A DNA stretch of 64,000 nucleotides from Rhizodiscina lignyota (taxonomy: Eukaryota > Ascomycota > Dothideomycetes > Aulographales > Rhizodiscinaceae), in assembly GCA_010015805.1 (NCBI GenBank), contig ML978136.1, positions 248,001 through 312,000 of the forward strand, in the 5' to 3' direction. Positions 1-64,000 of the stretch are shown piece by piece; within the stretch, counting starts at the first letter, position 1, and every line of letters begins with the position of its first letter. Position numbers and translations under genes: made by a program. A model generated the notes under the pieces. That model saw nothing but the letters and a program-made list of their open reading frames with translations. It was not told where the DNA came from and did no database searches.

Positions 1-2479
1 ATTGCAACTCCTCCGTCGACTCGAAGAACGCTGAGGCACGTGAACAAATACACAGGGTTGCGCAGCTTCTCCGGAAGCTCTATTGACATGACTTCCGTAT
101 CTCCAACGAGTCAATCACACAGGAGCTCGCTGAATTCGGACGATGCAGCAGCAAGAAAACTCAACCACAAGAGAGCCAGTATCGGAGAAAAGCGAAACCT
201 AGATAGTATTGGATCCGAGTCAGATAATACACTGCCCCCGCCGGAGTTGCGTCGTCCGTTGAAGCATCATCGGGACTACAGTCACGTAAGTCAAGCACAA
301 CTCGAATTATCGTGGTGCGCTTCAGAAGCTAATTTCATGTCTTTAGTTGCGACCAAATACGGCTTCATCGTCTTCCACAGCGCCCCAAATAGACTCGTCA
401 CCGCAAAAGCTGCGCAAAGTTGGTGAATTCGAAAGTTCCCCAAGGACCTCTCAATTGACGGGCTCGACAACTCTAGACCAAAACGGTATGGCGCTGATCC
501 AGGACTCCAACTCGCAACCCTCGTCTCCAAGAACAGCGCGGAGAATACTGGAAGGCGGGCCTAGAACATCGCCGAAGGTGCTTCAGACAGAGAAGCCAGT
601 AGTCATTCGGAAACCAGTCAGGACTGAAGTGAAAGCCCATGGGCCAAAGCCAGAGAAGCTCAATCTCGGCCCTTTTCCGATCACTCCAGACCCACCATCT
701 CCTGTTCGTGGCCGTACGACGTCTCAGTCTTCAATCGAACCACGGACGCATCTGCAGCCGCTCTTACCACCTCATTCACGTTCGCGGACCCGCAGCGTTC
801 GTCCCCGTGAAACATCGGACACGTCGAATGCTTCTGAGGAAAGTCGACGCGTGAGCTTCGATAATACATCGATTCCGAACGAGCATTTTGAGTATATCAC
901 GAGAAAGAGTGGGGATAGTCGACGCTCCACCATTCATACTCTTGATGAAGGTAGTCACAATGGGCCGCAGACGCCTCACTTGTATCCCCCCGTTACTCCA
1001 TTGAGTATGAGTAGCATGCGCTCTGAAGTACCTGAAGTCAGCGAAGCCAAAACGATAAACATATATCCACACAATAATCACAGCTTGCTGGTCATTCAAC
1101 ACGGGGGATCTCCAACCGAAGCAGCGCAAAAGGAGACTGTTCAGGCGCCTGTCGAGCCAATATCTGCTCAGAACAATACGGAAGCAGTGCATGTTCAGGA
1201 GAACGGAACACCGCCAATGCCGTCCGATCTCCACCGTGCAATTGACGCAATTGAAGGCTCAGCAACCCCTACTCCTCCATTAGTACCAGTGGCGACGTCG
1301 TCACGAACAGAAGAGATATTGCACCTCACGCCTCCCCTCTCGGCGCACGAACAGCATCCGCCACAGGCACCTCAATTACTCGTTCAACCGTCTACACCGC
1401 CAGCTAACGCGCAGTCCTTTGCGGAAGTAGACTCACCGCTTCGAAATCCGCGGAAGCCGCCTCAGCCACCAGCCGTCAAATTGATCCCTCCGACGCCATT
1501 CTCGGAGCTGGACAATCCACTTGATTCTGCTGGCTCTCATGTTGCTCCTCAAGCGCCTGTTCGCCGGTTAAGTCTAAAGCAACGCGCTCGGCGGTACAGC
1601 GACTCGTTCATCCAGCCTATTCTCAGCCGGAGCGGTTCACTGAAACGGAATCTCAGCATCAAGCAGAGCAAGAGGCCGATCACTGCTGACGAGCAGGAGC
1701 GGGTGAGAGATACCCGTCTGCATCCGCTGTGGCGCCCAAGAGGATTCTGGGACGACTTTTCAGACAGCGACTCAGATGATGGTTTCTGGGGCGACGGCGA
1801 GATAGCGTACGCCGACGACGGCGTCGAGCATCGACTTCCTCAAGGAGGAGATACGAGCGATGTCAGAAGCCTCGAGCACGATCGAGGCAGAGGCGTGATA
1901 GGGAGATTTGGTTCAGTGCGGAAGGTCGTGATGGATGGGTTCCGTGGCAGTGGCGGCTTCCTTATCGGCAATTCTCTCGGCATGGAGAGAGCGGGCACCA
2001 ACAGGCGAAGACATCATGTCTCTCTTCCTGTGCGAATCCAGGGCCGTGTAGGCAATGGCGCTGTGGCGCCTGTGGGGATTGCGCGAATCGCGAGGGTCAA
2101 CCCGCCTAGCCATATCAACGACTACGGCGGCGCTGCTGCGGCACATCATAGTGCGGCGCCACGTCCGAACGGTGATGCAGCGGTTGGACCAGTTTCGCAC
2201 AACACGACCCAGCCGCTCTCAGTCCGCTCGCGTTCCGGATCGCGATCTAGGTCGGGATCGACATCTCTGTCGAGTTTCCCTTCGAGCTACTCGTCCACCG
2301 GGAATTCGGCACGACGGAGCAAGAGCTGGAGAAGAAGTGTCAAGTTCCCCTTCCGCATTGAATACGTGGGATTCAGCGGGTTGGCGGAGCGGATGAGAGA
2401 GAAGAAGGCAGAGAAGAGGAGGGAGGAGATCAGGAAGAGCATTGGACGAGGGGTTCTGGTGCAAAATAGAGTGGCGTGA
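1..2479 (+). CDS. Large low-complexity protein of unknown function, 5' partial
   Basis: The reading frame is open from the first base, and the first in-frame candidate start is only a GTG, so the true start lies left of the window. A 61-bp intron (286-346, GTAAGT...TTAG) joins the two visible exons; about 805 residues are seen. Most of the protein is Ser/Pro/Thr-rich and disordered, with SPR/SPK-type phospho-sites. The only ordered-looking part is in the C-terminal half: a basic stretch (SLKQRARRYSDSF), then a Trp-rich acidic block (LWRPRGFWDDF, followed by DSDSDDGFWGDGE), then a Ser/Arg patch (SRSGSRSRSGS) and a lysine-rich end. I do not recognise a catalytic domain. A conserved fungal cytoskeletal or signalling scaffold is possible, but no function can be assigned. 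Confidence 0.8.
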
Positions 2480-3217
2480 GGGGAAGGAATGATTATCTGT
2501 TTTTTAATTAGCTGCGCCTTGGTTCAGCTTCTCGCTTGATTTGGGAAAATAGGGATAAACACGATGGGTAGGGATTCGCTAACGAATTGACGAGGTCATG
2601 AACACATATCGTGAGCGATGGGATCTTTGGTAACGGCAGACTTGCTTTGGGCCTTTTCTGGACATGGATTTTGCATGAGCGATTGTATAATATTGAATGA
2701 TATAATCCTTTGCCATACGCCTTTCACCCGCGACGATTGAATTTGTCGGCAATGTATCTCTTGTACTTGGGATAGTCACAGAGGGCAAAAGGAAATAAGA
2801 GCTCATCAGCTTACATTCCTTATATCATTCTTCGATTGTGTGTATATCATGGTTTTCGGTTTAATTCGTACATGAGAGTTTCACTTCTTCGGCACGATGG
2901 TAGAGTCGCTTGTCAAGTTGCAGCGCGCCTTTCGGCGGACTGCATCGAAGATTTATCAAAATCTAAGAAATATCTCCATAAAGGCACGAGCTAAGTCAAA
3001 CAACATCCAACGGTCTAAATCTATTAATACGCTCGATTCCGGATTGTGGTCGATCACCACGTATACTTTAGAGCCTCCATTTCTTCTCTTCAAGGGGTGC
3101 CAAGTGACCGAGGGACGTCCTAAGCAGGCAGCGTGCATACAGATCAAATCCTCTGAGAGCATCTGTCCCAAACCGCCTTCCCTCATAACGCTGCTGAATT
3201 CGACTATCTACCTAGAG
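2480..3217. other. Intergenic region
   Basis: Between the unknown protein and CGI121. It is fairly AT-rich, with no RNA gene or repeat seen. The last 321 bases are open in the CGI121 frame but do not look like family sequence. Confidence 0.6.
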
Positions 3218-4179
3218 ATGGAAGGTGCTTCAGACCGACAAGACACGTCAGTGTATGCCGACATAGAAACTATTCGACTCCCGTTTCTCGACGATTATCC
3301 ACTGTATATCGGACTCTTCAGCCATCTCAAAAACGCAACATTTCTACGGAAACAGCTCCTGGAAGGCAATCAAGACTTTGAATATGCGTTAATAGATGCG
3401 ACTTCGGTATATTCCAATATCACTCATTCATCTGTTTAATCTGAATCATTTTACGTATGTAATATGTCTAGTCTGCTGATATACAAATTTCAATTTCAGA
3501 TACTCTCGGTCAAACATGTGCTGGCAGCAGCATTTCGAGCCATCAATGATATGCTCCACGGACGATTGAGGAGTAGGAATGTGCACTCCGAGATAGTGTA
3601 CTCATTAGGTGCAAACAACAATGTGAGCAATTGTCTCCTCTGTTTCGTGTGACATGCAATTTTTGCCTGCGGCATTGAAGCCCTTAGTCAGGGGATTTTT
3701 TGTGCTGGCTTCTACGGATCCTTCGCGGGGATTTACTTAATATGGTTATAGACGTTGTGTCAAACATTAACTTGGGCGGCCGCCAGATCACAGACGCATT
3801 CCGCCATTTTGGGATTCTGGACAGCACAACAGCGCTTCTGGTAATCAAAGTTGGGCGAGCATCTAGTGATGCTGCCGTAACGCATGACTCTGTGTCTGCC
3901 CATCTCAGAGCAAACGTGGAAGGTCAGCTACTACCATTCAACGATGAGAATATCGTTGGGCTTTCCGACATGGCGAAGATACGGAAGCTTTACAAGATCA
4001 CCTCAGCGGATGCAGCCGGCAAAGGCGGAAAGAAGAAGGGCGCGAGGGCCGATGGGGCGACGAATGGAGTAAAGGCTGCGCTGGATGGTGGTGGAAAAGG
4101 AGGTCCGTTGACAGCGCAGGAGGAGAGGGTAGAGATGGAGGCCGTGATATTGGGGACGATGGCGATGAAAGGTTCGTGA
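3218..4179 (+). CDS. CGI121: KEOPS complex subunit Cgi121 (TPRKB family)
   Basis: Cgi121 binds the kinase Bud32 in the KEOPS/EKC complex, which makes the t6A37 modification of tRNAs and acts at telomeres. There are three exons, 3218-3406, 3500-3622 and 3787-4179, giving 234 residues. Family landmarks run in order across the joins: [15 protein letters not shown], then FEYALIDA near the end of exon 1, [14 protein letters not shown] and [11 protein letters not shown] in exon 2, and [11 protein letters not shown] with LLVIKVG in exon 3. ATG 3218 is chosen because family similarity begins a few residues later ([19 protein letters not shown]). The C-terminal third carries a Gly/Lys-rich insert ([12 protein letters not shown]) typical of fungal versions, before the final helix. 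Both introns have clear GT-AG ends; the second is long for this window (164 bp). Confidence 0.93.
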
Positions 4180-4909
4180 CGGGCTCCAGCTTGTACTGCA
4201 AGCGCCCGGCTTGATGTCGAAATAAACGACGTCTGAGATGAGTCGCCCGAAGGAGTTTCAGCCCCACAGCATGGATAGGGCGCTGCTTGAATTGGAACGC
4301 AGCACTAGATACACGTGCTCGCTGGGCCGCGTGCGGAGGGGGGCCTGGCGAAGCCGAAGAGCCAGATATGTGCTGGCTCGCGAGCTGCAAATGAGATCAA
4401 AAGACGGGGCTCGTCCTCCCTCAGTAACGTGTCATGCGCTCAATTGCTTCTCTCTCGCGACGCAACGACGAGTCTCGTGAACAAGTGCGATATTGCACGG
4501 CGCGCCGCTCACAAAGCATCGCCCTTTTGCATTCTTGGTCGGCCGAGTGGCACAAAGCAAGCAGGCAGGCAGGCAAGCCATTGACGAGAACACTCAGGTG
4601 GGGCTCCCTTAGCTGACGGCCGGGGGGAGAAATACTTAGACGCGCGCACATCATCGTCATCGCTTGAAACAACCTCCCCACGCCCACAACACTACCCACT
4701 CCCAAGGCCACAGCAGTGCCATCGTTGCCTGTGTCGAGCAGCACACACTAGCAGCGAGCCCAACCTCATGCTCCGAACATAGCATTCTCTCCCTTCCGAA
4801 TTGCAACGCCCTCCGCATCCGACGCACCCTTCCGCCGGCCGACTTCGCTGCCTCTCACGGCCGCCCCTATACCCACAGACTCAGTCGGCCTTAGGCTAAG
4901 CAGTCGAAA
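4180..4909. promoter_or_regulatory. Intergenic region and probable 5' leader of the OSH gene
   Basis: GC-rich, with CT-rich and CA-rich runs just upstream of ATG 4910, as in many fungal leaders. A short AGGC(AGGC) run lies near 4562-4576. No gene seen. Confidence 0.5.
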
Positions 4910-7112
4910 ATGTCGTTAAAGGAAAAGATGATGTCGTCACATAGGCGGCACTCGACTGCCAGTAAGACCACCTACACAGAGAGACGGGAGAGTCGTGCTT
5001 TGGAAGGCAGAAGCTAATGAAGCTCCTTGTAGGCTCCGCAGGCCACCGCTCATCCACGGACGAAACGAGAGATCCTGTAGCGAATGGAGAGGATGAAACT
5101 GTCGTCGACGAGCAGCAGGGCAACAGTACGCAAGACACCGGGAATTCGAATGCGCCTCCTCGCTGCAGCCTACTGACGAGGAGCCACAGTTCTAACGCAC
5201 ATTATATCGCAACTAAGACCTGGAGCGGACTTGAGTCGCGTTACGTTGCCGACATTCATCCTCGAACCGCGCTCTATGCTAGAAAGAATAACAAAGTATG
5301 GGCCACCCTTTTCGGATTGAGCTTGTTCACGCGCTATGATTCTAACAAGGTTGCAATAGCTTCATGGCCCATCCAGAAACGCTACTGCCAATGCCTACGA
5401 TAGACGATCCGATAGAACGATTTGTTTCTGTAGTCAAATTCTACCTCAGTGGTTGGCACATCCGCCCTCCGTACGTTCCCCACAAGTACCTAGCTCACGA
5501 GGCTGCATCGAAATGATTGATTGTCTCAAATGGCAAAAGTTTTACTAACATGGAGAAACAGGGGAGTTAAGAAACCACTGAATCCCATCCTTGGCGAAAC
5601 GTTCACCTGCTATTGGGAATACCCAGACAAGACCCACGGATTCTACATCTCAGAACAAACATCCCACCACCCTCCAAAGTCTAGTTATTTCTTCATGGCG
5701 CCAGAACACAACATACGGATTGACGGTACGCTGAAGCCCAGAAGTAAGTTTCTTGGCAACTCGGCGGCAAGTATGATGGAGGGTCTGGCGGTCATGCGTT
5801 TCTTGAACAGGAACGAGAGATAGTGCGTATCCCATCAACCAGGTCTGTCTAGTTCAACACGTACTGATTACTGTTGGCATCAGTTTCATTACGCAGCCAA
5901 ACATGTACGCTCGCGGCATCCTCTTTGGCAAAATGAAGTACGAACTCGGCGACCACAGCTTCGTGCGCTGTCCGGAATTAGGCTTGGAAGCAGATATCGA
6001 GTTCAAGACAAAGGGATATTTCGGCGGCACATACAATGCGATTGGCGGATTCATCAAGGACAGCAAGAGTGGGAAGCAGTTGTTCGAACTGAGCGGTCTT
6101 TGGAGTAATGAAATGTTCATCAAGGACCTTTCGGTGCGTTACTCTTCAAGGTAGCCAATGGCGCTTATAAATCCATGCTAATAAGAAAGGCAAGAAGACT
6201 GCACACAAGACCCTCTTATTCTCCGTCACAGCTCAGGCACCGACATATCCCTTCGCACGGCCCATCAACGAGCAAGAAGAGCGCGAGTCGCAGCGCCTCT
6301 GGAAGAAGGTCACAGACGCGATTAAAAAGAAAGACCAAGACACTGCGACAGACGAGAAGACTCGCATCGAAGACATGCAGCGTGAAGAAGCTGCGAGAAG
6401 AGCGGACGAGGGTGTGGATTGGCGGCCACGGCTGTTCAGAGCAGTGCAGCCGGGAAAACTCGACGGAGAGGGAGAGGAGGCGCTAGACTGGGTCATAAAT
6501 GCGAAGATGTACGACCCATTTTCTCATTTTCAGCATCTATATTTGCTCGGCAAGCACTGACAGGGACGCAGAGACGCCAAGACCCCCGAAGAGCAAACGA
6601 AGCAGATCCTCGCCATCGCCCCCATCCTCCCCGGCCAAGCTCCCGATCGGCGCTTCTCCATCCCCGAGCACAAACCCTCGAAAGCCGCGGCTCACTCGCC
6701 GGATCTTATCGACGTAGGCGACGTCCCCGTCGGCGCGGACGGCGTCAAGCAGGCCATCGGAACTGACCGCGCACCCGCAGTCGCGATCCCCAGCGAGCGA
6801 GCAGAGCAAGAGCGCACGAAGGATATTGGATCCGCGCCGCCGCAGAAACTCCAAGACGATCTGATTGATTTCGGACAGCATGATGGCCCGTCGCCTCCGC
6901 AGGGAGGGGAGGCTAGGAAGGAAGGGCACGAGCCGAACCTTGGGCAGGGCGACATGCCGAAGGAGGGCGAGCCGGGCCACTCGCTTGTTCCGGTGATCGA
7001 GAAGTTGAAAGTTGGTGGAGGGAAAGGCGATGCGCCGCAGGGCATGGGGAAGTTGAGGAGGATGGATAGTGAGACGGAGGACTTTGATGAGTTTGTAGAC
7101 GCTGAGTCCTGA
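4910..7112 (+). CDS. Oxysterol-binding protein homologue, Osh6/Osh7-like
   Basis: Lipid-transfer protein of the ORP family; Osh6/7 carry phosphatidylserine to the plasma membrane in exchange for PI4P at ER contact sites. Eight exons give 578 residues: 4910-4961, 5033-5125, 5190-5295, 5360-5470, 5562-5822, 5884-6133, 6186-6508, 6572-7112. There is no PH or ankyrin domain. The ORD begins with [20 protein letters not shown] and [12 protein letters not shown]; the ORP signature EQTSHHPP is at about 152-159, preceded by [12 protein letters not shown]. The ORD ends with [10 protein letters not shown] near the exon 7/8 join. A disordered tail of about 180 residues follows, holding two LID motifs (DLIDVGD, DDLIDFG) and ending in EFVDAES, an FFAT-like motif after acidic residues. 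Exon 8 uses acceptor GCAG at 6571, the only one that keeps the frame. Confidence 0.92.
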
Positions 7113-7786
7113 GTACTCCGTATGGCGAGGCCCTTCATGAGGGGTCTGGGTTGACTGGGCCGTTTTAATGGAGGGGAACGAAGGCATGACGGAATGACGA
7201 CGACCGAGGAAGGAAAGACTTGTTCCCGGCATTGAGAGATCTGTGCGATGGAAGCCTCGAAGCCGCGCCTATACAGTGGTTTCGGGACACGGGCGTTGGG
7301 AGTTGCGAGAGGGATGGGAGTCCTCTCGACACATCAGTGTGCTCATACCTTATATTACCCCCTTTTTGGCATGGAGACATGATCAGATTACCCCATCCAT
7401 GTTGATGTTGATGAAAAATAAATCATACCTTTGAACACGCGCCTCTTGCAATCATCCAGAAAGCGCGGTGAAGACCGTTCGCGGCTGTGCCAAAGCAATA
7501 TCTATTCATACAAGTACAAGTGAAGTGTCACGGAAATTATCTCGGCGCTTGGCCCCTCCCCCCAAAATGCTATCAAGACAAGATACCGCGCCGTCGGTCA
7601 TGGCGCATAGCCTTCCTCTACATCCGCGTTTGAACGCTTTTTGATTTCCAAAAGACCCCATTGACAATCTTTTTTTATGGGAGCCGCGATTCCAATCCCA
7701 TTCCCAGCGCATGCTTCATGATATCATACCAATCCATTCATCGTTACGAGAAGTGCTCGCAGTGACAACTCCGTCCTCATCTCATC
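7113..7786. other. Convergent intergenic region
   Basis: 3' sides of the OSH gene and the SH3-protein gene. No gene, RNA or repeat seen. Confidence 0.6.
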
Positions 7787-9640
7787 TCACCTCCTCTTCC
7801 CACTCCCCGTGCGACTCGGCGGATCGCGACTCCGACTCCTCGCATCCCCCATCGGTAGGCTCCCTCGCCGCCCCTCCGACGCCACAGTGACAAGATCTTT
7901 CCTCGGCTCCAAATCATCCCTGCTCGTGCTGAACGTGCTGGTGATAGCAGGCTTATGTGTCTGCGTTGGCGTTCTGGCGGCCTCCTGCTCAACACGTGAC
8001 GCGCCAGACGCACTCGTCGAGGAAACGGGAGCGGGAACGTCGTCGACGCCGCTTTCCGGCGACGCGCTGGAATGCCGCGCCTCCTCCAGCACTTCGCCCG
8101 CATGCTCAGCGGTCGCAGAGCCGGGGTGCGGGTCGTCCAAGTCGGCGTCTTCACCCTCGCCGTCCCAGCCCTCCAGGTCGCGGAACAGCCGGACGTAGCT
8201 TTCGGGCACGAGGCCGCTCTCGCCCGTGCGCGGGTCCTGCGCGACGAGCCAGCCCTGCGAGAGGCGGTAGCTCACGAGGATGATCTGGCCCTCTGTGAGC
8301 GGGAGCTCGTTGTCGTTCTCGCGCTCGAAGTTGTACAGCGAGACGGCCTTGCCGTGGCACTCTTCGTCGGGGGAGGCGATGGAGAAGGTGTAGGTGAGCG
8401 AATGGCGGGATGGGTTGTCTGGGTCGTCGTCGGCGAGGTCGGAGTCGGGATGTGGGGAGTCGGTGTAGGCTTCAGGCTGGGAATGGACGTGGGAATGGAA
8501 GATGTGATGTGGAGAGTCGGCGAGGACGGGTGTGGAGTCTGAGTCGGAGGTTTCGTCTTCTGAAGACGCTTCCTCGGAGTCTGAGTATGTGGAGCTTTCG
8601 TGGAATGAGCGGCTGGGTAATGTCGTGCGAGATTCGCGCTTTTCACCACCCTCGACTTCGGTGTCTCGTTTTTTGCCTCTTTTCTTGCGCCGCTTGTTGG
8701 CTAGCGCGTCCTGCCCTTGCCCACCAGCGGCGACTTCTCTGCTCCTCGGTCTGCCTCGGCTTCGGTCGAATCCAACAATGTTGCTATGTTGCTTTCTATG
8801 GCCATGGGTGTGGGTGCTGATTACAGGGCTCTGGAGATCCTCGTCCTCGCTATATGGCGGACCGTCTCCACGCTTCCACGTCCAGCCTCCTGTCGCCGCG
8901 GAAGCTTGGTTTTCGTCTGCGAATGAGGTGTTCGGCAGCTTGAACGCACCTTCCGTTCGCGCGTAGTCATCGGCGCTGGGCCATCCCCCAGGACCGGCAG
9001 ACCAGTTCGAGCGGCCGCCGCCTTCCCATGATGGAACGGGATCTGACAATCTCCTGTTCGATTCGGACGCTGGAGTAGCGAGCTCTGAACTCTCTGGTGC
9101 CGGACCGTAGTGTAAAGGATGGAATGCTGGATATCCAAAGTCGCGTACTAGAGTGTACGGGAGAGACGAGTGGAAGAGAGGGAAAACGGTGCTGTGAGTG
9201 CGCGAACCTGATCTGAGGTTGGAGTTGGAATTTGTACGTGATGTTCTCGATGTGGTAGATAATGTGGAGAGACGGTTCGGATTATATGATTGTGACTGTC
9301 GCTTGGAGGCTGATGGCTGAGAGGCAGCAGATTGGGTAGACTGCCGCGACTTGGAGGACGATTTTGTTTGCTTGCCCGAGGGACGCCGCTGGGGTGATGA
9401 TGTGGCTAGCGGAGGTAGTTGTGAGAGCGCTGGATGCGGCCCAGGTGAGGAATGGCTCGGAAGCGCTGAAGGAGAAGGTGAGGTGTTGGTGGCTTGCGGT
9501 GAGAGTACTGCAGCCATGTTTTCGGTCTTGTCTCGTCTCTTCAAAGGCTCGTCCGCAGTGGTGTGAGAAGCGGAAGACGCGTCCTTGGGACGATGCGCCG
9601 TTGGACGTCGCCCGTCCGCGGGCCGGTCAGGGTCCGTCAA
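7787..9640 (-). CDS. SH3-domain protein, Nbp2/Skb5-like adaptor
   Basis: Single exon, 617 residues if the first ATG is used; the second Met (residue 42, genomic 9517) is an equally good start. Residues 1-130 are Ser/Pro/Thr-rich. Residues 130-430 are disordered, with a basic patch (NKRRKKRGKKRD), an acidic run (SDSEEASSEDETSDSDS) and a His-rich stretch. One SH3 domain lies at about 427-486: KAVSLYNFERENDNELPL with the ALYDY-equivalent, QGWLVAQDP with the conserved Trp, and GLVPESYVRLF. This single SH3 after an acidic DNPSRH...YTFSIASPDEE lead-in matches fungal Nbp2/Skb5. Nbp2 bridges phosphatase Ptc1 to Pbs2 in the HOG pathway in yeast. That partner set is family knowledge; nothing in this sequence proves it. 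Confidence 0.8.
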   Translation of the reverse strand: MTDPDRPADGRRPTAHRPKDASSASHTTADEPLKRRDKTENMAAVLSPQATNTSPSPSALPSHSSPGPHPALSQLPPLATSSPQRRPSGKQTKSSSKSRQSTQSAASQPSASKRQSQSYNPNRLSTLSTTSRTSRTNSNSNLRSGSRTHSTVFPLFHSSLPYTLVRDFGYPAFHPLHYGPAPESSELATPASESNRRLSDPVPSWEGGGRSNWSAGPGGWPSADDYARTEGAFKLPNTSFADENQASAATGGWTWKRGDGPPYSEDEDLQSPVISTHTHGHRKQHSNIVGFDRSRGRPRSREVAAGGQGQDALANKRRKKRGKKRDTEVEGGEKRESRTTLPSRSFHESSTYSDSEEASSEDETSDSDSTPVLADSPHHIFHSHVHSQPEAYTDSPHPDSDLADDDPDNPSRHSLTYTFSIASPDEECHGKAVSLYNFERENDNELPLTEGQIILVSYRLSQGWLVAQDPRTGESGLVPESYVRLFRDLEGWDGEGEDADLDDPHPGSATAEHAGEVLEEARHSSASPESGVDDVPAPVSSTSASGASRVEQEAARTPTQTHKPAITSTFSTSRDDLEPRKDLVTVASEGRRGSLPMGDARSRSRDPPSRTGSGKRR

Positions 9641-11290
9641 GGTGGACAGCGTGACAGACGGTGATGTTGGAGGTGGAGTTGGGAGAAGCAGCGACGCTTC
9701 GCCCTACAGACTGGCAGTCACGGGCAGCACTTCTTCCAGATGCTGCCCTTCAACAACGCGAGCCTGAGGGGTAGAGAAGTGGGTATAAGTGCGCCAGGCG
9801 TGACTTTAGCAGTGCACAGCGTGCAGAGTTTGCAGGCGCAAACAGAGCCTTGCCGGCGGCTGGCGACCGCGTGGTGCTGCGCGCAGGAGATGGGGAGTGT
9901 TTCGTTTTCTGCACGTCAGAGGCTCCCAATAGCGACACGCCTTCTCCTGAGCACTCCGCGATTTCCGATCAGTAAGGCTCGGGCGCGAATGCGGCTCCGG
10001 CGCAGATGCAGTTGGGGTCCTGTCTCGACTTGCGGCGGTTGTGTGGGCGCGCAGGAGAGAGGGAAGCGGATAGACGCCGGGGACGAGGGTGGAGGGCCAG
10101 CGCTTCAACCTCGGGCGCACTGCGAGAGGGCGGTGCAATGCCTGGCGGAGAGTTGTATTATAAACACAGTCGAGGGGGTCAGCGGGTGAGGAGTCGGGGG
10201 GAGTAAGAAGTGCAGGTCGCGCGCTGGTGGTTGGTCGGCAGCTCGGGCAAGGGCGCGAAGACGGGCGGCTAATCCAGGGCCACAGAGCGGACGCTTCGCG
10301 ATGCCAGCGGCGCTGCGAGGAGGCGTGCAGCAGAGCGTCGCGTCTTGTCAGGACAATGAGGGCGTTGTTCTCGTCCTCTTTGTTGCAATGTCGAGCGCCG
10401 TCTCGCCGGGCGAGGGTGCGTCTGGCGTGGAGTGGAGACTTGGGTTCCTTGGGCTGCGCTATTTTTGGAGCGTTTCAGAGTCTTGCGCCGAATTGAGGGC
10501 TGGCCGGGCTGCTGATGCCTGTCTGGGCCAAGGCGCGTGTGAGATTCGAGGTCCAGATGGTGAGATGTGAGATCTGGCCGGCGCCGGTGGCGACGTGCTC
10601 CTGTCCTGTATCAGATCTGGGCAGCAGTGGGGAGCAGCATGTATAGAAGGCGAGTACGTAGAAAGAGCAGGTGCCCCAGCCTGATCGCCTCTTTTGTTCT
10701 CGACGAGGAGGCGGTGGTTTCGTTTCACCATTGCTAGGCACATGCACCCAGCGTTACTCAACGTCCGGTCACGAGCGCTGCAATTCTCCGACCTCACTCC
10801 GTCCATATTGCTCCGAGCACCACCACCACCGAGATCCGCTTCGACAACGAGCCCAGCACTGTCAATGGAAGTCCTAGATTTCGTCAGTATTTGATCTTTC
10901 GCACATGTTCTTAATCTCTCCCTTGCGAAGTTGCAAGGGGCCTCACTCGCTCAGCCATGAGGTCAAAGCCTGTACACAGCATCAACTGGTAGGTGAGCTT
11001 GACATTGCGATACCACCATCACGCCCAACTGATGAAGATGATGAACATTATTCATTATGCAAACCTCATCGCCTCAATCTATTCGCTTCCTTGAAAGCCA
11101 CTGTCGTATTTCCTCACTCAATGATACACCACCCAGAAGTGGTGGCTGCGGCACAGCGTCCTCGAGTTTCATATGCAGGGACAGATAGTCCAAGGAGAGG
11201 CCGCCTTGTAGCCTTGAAAATCTCCATTTTAGCCTTCGTTGTGAATGAATCCGTCCGCTTGCTTCTCTCATTTTTGCCAATGTCTACCTA
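9641..11290. promoter_or_regulatory. Long divergent intergenic region between the SH3 gene and the laccase-like gene
   Basis: About 1.65 kb. The left 1.1 kb is GC-rich with CpG-rich runs; the right 0.4 kb is AT-richer and ends in a leader before ATG 11291. A TATTATAAACAC TATA-like stretch is near 10152. Many open frames occur, but none has a domain, a good start or a splice pattern. Confidence 0.5.
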
Positions 11291-13435
11291 ATGGCCCAAT
11301 ATCCAGACTATGAAGGTCTCCAACTCCACCCCGAGGACGACGGACTGCAAGTCTCTCCATCAGACGGCCCTGAACGCGTACCACTGGAAGAGCCAGGGGA
11401 GAATGGCAAAGAAGTTGCGCGCGACGACGAGAAATTGGCCATTGGCACCGACGACCAGAGCCCAAAGTCGACAAAATATTTCCTTGGTCTCCGGCCACAA
11501 TCATTCTGGATCACGTTCATCATCATTCTTGTTGTTATTTGTGCTGCAATCGGTGCAGCTGTTGGAGCAACCTCGAGAGTGCGTCTCATATTACATGTGA
11601 TCATTGCTGCCCTTGCTCACAGCAGTATGCTACAGACACGCAGCAGCAGTGCTCCACTGCCGCCGAAGCCCTCCTCATTGCAGCCCAGGCCTGCTTCTCC
11701 GACATGCACACACGGCCCAGGGACGAGGAACTGCTGGAGCGACGGTTTCGACATCGACACAGACACGTACGAGAAATGGCCCACCACGGGGAAGGTGGTT
11801 CGATACGAGCTTGAGATTACCCAGAAGACAATGCAACCCGACGGTCTTTTAGCAGACATGTTAGTAGTCAACGGTCAGTACCCTGGACCGACAGTATACG
11901 CTGATTGGGGCGATACATTGTCCATCACGGCGACAAACTCCCTCCCGGAGAATGGCACCGGCCTTCACTGGCATGGCATACGACAATTCCACACCAATCA
12001 GATGGATGGCGTGCCAGGTGTTACAGAATGCCCCATTGTTCCGGGTGCCAGCAGGACTTACACATTTGTTGCAACGCAGCATGGCACTTCATGGTATCAC
12101 AGCCATTATTCGACTCAATATGGAGATGGACTTGCCGGGCCCCTTGTCATAAACGGTTTGTCTGGCGGATAGAGAGGTGGGGTGTACTTACCGCTAACGT
12201 TTCAAGGCCCATCAACAGCGGATTATGACATTGACTTGGGCGTCTTGCCAGTCACAGACTGGATCGACGGCGCTCCTCCAGGCCCCATCTACACAGATCC
12301 GGACCATAATCAATGGGCTTTGGACAGGCGCCCTGTCGCCAGTAACTTTTTGATCAATGGCTCCATGCTATGGTGGTTTAATGATACCGTTGGCCAATAC
12401 GCAGTAACGACGCTCACACCGGGAAAGAAACACCTTCTCCGACTTGTAAATACTAGTGCAGCTTCATGGCTGCACGTGTCCCTGGATAGCCACTCTTTCC
12501 TTGTCGTTTCTGCCGACTTTACGCCAGTAAAGCCATTCTCAACCAAATCCTTGTCAATGGCCATTGGCCAGAGGTATAATGTCGTCATTGAAGCAAATCA
12601 AACTACTGGAAGCTACTGGTTTCGTGTCGGGAGCGGCAATGGCGGTTGGGCAGATGTTTGTGATGAAGCCAATATCAATGAAAATCGAACAAAAAGCATC
12701 TTTAGGTACCATGGAGCTCAAGCAGGAGATCCGAAGAGTACTCCAAGCATCCTACCGATAGGCTGCTATGATGAGATGTCGCTCGAGCCGTACGTCAGCG
12801 CGAACGTCCCCCCTTCGCGCCCTTCCACGATAGCTATAGCCTATGTCCCACCAAAGGTACACAACACTTCGAAGGTAGACAGCAATGAGATTCCTGGCCT
12901 ATGGACAATAAACAAGACGGCAATCAAAGTTGACTGGGCAGTCCCCAGCCTGCAACAAATTGCATCGAATGATCTGAGGCCCTTCAGGAACGCATCTCTC
13001 AATACGACCTCGCCAAATGAGTGGGTGTATTGGCATTTCACGAAAACTGGGCCCGCAACCGATGTGGCCCATTCTATGCACCTGCACGGTCACGACATGT
13101 ATATTCTAGGCTCTGGTACGAATTTTGAGCAGGATGCCCATAAGCTTAATTTTACAAACCCCATGCGCCGCGATACAGCCGCAATCCCAGGAGGCGATAC
13201 TGGCTACTTGGTTGTTGCATTTCGCGCGGATAACCCTGGCATATGGCTAATGAACGACCAGAATCTCTTTCTCATGGCTGCGGGGTTGGGCTTTCTGTTC
13301 GTTGACAATTCGAGTGACATCATCGGCACTCTTGGGGATCTCGGTGACCTGAAAGCCGACTGTAAAAACTGGACTGCCTCTGGCCCTGTGTATCCGGGAG
13401 CCAATGCAGCAGTACCACTCGATTCAGGCCTTTGA
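11291..13435 (+). CDS. Laccase-like multicopper oxidase, membrane-anchored, fourth copper motif degenerate
   Basis: Three cupredoxin domains. Exons are 11291-11578, 11636-12155 and 12207-13435, 678 residues. The first intron is 57 bp and in frame, so it could be read through; the second (51 bp) is needed to restore GPLVINGPSTADYD. The N-terminus is a polar cytosolic tail of about 65 residues and then one hydrophobic segment (FWITFIIILVVICAAIGAAV, about 70-90), which makes a type II signal-anchor instead of a cleaved signal. Copper motifs 1-3 are intact: HWHG (H207, H209), WYHSH (H251, H253), HSMHLHGH (H558-H565). Motif 4, normally HCHIAxH after NPGxWLM, reads NDQNLFL (619-625): both type 3 His, the type 1 Cys and the type 1 His are gone while the flanks (FRADNPGIWLM, GLGFLFVD) stay conserved. 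Oxidase activity is therefore doubtful. No alternative frame supplies the motif. Confidence 0.88.
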
Positions 13436-13717
13436 ATTACACGCCCGGACTATTGCCTGCTGCTTTCTTCTGCGTAGCGGAAGCCCTATTCAAATCAACT
13501 CAGCCTTGATAGCGCCATCAATGATTCGCCGACAAAGGAGGATCGGGGTCTCACAGTATCGCTTGCTGTCAGATGCAGGTGATTGAGCTTTGTCACTTGG
13601 CTTCAGTCGCAATTGGATAGGATATCCTAGGCATTCAATTATCGCTCAGCTTTTCACACCCATGACAAGAGATACCTCCACAATGCATAATGAATTTCAA
13701 TTTCATGTAATGCTATC

Positions 13718-14634
13718 TCAGCTCTTCAACGCTCCACCAATCTGTCTCTCTACATCCGTCGCCACCATCACCGACTCCATCTGCTTATCACAATAATCAT
13801 GTTGTTTCCTGAAATAATGGTTCTTCCCATTCACCTCTACCGCGAGCCCATAGCCCTTACCGGCCTCCACCTTCGTCCCATACGCATCGGTCATATCCTT
13901 CCCGTCAACGAGCATCAGCACCGACTCCACAATCTTCTCCACAGGCGTAAAATATTCCTCGGGGAAATTTGCCCAGCCTTGTGCATCTAGCAGGTTCGTG
14001 CGCACGGTGCCAGGGCAGATACAGTTCACTCTAATACCATCGTGCAGGAAGTAGTACTTCGCAATACTACGCATCAAACCAACGACACCAAACTTAGACG
14101 CGGAATACACAGGGCTGAATGGCGAAGGATACAGGCCACCACAACTCGCCGTCTGCACGATGATGGAATCAACGCCTTTCGGGTTCTTCTTCATGTAGTG
14201 GTTCGCAAGGTACGTCTGCCACACCACGCTCGTGAGGTTGACATCCAGCGTCAGCGTGAACGGCGCCGGCGGCGGGTCTTGTTCGTCTGCGGTGTCGTAG
14301 AACGACCTCCTCTCTACGATCCCGGCGTTCGCGAAGACGAAGTCGAGCTGTCCTTCGGCCTTGAAGATCTTGTCGAACGTCTGCGCGAGCGAGTCGTAGT
14401 TTGTGCAGTCGACTTTGTGGAAGTGTGCGTTCTTGCCGATTGATGACTCTGCCTTCGCGCCGGCGTCTGTGTTTAGGTCCAGCAGGTGGATGTGCCAATT
14501 ACCGCGCTTCCCCAAGGCTTGGGCAACGGCGAGTCCCATGCCGCTGGCTGTATAGAGCGTCAGTGGTTACATAATTTGGGGATGTTGAGAGGAGACGGCG
14601 TACCTCCGCCTGTGATGAGTGCTACGGGAGGCAT
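13718..14634 (-). CDS. Short-chain dehydrogenase/reductase (classical SDR)
   Basis: NAD(P)-dependent oxidoreductase of 286 residues in two exons. The first (14604-14634) codes for MPPVALITGG; after a 56-bp intron, 13718-14547 follows. The join gives TGGASGMG, the Rossmann TGxxxGxG loop. Later landmarks are DLNTDAG (an acidic residue after beta-2, which favours NAD over NADP), FANAG, the catalytic Ser in QTASCGG, YSASK with catalytic Tyr and Lys, and CPGTVRTNL. The nearest family is the 15-hydroxyprostaglandin dehydrogenase-like SDRs, which oxidise secondary alcohols. It diverges from the aldehyde dehydrogenase gene across a shared 0.7-kb promoter, so the two may be co-regulated. The substrate is unknown. 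Confidence 0.9.
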
Positions 14635-15333
14635 GATTGCTGAATTGAAGATCTTTCTCACAAATTCTTTACTCTTTGCTTGTGTACGATAAGGACTGAC
14701 GATGGATAAAAGAAGTAACAGACCACGAAGTGAATTGGAAGAAACCGATGAACGATGAGAGATGTACAGCTCTCAGCCATCCTTGGACACCTCCATTATG
14801 GTACCGCCTTTGCCGGTCCTCGTCACAATTCTACTCCCCAACTTACTCGACGCGTTTTCCGGACGCGTCCCACTGGGCATTCAGCTCAAGCTCCAGCGCT
14901 AATGATGATCCTGCGTGACAATGCATGGTGGGCAGTGGAGGGGTCCAGCCGTCGTCCGCGAATGGAAAAGGCGCCTTTGCGGGGTCCGTCTTCCGCAGCA
15001 ACCTCGCCCTTCGCTCACCACGACACTGGAAAAGCAGAGCCGCGACCTCGAAGTTCCACGCCGTCGCCCCGCCTATGCGCACCGTCGTGCGAGTCGTTGA
15101 GCGATGGGTTTGCGGAGATACTCATGTATGTCCGAATCATGTTCTGTGACGTTTCTGCCACGGCGGCCGAGAAAAGTCGGAGAGAAGGGAAGTGACTTTC
15201 GAACTGTTTCGGCTTTACCTCTCTTCAGTCCTTTCCACATTCTAGTTATCCTCAAGAGTTTCCCTGAACACGTTTCTATTCCGAGTGTAACTCTCTTCGT
15301 ACATTCTCTTGACTCTCGACTGCCTCGCCCACA
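14635..15333. promoter_or_regulatory. Divergent promoter between SDR and aldehyde dehydrogenase
   Basis: Holds TTCCGCAGC at 14991-14999, a copy of the TCCGCA motif seen upstream of other metabolic genes here, and a CT-rich leader before ATG 15334. No gene seen. Confidence 0.5.
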
Positions 15334-16923
15334 ATGGCGTTCAGCTTCTCAAAGTCCAACCTCCCCAAGCAGCTGTTCATCAACAACGAATTCGTCGCCT
15401 CGAAGCATGACAAGAAGCTGAAGCTTTACAATCCCGCTGATGGCTCTCTCGTCGCCGATGACGTCGCCCTTGCTGGCGAGCAGGACGTCGATGCCGCAGT
15501 CGCAGCGGCGGAGAAGGCCTTCCCAGCTTGGAGAGCTATAAGCTCCGGCGAACGACGCTCCATTATGAACAAGTTCGCACAACTGATTGAGGACAACACA
15601 GTTGCATTGTCGGAGCTCACGAGAATCACTCTTGGCGCTCCGTACGTGAGCTTCGGCAAGTTCGAGGCGGGCCTGGCCGCAGAGGCGAGTAAAGTGGAAT
15701 TGTTTAAAGGAGCAAGAAGCTAATACAGGAGCACACAGGCATTCAGATACAATGCCGGCTGGATCGACAAGTTCGGCGGCGAGTCCTGGCCCCAAGAAGA
15801 CGGCTTCATGAAAATCGTGCGCAACGAGCCCCTCGGCGTCACCGCAGGCATCGTGCCCTGGAACGGTCCTCTCGGCACCATCGGCCTCAAGGCTGGCCCG
15901 GCTCTCGCAACTGGCAACTGCTTCATCCTCAAGCCGTCCGAGAAGACGCCATTCGCCTCCCTCGCGCTCGGCCCGCTGATCAAGGAGGCTGGCTTCCCAC
16001 CGGGCGTCTTCCAGGTGCTTAGCGGCGATGGCACAACCGGAGCGTTGCTCGCGAGCCATATGAGGGTTCGCAAGGTCAGCTTCACGGGCTCGATCGCGAC
16101 GGGAAAGAAGATCCAGGAGATGGCGGCGAAGAGCAACCTCAAGCGCGTGACGCTCGAGCTGGGCGGGAAGAGTCCCGCGGTCGTGTTCGACGACTGCAAC
16201 CTCGACAACGCGGTGACGTGGACGGCGAATGCGATCACCGCGAATACGGGACAGGTGTGCTTTGCCGCGAGCAGAGTGTACGTGCAAGAGGGGATCTACG
16301 ACAAGTTCATTGAGGGGTACAAGAAGGCGATGGAGGACAAGAAGAAGGATATCGGGGATCCGGGCAAGGCAGAGACGCTGATTGGACCTCTGGTCGACGA
16401 GGCACAGTTCAAGCGCGTCTCTGGATTTATTGAGCGAGGTCAGAATGGCCAGGGCAAGTTGCTCACGGGTGGACAGAGGATCGGGGACAAGGTAGGCTGC
16501 ATGACACCATCTCTCCACTTTCGTCCTGCTTGAGTCAAAATATTGATACTCGACTCACAGGGCTTCTTCATCGAACCCACCGTCTTCACCGACGTCGACC
16601 CCACCTCGGAAATCCACACGCAAGAGATCTTCGGCCCCGTCTCCGTCGTCCGCTCGTTTAAGACGGAGGAGGAGATCATGGAGTTGTCGAACAACACCAA
16701 CTTTGGCCTGATGGCCGGCGTCTTCACGCAGGACATCAACAAGGCGATGCGCGTCGCGAGCAACTTCGACAGCGGCATGGTCGGCATCAACTGCGTGAGC
16801 TTGATGTTCATGATGACTCCGTTCGGCGGCAGCAAGGAGAGTGGGCTGGGACGGGAGTGCGGCATTGCGGCGCTGAGGGCGTACACGGATCCGAAGACTA
16901 TTATGGTGAATTTGACGTATTAG
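15334..16923 (+). CDS. NAD(P)-dependent aldehyde dehydrogenase
   Basis: Oxidises an aldehyde to its acid; 488 residues, the usual length. Exons are 15334-15684, 15739-16491 and 16561-16923. Landmarks are PWNGP, KPSEKTPF, FTGSIATGKKI for cofactor binding, the general base E257 in LELGGKSP, the nucleophile C291 in GQVCFAASR, and EIFGPVSVV. The first intron ends in CACAG and must join GLAAE to AFRYNAGW. No in-frame GT donor gives a family-like join, whereas a GC donor (GCGAGT at 15685) gives it exactly. A weak GTGGAA donor two codons further on would add Ser-Lys. The second intron is a standard GTAGGC...ACAG. The protein has no targeting peptide, so it is probably cytosolic. It lies head to head with the SDR. 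Confidence 0.93.
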
Positions 16924-17038
16924 GTACTGGAGTTGTAGCTTTTGAATTTGCAATTCAAATAGCATTGGAATGAGAATATATAGCATCTAGGAGCCATTTC
17001 GAGGAGTCTATTCTCGTGTGTATTCCCATTCTACTTCT

Positions 17039-18330
17039 TCAATGTGCAGGAGGAATCAACTTCCCCTGCCTCATCCGATCGAACACCACGCCCCACGCCT
17101 CCATCACACTCCTCTCCTCCTCAAATCCCGTGCTGTACGTCTTCGTCATGTCGTACTGTCTGTCGAAATCGAACTGCGTAAGCAAGAAATACTCGAAGCC
17201 CTTGAACGTCAGATCGCTGTCCGCAACGCCCTTCTTCAGCCCATACTTGCTCTCCAGCTTGTACCAGGTGTCGACGTGATCGCTGATGTATTTCCGCACT
17301 TCGATTGGATCACCTTGCTTCGGGGGAGGCGTGCCCTCGAGACCAAAGTATGCACATAGTTGCGGCCATTTGGAGGACCAGGTCTCGGGTTGCTTTGCGT
17401 CGGCGACGTTGAAGCCTTCGCCTTTGTGTGCAGGCGCGAGAGTTAGCGAGAGGTGGATTGTTTGGCGGGCGATCATGTCGGAGGAGGAGTCGTTTGACTT
17501 GTTGACCCACGATTTTGCCGTGCCCTGAGAATTGTTCAGTGTATATCCCAAGAAGATGCATCAGTCAGCCGTACCGGAAACGGGCATTGTGCTCCCTTGC
17601 CCTCGACTGCTCGATACAGTGCTAAGAATATTCCAAGCACCGTCCCAAGGGAATAGAAATTTTGGTTCGGGACGAATCCGATGATGATGTCTGGCCGTGT
17701 GTCGCACCAGTTCCACTTCTTGTCCTTTGCATACTCCGTAACCCAGTCCAACTGCGGATGGTAGAACAGCAGGTCGTGATATGGTTGCTTCAGGCGAGGG
17801 AAGCTCTCCTTCAACGGCACATGGATATAATCCGTAGGATGGTCCTCTAGCAGATGACAACCATACATCTTCGCGCCAGTCTGCAGCACCACGAATTCCA
17901 ATGCCGGGCTAAGATGGTCCATGGCTATCGTCGAGCGCCTGAACATGTCCACGGCATCCAGCAACTCGGCGTGGAGATCCTTCTGCGCTTTGTACGCGAG
18001 ATAGTAGACATGCGTGACTTTCTCCACTTCTTCAACTTTGGATTTGATTTCAGCCTCCAGCTCTTCCTGTGTGCCTTTAAGCAAGTCTATTCCAGAGACG
18101 ATGTTGAGACGAGGGTCGGTCGGCCATAGCGAGTCTTCTTGCTTTAGTGGCCGATTCGTGAGAGCGTGCACTTTGGTCCAGATGCCCTTCTTCGGGTAGT
18201 CGTTTAGCATTTCGTTCACAAAAGACCATCCTGATGTGACTCAGCGTCCTGGTTTAACAACTTGAACGGATGGAATGTTACCGGACACGCCAGACGCGCC
18301 GAAGATCAGTGCAGCCTTCCCGCCACCCAT
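17039..18330 (-). CDS. PRISE-type enone reductase (progesterone 5-beta-reductase/iridoid-synthase-like SDR), copy 1
   Basis: Extended SDR of the PRISE group, which reduces the C=C bond of 1,4-enones with NADPH. Exons are 18282-18330, 17575-18230 and 17039-17524, 396 residues. The first join gives the cofactor loop FGASGVSGW. The two catalytic residues known from plant enzymes are present: Lys in TGAKMYG (K137) and Tyr in LLFYHPQLDW (Y173). Then come RPDIIIGFVP and, at the C-terminal end, FDFDRQYDMTKT, typical of fungal members. A paralogue lies at 21918-23253 with the same domain order and a different intron pattern. The stop is only about 115 bp from the stop of the convergent aldehyde dehydrogenase gene. 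Confidence 0.9.
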
Positions 18331-18972
18331 TCTGGTTATCGTGGAATAACCTTTATAGACACGTCTAGAAAAAAGAGAGAGAGAACCAATTGATCAGAAA
18401 ATGAAGGGAATTGAAGAAAGTTCGGATACGCGTCAACGACTTGGAACGCTTCAATTACGGAGCAGGCGCGTCTCTGACCTGCGGAGAAGCCACGCACACT
18501 TCCGCAAGGCACGCGCATCGGGGTCATGTTGATCGATCCGTGATGCCGTCACTTACCTTAGCTTCCGCATGTACAATGGGTACGTCCTGGAGTAAGATGC
18601 GGGTTTGCTCTGCCGTTCACGAGATGGAGAGATGGATGGAGCCCCGAGCTGCCCCCACATCACATGGGGGATGTCCTTATCCGTCATTGTGACGAGTCAG
18701 GATAACATCTCCTTTGAAGGAGCATGAATCATTAGAAGGATGGGATCCATAGTTATGAAAGAGTGAGGAACATCGCAGTCTGAGACTTTCAGAGCTGACC
18801 ACCAAGAATTCCATTATCGATTTGCACAAGCTTTGGTAGATTCGAAGGCCTAGGGAATCGTATGCATTCAGGGGTCTAAAACCAGGTCGCTTAATCAACG
18901 TCTTGAGCGTTATGAAAATTGCATGCCTAAGGTATAGGCCTTGTAACACAGCATCATACAATCAGATGCACC
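18331..18972. promoter_or_regulatory. Promoter of PRISE copy 1 and 3' flank of the acyl-CoA dehydrogenase
   Basis: An inverted pair TGCGGA (18480-18485) and TCCGCA (18501-18506) lies 150-176 bp upstream of ATG 18330. The rest is featureless. Confidence 0.45.
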
Positions 18973-20365
18973 TCAAAATGTCTCAAACTCAATTCCCCAC
19001 TTCTCGCATAGCTCCTTTCTTCTAGTTTCGTACCCGTCAAACCTTGCCTTGAACGCCGGGGCAGTCTTCAGTTGATCTCTTCCAACCTGATGTCTATGCG
19101 CAGCATCCGGCCCATCAGCGACTCTGACAAATCTTGCATATGTCCACATCTCTGGCAGTACCGTATGCTGCGTCAGTCCTTGTCCTCCATACATTTGCAT
19201 GCATTCGTCGATGATTCTAACCGCCATGTTCGGAATCAGAATCTTGCTCTGAGCAATGGCATATTTCCCAGCCTTGTTGCCCTGCGTGTCCATCACATCT
19301 GCAGCGTTAAGAACCACCAGCCTCATGGCATCAAGCTCGAGCCGCATTTGGGCTAGACGCTCAATGTTGCTGTCGAACTCGCCGATCAGCTTACCGCGTG
19401 GCTTCTTGCGGGGATCGATGGCGCGGATGAGAGCCAGCTCGTACGCACGCTCCGTTTGGCCTATCAAACGCATACAGTGGTGGATTCGGCCAGGGCCGAG
19501 ACGACCTTGTGCGATTTCGAACGCACGCCCGGGTCCAAGGATGATATTCTCAACGGGGACGCGTACATTCTCATAGACGTACTCGCCATGGCCTTCGGGG
19601 GCATGATCGTAGCCCATGATGGTGAGGTTGCGCTTCATCTTCAAACCGGGAGTTTTAGACGGGACAATCAGTGTAGTGTGCCTTCTCCAGCGGTTTGGGT
19701 TCGTGGGGTCGGAGCAGCCCATCAGTATGTAGATGCCCATTTCATCGTTCCATTGTGCATTGCCGTAGAGTTTTCGGCCGTTGATAACGACAGTATCGCC
19801 TTCTATCTTCATGCTGATGCCGATTTGGGTAGCGTCTGAAGAGGCAACATCGGGCTCAGTCATTGAATATGCGGACGCCATGGAACCCTCCATGAGAGGC
19901 TTTAACCATTTCTCTTTCTGTTCCGGAGTGCAGTATTTTGCAAGCAGCTCAATGTTGCCTGTTTCGGGGGCGTGGCAATTCATAGTCTATGAAGTTGTGA
20001 GCTTCAGCAGTCGCATCCAAGTTAAGAGAGCATACTTGTGCTGCCCAATAACACCGTCCCATTATCTCTGCACAACATGAATACTCCAAGTTCGTAAGAC
20101 CAGGGCTTTCTTCGAAGTGATCTGGCAAGAAGAGGTTGAAAAGACCCGCAGATTTCGCCTTCTTCCTCAGTTCATGCATAACTGCCGGCGTCTTCCAATG
20201 GTCTTTGGCAACTTGTGCCTTGTACACGGCTTCTGCTGGTATACATTCTGTCTCAATCCAGTCATAGACTTTTTGAATGATATCGATTGCCTGCGGTCTC
20301 AATTTCGCTTTCACCCAAGAGGGGATGCGATTGAATGCTGGGTTGTCTTCCATTGAGACGGTCAT
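18973..20365 (-). CDS. Acyl-CoA dehydrogenase, ACAD10/ACAD11-like
   Basis: FAD enzyme of 447 residues in two exons, 20036-20365 and 18973-19986, joined as WAAQ-TMNCHAPETGN. N-terminal helical domain (PSWVKAKLRPQAIDI, then FNLFLPDHFEE), beta domain with AYSMTEPDVASSDATQI, and C-terminal helical domain with GRAFEIAQGRLGPGRIHHCM and MYGGQGLTQHTVLPEMWTYAR. The ending RVADGPDAAHRHQVGRDQLK is the ACAD10/11 signature. In animals this domain is fused behind an APH kinase domain; here the kinase is a separate gene at 23832. Animal ACAD10/11 handle 4-hydroxyacyl-CoA, phosphorylated by the kinase part. No peroxisomal SKL is seen; the protein ends in FETF. Confidence 0.92.
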
Positions 20366-20739
20366 TATGGTAGTTGAAACGATTGGAGAAGAGGGGCGAT
20401 TCAGAGGTGCAGTAAGAAAACTGAAAATATTCCTTACAATTTTGAGATGAAGTCAAATTCTCTAGGAGCTCGGCATTTACCACGACAGCCGCACAAAGGT
20501 CTAGCCAGACGCGCACCACATGTCCGAGGTGGAGGTCGTGTTGGAGACGCGGCGCGGCGGCGGGGAGCGCGACTGGGGAAGATGATTTCCGGCGCTGGCC
20601 TCCGTGCTAACAATTACACAGTACCAAACGTCGTACAGAGCCCTCCACTCTTCGGCCAAGGCTAGGAACGTCATGGCAGTCGTATATGTGTCCTGTGGGT
20701 GCATGGTCGACCGCATTCGTCAGTTTGAAGCCATTGAAA
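20366..20739. promoter_or_regulatory. Divergent promoter between acyl-CoA dehydrogenase and alpha/beta hydrolase
   Basis: 374 bp shared by two genes. A GC-rich core (GGCGCGGCGGCGGGG, around 20550) sits within AT-richer flanks. The TCCGCA motif is absent; nearest look-alikes are TCCGAGG and TCCGTG. Confidence 0.5.
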
Positions 20740-21807
20740 ATGGGTGACGAAGTTTTTGCGCAGCCATGGCTGGAGGTTGGTTCCGTATGAATCTCTTCTC
20801 ACGAACAAATTACTGACGTGTGAGAAGTTTGAAAAGGAGCTAGGATTCCGTCCTCTCCTTCATGGTCCTCTCGACAATGTCTTTGCAGGATGGGAGAAGC
20901 TCGGCGGAGCGCTCGTGTCCAAGTTCGAGTTCCCAGCCCCTGACGATTCGATACAAACCGAAGATCGGACAATAGATGATGGCCTCAAAGTACGGATCTA
21001 CACACCAAAGGACCACTCTGGAAATAAGCCTTTCTGCTTCTATACTCATGGAGGAGGATATGCTATGGGAGACTTAAATATGGACGATGGTGGATGCCGT
21101 GTCCTGGCGAGTGCAGGCATAATTGTCGTATCTATCGACTACCGCCTCGCACCGCAGCATAAGTTTCCAGTTGCTTTGGATGACTCTATGACCGGCCTGC
21201 ACTGGGCGTTTAAGAATGCCCAAAGCCTTGGTGCTTCACCGGAGAAGGCTATCATCGCAGGAGCGTCAGCAGGTGGTCAACTGGCGCTGGGTGTTGCTCT
21301 ACGGCTGATCGACGAAGGGAAAGGCGATCTGTTAGCCGGAGTCATCGCACAAGTACCGATCACCCTACACCCGGATGCTGTGCCTGAATCTTTGAAAGCC
21401 AAGTTTACTAGCTACGATGAACATGCGGAGCATACTGTCAACACCAAGAACGCGATGGCGGCCTTCAACGGTGCATACGACCCACCACCAACGCATAAGT
21501 ACTTTTCGGTGTTGTTGCACGACAAGATAGACGAGATGCCGAAGACATATATTACGTGTGCCGGTGCGGACACGCTGAGAGATGATGCTCGGGCGTTTAG
21601 AGATGCACTGAAACAGAAAGGGTGAGCCAAAGCTACAAATTTGTGTTTAAATTTCATTTTGCTAACGGGTTTAGTGTCCCATACAAGTACGACGAATATC
21701 CGGGCTACCCTCATTACTTCTGGACATTCCCTGCCCAATCATTAAAGGCACCAGCAGCCGAGTACAATAAGAATTTAGTAGATGCGGTGAAGTGGATACT
21801 TTCATGA
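20740..21807 (+). CDS. Alpha/beta hydrolase of the hormone-sensitive-lipase family (esterase or lactonase)
   Basis: Three exons, 20740-20775, 20825-21621 and 21675-21807, give 321 residues. The short first exon (MGDEVFAQPWLE) uses a GTTGGT donor and joins to KFEKELGFRPLLHGPL; without it the frame has no ATG. The oxyanion loop HGGG is at 87-90. The nucleophile is S160 in GASAGG (the HSL family usually has GDSAGG), the acid D261 in CAGADTLRDD, and the base H291 in YPGYPHYFW, so the triad is complete. These enzymes cleave carboxyl esters and sometimes lactones. It sits inside the ACAD/APH cluster, divergent from the dehydrogenase and tail to tail (110 bp) with PRISE copy 2. A role in opening a lactone or ester substrate fits the context but is inference. 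Confidence 0.9.
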
Positions 21808-21917
21808 TACTCCGTAGATTACGAACTATGAATGAACTTTCGAAACGAGCCTTGATCATTACTCGAAATTTGACTAAACAATGCAATGCACACAGACGCC
21901 CACCTTGCATACCTCAT

Positions 21918-23253
21918 TTATGGAATAATCTTCGCTTTCCGAAATCTATCAAATGCAGTATACCACGTCTGTTTCGTATCCCATTCTTCCGCCTTTTCTC
22001 CCCATGTCTTCAGCGTCTTGGTCATATCCATCTGGCGATCGAAATTCAACATGGTCATAATGAAATATGGAAATCCGCCGAAGCTCCTCTCATTGCCCAC
22101 TCTCCCTGCCTGTAACCCGTGCTTCTTCTCCAATTCTCTCCACTCTGATAAATGCTCTGCCACATACTGCGGAGGCTGCGGTCCACTGCCTCCTGCCGGC
22201 GGGGGTGTACCCTTGAGCTCGAAATACTCGCAGATCGTAGGCCACTTGGTCGACCATGAGGTCGGCTTGGATGAATCGCACGTGTTGAAGGCCTCGCCGT
22301 TGCCACAGGTTTCAGGATGGAGAGATACATAGATACTGAAGCGTGCAATAAGATCCTGGCCGCTGTCGTTGGAGAGGTTCGTCCACGATATCTCTGTACC
22401 AGGGAAGGGGACCTCAGCACCGGCGCCATTAATCGTACGGTAAAGGGTGAGGTATAGAGCAAGGTGTTGGGCGAGGCAGTAGATGTTATTGTTCGGGACA
22501 AAGCCGACGATCATATCCGGTCTGCCATTTTGACGTCAATATAGCCTGAGAGGTTAAAAAGATGATAGGCGAGGAGGGTAGCATACCGCACTTCACACCA
22601 AGTCCAGGACTTGCCCTTCGATAGAGAGTCTAGCATGTCACACTGATTGTAGTAAAACATCTCAGATGCGTATGGTTCTGGTATGCGGGGAAGAGATTCT
22701 TTGACCGGTAACTCATTCGGCCATGGAAATTTGTCCAGGAGATGGACACCGTATGCCTTCGTTCCTGTAGGAAGCACGACGAACTTGAGCTTTGTTGAAA
22801 GGCTGTCAATTGACTCAACTGCTCGCTTCAGCAGATCAACGTTGATATCAATCTCTTTCTGAAAGAGAATTAGCCTTTAACGCGACGCGTTTTGGAAATA
22901 TATATACTTGTGGTTCAGGATCCATGATATATGCTGTTTACTGTCAGACAAGTTTCCTACTCCAGCTGGGCCAAGCTAGTCTCACCAAAGAAATAAACAT
23001 GAGATACAGTGTCGACATCTTTAATGCGTTTCTTCATGTCCTCCTGGACCCCGTCTTTACCCAGATCGATCCCACTGACAACCTGTAGCTTTTCGCTCTT
23101 CGGCCAAATCGCTGCATCTGCACTCAATGGCCGATTCGTGAGCGCCGTAACTTTGTCGAATGCTCCAGCATCTGGATATCCTTCCAATATGGCGTTGACA
23201 ATGGCCCAGCCAGTAATACCGCTGGCACCGTAGATGAGCGCGTGATTCCCCAT
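21918..23253 (-). CDS. PRISE-type enone reductase, copy 2
   Basis: Four exons, 22986-23253, 22908-22933 (a 26-nt micro-exon), 22587-22858 and 21918-22521, give 389 residues. The start MGNHALIYGASGITGW holds the cofactor loop. Catalytic Lys is in PTGTKAYG and catalytic Tyr in MFYYNQCDML; RPDMIVGFVPNNN and LNFDRQMDMTKT match copy 1. The first and fourth exons are unambiguous; the micro-exon (AYIMDPEPQ) is supported by clean GTGAGA/ACAG and GTATAT/TCAG signals and by family length. It is clearly homologous to copy 1 but well diverged, so the two probably handle different enones or steps. It shares a 578-bp promoter with the APH kinase gene. Confidence 0.88.
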
Positions 23254-23831
23254 TCTGACAACTGTTGATGATGCAAGAAAGTACAGAAAATATAAAGAAG
23301 AGATTGACAAAGCAGATTGAATTGAAAAAACCAAGGGAAATATTTTATCCCCTTGTGCCTGATCACAAGAGCAAAGCGCGTCTCGTCGCGCCCGTCCTGG
23401 AGAAGCCCCTCCGCAGCAGCGGAGCTTGCCCCACAGTACCTACCTCCATGGCTGCTTGCGTTGCATGAGGCCTGAATCGCTTGTCATCATGGCGACTCTG
23501 TTTGGGCCTAATGATTCTGTCAGAGCTTCCTTAGGCGTTGGTGCTGTGGTAGGTGACGGTTAACGAAACCCGGCCCGACCCTGAAGGCGAGTCTCGGGGA
23601 GAGGCCAAAGGCTTGTCCCAATTCGGTAATAACCACCACCTCGGCACACGGTGAAGCTTGAGCAATCTGAGTCTTGAGCGGAAAAGAGCCGGCCTGGATC
23701 GAATAGTGTTGCCAGCTGGAAATGAACTGGAATGATGTATTGACCGATAAGTTGTATATACTCATAAGCGTCTGAAACCGATCGTTGGGACAAGACGAGC
23801 AGCTGTCCACGATCAGTAAACCCCGCTCACG
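23254..23831. promoter_or_regulatory. Divergent promoter between PRISE copy 2 and APH kinase
   Basis: Contains a perfect 6-bp inverted repeat, CTCCGC-AGCA-GCGGAG (23409-23424), which is also CCG-N6-CGG, a spacing style used by Zn2Cys6 regulators. It is 156-171 bp from the PRISE ATG. Confidence 0.5.
23409..23424. promoter_or_regulatory. Palindrome CTCCGCAGCAGCGGAG, possible regulator site
   Basis: A perfect 6-bp inverted repeat with a 4-bp spacer, seen directly. That a Zn2Cys6 factor binds it is inference. Confidence 0.35.
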
Positions 23832-25062
23832 ATGGCTGGGCCAGTTCGACAGGCAATTGATATCCCTTCGTTGGAGCGATACATCGACAGGACCGTACCA
23901 GAGATAAACACACCAATACAACTGAAGCAGGCAAGTATTTCAATGGCTCTTCGTACCGCACCTAAGACTGACTACTATCCAGTTCGGTTATGGCCAATCG
24001 AACCCGACTTACCAGATCATATCAAGCTCAGGCAAGAAATATGTCATGAGAAAGAAGCCGCCTGGCAAGCTCCTGTCAAAGACGGCACACAAAGTCGAGC
24101 GCGAATACCGAATCCTCCACGCTCTAGACCAAACCGACGTACCTCACCCACATGTATACTGCCTCTGCGAAGATGACTCGGTGGTCGGCTCGGCGTTCTA
24201 TATAATGGAGTTTCTTGATGGTCGTATATTTGAGGAGCCGCATATACCTGAAGTGAGCGCAGAAGAGCGGCGCGAGATGTGGCATGATGCCATTCGGACA
24301 CTGGCAAAACTGCACAGACTGAACCCGAAGAGCATTGGACTCGAGACATTTGGAAGGCCCACAGGATTCTACAATCGGCAAATCAAAACGTTCAAGGGTC
24401 TAAACGAAATCCAAGCCGCGACCGTAGACGTGGAGTCGAAACAAAAAGTTGGCCCGGTCCCACACAATGACGAGATTTTGGCCTTCTTCGAGAACCCAGA
24501 ATACCAGCCGAAAGATCGAGGCGCGCCAATTCATGGAGACTACAAGATCGACAACCTGGTCTTTCACAAGACGGAGCCGCGCGTTATTGGCATATTAGAG
24601 TAAGATATATCCTGAAATTAGTCAGTGATATGGGTTGCTGACTGATTGAACAGCTGGGAGATGTCTACCATCGGTCATCCGCTCTCAGACCTGTCGAATC
24701 TTCTCGTCCCCTATACGCTCACATCTCACGTCCCCGAGTCCGACGTAGAGGCCCGTAGAAACGCACGAGCCGCTTTCAGACCCACGAAATTGTTAGCTGG
24801 TCTGCCAACTCCGGACGAATGTATTCAATGGTATGCTGAAGTTGCCGGATGGAATCCTGCAGCAGAGTTTCCGTGGGGTGCTGCATTCAGCATGTACAGA
24901 GATTGCATCATCTTCCAAGGCATTGCAGCAAGATATGCAGTCAGGCAGGCGAGCAGTCCGAAGGCATATCAAGTCGGTCAGGAGATGGAACCATGTGCAA
25001 AGGTGTGTTGGGAGTTGGTAAAAGAGGCAGAGAAAGCAAAGCGATCGACAGCGAGGTTGTAA
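23832..25062 (+). CDS. APH-fold phosphotransferase, ACAD10/11 kinase-domain-like
   Basis: Three exons, 23832-23930, 23983-24599 and 24654-25062, give 374 residues. The first intron is GC-AG (GCAAGT...TCCAG), the only join that gives [16 protein letters not shown], which is the family glycine loop. Next come [13 protein letters not shown] with the ATP-anchoring Lys, [11 protein letters not shown], and [12 protein letters not shown]. The catalytic loop is [12 protein letters not shown] and the metal-binding Asp is in [16 protein letters not shown]. This is the class found N-terminal to the dehydrogenase in animal ACAD10/ACAD11 and, as a free protein (LvaA), in the bacterial levulinate operon, where it phosphorylates 4-hydroxyacyl-CoA. 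Its partner dehydrogenase is two genes away. The substrate here is inferred. Confidence 0.92.
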
Positions 25063-25782
25063 AGCTAGGTTGTTAATTCCTAGACCGGTCCGGGAGTTTT
25101 TGGAGAACGTTCTTTGACGATTCAAGAAATTTTGGTCAAACTCAAGATGACATTTTTGATTGGTGCAAACGCCGACTTCCTGATAACCATTGGGATTTAA
25201 CCAACACGACTGTGCCAGCTCAAATCCAAACGATAAGGGTATATTGCAAGAAGCCGTAGCATGTGCAAACCTTCACAACGCATACAATCCCACAGCTCGA
25301 GCATACCGCGTGCCATGACTGCCGGAATAATGGAAGTAGAGGATTAAAACTTGCTCTTTCGTTCACAGTAACAGCCCTTTCAATGTCGTCCCATATCATA
25401 GTACGCACCTCAAGTCTCGTTTCGTGCTCACAGGAGGTTAATCGTTGAATGACTCTAGTCAACCGCCACAACACTCATACCGAAAACTCGTTTATGACGG
25501 GGATGCTCGAAGCTAACGTCCAGCGCGTCCACATGCTCGCAGAATGCTTGAATACACGTAGGATTTATTGAGTTGGTCCATATCAAGATCAAACATATTC
25601 TAGCAACTGTAGGTCTTTTAAGCTGAAGGCTTCCACAGCTGCGCTATTTCTGCTGGACGTACTGTCATAGAGAATCATATCTCCATGGATTCCCATTGGT
25701 GCCACCTCTAGCACATAGACCTGCGAAAACACACGCGTTATTCAGACAGCCACGCCCACAACAAGCGCTCCGTCCGCAAACT
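25063..25782. other. Convergent intergenic region
   Basis: Between the stops of the APH kinase and the GEN1-like gene. No gene, RNA or repeat recognised. Confidence 0.6.
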
Positions 25783-27865
25783 TCAGTCATCTGTGAGATC
25801 TATCACCTCAACACCGGCACTCGGGGCTGTTGTTTTGGGAGCGGTAACCGGACTGCTCCAATTTATTGTAGTATTCGGCAGATGAAGCTTGGACGGCGTC
25901 GCTTGAATGACTTTTGATACGTTTCCAGACATTGGAGTGAGTGGTGTGGCCAAACCTCCAAACTTTGCTATGCCATAATCGAAAGGAGGGATGCCTTGAG
26001 TGGTTCCGACCTTCGGTATAAGAGTTCGATTGCGACCTAAGAGAGTTGAGAGCTCAGGAAGATCTCCCTCGTCGTCATCATCATCATCGCCACCAGTACC
26101 GGACCAATTACTGTACGAAGAGGCCTTCCTCGGTAGTAAATCTGGAGGTCCATTTGTAAAGGAGACAGCTACCCTCTCTTCCAGTAAGACAATTGTTGAT
26201 GGGCGGTCAAGAGAAGGTTTGGTGCGATCCAAAGCTTGGCGTGAACGATCCGCAGTCGACTTGGGATTCTTCTGCGACGTGGCTTTACGCTCACCACTGG
26301 GGTCTTCCGCGCTTTTGGCGACGTAATATCCTGCAGCACTGGTGAAGTCTTCCTCTTCTTCCCACGATTGGAAGCTGGCTGTTCTAATGCGTTGAATTGT
26401 TCGTCGAATGCAGCTTGACCAATACCGCGTATGACCACAGAGCGCAATGTCTCACACTCAATCCGCTCGCAAGCTTCGCGATCCTCATCAGGCATCTCGA
26501 ACGGGTTAATGTCTTGGATAACGGCGAAGGGATTGAAAGAGATCGTAATCTCGTTTGAGATGTCCTGCGCTGCAATGTCACCTTGTTCCTTCCTCTTCCT
26601 CTTTTTCAGAAGTTGAACCTCACAGCAAGCATTGTTATGCTCTTCTCCCGGCTGCGTTGAACCAAGTTTCATGACAAGCAAGAATGGTGCAATCTTGAGA
26701 AGATAGCGCTTCGTTGCGAAGTCGAAATGGTCGGCCATGATTTGTCGTAATTTGGTATGGTCAACTGCCTTCCCCCAAGTCTTACGAGTTCGTAAGGCTT
26801 CGATCTGTTCTGCTGAGGAGACTGTTGGAGCCTTGTAATGTTTCAGAGCAAGCCACTTGGGGAAAGTTGGAGGTACAAAGACTGAGCTCCTAAGCTCTCT
26901 CAAAGTCTCAGTCAATTGCAATCTGACGTCATCTAGCTCCCTCTCGCTGCGCGTTTCGCGAAGCACTCGACCGAGGCCTGGAGCTTTTCGAGTCACAGCA
27001 AGCGCTGTCTTGGGTCCGCATTTAGGCAATCCAGCAGTGTCGTAGTCCCCTCCGGCCAGAATCACAAAGCAAAGCAGCGAATCCTGGTCGAGGCCGTGCT
27101 TCCTTGTGATCTCTTCCATGCGATAGACTCGAACCAGCTTTTCATCTTTTTTTGCCTGTTTATTTTTCCCCTCCCGGTAGTCTGTGATCAGCATAGTAGC
27201 TCCAAACATCAGAGTATCACTGTCATCGCTCCATACAGCGTCGACAATGCCAGCCTGCTGCATCCGAGCACACTCCGCTTCGGCTTCTCCAGGAGCATTA
27301 TGATGAGGTATCCGCATAGTATCGAGGAGCTTCACGAGCATTCTTAGACGGTCGTAGTCGACGCGATTGCCACCACGGCGGCCACGTTTCCAAGGACGAT
27401 GGGGGCCATCGAAGACAAAAATGGGGTGGACATTGTAACATAGGAGTCGGATGAGGCGCCAGAAGATATTCTTCTCGATTGGATTAGCAGCCTCATTCGT
27501 TTGCCCGATATGCGTGGCAGATTGTTCTATTCCAAGCTTCTCATCAGCATTGTTTCACGTATGGAGTATTGAAGAGGAGAGAACGTAACATACTTGCTCG
27601 AATCGCAGCAACTTGAGCATCGCTGAAATTCGTCAGAACAGAAGCTTAGAACTGGGGATGTAAACGCTACTTTAAGTTGTTGAATCGCCATCCAGCCTCA
27701 TCAATTGCAACCCGGAGAGGCCTGCCAGTACGCTGGAAGTGGTCTGAGGAGAGTTTCGGCAAGGAAACTTCTTCACCGTCTCCAAGCGTCTCGAAGATGC
27801 TATCATTGTTGTTAGATGCCATCAATTGAGCTATTGTGATTCGTGACCTACTAATTGATCCCCAT
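25783..27865 (-). CDS. XPG/Rad2-family Holliday-junction resolvase, Yen1/GEN1-like
   Basis: Structure-specific nuclease. Exons: 27852-27865 (MGINY), 27671-27799, 27594-27622, 26295-27526, and a last exon ending at 25783. The N-domain has LRVAIDEAGWRFNN and FVFDGPHRPWKRG; the I-domain has APGEAEAECARMQ and SDDSDTLMFG with metal-binding acids; GGDYDTAGLPKCGPKTA is the GEN1-type H2TH entry. A chromatin/tail region follows. Near 26260-26295 the frame must change: a GTGAGC donor at 26294 pairs with AG at 26260 (35-nt intron, very short) or at 26176 (119 nt); a frameshift is the third option. The protein is about 598-626 residues and ends EVIDLTDD, a classic SUMO-interacting motif. Yeast Yen1 also has C-terminal SIMs. 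Nuclear and cell-cycle regulated by family analogy. Confidence 0.88.
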
Positions 27866-28068
27866 TCCGGGCAGGTACGCGCTAGAGAGTTTGACAGATT
27901 AGTTGTCAAACTGTCGTCCGAATGGAAGTAAAGTGAAGTATATTAAAGTTCCGTTAGAGTGGAAGCGACGGCGCGTCGCGCCTGCCCGCTCGCGCGTGTG
28001 CACGTGCGCGGCCCCGGTAACGAAGTGGGTGGCACAAAAGTTGAGCCATGGCTGTAATGTGTCGAACC

Positions 28069-28088
28069 GCGAGGATGTATATCCTCGC
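28069..28088. repeat. Perfect 8-bp hairpin with 4-nt loop
   Basis: GCGAGGAT-GTAT-ATCCTCGC, seen directly. It marks the left side of the AT-rich patch. Function unknown; it could be the end of an old element. Confidence 0.5.
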
Positions 28089-28245
28089 TAGTTAATATAG
28101 ATTATATATACTAACGCCGTGTGTTTTAGATAAATACGCTCTAGTATATATTTAATCGAGCTTTTAGAGATGCTCTCGCTCGTGCTGAAGAATAAGACTT
28201 GTTTTTACTACAGCTATTTAGTTAAAGCGGGCTTAACTATTTTCC
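28080..28245. repeat. AT-rich patch, possible old repeat relic
   Basis: A run rich in TATA/TTAA steps (TTAATATAGATTATATATAC and similar) between GC-rich flanks, with no coding potential. The abrupt composition change and TpA enrichment resemble repeat remnants worn by RIP mutation in ascomycetes. It is too short and plain to assign a family. Confidence 0.3.
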
Positions 28246-28446
28246 AGTGTCACCCGCGTGCCCGGTTAGCGGTGTGCAGCGCGTGACGTAATGTGTTTTG
28301 ATTTTGAGCACTTTCGAGCTGAAATACTTTTCACTTCCCGCATCAAGACTAAACACCTCCACAAACCAACCGTTATCCCACAAACATCGAAAATAACGGC
28401 CAATACAATTCATACAGTTGAAAGAAATCTGTGCAATCCAGTGAAA

Positions 28447-29637
28447 ATGTCAGCAAGCACAGCAACACTCAGCCGCTTCGAAAAGCCCGGTAACCTACAA
28501 GCTCAATCGCCATTCTACACTATACTTCCAGCGGAGATCCGTACACGTATTTACCACATGGTACTTGACGCGTACCGCCACGCACGACTTGTGCGATTGC
28601 GCGAATCCCAATGCCGGTGCAGGTCGCCCATGAAGTGCGAGCATGAGAATCCCGATCAGCACGCCGAGCATCGCAACAATATCCTGGCCGTGTGCCAGAT
28701 GATGAATCACGAAGCCATGGCGGCATTTTTCCGTGGTAACGAATTTCATTTCCAAGTTGGAATACGTTTCCTAGACTACGGAAAAAGGGATAGAAAATGC
28801 GCCCTGATGTTCGTTGACGATCTCGCGTCCGTGCCAAAATCATGGCTCAAGGGCGTTCGACACATGGAAATCACAATTCGAGAGGACTTCAACAGGAGGG
28901 AACGCCGAAAATTTGCAGTCAAGCGGATACAAGATCTCGTTGGTATCCTGACGGAGGACGACAAGCTGGAGCTCCAGACTCTAAGGCTCCACATCGTTAA
29001 CGTTAAAATGGTCTATGAGCCCAACGACGTCAAGATGAACCACTCTCTCTCTCACAGTTCGTGGTGGCGTCCAATGCACAAATTCATCAGATTTGAGCGT
29101 GCGGTATTGCAGCCGCTTGCAGATGTGCGAGGCTTGACTTACGCTTGGTTGGAGGTGAGCAACGGCGTAAGCAAGAATGCAATATCGAAGTTGTCTCCGT
29201 GGTGCAAGACGCTGATGTCGGGGATGTCGGGAGAGAAGCAGCGCGGGAAGACATCATTGCAAGGTGAGAGAGACCCTAATCTGGAAACTTTAACCCCCGA
29301 GAGTCTATTGTGGTGTAGATGCCTCCCTCGCAAACTAGTTCACGTCCGCGATCGGTGCGGTCCTACTGGGACGTGGGAGTTCGGCGGCCTCGGCTCTGCC
29401 GACGTGATCTTTTGGAAAGAGTTGAGACTGAAGTGGGTACGAGTACAATGCGTGAGAGGGCACACGAGGGATGCCCTACAAATTCTTCATTCAGCGTGTC
29501 GAAAGGGTCTGGAACATGGTACATTTGGAGCTTTCGATTCATCAATTTCAACTCAACTGCCAATGAGGCCAGAGTTCCAAAAATACACTCATTTTTGGCC
29601 AAGACGATACCTGATCATTGTCTCTGAGACTTCGTGA
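28447..29637 (+). CDS. F-box/2EXR-like protein of unknown function
   Basis: Single open frame of 396 residues from ATG 28447 (MSASTATLSRFEKPG); the frame is open 156 bases further upstream, but that part does not look like family sequence. The start of the domain is FYTILPAEIRTRIYHMVL, the opening pattern of fungal F-box-like/2EXR proteins, followed by the usual CQMMNHEAMAAFF and FHFQVG elements and a Cys-rich linker (SQCRCRSPMKCEHE). The family is large and variable in filamentous ascomycetes and mostly unstudied; some members act in SCF ubiquitin ligases. A GTGAGA at 29262 with TGTAG at 29312-29316 could be a 55-nt intron giving a different C-terminus; I prefer the unspliced frame. Its 3' end is 109 bp from that of SPT6. 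Confidence 0.65.
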   Translation: MSASTATLSRFEKPGNLQAQSPFYTILPAEIRTRIYHMVLDAYRHARLVRLRESQCRCRSPMKCEHENPDQHAEHRNNILAVCQMMNHEAMAAFFRGNEFHFQVGIRFLDYGKRDRKCALMFVDDLASVPKSWLKGVRHMEITIREDFNRRERRKFAVKRIQDLVGILTEDDKLELQTLRLHIVNVKMVYEPNDVKMNHSLSHSSWWRPMHKFIRFERAVLQPLADVRGLTYAWLEVSNGVSKNAISKLSPWCKTLMSGMSGEKQRGKTSLQGERDPNLETLTPESLLWCRCLPRKLVHVRDRCGPTGTWEFGGLGSADVIFWKELRLKWVRVQCVRGHTRDALQILHSACRKGLEHGTFGAFDSSISTQLPMRPEFQKYTHFWPRRYLIIVSETS

Positions 29638-29746
29638 TTTCGCCATTCCTGACTAAACTCCAGTTGATGCAGTCTTATCTTACATTTTCCCTTTCTTTTC
29701 TTTAAGAAATTGTTTCCTGGTCCATGCCGTACCAAGTTCTCTCCGC

Positions 29747-32700
29747 CTATCTCCTCCTCACGCCACCAACCTCCGGCATTCGCTGCGAATTCATGAACAG
29801 CGTCTTGAACCCATTCTTTAGTGCCGTCATATCTGGATACTGGTGCTTCTGTAACTCAAATGCACCAGGCATCACCTTGACCGGCCATGCGCCCAACTGC
29901 GCATGCTGGCCCGCCTTGTAGCATAGATAGAAGAAGCCTGGGTACTTTGGGTTGATGCAGAAAGCGTACATGCTGCGCTTGGGATTCGCTTCAGCGTACG
30001 TAGTGAGCCACTGGTCTGTTGAAGAGTTAGATAAGCGCTTCTGACCACGGCAACAGAAAGGGAAGAGCATACCTGTTTGCGCCTTGCTGCCATTCTGATA
30101 CTTGTCATCCTGCATGATCTCGTCCACCTTCTTTGCCATGCTCTTGACGTGGTTGACAATGAGTTCGTCCAAGTCGCTGTAGGTGTAGCGCCCTCCAATC
30201 TTCAGCGTCTTGCCAACGCTGAACTCATTGTCCTTGTCTAGCTCAAGCACATCAATATGCTGATAGATGTTGTCCGACACCTTCCACGTCACAGCCAGAT
30301 GATCCAGGCCCTTCGAGCTTGGGCGAATGACGACGTCGCCGCGACTCATCGAGCCGAGATACTCCTCTGCCTGCGCAGCGTTAAATGGTCGGAAGAGCGG
30401 GTGCTTGATGACACGCTGTGCGCGACCAGATACGTTCTCCTTTGCGCGAATAGCGTCCTTCTTGTCCTGCGACTCTTGATCCTCATCCCATTCGCCTCTC
30501 TCATGATCATTGTCGCGCTTGAACGGTCGCCTTATCGTCTCTTCGTTGAATGAGAGCTGCGCACTGAGCTGCTTTCTATTGATGAATAGAATTTTGGCCT
30601 GCGCAGTTTGATGGACAGTGTATACTTGTCGAGGATCAATACCTCTTTCCCCGCCAACGCCTTCGGGATACTCCGTCTCGGAGACACCACCTTCAAGCCC
30701 GCAGTCCAATCGTACTTCGATATGGTCACTGAAGACCCGACGGACCTGCACCGGGACGGTCATGCCCTCGAGAAGGGACTCCCGCGTTTCGCCGGTGAGC
30801 ATGGTGTAGATCTCGTCACTGGACATGAACGAGAAGTTATGCCTCAGCTCCTCGTACGGGCTGTTGAGTTCGGCACGGATAGTCTCAAGCGTTGCACGCT
30901 TGCGTTGGTGGAACTGGCTTTCCAGCTGCACGGCATACTGTTCGAGGATGAGATCGTTCACGTTGTCCTCCTGGTTTTCCTTTATCAGGCGTCTGACGAC
31001 AGCTCCCGGTCCGCCTTCATCAACTTCGGCCTTAACGTCCTCTTCATCAAGACCTAAAGCATCTGAAGCCATCTTGCGGGCGATTTCGTAGTCTTCGGGA
31101 TGTACTCGCGTGTTATCAAGGTAGTCCGAATCGGGATCGTCTATGTCGAATTCTAGGAACAGGAAGCTTGCGCAATTGGTCCAGACTTTCCCTCCGACTG
31201 CCGGGATGATGTTCTTCTCCGGGTCGCCGACGAGCTCATCTCTTGTACGAACTTCTCCTCCGTTCTTGTCGATCGCCTGGAGTACATGTGCAGCCTTGCG
31301 CGGTCCAAGACCGCAAACGTACGGAAGGAGATTTGCAAGGTAAGGGTTGTTGACTGCCTCGTTAATATTGACGCCAACGAGGTTAACCATATCGACCATT
31401 GCAGACTCGAGATGTCTCAAGAGTTTGTCTTGGGGTATGAGATCTTGATTTGGATCGAAGCTGATGGAGATAATATCCTTCTTCAAGGCGGCGTACTCCA
31501 GCAGCGGGCTTTGCATATATTTTGCCAGAGCGATGCAGTATCGTGTAAGTGGCGGATATGAGGGATACTCAATGGCGGCGCGGTCGCTGGTATGATATAG
31601 GCGAGCAACTTCGTCGTTGACGATCAAGACTTCAACCTTCTCACTGCGTGCTTTTGTGCCGACACCGTCCTCGTCATCAGCCTCAAATTCATTGCTCCGC
31701 AGGTCAAATTTCTCAATGATGTCCTGGATGTCTTTGTAGAGCTTGCGGGTCTCCACAGAGAATCCAGATACACCAATCACGTCGGGTTTGCGTCGACTGA
31801 CAAGGTCCACAAACTCCTGAACATTCTTTCCGTCGGGCAGGTGCTTGTCCGAGTTACCAAGTCGCAAATCGGAGAACTTGCCGTTTTCAAGACACCTTCC
31901 GTCCTCTTCGACATATACCCAGCAAATTGCATCGCGGCCCGAGATTCCTTGGCCAGAACTGAGCGTGATGCAGCGCGGCCTGGTGCCCGGCTCCATGCCC
32001 TTTGGCTTGTATGGTGCTTGATCCAGCTTCAACTCAGAGAATTTCTCTCGACATGCTTTCGCCAGCGCATTTTCACACTCTCCCTTGAGCGCCTCCTTTA
32101 CACCTCTTGCAACGATCCTCTCCAACTTGCTGAACGCCTGGTCAACAGCCTCTCGCCTGACAATGTTCCATGCGTCGGCGAGCTCGCTATAGTTGTCCGA
32201 TTCGATATACTTGTAGAGCTCGCGCTTCAGGCGATCGTAACTGTCCATCTTAAGCCTGATCTCGACAAGGCCTTCCTGCTCTGCCTTCAACATACGGAGG
32301 AAGAGCTCGGGGCGGCGAGCCATGGCGGTGATATCTTGGTGGCGGAGATATTTGAACTCGTAGTACTTGTGGTCCTCCGTGATTTGTCGTGCTCCCTTTT
32401 CTGTGCGGTAGCAATCGAAATAAGCCAGCTCATACATTTTCCCTCGAAGCCACTTGCGCATTCGAGGGCTCATCACCAACTCTTCTGCAAACATCGCCTT
32501 TCCTGCGCGGAGAATCTGCGCGCCGGTAGTATACTCAGGAGGGTCTAGGAGTGAGTCTGCGAGGTCATCAGGTAGCTCAGGAGGGTCGTCGGTGTATGCT
32601 CGAGGACCAGTGTCGAGGACATTTCGCGCAAAGTTGTCTGCAGTGATGCCGAAAGCTCGCACAAGATTATACACCTTGCTGGAGCGCACTTTCTCCCAGA

Positions 32701-34158
32701 GGGTGCGTGCTGCTCGAGCACGCTTTTGGACACCATTTGATTCGCTCTCTATTAGGTTGACATCTTTGAGCGGAGCGGAATACTGGAAGTGAAGATAGTC
32801 CTGAACGTCTTGAACCTCTTCCATATTCCCGACGTGGGATAGCATCTCTTCGATCATAGGGTCTTCAACATTTGCGATAGCTTGCAGGCTCTTGTAGGTC
32901 TTCTGCAATGCGTCTCGCTTTTCGGCCATGGCTCTAAATTTGAGATCGTGCTCGAACAAATCCCACATATCGCTCTGGTTAAGCAGACGCTCTGCTTTCA
33001 ATTCCGTGTCCGAGGCATCTGGTCGAGAGGGGTCTGGCGAGACTTGGAGGGGGGTAGCGTGGATGAGATAGTCCTTCCGATGCTGGAATATGAATGGGAT
33101 CTCGTAGTCGTCTTCATTGATGAATTGGAGAACTTTGGCCACCGAGCGCTTGAAAGGCTCTATCAGTTGACGATCGAGCCGTTTCTTCGGGAGCATCATT
33201 GACGCGACCCATTGCGCCTCTTCTTCTTTCCGCTTCGCAGCCTCCTCCTCTGACAGCTCAACCCGCGAGAACGGCTTCCGGGCAATCTGGAAGCGCTCAG
33301 GCACATCTACCCGTCGTATCTCCTCATCTTCCGCTGTGAGCATCTTGTCGATGAGCTGCGACGGCTCAAAGACGTCTTTCAGCTGGATCTCCGCCTCCCG
33401 CTCTGGCTCATCCATCTCAGCCTGTACCTGAAGAGCCCAGTCATACTCTGTGCCGTCACCGAAAGCAGCTTTCATATCCTCGAACTCGGCTTCCGAGAAA
33501 CCCTCTGGGGGTTGGCCGCCGGAGGCAAAGAACTTCCTGCCAGGTCTAGCGACTTCCCGCTCCTCCAGCATACGCTCGCGCTCCTCGTCGGGGAACTCAT
33601 CTTCCTCGATGAAGTCGTCAAACTCATCAACAAGTCCTCTGGCTTCTCTGCCCGGTGCTTCATCGTCATCGTCAGAGAAGATATCGTCAACGCCTCGTTC
33701 CTCGCGGGCTGTGCGGTCTTCACGGTGGCCTTGCTTGAGGCGCTTGAACCTGGGCTGCTCATCGCGCAACTCATCTCTGTCCAGCTCTCCGATGAGTTCG
33801 AGATCCTCTTCGCTCAGCCGCTCATCTTGTTCCTCCCTCTCAGCTCGCCTGCGTTTGCGTTTTTCGCGACGTCGTCGGGCTCGATCATCGTCTTCTTCTT
33901 CGTCATCGACAATGAAACCTTCGCGGACCTGATAGCAAAGTCAGCTACTAGGCAACATGTGCCACCATTGTTAAACCTTACCGCGCGAGCAGCCTCCTCA
34001 TCGTCATCCTCATCTTCCTCTTCACTAGAGTCGTCTACTCCGTTCGCACCTTTTCTTCTCTCCTTCCGCCTCAAAGGCTCGCCTGTCTCCTCGTCAAGTT
34101 CTTCGTCTTCGGACTCGGAGCCTACATCGGCGACTCTGTCGATAAAGGCATCCGCCAT
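29747..34158 (-). CDS. SPT6: Transcription elongation factor Spt6
   Basis: Histone chaperone that travels with RNA polymerase II. Exons are 33982-34158, 30073-33928 and 29747-30015, 1433 residues, the normal size. The N-terminal 130 residues are strongly acidic and disordered (DDSSEEEDEDDDEE), where histones and Spn1/Iws1 bind in yeast. Then come the helix-turn-helix core (DPRAYTDDP...PEYTTGAQIL), the YqgF-like domain (RCITLSSG...ICWVYVE; VIGVSGFSVETRKL), the HhH pair ([21 protein letters not shown] region), an S1 domain (VQVRRVFSDHIEVRLDCGLEG) and the tandem SH2 (HPLFRPFNAAQAEEYL, GDVVIRPSS with the phosphate-binding Arg). The 57-bp last intron has no stop and is in frame, but AQT-DQWLTTY across the join is family sequence, so it is spliced. 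Confidence 0.96.
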
Positions 34159-35204
34159 GGTGACGCGACGTGCAGGAGATGCGACTTTGTTGATTGCGGG
34201 TGTAAGATTGGAAGAGGTACGGTTGAAAAGGGTGACTGCAGGGTAGATGTAGGCGTTCAGATGTTTTCAATGCGTGACGCGCCTCACACAGCTTTTCTGC
34301 AGTGGAGAAAACAAATGGAGGCTCTAGGTTCGTTGTTCTTCAGAAAATCCACAAGAAACAGCACGTGATCCGCGGTTGATCCTCGGATCGCGGCTCGGCG
34401 GTAATACCACGGCAAATCCCCGGCTAATTGGCATCTCCAGGCAATAACCAGCGCTGGCCATTATCCAAATGTATGTATGTACGTATGTATGTATGTAACT
34501 ATCGGTTGATGAAAAGGAGTGCGTTTTGTTTCTCCTGAGCGTCTGCCTATCTCCCCTGTCTTGTCAAGCAGCCTCTGCAAATCTTCTAGGTTGCGGAAGC
34601 GAGCCGGGCCTCGCGCCTCTCATTGGCTGATCCGCCTTCTCCACAGCGCTTACAACGGCTGCTGGGGTCACTGGCTACGCTGCCAGCGAAACGCGCTTGA
34701 AACGGTGCTCTATCCACACCACCACAAATCTGCAAGGCACCACCCTGTCCCACTCGCCGCCGAGGGCTTTTTGGCGCCAAGATCTAAGAGCCACAGCTCC
34801 ATCGCCTCTCAAGACTTTTGGGCTGCTTCGCTGTGGACTGTGCTCTTTCAACCTCCTCTTTCGCTGCTTCGCTCTCTACCACTCGTACTACCGACCTCCG
34901 AAAGCCCGACACGTCACTGCATATTGTTTCTCCGGGAAAGACAGCAGGGCAAGTATTTAAATTGCCTTGCGCGTCTTTGAGACTGTGCCGCCGGTGGTTC
35001 GACACTATCGAAACGACCGCGCACCACCACGCCAGAAACATCAAAGAAGGCAACCGAGCCAATCTATCCCAGACCCGGAGCGAACGTCCTCTTATATACG
35101 TTGTCATTTCTCTCCCGGGAGCCGCCGCGCTCTGGATAACAACCGGTTTCCACTGCAGAACCAGCTCTGCAACCCGCTAGCTGTGCCGAGCAGCTAAGAC
35201 CAAG
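34159..35204. promoter_or_regulatory. Divergent promoter between SPT6 and the MAPKK gene
   Basis: 1.05 kb. Contains the TATG microsatellite near 34470 and then a long CT-rich stretch, probably the 5' leader of the kinase mRNA, as often seen for fungal signalling genes. Confidence 0.5.
34468..34498. repeat. TATG microsatellite
   Basis: About seven tandem copies of TATG/ATGT with one change to TACG. A simple repeat, probably variable between strains. Confidence 0.85.
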
Positions 35205-36666
35205 ATGGCCGATTCGGGTTTCCAGACAAGGACTATGGGGAGGAAGAACAAGAAAGGTCTCGCGCTGAGTGCCCCTCCGCCACGCTCTGCGACACCTTCG
35301 GCAGGCGATGCGCAGATACCTGGAGCATTGGGCAATGCTGGTGACCGCACAGATACGCTGGAGATTGGTGTCGAGTTTCGATTAGATCTGAGGGCAGAGG
35401 ATCTCATCGTGCTGAAAGAGCTCGGAGCAGGCAATGGTGGAACAGTTAGCAAAGTACAGCATGCGGCGACGAAGGTGGTCATGGCGAGAAAGGTGCGGAC
35501 ATTTCGTGGAACCTGCTGTGAGTACTTGAACTGACAAGCATGGCAGATAATACATGTCGAGGCCAAGAAAGAGGTACGAAAGCGAATAGTGAGGGAACTT
35601 CAGATCATGCATGAATGCAATTCACCCTATATCGTATCCTTCTACGGCGCATTCATGAACGAGACCGGAGATGTGATTATGTGCATGGAGTATATGGATG
35701 TTGGGTATATTTATACTCTCCTCTCTCATATGCATCAGCTAATCATTTTTAAAGCTCTTTGGATAGCATATCCAAGAACTTCGGCCCCGTGCGCGTCGAC
35801 GTCCTGGGTAAAATCGCCGAAGCTGTCTTTGCTGGCCTTACATACCTTTATGTCGTTCATAAGATCATGCATCGCGATATCAAACCATCTAACATCCTCG
35901 TCAACTCGCGCGGCCACATCAAACTCTGCGACTTTGGTGTATCCTCTGAACTTGAGGGCTCCATTGCTGAGACCTTTGTCGGCACAGGCACATATATGGC
36001 GCCCGAGCGTATTCAGGGCAGTGCGTACACTGTTAAGAGCGACGTGTGGAGCGTGGGATTGACACTTATGGAGCTCGCGATCGGCAAGTTTCCGTTCGGT
36101 AATGACAGCGCGGACGAAGAGGCCAGTGGACCACAGGGTATCTTGGACTTGCTGCAGCAGATTGTTCTGGAGCCAGCACCGAAGCTGCCAAAGAGCGATG
36201 CGTTCCCGTCGATCCTTGAGGATATGATTGCGAAGTGTCTTATGAAGGATCCGGCGCAACGCCCAACGCCACAGCAACTCTACGTAAGTTCACAATGCAG
36301 CATTACGTACACCTTTATTCCTTCTCTTAACACTTGCAGTAGGAGTCCGACCCCTTCATCCTCGCCGCAAAACGTACCCCTGTCAACCTCGAAGAATGGG
36401 CCGTCTCCATGATGGAACGCCACAACCGCCGCTCACATCTCGCACCACCTCTCAGTCCCTCTACGCAAGCCCTCCTCCGCAGCAACGGCGCACACGATGC
36501 CGCGTCCGAACCCACATCCGCTCCGCAGGACGGTGCGGACTTCGGCATGGGTGGTCTGAGTATCAACGAACGTCCAGGTATGGGAAGCAGAAGCGCGAGC
36601 GCAGGTATTGGCGGCCTGCCGGGCAGTGTGAGGCCGGCACCGCGGAAACACCCAAGTGGAATGTAA
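35205..36666 (+). CDS. MAP kinase kinase, Ste7/Mek2-type
   Basis: Dual-specificity kinase of the Fus3/Kss1-type (mating, invasive growth) cascade. Exons are 35205-35492, 35547-35704, 35755-36283 and 36343-36666, 432 residues. The P-loop is GAGNGGTV, with catalytic Lys in VVMARK (K96), then MEYMDVGSLD, the catalytic loop HRDIKPSNIL, and DFGVSSELEGS. The activation loop SIAETFVGTGTYMAPERIQG carries the S-x-A-x-T phospho-sites. A proline/serine-rich C-terminal tail of about 90 residues follows EEWAVSMMERH. The wording MELAIGKFPFGND and the SIAETFVG loop fit the Ste7 class better than Mkk1/2 or Pbs2. The last intron ends TTGCAGTAG, where only the second AG keeps the frame. Confidence 0.93.
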
Positions 36667-37269
36667 AGATGGGGAGACACATAAGAGCCGAGACTTTGAA
36701 TTTTTTACTTCTGACTTTGATGTTTATTGCGACTGCGGAGCGGATTGAACATTCTCCCCCAAGTACAAAGCGAGCAGAAAACGCGGAAATGTGCATGTGC
36801 ATGACGGGGGTTGAGGTCCATACGGATGATTTTCTCACTTCTCTCGAGATTCTTTTCTCTTGTGATGTTGACTGTGCAGTTGATAGCATTTTCGTGGCGT
36901 TGATCCTGCTGTATATGGTATGACCATTACCACTTTCGGCTGAGGATAGCTAGAGCGAATCCAGTCTCTTTTGCTGTTCTGGAAAGGACTTGGACGTGTG
37001 ACGCCAGTGTCTGAAAGTACCCTCTTAGCAGCACCTTGCATGCAAGATTAGTGCTACGGTCAACAACCTCGAACTCATGAAGTCTGTGAATATATGGACG
37101 CAAGGCCGTGGCTAGGGGTCTATGTACAACAGTTGCGGAAGAGAGAGTCCGTTAGGTCACATAGTGTTGCAATCTTAAAGATGCAGCCCCATTGTATAAA
37201 TGCAGTTTGTCATGAATTAGCTGACATCTATCGACAGTTCGTCTCCCAGCTAATAGCGGTACAGTTACG
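36667..37269. other. Convergent intergenic region
   Basis: 3' flanks of the MAPKK and cyclase genes. Nothing recognised. Confidence 0.6.
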
Positions 37270-38498
37270 CTACAATATCGCAGCAGCGTTGGGCGGGCTC
37301 GCAACGCCATTCGTGATATTCAATGGCTGTGAAGTAAAGAAAAACGTCCATTTCTTTAATTTGGCGCACTCTTCACTCAGTCGCTCAAGGTCAAAAGTTT
37401 CCCCAATTGGCATGCCCCAACCAGAAAGGAAGACCTGAAGTCGAACGTCAGCATCGTCTCTTCCCGCAATTCAGATCAGTCGTCTCACTTCATGCATCGC
37501 GACGCCCCATGGACGTGGCGAAGGCCAAGCTTCATACGCCACCGTATCACTGGCGACTGCGGCAAATTGGTTGTCCCAATGCCATTTGAACGCTTCTTCT
37601 GATGCTTCAACGCCAATTGAAGCACGCATCTCTCGAACTGGGAGTCCGATCTTGTCATCGTCGGAGAGCTTATAGTACTCCTCGGTCCAGCCCGTACGAA
37701 CTACGAGGATGTCGCCTGGCTGGAAGTTCACGTTCTCCTCTTGCGCAACTTCGAGGAGCTCGTTCAAAGGAATGGCATGCCGTTCGAAAGGTGAGTGCTT
37801 AATGCCCTTTCGAAGAGCGTACGCTCGCCAGTCGAGGAGGACGCCCCTTCCGACTATGCCGTGCTGGGCCATATCTGAGCAGAAGTGTGAGCGATGGGTT
37901 GCATTGCCAGTGAGCGGAGTTTAGGCGTACTATGAATCCCGAGCTTGCTATTAGCGCCAGGGCCGGTAATGTCCTCTTGTCGTACACCACCATAAAACTG
38001 CATGGTTTCCTGGTAAGGATAGTGCCTGAGGCCGTCGAATTGACTAGAGGACTGAGTGTTGATGTCGATCTGTTCATATTGTTAAGCATCGAGTGGAACG
38101 CTTTGGAGTCAAGTTTTATAAGAGATGCGAACGCACTTCATCATCGTTAGCTATCGACGCTTGCTGCGGTCGAGTCTTATGAACTATTCTATGCACAGGG
38201 ACTTTCCTCGTCGGGTTCATAGGCCGTAGCGGCACGTCTAGAGGCAAGCTAGGACATGTTTCATAAGCAAATAAGGAATCTGGAATAGCATTCATATTTA
38301 ATGCACATACTTCAAAGGTACCACGACCCCATGTACAATCTCCTTTGATGCATTCTTAACCACTTCGGGAGTTAACAAGTTTAATGCACCCAGCTCATCA
38401 TCCTCTCCCCACAAGCCCCATGCGGAGCCTTTGGGGTCGCCGGGTCTGAGTGGTAGGTCCTCAAACGCTGGTCTCTTCACTCGTTTTTCGTGGGCCAT
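37270..38498 (-). CDS. Cyclase-family hydrolase (kynurenine formamidase-like, PF04199)
   Basis: Metal-dependent hydrolase of the family that includes bacterial kynurenine formamidase and isatin hydrolase. Five exons, 38311-38498, 38137-38248, 37931-38069, 37489-37874 and 37270-37434, give 329 residues. It starts MAHEKRVKRPAFEDLPL and continues WGEDDELGALNLLTPE, QSSSQFDGLRHY (fungal version of the SQxDGLxH metal site), GIHN-MAQHGIVGRGVLLDW, LVVRTGWTEEY, the second metal or active-site stretch FAAVASDTVAYEAWPS, and the end NITNGVASPPNAAAIL. All joins are GT-AG and agree with family sequence on both sides. Its neighbours are a Dal5-like carrier on the same strand and a CoA-transferase, so it may act on an imported amide or lactone. 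The substrate is unknown. Confidence 0.9.
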
Positions 38499-38929
38499 GG
38501 TAGAATATGTGATCAAAGTATGACAGTAAGTTTCATAGAATGTTGATAGCAAAACTTGAACTGCATGCCGGCAGCAGGAATATGATATTACCACGGGAGG
38601 AGAGATGCCGTGGCGGGGTTACAAGATCTCTTAGCACTCTCGACGGCATCATTGAATGCTTTCCGAGAATAGTTTACATTGGCAGCTAATACTCAGGACG
38701 TGCGTCAATATACTCGATCAAATATTTGCGAAAGCTGTAGCTTTTGGTTGTCAAGTATGTACGACGACAACCTTTAGGAGAAGGACGAATCCGCCACGCT
38801 AGCCCTTTTCGTCCACGTGCGAAATCTTAAATAAGCAATTCAAATATTTTTCAATTTACAGATGGTCCGTATTCTAGTCGTGTAGGGCTGTTTCCCTCAG
38901 AGGTTCTGCAAGCAACAGAGTGCCTGGGC
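38499..38929. promoter_or_regulatory. Promoter of the cyclase gene
   Basis: 430 bp of AT-leaning sequence. No motif stands out. Confidence 0.4.
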
Positions 38930-40922
38930 CTACAAAACGTAGCGGTACATTGGATGATCATCACCAATCTGAGAGATATTAGCATTTTGAATCCCAGTGT
39001 GCAATAACAGTACTCACATCAGTAACATCAACTGGAATATGATCGAGGGAACTCTTCCCATGCTTCTTGTCTCTCGCACGATTTTGCAGGAAAAGGCACA
39101 AACTCAAAATGACTGCAATCAGCGCCGCTCCGAAGAGCACTCCAGCGCATATCGACATTCCTTTCACATACTTCGGACCATCTGATGTTGGGAAGATTCG
39201 TGATCCGAGAATTGGACCACACTGTCCGATCATTCCAAATATGGCCAGTCCTGCACCGCGCTTCGAAGCTGAGCCTTGATTGTCAGTAACCCATGTGAAT
39301 GTGATGGCGACAGCCGGGAAACATCCGATACAGGCCAGGAAACAACCGAAATATCGGACGCCCACAGTATCGACAGTTGCTAGGAGAACGTAGCCGACTC
39401 CACCGGTCAGGCAAAGGATGGTAATGAAGATACCCCGGTTCCGCAAACGGTCAGATGCGAATGACGCTGCGATGCAAACAACCCAAGCGGCGAGATAAGG
39501 TGGAGCAGAAAGGCCTTGAGCCTTGATCGATGTGAAGCCGATATCTTCAATTATCGTGGGAAGAAAGGCTGGCAGGCTTCCGAAGGCCGTCTGGAAATGT
39601 ATCAGCTGTATTCGATGTAGATAGAAATGATAATCAATCTCCAATTTCTCTCTTCTCCTTAAGCGCCTGGTTATGATCGAACTGTAGTTCGACCTCTATG
39701 CGCAAGCTAAGAGGCGCGAGTGCATTCAATTAAAGTGGCGTCGGATGTAAGTGTGCATTGCCAAGGCATAGCTGTAAGAAATTTATTGCAAATGTATATG
39801 ACTTACATTAAGGCAAAAGACGATCGCTGCTTGTAGATAGTTCTTATAGTCATAAAACGCAGAGCCGACCTGTCTGAAATTAAGCCGCTTCTCCGAGTCG
39901 TCGCCTCGCGCTCGGATTGCACGGGATGCCACAATCTGGTTCTCCCGGTCGTTCAGAAATCGGCACTGTCCAGGACCGTTCGGAAGTAAGAAATAAGCAA
40001 CGACAGCAAGCAGTAGCGTCGGAGCGCCCTCTTTGACTGTGTTAGCATCAAACCATGAGAGGATCGGAATGGCCTTACCAACAATGAACAAGAGCTTCCA
40101 TCCCGCAATTGCAGCTTTTGCTTGGACCAGTCCGTAAGCAAGTGCGCTCGCGAAACAACTAGCCAAAGCGGAGAATGAGATCCAAAGACCATAGCGCAGT
40201 CCTTGTTCGTGTCTGTGATACCAGAACGAGTAGTATAATGCAACACCGGGTCCGAAGCCGGCTTCAAAGACTCCAATGAGGAAGCGGAGCACCATCAGTC
40301 CCGCAAAACTGTTAGCTGCGGCCTGGATCATGCTCATTGCACCCCCTATTGAAAAGGCGCACATGCGTCAGTATGTAGGTATCGACTGTGCAATCTAGTG
40401 CAACTAACATCCAACGGCTATACATGAAACGAACACCGGCAAGTTCACGACTTTCCAGAGCAGTATCAACTATGATATGTCAGCGTCGCCAGAACATGGG
40501 GCATTAGGAAAGACCGACTGGCTGGCCAAGGATGTACGTAATGTAGCTAATAAGATTTTAGATTTGTAGTCCGCGGTGAAACAGAATTCGTGATTGAACT
40601 TACTACATGGTAATTATCCATGAGTAGTCATTTGAAGTAATTCCCCAAGTCTTGCCCATCCCAGCAGTATAGGCATTTCCAATATTGCTCCGATCGATGT
40701 ACGAGACAAGGTACAAGCTTCCCAGTCTATGCAAGCTTATGAGTATGCCGTTGAAAAGGCGGAGTGACCAACATACAGTCCAACAAGCCAGAAATCAAGC
40801 TTCCGTAGAGTTCGGCGCTCCTCTTCTTTCGTATACGATATCGTATTTAGAGATTGCTTCACATCTTCAACTTCTAGAACACCTTGAACTGGCTTTTCAG
40901 TTTCTGGAACCGTGGTAGACAT
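38930..40922 (-). CDS. MFS transporter, Dal5/anion:cation symporter type
   Basis: Plasma-membrane carrier with about 12 membrane helices, 486 residues in eight exons: 40777-40922, 40604-40726, 40519-40546, 40409-40469, 40079-40345, 40030 down to 39807, 39018-39590 and 38930-38968. The join of exons 1-2 gives LGSLYLVSYIDRSNIGNA, the family signature (DRxNIGNA) on helix 1. Then come VLRFLIGVFEAGFGPG on helix 4, YHRHEQGLRYGLW, EGAPTLLLAVVAYFLLPNGP before the central loop, TAFGSLPAFLPTIIEDIGF and TFTWVTDNQGSASKRGAGLAIF in the second half, and a C-tail ending IGDDHPMYRYVL. Relatives import allantoate, nicotinate, pantothenate or small carboxylates. The 28-nt third exon and its GTCGGT donor are the least certain part. 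Confidence 0.87.
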
Positions 40923-41866
40923 TGTCACGCTGCAGACCAGTAAAGCGCACACAAAGCGCGAAAATGGACCACGGAGAGGATGAGAAGAATGTCTCGAAAT
41001 CCAGCTGGGAACAAATGTGTAGAGAAATCATCTGGGAAAGAAAACGCCGTGAGAGAATAGTGCTGTCTCGGGTACTTACGATTCGGTTCGAAGGGGTGAG
41101 AGCAAGCGTGCCATCAGGCCGGAACCAAAGCCGGGGAGAAATTGTTGGAGTCGCAGTACATAGTGTCTTTGTGCCTCCCTGCTCTCCGCAGGAGGCCAGT
41201 GTAACCAGGCTAGAGTGAGGTTCGCAGGGAAGATTTCATGCTCGGGCGCTGATCCTCCGCACTTCTCTCCACATCTCCGAGAAGATCAGCAAGGGGACGA
41301 TATAGGTATCCAGAAATGTTATTCAGGTCTGGGCCACGCCTGGCTTCACTCTCCTTCCTATAGTGACTCTGTACACAAAGCAATAGGCGTTGTGATAGAG
41401 TTGAGGTTTTAAGGGAAAGCCAAGCTGCTAAGCGGGATCGGCCCGCTTCGGCTGCTTCGACAGGTGCGGTGCCACCGACGCGTCTCGCGTCTCTAGAGCT
41501 GGGGAGCTTCGAAACCTCAGCTACTGTAGAATTCTCCTCGGCATATTACGCAGTATGCGTCATGCCTGAGATATAGGCCCATTTGATGCACTCTTGAGCT
41601 CTACGCGCTCTACTTTCCTCAAACGACGTCGTCCGCATGCCCGGCTGAAGTGCCGCGGCAACACTTCGTAGGATGTATATTTTCGAGATGGGAGCTAACC
41701 GTCCGACTTCAACTTATCCTTCTGGCACATATTTCGGAGCTACCGATTACGCTCAGACAGAAAGCAGTACCGTACTCTCAAGGACATATTGTTTATGACT
41801 GAGTATAAGAAGTGCATTCGTCGTCTCTCTACACTCATCTCAACAATCACAACTAACAACACCAGA
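40923..41866. promoter_or_regulatory. Divergent promoter between the Dal5-like carrier and the CoA-transferase
   Basis: 0.94 kb. Two copies of TCCGCA (41185-41190, 41256-41261) in CTCCGCA context, the motif also seen in the PRISE promoters. No gene seen. Confidence 0.45.
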
Positions 41867-43360
41867 ATGGCGAGCGTCCAGAATAACGTCGAAGCTCATC
41901 AGAATGGAATCTCCGGCGAACTTCCACCTGGAGCGCCAGATCGATCTTCGTTCACCACCATGGACTCGGTTAAACATATATGGCTTGGCATGGGCTTGCC
42001 CAAAGAAGCGCTTGATTCCATTTCATTCAGCGACGAGGGACTAGGTCTTCCATCATCGTTCAAAGTGGGCCATATTGCGCAAGCGTCAATCGGTCTCTCT
42101 GTTCTTGTCGCAGCTCTCATCCATTCTTTACGCAACAACATCGAAGTCCCACATGTCTCTGTTCCGCTGAGACATGCCTGCGCGGAATTCTTATCGGAGA
42201 GGTTCTGCTCAGTAGCAGGTCAAAAATTTGAACACCCATGGGCTCTTGGTGGTCTTTACAAAGCATCTGACGGCTACGTTCGCATCCACGATGCATTTCC
42301 GAATCACCGCTTCGGTGCTCTTGCTCTCCTTGGGTTGGGCAAGGATGCTACACGCGAGGATATTCGTCAAAAGGTTCTGAAGTGGGCTGCGATTGACCTA
42401 GAGCGAGAAGCATTCAACAACAAGATTGTCATTGCAGCGCTGCGCTCGTACATGCAGTGGGATGCTGCGCCGCACTCAAAGGCAATCGCCACCTTTCCCA
42501 TACAAATCCGAAAGCTTGCTCCGGGCCCGAAAGGACTTTCGCCTCGCATAGGAGCGGGCGCCGACAAGTGCCTACGAGGCGTTCGAGTAGTTGAGATGAG
42601 CAGAGTCATTGCTACACCTGTTGCTGGTCGAACATTGGCAGCTCATGGTGCCGATGTGATATGGGTTACGAGCCCGAATCTTCCGGATCTACCGAACCTG
42701 GATCGCGACTCAGCCCGTGGAAAGCGGAGCATCCAGCTCGATATTCGAGTGCCCCAAGATAAGGCAAAGCTTCTGGAGCTCCTCAAAGATGCTGATATTT
42801 TCATTCAAGGATACCGACCTGGAAGTCTTGCAGCCAAGGGCCTTGAGCCAGAAGAACTCGTCAAAATTAACCCAAACATCATATGCGGAAGCCTGTGCGC
42901 ATATGGCAATTCCGGCCCATGGGCCAAAAATCGGGGGTTCGATTCTCTCGTGCAGACTTGCAGCGGTATGAATGTCTCGGAAGCAGAGCACTATGGCGAT
43001 GGCTCACCTGCTCGTCCAACCCCCTGTCAAGCTCTTGATCACGGAAGCGGATATTTCCTTGCCACGGCCGTAATGGCAGCGCTGTACAAGCGTGCTACGG
43101 AAGGTGGCAGCTACGCAGTTGACGTCAGTCTGGCAGCAACTATGAAGTATCTGCGAAGCCTTGGTCAATACGAAGGCAAAAGCGGCTTTGCCTGCGATGA
43201 TATGAAGAAGGCAAAAGATGTCGAAGAGCTCATGGCAAGGAGTATAAGCGGGTTCGGCGAGTACCACTATCTCACGCACAGCGCACAGATCGATGGTGTG
43301 AAAGTTGGTTGGGACAGAATGCCAGTGCCGCTGGGGAGCGACGAGGCTGTGTGGATTTGA
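41867..43360 (+). CDS. CoA-transferase family III protein (CaiB/BaiF)
   Basis: Single exon, 497 residues from ATG 41867 (MASVQNNVEAHQNG); the frame is open upstream to 41789, but that part overlaps probable leader. It resembles the large fungal type, with two CaiB-like halves: an N-terminal half (KVGHIAQASIGLSVLVAALIHSLR, then RFCSVAGQKFEHPW and LGGLYKASDGYVRIH) and a C-terminal half with CLRGVRVVEMSRVIATPVAGRTLAAHGADVIWV, GKRSIQLDI, FIQGYRPGSL, and AYGNSGPW followed by DSLVQTCSGM. These enzymes move CoA between acids, or act as racemases or carnitine dehydratases. In this setting it could activate an imported acid for the dehydrogenase and kinase cluster, which is inference. Confidence 0.9.
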   Translation: MASVQNNVEAHQNGISGELPPGAPDRSSFTTMDSVKHIWLGMGLPKEALDSISFSDEGLGLPSSFKVGHIAQASIGLSVLVAALIHSLRNNIEVPHVSVPLRHACAEFLSERFCSVAGQKFEHPWALGGLYKASDGYVRIHDAFPNHRFGALALLGLGKDATREDIRQKVLKWAAIDLEREAFNNKIVIAALRSYMQWDAAPHSKAIATFPIQIRKLAPGPKGLSPRIGAGADKCLRGVRVVEMSRVIATPVAGRTLAAHGADVIWVTSPNLPDLPNLDRDSARGKRSIQLDIRVPQDKAKLLELLKDADIFIQGYRPGSLAAKGLEPEELVKINPNIICGSLCAYGNSGPWAKNRGFDSLVQTCSGMNVSEAEHYGDGSPARPTPCQALDHGSGYFLATAVMAALYKRATEGGSYAVDVSLAATMKYLRSLGQYEGKSGFACDDMKKAKDVEELMARSISGFGEYHYLTHSAQIDGVKVGWDRMPVPLGSDEAVWI

Positions 43361-43879
43361 ATTTGAAACGAGGAGTCTTTAATCTTTCTATGATCGCCAC
43401 TCGGAGCCAGAATTGGCTACTTCGCTCTGTTATGCAGCTTTGATGTCGTAGTGCTACGCTCACATTCAATTTGTGCTCGGCTTTTCTTCGCAAATTAAAA
43501 TAGCGCACTTGAAACATCCGATCGTGCCCAAGCCAAAAGCATCGCATTGCAACAACATTGTAGCAAGTTCCAAAGCTTATGTTGCGCCTCTTGTTACAAT
43601 AGGCTGATCTGTATTCTGATCTGGAATGAAATGAGGCATGGGAAACCTGTTTAAGCCCTTGGAGTGGCTGGCTCACTATATATCTGACGTCGAGTTATTG
43701 CGCTCATATTGCACCCAGGGGCAACCCTTCGTCTTGCTCCGACAACATAAGTATTCCTTTGACATCTCTTCAGAAAATGCGACTGTATTTTCCTTATTTG
43801 CTGTCTGTCGCAAATCGCTCCTTTAGGATTCACTCATCCTACCGTTTCAACCAAGACGTCATATTTCGCGCGTTTCAAG
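43361..43879. other. Intergenic region and leader of the PIR gene
   Basis: About 520 bp. Nothing recognised apart from a probable leader just before ATG 43880. Confidence 0.5.
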
Positions 43880-44665
43880 ATGCGAAACTTATCTATCGTC
43901 ACATCTCTCCATCTTATCGCCCTCACAGAAGCAACGTACGATACCGCGGACGATAATTGCAACTCTGGCAATGCGAAGAGCTGGTTATGTACTTCATTCA
44001 CACCATGGTGGTGCGATCAATGCTCTCAGCAATGCGACACGGATAAATGCGCACAACAGTCTTCACAGCCGCAGCTATCCTCCTCCTGGTCGATTCAGGC
44101 ATGGCCCACAATAACTCTGACACCATCATCGACTCCGACAATCTACGAATCTGTCGGCGTAGCCCCATCCATTGGCATATCTGAGTCGATGAGCATCTCC
44201 ATATCAACATCACAGTCATACTCCGCTCCGACACCCTCAGCTCCGCCACAGAAGTCAACGAGTACATCAGCTCCCCCTCCACCAGTTGTGAGCACTGTAA
44301 TGGTCACACCTGTTCCGGAATGTGCTGTCAGTCAGATCTCCGATGGCCAGCCTCAGGCCCCAGCAAGTTGCGCCACGCTTGTCACACAGATTTCGGACGG
44401 CCAACCTCAGGCTCCTGGCCCTTCCGCTACCCCAGTTAGTCAGATCTCAGACGGTCAGCCTCAAGCTCCTGGTCCTGCTACCTCTACTGCTCCGGCAGCA
44501 GTATCATCTCCGGCGCAGAATGGCACGACTCCCTCAGGCACGATTAGCAGCCCCTCGTCTACGAGCGGGTCACCACAACCATTCACTGGAGGTGCCACAA
44601 CAAATCGCATCGCGCTAGGCGCGAATGCCGTTCTGGGCGCTGTTATCGGGGTTGCATTGCTGTAG
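43880..44665 (+). CDS. PIR-repeat cell-wall protein with GPI-type tail
   Basis: Single exon, 261 residues. A signal peptide of about 19 residues (MRNLSIVTSLHLIALTEA) leads to a Cys/Trp-rich N-terminal domain (CTSFTPWWCDQCSQQCDTD), then a Ser/Thr/Pro-rich stem. Three PIR repeats, QISDGQPQAP, start at Q152, Q170 and Q188 with an exact 18-residue period; in yeast PIR proteins a Gln of the QxxDGQ core forms an alkali-labile ester with beta-1,3-glucan. The C-terminus has a small-residue site (TGGATTN) and a hydrophobic end (NAVLGAVIGVALL), the layout of a GPI signal. Having both anchors suggests a wall protein fixed in two ways. No enzyme domain is present. Confidence 0.85.
   Translation: MRNLSIVTSLHLIALTEATYDTADDNCNSGNAKSWLCTSFTPWWCDQCSQQCDTDKCAQQSSQPQLSSSWSIQAWPTITLTPSSTPTIYESVGVAPSIGISESMSISISTSQSYSAPTPSAPPQKSTSTSAPPPPVVSTVMVTPVPECAVSQISDGQPQAPASCATLVTQISDGQPQAPGPSATPVSQISDGQPQAPGPATSTAPAAVSSPAQNGTTPSGTISSPSSTSGSPQPFTGGATTNRIALGANAVLGAVIGVALL
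44334..44471 (+). repeat. Three in-phase PIR repeats (54-bp period)
   Basis: The coding repeat QISDGQPQAP occurs three times, spaced 54 bp, within the PIR gene. Third-position changes between copies show it is not a recent tandem duplication. Confidence 0.85.
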
Positions 44666-44999
44666 TATATGATAGAATGAATAACTGTAATGTTAGATAA
44701 GCATGACTGTATTGAAGTATAGATGTTAGGTCTCGATGGCCTTCTATCATAAAGCGCAATGACAGCCTTGATGACCACCCTATGAAAGTTTTCATAAACG
44801 GTCTATTGTTGAATTGGATCCAAGTACTCTATGGTACGCTTTGACAATTTCGGACAGTCCAAGAAGTCTTGTATCCAAGGCTGGGGCATTGCTTGCTAAA
44901 GTCTAACCTCAACACGTGTTTTCCAAAGCGCTCTAGAGTTCGTTCGATACACTCCTCTGTCCGTGCACACGTCTTCTGGGGGATGTACGGTATTGAGAG
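44666..44999. other. Convergent intergenic region
   Basis: 334 bp between the PIR gene and the sugar-carrier gene. Nothing recognised. Confidence 0.6.
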
Positions 45000-46931
45000 T
45001 TATTTCTGTGGGACCTCTTCGATGTTTTCGATAAGTTCCATTTGAGTTTTCTCGCTGCCCATAGCAAGCTCAAATGTCAGCTCCACCGGATCTCCAAACA
45101 GAACTCCCATCTCTTCAAGCGTCTTTCCCTTAGCTAGGTTCAGAAGTCAGCACATGCTGTGAAGTTATTATTGCAGCTGGAGGGTTTCGTTCGACTTACT
45201 CTCCGGGAGGAAGAAGTACACCAGAATGCCGTATATGGCTCCACAGATGATGAGTACAATCCAAAAGTTGTGCCCGATGTTCTGGAACGCCGTTGGCGCA
45301 GCGCCGAGCAGGATTGTTGTTGCGACCCACTGTCCCATGATACTCCAAGATATACCAAAAGATCGTATAATCATCGGGAAGATCTCAGCTGGAACCAGGT
45401 ACATCGTCGCGTCGAGACAGAGGGAGCTTTGATGAAAAATTAGCATTATGCGGTGGTTTGGTGAGTAGATAGATCACTTACTAGAACACAGGAAAGAGGA
45501 AGATGAAGGCCACGCCAAAGCCAAGCCCCACCTTGTTCGTTGAACCGGTCTCTGCAAATTGCGCCGAGAGAGCAGCTTCGACAGAGAGTATGATGCATAA
45601 GGCCGTACATCCGGTAACTGCATTGTGTAAGATTAGCAGAAGGCCGTGTGTAGCACTCTAAGGAGACGCACTGATAAAGGGCCGACGACCGATATGATCA
45701 ATCAGAAGTCCATTCGTTAAATTTCCGGGAACAGTGACGAAGTTGAAGCACCCCACAAGGAGTAGCGGCAGTCTTCCAGTGATTCCAAGGCCGTTATAAA
45801 ATGTCGTTTGGTAGTTGTTAACGACAAGCGCACCGGTAAATTGGTTGCCAGCCTGTACTAAGAAACCAAGGTACAGTCGCTTCCGGTAGCTTGGTCGTGA
45901 CCATGCCAGTTTCGCTTGTCCAAAGAACGTGGTCGCATTCTGACGACGCTCATATGCAATCTGCTCACGCATTTGTCTGAACTCTGCCATGGCATACGTG
46001 TCTTCGGGGTCTGACTTGTTTTGATGCAGGCGCTTGATCGTTACCCACGCCTCGTCTTCTCGACCTTGAGCAAGAAGCCACCTAGGGCTGTAGGGCAGGA
46101 AGAACATCCCCACGAAGAGAATGAGAGGCCAGATCATTTGAACTGCTAAAGGGAACCTCCATTGGAATTGGCCATATGAAGCAAAGCTGCAGCCATAGCT
46201 TACAAAGCCGGTGAGACTGTAGGAGAACCCTAGATGAAGTTAAATAAATCCTGAGTTTCTTGTTCCAATATGGAGGAGGACTCACCGATCAACACTCCAT
46301 GAAGGCCGATCATCAGACCTCGGCTTTCTGCTGGGCTAACCTTGGCGAAAGTTAGGGAGATAACTGAATTGGTCGGCGGAAAACGGCAACAATACCTCTG
46401 ATTGATATAAGGGGACTAATGTGACAAGTATGCCAATCGCAAATCCCATGATAACTCTCGCGATGACGAATTGAGGGATGTTCTGGGAGCTGGTCATGAT
46501 AGCAGCACCGATTACAGCTATTGTGCATGAGATCTGGATCGTGCGCTTTCGGCCAAAATCTAGAGACAGTCAGCAACACCTGAAAGGCGAATTCAGTGGT
46601 TCTGAAAAGTATACACTCTGCAAGCCACATGTTTGCAATGCAGCCTAGTCTAGAGAATGTCAGTCGCTGTATCTGAAGAAGGATTGGCGACTTACACTCC
46701 CCCCACGCTGTATATGCAATTTATCACACCTATGATCGAGTTTGCGTATGACGAGCCGTCTACAAGATTCATATAGTCATACCATGCTGGCGTTCCAATT
46801 GTTGCAGCACTGATAGACGACGCATAACCGTATGAAAGACTACCGAATGCTACGAACAAAGCAACTGTGAAGTTATACAGATTCCTCGGTCGAGGGACTA
46901 TATATTTCTTTGTTGCCTGATCGGGCTGCAT
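45000..46931 (-). CDS. MFS sugar transporter (hexose/lactose-permease type)
   Basis: Twelve-helix sugar porter, 514 residues in eight exons: 46696-46931, 46615-46649, 46396-46559, 46286-46340, 45672-46229, 45482-45617, 45200-45426 and 45000-45133. Sugar-porter marks appear in order across the joins: GYASSISAATIG on helix 1, WLAEYFGRKRT in loop 2-3, LVPLYQSEVSPAESRG, QFQWRFPLAVQMIWPL, the PYSPRWLLAQGR signature after helix 6 (usually PESPRWL), NQFTGALVVNNYQTTFYN on helix 7, DHIGRRPF, LVPAEIFPMIIRSFG and PETKGKTLEEM at the end. It could carry a sugar, sugar acid or quinate-like compound. Two TCCGCA-type motifs lie upstream (47122, 47255). All joins agree in phase. Confidence 0.9.
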
Positions 46932-48057
46932 GATGAATGATAGAGAAGCAGTTGTTCATAAACCAGAAAGGAGAGTCTGAGAGTACGATTGGGGACTGAA
47001 AAGCCAGGAGCAGACTGTGCCATACATAACCTCAATGCTTGTATTTTACTTATGCAACGGCAATCCTGATGCCGCCAATCCCCCGCATGGGGTAAGGGAA
47101 GTGTCGTTTCCTCGGTGAATCTCCGCAAATGATGATCTTGTCCTGTTGGTGCTGCTGCAGGACTGACCCCAGAATGAGCCTCATCGCTGGAAAAGCTTGT
47201 GGGGATTCCCTGCAGTAGCTTGACTCGAATGGTCAAGTCCAATCTCCTACACGATGCGGAGATACCCCCAGGAATAATCGCTCTCTTATGATTGTTTGCG
47301 ATGCCTTTACCTTGTTGAATTTGGATTCGAGATACAGCGTATTCTATGTGCCCATTGTTCATCCTTCGATCTACCTTCGGCACCAAGATCCGGGGAAGTA
47401 CTAGATTCCCTGCAGTTCGAAATTCTGGTGGTGATTCCGGCATTTTTCGGTGCGTTGCGGCAGAAACAGTGACTCGTAGAACACAAAATCTGGGGTAAGA
47501 ATCAACGCAGACAAATCGCCAAGCTCGTACGATAGTTAGAACTGTTGATTGAAGGCTTTTTCTCTCTCTCAGCGTATCTTGTCCGCCGGCTAAGAATCCG
47601 GTCACACCTCTGTGCCCGGCCCGTCTTTGATGGACGTTGGTGCGATATACCGCTGATATTTCAAAAGCGAAGTGAGATTGCAATGCTGCTGGGTAGAAAA
47701 GAGAAGAGTAGAGTTTATGAGAGCCTGAAATGACAGAGCAATAGGTAGTTTAAAGTTTCCGTGCGGCTCGAAAAGCTTGACCGCTTGTCACGTGATGCCT
47801 CATCTTGTCCGATTTTCGGAAAAGTCTTTCGGCCTCCCGCTCACGGAACCTGCGGCAGCAAATGCTCCACACCTTGCAGGAGTCTATACCTGCTATCAGC
47901 ACGCGACCTGTGACGGGTTGACGAACATGCGGCGACGGAAAACTTCTCACCGATGGCGAGCCGTCCCGGTGGGGGATCTCTTTCTGATTTCAATCCTCTC
48001 GAATCGTCTTTCATTTGCTTGGCTTAAGATTCTCACTGCTTGAATTACTCTGTCGCC
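46932..48057. promoter_or_regulatory. Divergent promoter between the sugar carrier and the MFS gene
   Basis: 1.1 kb. TCCGCA at 47122-47127 and its complement TGCGGA at 47255-47260. A 261-codon minus-strand open frame crosses it but looks non-coding (see rejected items). Confidence 0.45.
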
Positions 48058-49542
48058 ATGGTCAACATCCTGGACCATGTTAGATGGTTCTATCGGGTAT
48101 TTGGCCTGGCCTCTCTCTACAACACCGGCCGAGATGCCTGGCTTATCATCATTGCCCGAACGTGTCGTATGCTGGCATTCGGCACGAACTCACTGGTCTT
48201 GGCTCTGTTCTTCTCCGCACTTGAATTCTCGGACTGGCAAATTGGCATGTTCATGACGCTGACGTTGCTTGGAGATGTCTTACTATCACTGTTTCTCACC
48301 CTGGTTGCTGATCGAGTTGGCCGACGCCGTGTTCTTTTCTGGGGCTCCGTTCTTATGGTGTTTGCCGGTGTAGTCTTTGCCATCTTTGAGAACTTCTGGA
48401 TCCTGCTTCTCGCGGCGGTGCTTGGTGTGATGAGCGCCACTGGGACAGATTTTGGTCCTTTCCGGGCGATTGAAGAATCTACCCTGTCTCATTTAACGAC
48501 GCCTGCAACACGATCAGATGTCCTATCCTGGTACGTGACGACATCGACTCTGGGCTCATCTATCGGCACAGAAGTCACAGGGCGTGTGGTCCACTATCTG
48601 GAGGACCTGGACGGGTGGACTATTCAGAAAGCATACCACACCGTCTTCTGGGTGTATTCTGGGATGGGAATCGTGAACATGATCATCTGCCTCTTATTGA
48701 GTTCGAAGTGCGAAGTTCCGAAAGAGGAGGAAGAACCAGAAACGGAAGAGAACGAAATGCTCATGATGAACGGACAGCATGAAGGGGATGAAGAGGAAGA
48801 TGAACAACTGCCACTGCCTGAAATGGCGAAACAACCTGAGGCACCAAAGAAGGCTGGCTTCTTCTCCAAATTCTCTCAAATATCAAAGGCTACCCGTTCA
48901 ATGATGTACAAGCTCTGGTTCCTCCTCATTGTTGACTCGCTTGCCGATGGTATGGCATCATATCCATTCACGAATTACTATATGGACGTCAAGTTCAAGC
49001 CGTCGAAGTCGACGCTTGGGGATGTCATGTCGGTTGCGTACTTCCTTTCTGCGCTTTCAACGATCTTCGCGGCACCATTGGCTCATTATTTGGGTCTTAT
49101 CAACACCATGGTCTTTACGCACTTGCCGTCGTCTACTGCAGTCTTACTTTTCCCTGCTCCGAGTAATTTCCCGCTCACAGTCGTTCTGCTTCTGATTCGT
49201 GCTGGCCTCAACAATATGGACCAGGCACCGAGATCAGCGTTCATTGCAGCGGTGGTCAAGCCGGAAGAGCGAACGGCTGCCATGGGTATCACAGCCATGC
49301 TTAGAACGCTGGCGTCAACAGCTGGGCCAACTCTTACGGGCCTGCTTGCCGAGAACAACAAATTCTGGATCGCTTTCGTAGTTGCAGGAGCATTGCGAAT
49401 AGCTTACGATCTTGGTCTGTTCGTGATGTTTGTCAATGTGAAGCTTTACGAGCATGAAGAGGAGAAAGGCCCAATGGAAGGGTCATCGACGGCGACGGAG
49501 TCACGACGCACGAGTGATGAAGAAGAAGCACCGAAGATATGA
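48058..49542 (+). CDS. MFS transporter of unknown substrate with acidic central loop
   Basis: Single exon, 494 residues from ATG 48058 (MVNILDHVRWFYRVFGLASL); a second ATG six codons upstream (48040) is possible. The first half has DAWLIIIARTCRMLAFGTNSL, the loop 2-3 motif ADRVGRRRV, and six helices. A cytosolic loop of about 70 residues is rich in Glu (VPKEEEEPETEENE, then DEEEDEQLP). The second half has six helices, including LIRAGLNNMDQAPRSAFIAAVV and KPEERTAAMGI, the motif that marks the bacterial-like YxxR drug-efflux/sugar-efflux group of fungal carriers. The C-tail is acidic. The substrate cannot be told. It lacks introns, unlike the two other carriers to its left. Confidence 0.88.
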   Translation: MVNILDHVRWFYRVFGLASLYNTGRDAWLIIIARTCRMLAFGTNSLVLALFFSALEFSDWQIGMFMTLTLLGDVLLSLFLTLVADRVGRRRVLFWGSVLMVFAGVVFAIFENFWILLLAAVLGVMSATGTDFGPFRAIEESTLSHLTTPATRSDVLSWYVTTSTLGSSIGTEVTGRVVHYLEDLDGWTIQKAYHTVFWVYSGMGIVNMIICLLLSSKCEVPKEEEEPETEENEMLMMNGQHEGDEEEDEQLPLPEMAKQPEAPKKAGFFSKFSQISKATRSMMYKLWFLLIVDSLADGMASYPFTNYYMDVKFKPSKSTLGDVMSVAYFLSALSTIFAAPLAHYLGLINTMVFTHLPSSTAVLLFPAPSNFPLTVVLLLIRAGLNNMDQAPRSAFIAAVVKPEERTAAMGITAMLRTLASTAGPTLTGLLAENNKFWIAFVVAGALRIAYDLGLFVMFVNVKLYEHEEEKGPMEGSSTATESRRTSDEEEAPKI

Positions 49543-50156
49543 CGAGCCAGTTGAAATTGTGAGGAAAGGAGGGGTTCGAGCCATTCCGGGACGCAATATC
49601 TTCGCTATCGAGGGATCCTTATGAGTTGAACATTTTGCATTTCATCCCTCAATACTAAATTCCGCCCTCGGTAGCATCTCAGGAATGGCAGGCGCTGTTG
49701 AGAAGTTCAATTATCGATCGAGAAGGCTGTGCCGGCTTCACCACCACCATCTAAAGCTCAGTCTCTATTGCAATATCGAAATTCAACTTCGTCATATCCA
49801 CCCATTTTGGGTTGGAATGAGCAAGGCTGTACTTTCGTATTCAGACCGCGCGGCTTTGCGCAAGACCCTGATGTTGGATTCTTTGCAGCTCTGATTTGGA
49901 GCGGGCGGAGAGTAAGAAAGCTTTAAAGCGATGAAACGAGCCTCTTCGAATTTTGGTATCAGCGCACTATTGAAGGTTGAAGTGCAACAAGGCTATGTTA
50001 CATGCTAGGGATTACAGGCATGTTAACATAAGTTGAGGTTGAAGGCGATTTGAAGGTATTCACTGATGAGACGCGCTCCTATTCAAATACCGGAGCGGGC
50101 ACAAGACTGGATTCCACCTGTCACGGTCTCTGGAAATGAGTTTAATAGCAATATCA
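49543..50156. other. Convergent intergenic region
   Basis: About 610 bp between the MFS gene and the lactonase. Nothing recognised. Confidence 0.6.
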
Positions 50157-51261
50157 TTACAATTTAGCTTCATTGCTCGAGAGATACTCCCTCGACAAAG
50201 CAAACTTATGTAGAGGATATTCTTTGATTCCAACATGACATCTGAAGATATCACCCTGCATGTCGGACGACGCTGCAGTTTTGTCTGTCGCGCATGCAAT
50301 GAAGAGTTCCTCTCCAACAAACGCAGCGTCCGTGATGCTCTTGACCGGAAGAGCAATCTCAGCAACAACCTGGCCCTGAGGCGAAAGACGAACAACCTTC
50401 GCTGCACCGTAAATTGCAACCCATAAGTGGCCTTCCTCATCCATCGCGTGGCCGTCTGGCACGCCAGTCTCTGTTTGGAAGAACGCACGCTCATTGGAGA
50501 TGTTCCCGGTCGCTGCTTCAAAGTCGTACGCAAAGATTGTCTGCTTAGTGGAATCAGTGTAGTACATCGTTTTGTCATCCGGGCTCCAGCTAATCCCATT
50601 TGGAATACCCATCCCGCCTTTGATGACTTCGTGCACAGTCAGGTCAGGATCACAGCGCCACAGGCTTCCTGGTCGTATATTAGCAAAAGTATTACCATCT
50701 GAGCGACAGCTCGAACAGGCGGAAATACCTTCGAATTTAGCGAAATCAATTGGATCCGCCATTGTCCCAGTCCAAAACCTCCCTCGGCTATCGACTGCTC
50801 CGTCGTTGCTCATGAGCCCTTGGCCTCTGGTTTCGTGCTCGTGAAAATACGCAATGTACTTGCTCTTCCCGGTTTTCTTGTCCATAAGTCCGAATCCCAA
50901 TTTGGCATTGACTGCCCACATCTTATCATCATGGACAAGGTCGACAGTTTTGCTTTCTCAAATCAGAATATCGTAAGCGGATTGCTCTTGGATAACTCAC
51001 TGCGGATTGATCGAGAGGTTCGGAATCACCTTGTGAGATGATGGCCCTTCCTCCAGATTGACCGTGTGAAGTGCATGTTTCAATATATCAATAAAGCTGA
51101 GAGTGTTTGTCGAGGGGTCATAATGTACGCTTTCTCCAATTGCGCAGCCGCATTTCAGGTAAGGCTAATAATATCAGTCAACATCGTGGAGGTGATGAGG
51201 AGGCGCAGCAGGGAAATGGATATCGTACCTCAGTCACAGTATATCGCTTAATTTGAGACAT
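50157..51261 (-). CDS. SMP-30/gluconolactonase-family protein
   Basis: Six-bladed propeller lactonase, 310 residues in four exons: 51229-51261 (MSQIKRYTVTE), 51001-51164, 50729-50952 and 50157-50668. Exon 2 starts CGCAIGESVHYDP, where the first metal-binding Glu (E of GES) sits. Then come MSNDGAVDSRGRFWTGTM with the metal-binding Asn and substrate Arg region, GMGIPNGISWSPDDKTMYYTD with the second Asn, and GVPDGHAMDEEGHLWVA with the catalytic Asp. The third intron (60 bp) is in frame and stop-free, but a CTAAT branch site and the family join FEG-SLWRCDPDL show it is spliced. These enzymes need one divalent metal and hydrolyse sugar or other lactones. The gene diverges from the GCL-like gene. 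Confidence 0.92.
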
Positions 51262-51876
51262 TGTGCACGAATCTCCAGAGTTAGTGATTCTTTCCCCTAA
51301 GTAAATGCACGGCCCAAGTCTGAAAATGAATTTTTGAACTTAGCAAGAAGCGGGGCTGAGAGAACGGTTCGGTACGCCTGAGAGCGGGCGACCATCTCCG
51401 AGGTTTGATCTGCTCGACCTTCGGCACGGATTACGCAGCCATTAGGATCTAGTGTCTCCCTTGGATAGTGAGAGCGACCTGAATATGACTTCGACTTTCA
51501 TGATGGGTAAGTCTGGGGCTCGTACTAGAACTGGGCATGATGGATGAATGTGAGAGCCGTCTTACTCGCCATCGCGATCGTGTATTAGTAGCAACCAGCA
51601 AGCTTTATTGCGAACCAGACGTTCAGGACAACTTTTTGTTACGATGCATCTTCTTAACGAACTGAGCAGTCATGGCCTTGCGAGGCGCCAGGAAGGATTA
51701 AAGAGATCTTGTGGCGCACCGCCCCAGAAACCGGGTTATTGACGTCATGTGGCACCCGGGCTGAATGGGATTTTCTAAACATGGAATGGAGATTCTAATA
51801 AATCCCATCGACATAACGATGGATCGCTTTTTGAACCAAATCTCCATTACCCGTACTCTTACTGCTCGAATTGTTC
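51262..51876. promoter_or_regulatory. Divergent promoter between lactonase and GCL-like gene
   Basis: 0.6 kb, moderate GC. No TCCGCA copy. Nothing else recognised. Confidence 0.45.
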
Positions 51877-53697
51877 ATGATGTGCGCAAAAACTGAAGAG
51901 GAGAAATTGTTTCTTCCTTGGGCTGACATTGAGCCTCACGTGGCACGATGGCATCGCGAAGGCATTGAGGTAGCTGCCTTGTAACTGTGCACTATAAAAT
52001 GGAAATTAAAGCTGACTGGGCTCTAGTATCTGAGCAAAATATGGCCATCTCTCAGTGAGCGCAAGGCCGCAAATGATACATGGGGCGATGAGGTGGAGTC
52101 ACAACTCGTACGATTCGACAAAGATTCTCATGAGGTCCATCTGGTGCTGGAGCAGAAAGAAGTCTTGTCGTGCATTGATTCAAATGCCCCAGAAGGAACA
52201 TTTGATCCAGAGTTTGCGCAATACATGGTTGAGACAAGCCCGAGAGAGCCATACATCAGCACAGTCTCATCATTGCTCGAAGTCCAGGGGAATCTCGAAG
52301 CTCGTCGTGCGAAGGTTAACCGACTGCTGCCCAAAAATGAAAAGCTCATGACGTTATCGGTGTTTCCGCTGCTCGGTATCGAGTCACCAATTGATACGCG
52401 CAACAACCAGCACGTGGATAGTTACGACAATGCGATAAGTGATGGACCGTATAGCTTTGCAAAGGATAATATCGAAGCGAGAGCGAAACGAGGGACAAGT
52501 ATAGAGGTCCCAGTGTACCAAGATGTGTGCACAACGCTGCCGAAAATGATGGAATTAAAGCATATTCTCTATGGTCCAGGTGCATGTGGGCTGCAAGCTA
52601 CGTTTCAGTGCAAAACATTGACAGAGGCGCGCTCCCTTCACGATCAGTTCATTGTTCTGGGGCCCATCTTTCTGGCACTAACGGCGGCAACCCCAATCTA
52701 CCAAGGTGTACTTGTCGACACCGATGCACGGTGGAACCAGACAGCTGCAGCTGTCGACGATCGCCCGGAGCACGAGTTTGGACGCCTCTACCCACGATGG
52801 TCGACAGCTCCAATGTACCTCAGTAAACAGCGGGACATTGGCGACAGTGGTCTCAACTCGGACTTGATCAATGTGCTTCGACAGGATACCAACTTCCTTG
52901 AAAGTCACGGGATGGATTCTGCGATGGCACAGTACTTCGCATATCTTCACTTGCACGATCCACTGTATCTAAATGCAACGAGAGGCCGTCACGAGCATGT
53001 AACGCCAGAAGATGTCCATAGAAGTATATGTGAATCAGTATGGTCACATGTGCGGTTGAAGGTACCGGAGCCCAACGCAGCCGATCAAGGCTGGAGAGTC
53101 GAGTTTCGGCCGATGGAAGTTCAGTTCACCGACTTTGACAATGCCGCATTCCTTATCTTCCTCGATCTTGTGCGGCAAGTGTTGGCATGGATGGGACCGA
53201 AGCTGGACTTTTACATGCCACTCGAGCTGGTGCGGGAGAACATGGACCGCGCACACGCACGCGACGCCGTTGTCAAACAGAAATTTTGGTTCCCGGGGCA
53301 TGTAGTGCAGGACACTTCCAGCGGTGAAGGTGTGAAGCTGAACAACCATGGCCCTGACATACCAGAATGGACCGTTGACGAAATTATCAACGGGCGCACG
53401 AAAGGCGATGCTGCCTTCCCGGGATTGCTACCGTTGGTCGAGCGTTACCTGAAAGAGAAAATGGGACAAGATAGTGAGCAGCTGCATCCCTATCTGGATC
53501 TAATTCGTCGTCGAGCGAATGGCCAAGATGTAACCCCGGCACACTGGATGAGGAGTTTCGTGCACTGTCATCCGACGTACGAGAGAGACTCAAGAATCAG
53601 CCAGCGTGCATGCTACGACATGCTTCAAGAGGCAGAGAGGATGAGAATTCATGCTTCTAGCGGTTCAAACTCCTCGCCAGGAAGCATTGGGAATTGA
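51877..53697 (+). CDS. Divergent glutamate-cysteine ligase (GCL/Gsh1) family protein
   Basis: Two exons, 51877-51969 and 52027-53697, 587 residues; canonical fungal Gsh1 is about 650-700. Exon 1 gives FLPWADIEPHVARWHREGIE, matching the N-terminal PWxxAxxHxxxxREHGIEQ pattern, and exon 2 continues to TWGDEVE at 50-55, the catalytic WGDEVE motif with metal-binding Glu. Further family marks are LLEVQGNLEARRAKV, VFPLLGIESP, KRGTSIEVPVYQDV, CGLQATFQCKTLTEARSLHDQF, DTDARWNQTAAAVDDRPEHE, and a C-terminal FTDFDNAAFLIFLDLV. The segment that is HIYMDAMGFGMGxxCLQ in usual GCL is shortened here to HILYGPGACGLQ. ATP, Glu and Cys pockets therefore partly differ. It could be a second GCL-like ligase with another acceptor amine; a genome normally has a standard Gsh1 elsewhere. 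Confidence 0.85.
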
Positions 53698-53917
53698 AGA
53701 TGAATGATTAAATGATACCCTCTTGCAAATCCATGGTTCGGGGACCAGCTCTCGACACCATCAAAATTCCCATAATGTAGAAGGACATAGAAGGACAGCG
53801 TCAAAGGTCCTGCGAACCAGCGTTAGAAAAGAATAAGAATAAGCAAACTAAGATTAGTCTAACGATACACGGAGAAAATGAAAGACTCTGAAATTAGCTC
53901 TCGCTGCTCAGTCTTCT

Positions 53918-54784
53918 CTATGCATCCTCATCGGCTGATTGGCCAGTCAATTCCCTCATCTTGGAAATGCTTTTGGGGAAGTAGTATTTGTCTATGCCGA
54001 ATCCTGAGAGATGCTCCTTTGTCTCCTCCAAATCTTTCAGTGCATTGGTTTTCCAGTCCACAACAACGTCCCGCCTGCGACGAGCGTTCTCCACCTTCTC
54101 GCGGAACGCTGCTCTCCTCCACTTCACTCGCTCATTGTACTCGCTTTTGTTCGGTCGGGACTTGTGCGCTATTGCGCGCTCCAGTGCTGCAAGTTCATCT
54201 GCCGCGGCCTGCTCATCCACGAAAGCTTGTTCGGCGGCAGCGTTCTCCTCGGTCGTACTGGTGGGATCACTATTGTCTGCGCCCTTTTCAGCCTCAATAC
54301 AAGCATCGATAGCCTGCAGCATTAATTCGTCCAGTTTAGAATAAGATCCTGCTGCACCGCAACCGCAAAACTTTGTCGTGTATGAAAGATCTTGTCCGCC
54401 ATAAGAGTTGTCGCCTAAATACATCAGGAGATTGAATGCGTATCGTCCACCATCGGGAGGCATGTTCAGCAGTGCTTTCGCGGTACTAGCGCGGTCGACC
54501 ATCGCGTCTGCAAAGCTATCGGATGTAACGGACCCGAAGTTTGGCTTGATCTTTTTCTCAAGAGATTTGTAGGCTTTTTCGATTGAGGTCACGGCACCGT
54601 TGTACAGCTTTTCGGGCGACTTTTTAGACGACGAACCACCTTTCTTCACTGTCTGAGCCGACGCTTTGCTCTTTTTCGTCTCCGCGCTGGATTTCTTCGC
54701 GCGTTTCGGCTGTGGGTTTACGTCGCGATTCTCCTTGTCTTCTGCATAATCGATATCATTGGCACGCTTGCGAAGGGTCCGCAT
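53918..54784 (-). CDS. Basic protein of unknown function
   Basis: Single exon, 288 residues from the ATG of MRTLRKRANDIDYAEDKEN; the frame is open 183 bases further upstream, but that part is hydrophobic and unlike the rest. The N-terminal 60 residues are Lys-rich with nuclear-localisation-like runs (QPKRAKKSSAETKKSK). A conserved-looking middle has LYNGAVTSIEKAYKSLEKKIK and GGRYAFNLLMYLGDNSYGG; a Gly/Cys stretch GCGAAGS follows. The C-terminal part is helical and charged (EYNERVKWRRAAFREKVENARRR), with coiled-coil character. I do not recognise the family. A nuclear role is suggested by the basic start only. Confidence 0.65.
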   Translation of the reverse strand: MRTLRKRANDIDYAEDKENRDVNPQPKRAKKSSAETKKSKASAQTVKKGGSSSKKSPEKLYNGAVTSIEKAYKSLEKKIKPNFGSVTSDSFADAMVDRASTAKALLNMPPDGGRYAFNLLMYLGDNSYGGQDLSYTTKFCGCGAAGSYSKLDELMLQAIDACIEAEKGADNSDPTSTTEENAAAEQAFVDEQAAADELAALERAIAHKSRPNKSEYNERVKWRRAAFREKVENARRRRDVVVDWKTNALKDLEETKEHLSGFGIDKYYFPKSISKMRELTGQSADEDA

Positions 54785-55252
54785 GATGGCTTGGTAATGG
54801 ATGGAATTGATGATAAAAATACTAGCAAACGCAAGGATGAAAGTGGAACAAGAAGAGGGATATCGTCGCAGAAATCGTCCTTGGGGAGCTTGCAGCTGCG
54901 CGTGAAAAAATTGGAACTGTGAGGGTGAGACAGACGCGTTTCGGTTCTGCTCACAGATGTGGCGCATCTAGCGTGACGTTTTCGCGAATCTGAGACTCCT
55001 TATTGCAAACTAGAATCTCGCACGTGTACATACCCTTCGTCCCAACTCTTGCACGAAAGACAATGATCTGGCTTTCTAATCGTATCCCGTCATTGGTATA
55101 GACATAATGCTTTTGTATTTCTTTTCTGCCCTATGTTAGACTGCCCATGCAAGATTGAATTATCGACAAGTTGGTCCGCTGTACTTGTCGAACCACCCAA
55201 GAATTCTTCTGCACTTCCAGCAAAGACGGTACGAAGGGAATGCGTTCAAACC
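54785..55252. other. Intergenic region
   Basis: About 470 bp upstream of the basic protein and downstream of the AhpD-like gene. Nothing recognised. Confidence 0.5.
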
Positions 55253-55980
55253 TCATAGATGCTGGATGGTACCTTTTCCAACTTCGACGTGCTGCATCTC
55301 CGCTACGTCCACCGCTCGAAGGAAACGTGCCACGGCGTTGTACGAGGTAATTGTCATCGCTAGCAGCCCCAGTCAGCCTTTGCTTCCAGATGCTCGGTCT
55401 CATCGTAGCCCTCTGATCCCACGATCCAGGTTACTCACTTAGTTCCAAGCACTTCTTGTCATCGCCTTCAAATAAATCTTTCATCTCCGAAAAGATCTTG
55501 TCATCAACCTTTAAATCACTAACGGCATCGCAATACCGAAGTACAGTCCACTGTTCTTTGGTTAAACCCCTTCCTTCTCCGGCTTCTCCTCTGGCCGCTG
55601 TCCTCACTGTCTCAGCGCCCTCTTCGCTCACGCCTGCCTTAATCATCAAGGGGCAATGGTGTGCCCATTCATAGGCGGCACCGTTGATGGCACCGACACG
55701 GCACATGGAGAGCTCCCGATAGACAGTGGGAACCGCTGAATTGTATCGAACAGTCTAGCAAGAGTGTCAAAGTTATGGCGTGTTTCAACGCAAAGAGAAG
55801 ACGGATTACCTGCATGAAGCGATACCATGGTTCCGCAAACGTTGGAGATATGAGGAGCGTTTGGTACAAAGGACCAAGAGGAACTCCCTTTGTAGCACGC
55901 TGTGCAGTGATTTCTTTCACGAGCGGTTGAACATCCGGAGGATAATCCTCGGCATTTGGTGGTGTATATTCGAGACGCAT
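55253..55980 (-). CDS. AhpD/carboxymuconolactone-decarboxylase-like protein
   Basis: Alpha-helical protein of 197 residues in three exons: 55810-55980 (MRLEYTPPNAEDYPPDVQ), 55439-55754 and 55253-55359. The CMD core has ELSMCRVGAINGAAYEWAHHCPLMIKAGVSEEG: the Glu-x-x-His pattern of the CMD family is present (EWAHH) while the AhpD CxxC is absent. It ends ELTMTITSYNAVARFLRAVDVAEMQ. An upstream Met (56013) is possible. Related fungal proteins occur in catabolic and secondary-metabolite clusters; activity may be decarboxylation, a peroxidase-like role or none. The middle intron joins are GTAATC...TAG and GTGAGT...CTAG. Confidence 0.82.
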
Positions 55981-56745
55981 GTTAGATGATCTAGTGGTAG
56001 TCGAACTTGACAAAGAGTATCTACGTTGTAATCAATCAAACCTTCAAAGGGGATGTGTGCAGGTATAAGGAGAAGAGAAGCTGAGCGGCTGAGAATTCGA
56101 ACGACAGAAGGTTCATCAAATTTGCCGAAGGGGTGCGGGGAAGTGGAGTGTTGTTTTCCAGGCTTTGGTCAGACATGATCAGAGCAGGATAACCCCTTTA
56201 AAGAAAATATGAAATCGGAGCAGAGAGCGTTTCGGAAGTGACGTCGGCATATTCACAGCGTGACAGTTGCTAAGGAAATCCAAGAGGTACATTCAGGCGG
56301 ATTTTTAAATTCCGCATCGCAGTACAAGTCATCTCATCACCCTCCGTGTGTTTAATTTGGATCCCCGAGAGGCTTCTTTTCCGCAACTTGTATATTCAAA
56401 CCATGGAAGATGCCTCAGCGATAGCAAGGCTTGTCCAAGCAATAGAATTGAGACCGCAAGAAGTCACCATTCTAGCCAATCGGATGTCTGGGATCGTTTT
56501 GCCGAATAGCTCGCATTGAGATCTTGGGCAAACTTGTCCACGTGCGGATGCCATGCGTGAAGCATAGACTTTTCACTTAATGTTTGCTAATGATTGCAAG
56601 CATTGCTAGGCCGAGGACATGCTGCAAGAGATGAGGCCTTTTCCTTTCCGCTATGAAGTATAGACGTCTATCAAACATACACGGCTCAACAGCTCGAGAT
56701 GCGCTATTCAAGCATTTATCTCAGTAAAATACGGTTGCTTGCTTC
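55981..56745. promoter_or_regulatory. Promoter of the AhpD-like gene and 3' flank of the DHA1 carrier
   Basis: About 765 bp. Nothing specific recognised. Confidence 0.4.
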
Positions 56746-58443
56746 TCAAGCTGAAGGGTTGATTTGTCCCATGGCGACAGGTGCAAACTTGGACATTTTC
56801 CGTATTGTCAGTCCGTAGCGCATGAGCACAAATGGCACAGGAAGAGCCAGTGCAGCGATCCCTCCCAGGAGACTCATCGACCCAGTTATCCCAAGCCTGT
56901 TGATCATAGGTCTCACGACCAAAGGTAACCCTGCAGCAAAAACGCTGCGAAGAAGGGTGTTTGAAGACACAGCACTGGCTGCGTACAAGCGATACGTGTC
57001 GACGAGATACTATCCTTGTCAGCTGCATGCCGTCCTTACAACTGGCGTACCTACATTGAGACATTGTTGGAAGACTGTGGTGAACCCTCCACCGATAAGG
57101 CCCGCTGCCACAACCGAAACTGGCCAAGGGACATGCGGAGGTGCGGTGCCAGCAAATACAAAGAGACCAATGACGAAGCAGGTTCCTCCTATGGACATTG
57201 GAAGTAGTCTCGCCTCGGGGACTGGTTTTCCTCCCGCAGCATCGACAGCTCGCATATATCGTGGTTGATTTCCGAGGTTGACAATCAACGCGGAACAAAC
57301 CCCGGTTAGCATAGCCAAAAATGGCGTTGTGGACACAAGTGGGCCCCATCCTCGGCATTCCTCATAGACGATTGGGAATATTTGTAGTGTCATGTAAAGC
57401 ACCGTGAAAACAAAGGATGCGTAAGTCGCAATACAAGTGACGATTGGTTCGGTGAGCAACATCTTCAGGGGTCTCGCAAAGTGCTTCGTGATGATTGACT
57501 TGATGTCGACTTTAACGCTTTCGTGCGGATGCCAGTACGACTCGTTGCCGGTTTCCTTTCGAAGTCTTTGCGCCTTGCGCTTTAACAACACTGGCGCGTA
57601 AATTTCAGGCATACAGGCGAAAGTCAACGCGGAATCCGCAAAAGAGAGTATCCCAATAAGATATCTTGTCTCGGTTAGCAGGCTGCCGCTCTCCAATGCC
57701 ATGTAACATACCCAACCCATCTCCAACCAAGATGTTTGTTCTGAATAAGCGCACTTCCGATTGCTGCGATAGAGTGTGAGCGTCGAAGTTTAAATGGTGA
57801 AGTAGACCTTACTGGGAGCGAGTAGAGGCCCTCCGACGACGACCACACCGTAGAATGACATTGCAATACCTCTAAACTTGGGCCTGTATATATCACCAAG
57901 TGCAGCAGAAACGTTTGCTACCGGTCCAGCTCCAAAAAATCCGCTGAAGAAACGCGTCACTGCGATGCTCGCAAAATTCTTGCTCGTGGCTGTTCCGATG
58001 CTGAAAAGTCCGAGGCCGAACATTGCAGGAATGAGGCTCCATCTTCTCCCCCAGACCTCTGAAGCCGGACCCCAGACACACGGACCGAAGACAAAGCCGA
58101 GAACGTAGAGTGATACTGGAAGGACGGCAACGGTCGGTCCCACTCCTGTGTATTGCTCAATTTCCGGTTGCGCTGGTGCAGTTATGGCAGATGCTAACGA
58201 GGCAACAAAGGCCAAAACTGAAAGCTGAAATGCTAGCCATACTTTCTTGCCAGGGCCCCAAGTATATGGATCTTCAGGGTCGTTAGCGTCGAATTGTACC
58301 AAGTATGCATCGGTATTTCTGGTCTCAGTCCGAGATGCCACCTTTTCAGGTGCTGCCTTCTCAACATCTTGGACATTTGGCTGGAGAATGCCATTGTCCG
58401 AGTCAGAAGGATCCTCCGACGAAGGCTTCTCTTGCATCAACAT
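56746..58443 (-). CDS. MFS transporter, DHA1 drug/polyamine type
   Basis: Plasma-membrane H+ antiporter, 518 residues in four exons: 57813-58443, 57717-57763, 57055-57669 and 56746-57009. The N-terminal cytosolic tail ends FDANDPEDPYTWGPGKKVW, typical of the fungal drug/polyamine branch. Then TAPAQPEIEQYTGVGP, VWGPASEVWGRRW in loop 2-3, GFFGAGPVANVSAALGDIYRP on helix 5 (motif C region), GWRW-TRYLIGILSF across the join, LMLLTEPIVTC-like helix 7 start, and the close YLVDTYRLYAASAVSSNTLLRSVFAAGLP, a strong family block. The donor GTTGGG of intron 2 is unusual but gives the only family-like join. Sits between the CMD-like gene and an O-methyltransferase, so it may export their product. Confidence 0.88.
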
Positions 58444-59887
58444 AATATTACAGACGAGATCATGGGGGAAAAGGAAAAGTCATACTGAAGCGACGCCAGA
58501 TTTAATTATGAAATGGAACATGAAAATCCGGCACTGTCGGCATGTTTCCTGGCGGAAGTCTTGCCGCGATCGGACGGCAAAACGAGCGATACTTGTCGGA
58601 AATGCTGGTTTGCCTCGATCTGATAGGCTAATCTCCACTGTATTCGCTCAATTTGGAAGCGTGCTGGACCCGACATCATTAAATCGATGAAAATGCTGAT
58701 GATTTCTGGAGTTGATTGATGCGGTGATTTGAATGGCTTGTCGTCACAATAGGTAGCTTTGGATCTAATCTAATCTCGGGCAGATTGGCTCTGTATCTCC
58801 CCGTTCGGAGCTCGGCCTCGGCCCTCTCAACGCCCGCGCTGATGGCCTCCCTGCCTCTCCCGCGGCCAGACCAGACAGAGTCTGTTCCAACCCGGAGGAC
58901 GTCAAATTTTCGAGCTTAGCTTGTTTTAGAGAACAATCGAAGCATACCTCTATCCAGCACCTGTGCCCTTTTAGGCTACGAGCGCGAGATACGAGGTCCA
59001 TTGCATTATTCAAATTTGCTCCCTCCTTTCAGAATGGGCAGTGCCATGATTGTTTCTCGAGAGTGAGCATGCGGCGGAACAATGCGATCGAACGCAAAAT
59101 TTCACCAGACCGAGGCCCGCGGTCATCGCAGCATCTACCTTTTTCGAACCATGCGGTTGCGGCTGCGGCTGCGGCTGCGGAGTATGATTCCAGGGAGGGA
59201 AAGACGTAGCCTTGAAGCTGATACCTGCGTTCCGTATTTGAGCATCCAAGCCTCTCACCGAGCCGCTGCTTTGGGCCTTCTCTCCTGCATGCGGGGCGTT
59301 CTGAATGGCCAACAACCTCGACCACACCCCCCATGCTCAACATACGGACATAGATGTTTAGAACAGTCTCATGCATCTACAAGCCTTAAAAAAGAATTCA
59401 GGCAGCCAGCAGTTTGACATGAACTGCTGCCGTTATGGATACAGTTGGTTGGTGAGCAGACTGATGACACGATTGGTTCAATCGTGTGAGGGATCCGAGA
59501 GCTCGCTTGAAGTATAATCAATTGTCTAGCATTAAGACTAGCATCTTCCCTCTACAGATTTAATGTCACAGTGGATTTCACCCGCTCTCGGCCCCTTATC
59601 ATCGCACTCTGCCCTTTCTACAAAATTTAGAGTATAAAGTCCGAGAGATATGCCAGATCTGCTTGTCAGAGTTCAAGGGCGTTTCTCGACCAGTTCCTAA
59701 GTCTACGATCCGATTTCAAGCTCTGCACCTGTCAGAGACTCAGGGAACTTCTTCCTGCTGTGAACTGTTTTGGGGTCTTAAATTTCATATAATACTACCA
59801 TCACGTTAACTTTCTATTGCTAGTCAGAGGGCCAGAGAGGACACATATCAATCCCCCACCGAGCCAATACAGATAACGACTACCATC
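58444..59887. promoter_or_regulatory. Divergent promoter between the DHA1 carrier and the O-methyltransferase
   Basis: 1.44 kb. Contains a GCGGCT hexamer run near 59160 and, closer to the methyltransferase, an AT-richer stretch with GTATAAAGT (59632-59640, TATA-like). No gene seen. Confidence 0.45.
59156..59181. repeat. GCGGCT/TGCGGC hexamer microsatellite
   Basis: About four tandem copies of the hexamer TGCGGC, first copy with one change. Simple repeat. Confidence 0.8.
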
Positions 59888-61176
59888 ATGACAGCCGCAG
59901 GAGGTGATGTCGCAGCCCAGCTGAAGGCTATTGACAAATCATCTTGTCCATCAGATGCTGAAAGGAAGCGGGCTGTAGAGGAAGCACGTGCACTTCTCCT
60001 TCGCCTCGAAACGCCAGTCGACACTGCTTTACGGCTTGTCTGGGAATACCCAACGATTGTGTCAGGCATACGGACCATGACACAACTGGACCTCTTCCGC
60101 AAATGGTCTGCTCTGAACGGCGGAGTCTCAGCATCTGCCGAAGAACTGGCCAAGTCAACATCATGCGATCCCGTACTTCTGCTACGTATCCTCCGAAACC
60201 TTGCGACGAGCAATATAATAAGCTTCGACGACAAGCCAGGCTTTTTCAAGATGACGCCATTCAGCTCAAGTCTTACTACGCCAGAGATTGAGGCCACGTT
60301 TGGCATGCTCTGCGATTTCCACATGGCCATATTCCTTGGCGTTCCCGACTTCCTGAAGCAGAAAGGATACGTGAACCCAGTAAACAAAACCGATACGGCC
60401 TTCCGCCATGTCCATGGAACTGATATCATGGATCTCATCACTCAGAAACACCCAGAATTCGCGGCGAATATGGCGCTGTCCATGAAGGCGATACTCCCAT
60501 TCCGTGGGTCCTTGACTGAAGACTTTCCAGTTGACGAGATTATTGCGCAGGCTGATCCCACGGGACCACTATTTGTGGATGTCGCCGGGGCGATTGGCCA
60601 CGATACAGCAGCCTTCTTCGCAAAGTACCCGCAGCCCAAAGGGAGGCTGATTGTCCAGGACATGGCAGAGGTCCTTGCAGGCGCGAAGCTGGACCCTGCA
60701 ATTGAAACGATGACATTCGATTTGTTCGCTCCGCAGCCTGTTCAAGGGGCAGCAATGTATTACATGTGAGCAGTCCTTTAATTCCCTATATACTTGTTTC
60801 GCAGACTGAGGAATTTCACAGGCACAACGTCTTACACGACTGGACTGATTCAGACGTTGTAAAAATTCTCACAAACTTGAAGAGCGCTATGCGGAAGGGC
60901 TACAGCAGGCTTCTTGTACACGAGCTAGTAGTAGATTCCTACCGCCCGAACAGTTTGGCCTCCGTATCCGATGTTTCAATGATGGCAATTGCCAACTCGA
61001 AAGAACGTGAGTTGAATTGGACAACTTCGATTTCGCTACCGAGCTGACATGGTCTCTTTACGACAGGTACCGACAAAGATTGGCGGGCTGTACTTGCTGA
61101 TGGTGGTTTCGAGGTTGTGCGGATCGTGACTGCTCCCGGAGGAAGCTTCTCAATCATTGAAGCGATCCCAACATGA
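59888..61176 (+). CDS. SAM-dependent O-methyltransferase (family 2)
   Basis: Methylates a hydroxyl of a phenolic or polyketide-type product. Exons 59888-60765, 60822-61006 and 61067-61176 give 390 residues. The N-terminal dimerisation and winged-helix part has VDTALRLVWEYPTIVSGI and TSCDPVLLLRILRNL; the SAM-binding loop is LFVDVAGAIGHDTAAF, where the usual GGG is AGA; RLIVQDMAEV follows. The catalytic base His is in MHNVLHDWTD at the exon 1/2 join, followed by KSAMRKGYSRLLVHELV and the C-terminal DGGFEVVRI. All joins are GT-AG and in phase. It sits next to the partial transcription factor and a drug-type carrier, the usual company of secondary-metabolite methyltransferases. Confidence 0.92.
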
Positions 61177-61593
61177 TAATTGACGGGATGTGCAAGGCTG
61201 TTTGATAATCTCAGCCGCAAGAGACTTCATGTCCTGAGGTGTGTCTGCAAATATGCACTCGTGTATGGATTTACAGCAGGACAATCCCCGGGGAATAGCA
61301 GCAGTCCTCCTCAATAAATGCACTTGGGTCATCCTTTCTTGATGATTTCTTGCTCCTTTCCAATTTCTGCTCATCGTCTTACGCCGTAGTACCTTGTTGT
61401 CGCGGTTTTACACTCGCAAGTTCTCTTCATTTCCGTGAAGACGTATCCGGTCCTTTGCAATTCGGTAGCATTATGTCAACTTGTTCTCGTTGACATTTCC
61501 ATGCGTTTCGCAGACGACTTTGTCCCAAATTGCTGATCTCATTGGCTGCAGGAGTACCCATCTGAATAGCTGAATCGCAGTGCCATTGATGGC
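61177..61593. other. Convergent intergenic region
   Basis: 417 bp between the methyltransferase and the transcription-factor gene. Nothing recognised. Confidence 0.6.
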
Positions 61594-64000
61594 TCAGAAG
61601 ATATCCATCATGTTCCAATCCTGACTTGGCTCGGAGAAATTGGGTTGGATCCCATACGCCATCCAGTCTTGCATTGATGCTGATAATATCTGATCGAGAA
61701 AATTCTGAGTCCCTGGTCCTTTCCCACCAACTTCGGGGTCCAGGTTCGGAGGAGCAAGTGTGTCCAGTTGAGCATTTACGTCCACGCTGCTTTCTGTCGT
61801 CTTCTCAGAGTTATTCTGAAGGACTGCCTCTATTTCAGCCCCATACATGATGTCGAAGTCGCGTTCACCCGAGATCTTCGTAGCGAGAGCATGTCGAGGC
61901 TGAGGTGTCAGAGTCCGGATATGTTGCGTGAGCAAGGACCCAAAGCTGATTCCCATATGCATGTCATCGGCAGTGTTCGTTCGGAAAACCTGAGCAATTT
62001 GGTCAAGAAGATCCAACATTGTGTCTTGACGAGGGGCTCCAGGGCGAAGTCCGAGCACATGTAGCGCCTGAAATTTCATTAGAGTCTCCACCAGGACAAC
62101 ATCAGGACAATACCTTACCTTTATAAGGTACATAGAAGCGGTAGCAACATGTGTGTGCGTGCGGACCGTCACGAACTTGAAAGAGTCCAATCGAGCCAGT
62201 TTTAGCGCCGACTCAAGCACAGATTTGCAGCCCTCGACAAGTTCTTCCAGGCATGCTTGATCTGGCAGGTTAAGCTCAAATTGCGTTGCTGAGACTGTGC
62301 TGGGCGTATCCACTTTCGCTGACGCTATGGCCTGCACGGCTAGAGAGTTGATACACACCCGCGTGTACTCATATTCGATCCTTAAGAGCTCCACCTGTAC
62401 GTGAACCGGAGTATCTGATATGGCTAACAACTTCGTTAGTTGTGAAGCTAGCAGCGAAACACTTTGCACGTACTGAGCAGATGAGAGAATTTAGATTTCC
62501 ACTGGTCAAGCTGTGTCTTGAAATGCTGCAGAAGTTCGCCGTACCCGCCACTGTCGAGCAGACTCTGGGTTGTCGCACTGGAGGAGAACAATATTTCAGA
62601 CGAGGATCTCCGCAGTCGTGCTAGTTCAATCCAAGGCCCGAGCCTAATTCCTGGTCCTGTATGCGTTGACTGGTATTCCGGACCTATTGTTGCTTGCATA
62701 GAGGTATGAAATGGCGTTTTGGGAGTTATTGTACCCGTAATAGAAACCAGCTCATTGATATATAGGAACAGTAGCTTTCTCAAGCGATCCTTTCTCTCGT
62801 ACGAGTGTGCATTATCCTCAATCACACCGGGCTCTCTTGCGCTCATTCCGGAGAACAGCCCCAGTTCGTGTGAAAGCGAGAGAGCGGAACCGTATGACAT
62901 CCTGCACGCGTTTATGAGAAAGCAGATAAATTCGAGGGGCTTGTACATGAGATCACCACTTAGCTTCACTTACCATGACATCTTGTTTGACAATTTCAAA
63001 CGAGATATAACATTACTGTGCCAGGGATCCGCTATATATCAATTGATTAGCATCTTTTGTATGACGGTCTGCTGGTTTTCTTACCTAAGTAATCCCCTGA
63101 CACCTCTGAACCAACCCGTCCCTTCGGATCTGACGCGGACTTTGGAAAATCGAAATTGAAATGAAAGCAGCGCGGATGCCAATCGGTGACAAGTAGGAAA
63201 CTTTCTATGGTTCCCAAGCTCCGGAGACTCCCGCAGTGACTCTCGCTGAGACCCCAACTTACCTGATTAAAAAGCGACTGACAATACTTCCATAGCTTGT
63301 CATGCAAATAAAACCCTCTCGTGATAGCTCCTTGGACGTTCAAAAGGTGATATCTGGAGGAGAGCATTAGAATTGTGGAGCATAAGACATGTTCTTTCGT
63401 GACGAGATCAAAATGCTTAGAGTGGTCGGCATAAGCTGAATCGAGAATGATCGAATGGGGGCGCATATTTTCGAAGAAAAGATCAACGTATGTAACGGCT
63501 TCTTGAGCCGTTAGCCATCCTTGTGCCACTGGTGGATATTGCCTCCATATGCCCAGAACTTTTGGATTGGGCCTCGAAAGCCTATAATGGGTTGTAAACC
63601 ATTTTTGCTGTTCGCTTCTGACGTATGCGCTGGAGCTGCGCACTCCATCTTGAGCGTGTGAGTTGTTGGACGCCAGTGTTGTGTCGGATTCTGGTGTGTC
63701 GCCATAATTACTTTCAGGGACCGTGCAGGCATCACAAAGAAGATCCAAGGCATCATGTTGGTTGGTGATACAAGTCTTCAAGACTCGATCAACAAGTTGC
63801 TGTTGCTCAGGGGACAGGGCTGTCTCGCTCTGCTCCGCCGCTATAAATTATCCTCCTGTCAGTATTCTGGGCATCCAGTACCAGGCATATGAAAAAGACA
63901 GAAAGAGACGTAGAAAGGAATGCTTACGGTGAGGTTGATCTAAGGAGGCGTCGGTGCTTCCTGAAATGTTGGCTGCTGTTGGCTGAGAAAATTCGACCCG
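61594..64000 (-). CDS. Fungal-specific transcription factor (fungal_trans domain), 5' partial
   Basis: C-terminal part of a regulator; the start and the expected Zn2Cys6 DNA-binding domain lie beyond the right edge. Visible exons are 63928-64000, 63085-63840, 62974-63031, 62474-62901, 62119-62414 and 61594-62067, about 695 residues in view. The fungal_trans middle-homology region is recognised by LVDRVLKTCITNQHDALDLLCDAC, MRPHSIILDSAYADH..., then SLGTIESFLLVTDWHPR and MSYGSALSLSHELGLF with the RLRKLLFLYINELVS block. Intron 4 (62068-62118) has no stop and is in frame, but YLIK-ALHVLGL across it is family sequence. The C-terminal tail (PSQDWNMMDIF) is acidic and may be an activation domain. It is the likely local regulator of the right-end group. 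Confidence 0.88.

What the first reader, a model, noticed from the sequence alone, without database searches (positions are those of the whole stretch)
13718..25062. Split ACAD11-like kinase and dehydrogenase inside a seven-gene metabolic cluster
The APH-fold kinase (23832-25062) and the acyl-CoA dehydrogenase (18973-20365) match the two fused domains of animal ACAD10/ACAD11, but here are separate genes two loci apart, interleaved with a hydrolase and a PRISE reductase and flanked by a second PRISE reductase, an ALDH and an SDR. Seven genes in 11 kb with three shared divergent promoters look co-regulated. In animals, kinase plus dehydrogenase convert 4-hydroxyacyl-CoA by phosphorylation and elimination; bacteria do the same for levulinate (Lva operon). 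A fungal pathway for hydroxy acids, lactones or enones, using PRISE enzymes for C=C reduction, would be new as far as I know.
Basis: partly seen in the sequence, partly recalled or inferred. Interest (0 to 1): 0.75.

Follow-up and report, generated by a model that had tools for sequence, protein, structure and literature searches.

The report
Fungal split ACAD11-like kinase–dehydrogenase gene pair
A fungal chromosome carries, as two nearby genes, the kinase and the dehydrogenase that animals fuse into one enzyme for burning 4-hydroxy fatty acids, set among enone reductases and other enzymes; the pair is real but unusually diverged, and what it feeds on is not yet known.

Summary
Seven intact spliced genes lie at 13718-25062: SDR, ALDH, PRISE1, ACAD, HSL-type hydrolase, PRISE2, APH kinase, in three divergent pairs. 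ACAD and kinase fall in the ACAD10/11-type clades and keep every ACAD11 catalytic and phosphate-binding residue that I could map. [quoted passage not shown] 'Split' is the usual bacterial state (kinase in the held flanks of 54 of 80 bacterial ACAD loci), and a fungal ACAD11 homologue is already needed on ricinoleate (PMC5922974, passages). Unusual are the company (PRISE in 0 of 80 bacterial ACAD loci, ACAD10/11-type ACAD in 0 of 40 bacterial PRISE regions) and the divergence (ACAD departs from 23 of 125 near-invariant columns, human ACAD11 from 7 of 126). Seven-gene co-regulation is not supported: the promoter signal fails one control, and codon usage splits SDR/ALDH/PRISE1 from ACAD/HSL/PRISE2/kinase. 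No fungal genome could be searched, so conservation of the cluster is untested.

The parts
13718..14634 (-). SDR (adh_short), 286 aa, exons 14634-14604 and 14547-13718; YSASK motif; best solved matches are 15-hydroxyprostaglandin dehydrogenases
15334..16923 (+). ALDH, 488 aa, exons 15334-15684, 15739-16491, 16561-16923; ALDH1/ALDH2-like, catalytic Cys291 and Glu257 motifs present; intron 1 GC-AG
17039..18330 (-). PRISE1 (PF22917 enone reductase), 396 aa, exons 18330-18282, 18230-17575, 17524-17039; Lys137 and Tyr173 kept
18973..20365 (-). ACAD10/11-LvaC-type acyl-CoA dehydrogenase, 447 aa, exons 20365-20036 and 19986-18973; R272, R277, H280, R283, D401 kept
20740..21807 (+). HSL-type alpha/beta hydrolase (Abhydrolase_3), 321 aa, exons 20740-20775, 20825-21621, 21675-21807; HGGG and GASAG motifs; best solved match vibralactone cyclase
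21918..23253 (-). PRISE2 (PF22917), 389 aa, exons 23253-22986, 22933-22908, 22858-22587, 22521-21918; Lys132 and Tyr167 kept; 46% identical to PRISE1 with no shared intron position
23832..25062 (+). ACAD10/11-type APH-fold kinase, 374 aa, exons 23832-23930, 23983-24599, 24654-25062; R73, R165, D219, N224, D239 kept; C-terminal ARL (peroxisomal-signal-like); intron 1 GC-AG
14635..15333 (.). divergent intergenic region SDR|ALDH
20366..20739 (.). divergent intergenic region ACAD|HSL
23254..23831 (.). divergent intergenic region PRISE2|APH

Best explanation
The kinase (23832-25062) and the ACAD (18973-20365) are a bacterial-type, two-gene version of the ACAD10/11 reaction. The kinase puts a phosphate on the 4-hydroxyl of a 4-hydroxyacyl-CoA; the flavoenzyme then eliminates the phosphate and yields a 2-enoyl-CoA that enters beta-oxidation. 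The best-supported unit is four genes, ACAD-HSL-PRISE2-APH (18973-25062). The hydrolase would open an ester or lactone, and PRISE2 (with PRISE1) would reduce the C=C of an enone or enal upstream. ALDH and SDR, which may be a neighbouring module, would oxidise an aldehyde and interconvert hydroxyl and ketone. The overall role would be catabolism or detoxification of an oxidised lipid, lactone or plant-derived enone whose breakdown runs into a 4-hydroxyacyl-CoA. Shown here: gene models, family membership, kept catalytic residues, gene order. Inferred from the known families: the two-step chemistry. Conjecture: the substrate, the order of steps outside the pair, and joint regulation.
For: Kinase groups with mouse ACAD11, 3dxp and the closer bacterial kinases (17 of 29 used after thinning) at 100/100, against the other bacterial APH group. 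ACAD lies in the ACAD10/11-LvaC clade at 100/100 (99 in the quick tree). ACAD11's R626, R631, H634, R637, D753 (PMC12440821 section 7, read) correspond to window R272, R277, H280, R283, D401, all kept. Kinase D220/N225/R176 and the alpha-C Arg correspond to D219/N224/R165/R73, all kept. In bacteria this ACAD is linked to that kinase family above the local background (0.894 per 10 kb near, 0.087 far). Both proteins show like acceleration (end branches 2.23 and 1.81, medians 0.44 and 0.36), as partners sharing a changed substrate would. Both PRISE keep catalytic Lys/Tyr. The kinase ends in ARL, a peroxisome-type signal (consensus recalled), and mammalian ACAD11 is peroxisomal (PMC12440821 abstract). 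A fungal ACAD11 homologue is required on ricinoleic acid (PMC5922974 passages; that ricinoleate beta-oxidation passes through 4-hydroxydecanoyl-CoA is recalled). GC3 is homogeneous over the four-gene core (p 0.53).
Against: The ACAD departs from 23 of 125 near-invariant columns (bacteria mean 2, max 10; human ACAD11 7 of 126), and the KWWS-type motif reads KLYG and the AFGK-type motif PRGK (nearness to FAD recalled). It may therefore have a changed reaction or substrate. The kinase too keeps only 47 of 65 near-invariant columns of its closer bacterial group (31 of 35 over all 54). No CoA ligase is among the seven genes, although 30 of 80 bacterial loci have a ligase-like frame within 4 kb (named by me from its sequence). 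Only the kinase has a peroxisomal-type C-terminus, so the pair may not share a compartment. No co-regulation evidence survives both controls. The seven-gene set is split by GC3.
Confidence: 0.6

Rival explanations
1. The pair is a neofunctionalised derivative: it still uses phosphorylation and flavin-assisted elimination, but on a particular natural product, as part of a small specialised-metabolite cluster, made or degraded, with PRISE as scaffold-tailoring enone reductase and the hydrolase as lactonase or cyclase.
For: Long branches of both partners; 23 departures in the ACAD; the hydrolase's best solved match is vibralactone cyclase (2.2e-37); a VEP1/PRISE gene was predicted to be part of the sirodesmin cluster of a fungus (PMC3144213 passages); one of the two 'phenylalanine clamp' positions is not Phe in either PRISE, the state said to favour larger lipophilic enones (PMC8778713 and PMC11643720 passages).
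Against: No polyketide, peptide or terpene synthase among the 17 frames that I scanned by Pfam, and none that I recognised by eye in the long open frames listed; no transporter or regulator recognised at 13.7-25.1 kb; the phosphoacyl-binding residues are kept.
Confidence: 0.25
2. Chance neighbourhood: a real ACAD/kinase pair (or two unrelated housekeeping genes) that merely lies among common oxidoreductase genes; PRISE, ALDH, SDR and hydrolase have no shared pathway with it.
For: GC3 block difference (p 6e-23); no robust shared promoter motif; FarA/B-type site not enriched; PRISE and ACAD10/11-type genes are not linked in the bacterial samples.
Against: Kinase and ACAD two genes apart in a fungus, where genes are mostly not in operons (recalled), together with two anciently diverged PRISE (46% identical, no shared intron position) within 11 kb; the four-gene core has one codon usage, though this is also that of most other frames measured in the window. 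The genome-wide frequency of these families could not be measured.
Confidence: 0.15

Closest known systems
Animal ACAD10/ACAD11 (PMC12440821; PMC11342911)
   Same: Same two enzyme families; all mapped catalytic and phosphate-binding residues kept; kinase of the same clade.
   Different: Two genes here, one fused gene there (ACAD10 protein is cleaved into two after synthesis, PMC11342911 discussion); the ACAD is 38-40% identical to mouse/human ACAD11 and much more diverged than they are from the bacterial rows.
Pseudomonas putida lva operon (LvaA kinase, LvaC ACAD, LvaD 4-keto reduction, LvaE CoA activation; roles from PMC9399607 passages) and the wider bacterial ACAD-kinase-SDR loci
   Same: Separate kinase and ACAD genes close together; an SDR nearby (SDR within 2.5 kb in 34 of 80 bacterial loci).
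   Different: No CoA ligase among the seven; LvaB was not looked for; the SDR here scores higher with 15-PGDH (96 bits) than with any SDR frame of the 80 bacterial loci (at most 73 bits); two PRISE, ALDH and hydrolase are extra. The lva genes themselves were not compared here.
Rhodosporidium toruloides ACAD11-like genes RTO4_14567 and RTO4_10408 (PMC5922974 passages)
   Same: Fungal ACAD11 relatives, one of them required for growth on a hydroxy fatty acid.
Plant and fungal PRISE/VEP1 1,4-enone reductases (PMC8778713, PMC11643720, PMC3144213 passages)
   Same: PF22917 over the whole model, catalytic Lys and Tyr.
   Different: Distant from the solved plant enzymes (best E 2.5e-19 and 1.7e-20); lack one clamp Phe; here beside an ACAD/kinase pair.

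Membership tests
ACAD10/11-LvaC acyl-CoA dehydrogenase | Phylogenetic placement with ACAD11 and LvaC-like bacterial rows rather than ordinary ACADs | tested here: met
   100/100 branch, (31 of 80 bacterial rows, 3 PDB, 7 outgroup); 99 (12 outgroup). Window on a long branch; its position inside the clade is unresolved. LvaC itself was not in the trees.
ACAD10/11-LvaC acyl-CoA dehydrogenase | Phosphate-binding R626, H634, R637 and catalytic Asp D753 | tested here: met
   R272, H280, R283, D401; R, H and D identical in 80 of 80 bacterial rows and all 3 PDB rows, R283 in 78 of 80 (2 Lys) and all 3
ACAD10/11-LvaC acyl-CoA dehydrogenase | General conservation of the family core | tested here: inconclusive
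   102 of 125 near-invariant columns kept; human ACAD11 119 of 126, mouse 118 of 126
[quoted passage not shown]
   needs enzyme assay
ACAD10/11-type kinase | Clade membership among APH-fold kinases | tested here: met
   100/100 with mouse ACAD11, 3dxp and 17 closer bacterial rows, against 21 other bacterial rows
ACAD10/11-type kinase | Catalytic Asp, metal Asn, metal Asp, CoA-contact Arg residues | tested here: met
   D219, N224, D239, R165, R73, each identical in 54 of 54 bacterial rows. The published R86 is taken as the Arg next to the alpha-C Glu; its number did not match my count exactly.
Fused ACAD11 | Kinase and ACAD in one polypeptide | tested here: not met
   separate genes on opposite strands with two genes between
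lva-type levulinate operon | CoA ligase and 4-keto reductase with kinase and ACAD | tested here: not met
   no CoA ligase among the seven genes; SDR present but nearer to 15-PGDH
PRISE 1,4-enone reductase | PF22917 domain over its length with catalytic Lys and Tyr | tested here: met
   558 and 585 bits over the whole model; K137/Y173 and K132/Y167, (which columns are catalytic: numbering recalled; Tyr and Lys as the pair from PMC11643720 passages)
Co-regulated fungal metabolic cluster | Shared regulatory sites or co-expression | tested here: inconclusive
   (7 of 500 shuffles, but 79 of 500 random quadruples); expression not testable
Co-regulated fungal metabolic cluster | Conserved gene order in relatives | not testable with these tools
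   no fungal genome held; scans of viral contigs with ACAD and PRISE2, which reach close relatives only, gave none

The most novel reading that the evidence does not exclude
A dedicated fungal pathway in which PRISE enone reductases feed a diverged, two-gene phospho-elimination pair: an unsaturated oxidised lipid or lactone (for example a fungal or plant 8-, 10- or 12-oxygenated fatty acid, or a butenolide) is opened by the hydrolase, its enone C=C reduced by PRISE, its carbonyl set by SDR/ALDH, and the resulting 4-hydroxyacyl-CoA cleared by kinase plus ACAD, possibly in peroxisomes. It would couple oxylipin or plant-defence electrophile removal to beta-oxidation. The even-position arithmetic (8-, 10- or 12-OH reaching 4-OH by C2 steps) is my own; [quoted passage not shown]
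Probability: 0.2. Interest if true: 0.7.

Novelty: new variant of a known kind. Interest (0 to 1): 0.42.

Why it matters
If it works as proposed, fungi have a bacterial-style, separable version of the mammalian 4-hydroxy acid route, extended by enone reductases. That would offer an easily dissected model for ACAD10/11 chemistry, a catabolic step for hydroxylated fatty acids and gamma-lactones (relevant to lactone flavour production), and a hint that fungi clear oxidised lipids or plant electrophiles through beta-oxidation. The divergence of both partners makes it a test of how far phospho-elimination can be re-aimed at new substrates.

Tried and rejected
Promoter motif: GCGCGTCT-like sites upstream of PRISE1, ACAD and PRISE2 looked promising (4 shared 8-mers, reached in 3 of 200 shuffles; 7 of 500), but random quadruples from elsewhere in the window reach 4 in 79 of 500, and the six pairwise promoter alignments are at shuffle level (21 to 100 of 100 shuffles reach the score). 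Not counted as evidence. FarA/B site CCTCGG: 2 seen, 1.33 expected; rejected. 'Bacterial operon moved whole into a fungus': not supported; PRISE, ALDH and HSL are in 0, 2 and 1 of the 80 bacterial ACAD loci, the SDR is nearer to another type, and all seven genes have introns. Recent tandem duplication of PRISE: rejected (46% identity, no shared intron position). Fungal relatives in viral contigs: none (single-sequence queries, close relatives only). Bacterial PRISE-ACAD linkage: of 40 regions read, one had an ACAD10/11-type kinase about 3 kb off with unrelated genes between (L152), one an ordinary ACAD at 37 bits (L131); ALDH in 4, SDR in 8, HSL in 1; not taken as linkage. Bacterial neighbour clusters were named from their sequences, not by Pfam. 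Paper searches for a fungal 4-hydroxyacyl-CoA route and for PRISE in fungi or with acyl-CoA dehydrogenase clusters showed no report of such a cluster in the rows listed (6 to 20 rows each; some lists were cut, and one search was too broad to be informative); the library holds only open-licence papers. Structure prediction was not run: the family question was already settled by sequence.
Full report
WHAT IS THERE. Splicing the window by consensus sites and homology gives seven intact proteins: SDR 286 aa, ALDH 488, PRISE1 396, ACAD 447, HSL-type hydrolase 321, PRISE2 389, kinase 374. Pfam assigns each strongly. The order is SDR(-) ALDH(+) PRISE1(-) ACAD(-) HSL(+) PRISE2(-) APH(+), with divergent gaps of 699, 374 and 578 bp. 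On the left lies a multicopper oxidase (11249-13435), on the right an XPG-type nuclease frame (26169-27554) and SPT6 (29747-33940). First introns of ALDH and kinase are GC-AG; using them restores the conserved joints (for example [13 protein letters not shown] in the kinase). The second kinase intron lies inside the metal-binding Asp codon, so the raw open frame looks as if that Asp were lost; spliced, it is D239.

FAMILY OF THE PAIR. The kinase matches bacterial 3dxp (1.1e-63) and mouse ACAD11 (4.6e-52). The ACAD matches 4hr3 (3e-101) and human ACAD11 (1.1e-89), then falls to 1e-26 for the next ACADs. In the trees, after thinning to 31 of 80 ACADs and 38 of 54 kinases, the window ACAD is in the ACAD10/11-LvaC clade at 100/100 (from which I dropped 5 of the 12 outgroup rows of the quick tree, where the branch has 99). 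The kinase is with mouse ACAD11, 3dxp and the closer bacterial group at 100/100. Both are on very long end branches (2.23 and 1.81 against medians 0.44 and 0.36), and the program warns that such rows are hard to place.

ACTIVE SITES. Mouse ACAD11 uses R626, H634 and R637 to hold the 4-phosphate, R631 to orient the substrate, and D753 as base; the kinase uses D220, N225, R86 and R176 (PMC12440821, section 7 read; part of this is from modelling). By alignment these are R272, H280, R283, R277 and D401 in the window ACAD and D219, N224, R73 and R165 in the kinase. All are kept. The ACAD however departs from 23 of 125 columns that are at least 95% one residue in the other 83 rows. Human ACAD11 departs from 7 of 126, mouse from 8 of 126, bacteria from 2 on average and 10 at most (bacterial rows are pre-selected and related, so the animal rows are the fair comparison). 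The KWWS-type motif reads KLYG and the AFGK-type motif PRGK; these lie near FAD in ACADs (recalled). Mean identity to the bacterial rows is 45% for the window and 56.5% for human ACAD11. So this is a derived relative, not a plain fungal copy of ACAD11. Against the 29 closer bacterial kinases the window kinase keeps 47 of 65 near-invariant columns; against all 54 it keeps 31 of 35.

HOW IT MOST LIKELY WORKS. In mammals and Pseudomonas the kinase makes 4-phosphoacyl-CoA and the ACAD makes 2-enoyl-CoA; in ACAD10/11 this needs redox-active FAD but gives no net oxidation (PMC11342911 discussion part 1 and passages; PMC12440821 section 7 read). With the residues kept, the same two steps are the most likely chemistry here (inferred). 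The kinase's ARL end suggests peroxisomes (no other of the seven has such an end). HSL could open a lactone or ester, PRISE could reduce an enone, and ALDH and SDR could set oxidation states (inferred from families). At the first clamp position (plant F153) neither PRISE has Phe (Leu in PRISE2; His or Leu in PRISE1, depending on a gap), while the second (F343) is kept (the alignments are distant, E 2.5e-19 and 1.7e-20). Plant PRISEs lacking the clamp disfavour small molecules such as methyl vinyl ketone and favour larger lipophilic ones (PMC8778713, PMC11643720 passages). A lipid-sized enone is therefore favoured over small electrophiles, weakly.

IS 'SPLIT' UNUSUAL? No. In 80 bacterial loci the kinase is in the held flank in 54, within 2.5 kb in 43, same strand in 40; no open frame matches both; SDR is within 2.5 kb in 34. 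Per 10 kb, near against far from the ACAD: kinase 0.894 and 0.087, SDR 0.971 and 0.162, ALDH 0.019 and 0.012. Many flanks are short, so misses are partly unseen. Ligase-like frames within 4 kb occur in 30 of 80 (named by me from sequence). PRISE is in 0 of 80, ALDH in 2, HSL in 1. In the reverse direction PRISE occurs above cut-off in 3 of 24, 43 of 289 and 5 of 199 bacterial genomes. Of the PRISE places so found I read 40, at 6.6 to 19.9 kb each: none holds an ACAD10/11-type ACAD, and one holds the kinase type 3 kb away, with unrelated genes between. So the PRISE link is not a common bacterial one, as far as these samples go.

ONE CLUSTER OR TWO? Third-position GC is 0.70, 0.81 and 0.68 for SDR, ALDH and PRISE1, and 0.57, 0.52, 0.56 and 0.56 for ACAD, HSL, PRISE2 and kinase. 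The latter four are homogeneous (p 0.53); the first three are not (p 2e-5) but all lie above ten other frames of the window (0.51-0.65, raw frames); the blocks differ at p 6e-23. If GC3 follows expression (recalled), the first three are expressed differently over evolutionary time. Promoter tests do not rescue joint control. I therefore trust the four-gene core ACAD-HSL-PRISE2-APH more than the seven-gene unit; that its GC3 is also that of the window's background weakens this as positive evidence for the core.

WHAT IS KNOWN. ACAD10/11 chemistry and the lva operon are published (above; lva roles from PMC9399607 passages; the original lva paper was not held). A fungal ACAD11-like gene is already tied to hydroxy fatty acid use: in Rhodosporidium toruloides the RTO4_14567 deletion mutant failed to grow on ricinoleic acid, and RTO4_10408 falls in the same fitness cluster (PMC5922974, passages). 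A Fusarium sacchari ACAD survey names ACAD10 and ACAD11 groups; its main text has no occurrence of 'kinase' (PMC11817166, passages). Fungal VEP1/PRISE genes, and one predicted in the sirodesmin cluster, are known (PMC3144213, passages). The search listings that I saw hold no report of PRISE with this pair, within an open-licence library. Hence: new variant of a known kind.

LIMITS. No fungal genome, transcript or expression data were available. Everything on substrate and regulation is inference. The rate of chance clustering in this genome is unknown.

Noticed in passing
window 11249-13435 +: Multicopper oxidase (laccase-like) directly left of the SDR; may or may not belong with the cluster.
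   Followed up: partly
window 15685-15738 and 23931-23982: Two GC-AG introns in genes of the same locus (ALDH intron 1, kinase intron 1); the kinase's second intron splits the codon of its metal-binding Asp, so raw frames hide it.
   Followed up: yes
window 13718-18330 against 18973-25062: Sharp difference in third-position GC between SDR/ALDH/PRISE1 and ACAD/HSL/PRISE2/kinase (0.74 and 0.55 pooled).
   Followed up: yes
window 41699-43360 +: CoA-transferase family III frame, about 17 kb from the cluster, beyond SPT6.
   Followed up: no
window 50157-50957 -: SMP-30/gluconolactonase-like frame, near an MFS transporter (48028-49542) and glutamate-cysteine ligase (52027-53697).
   Followed up: no
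L152 3508-10553: Bacterial locus with an enoyl-CoA hydratase-like frame, an SDR, an ACAD10/11-type kinase and, after unrelated genes, a PRISE; no ACAD match in the 20 kb read (the first two named by me from sequence).
   Followed up: partly
L126 and L145 (genome G081), L135, L132: Some bacterial genomes hold two PRISE genes, in L135 as adjacent genes.
   Followed up: no
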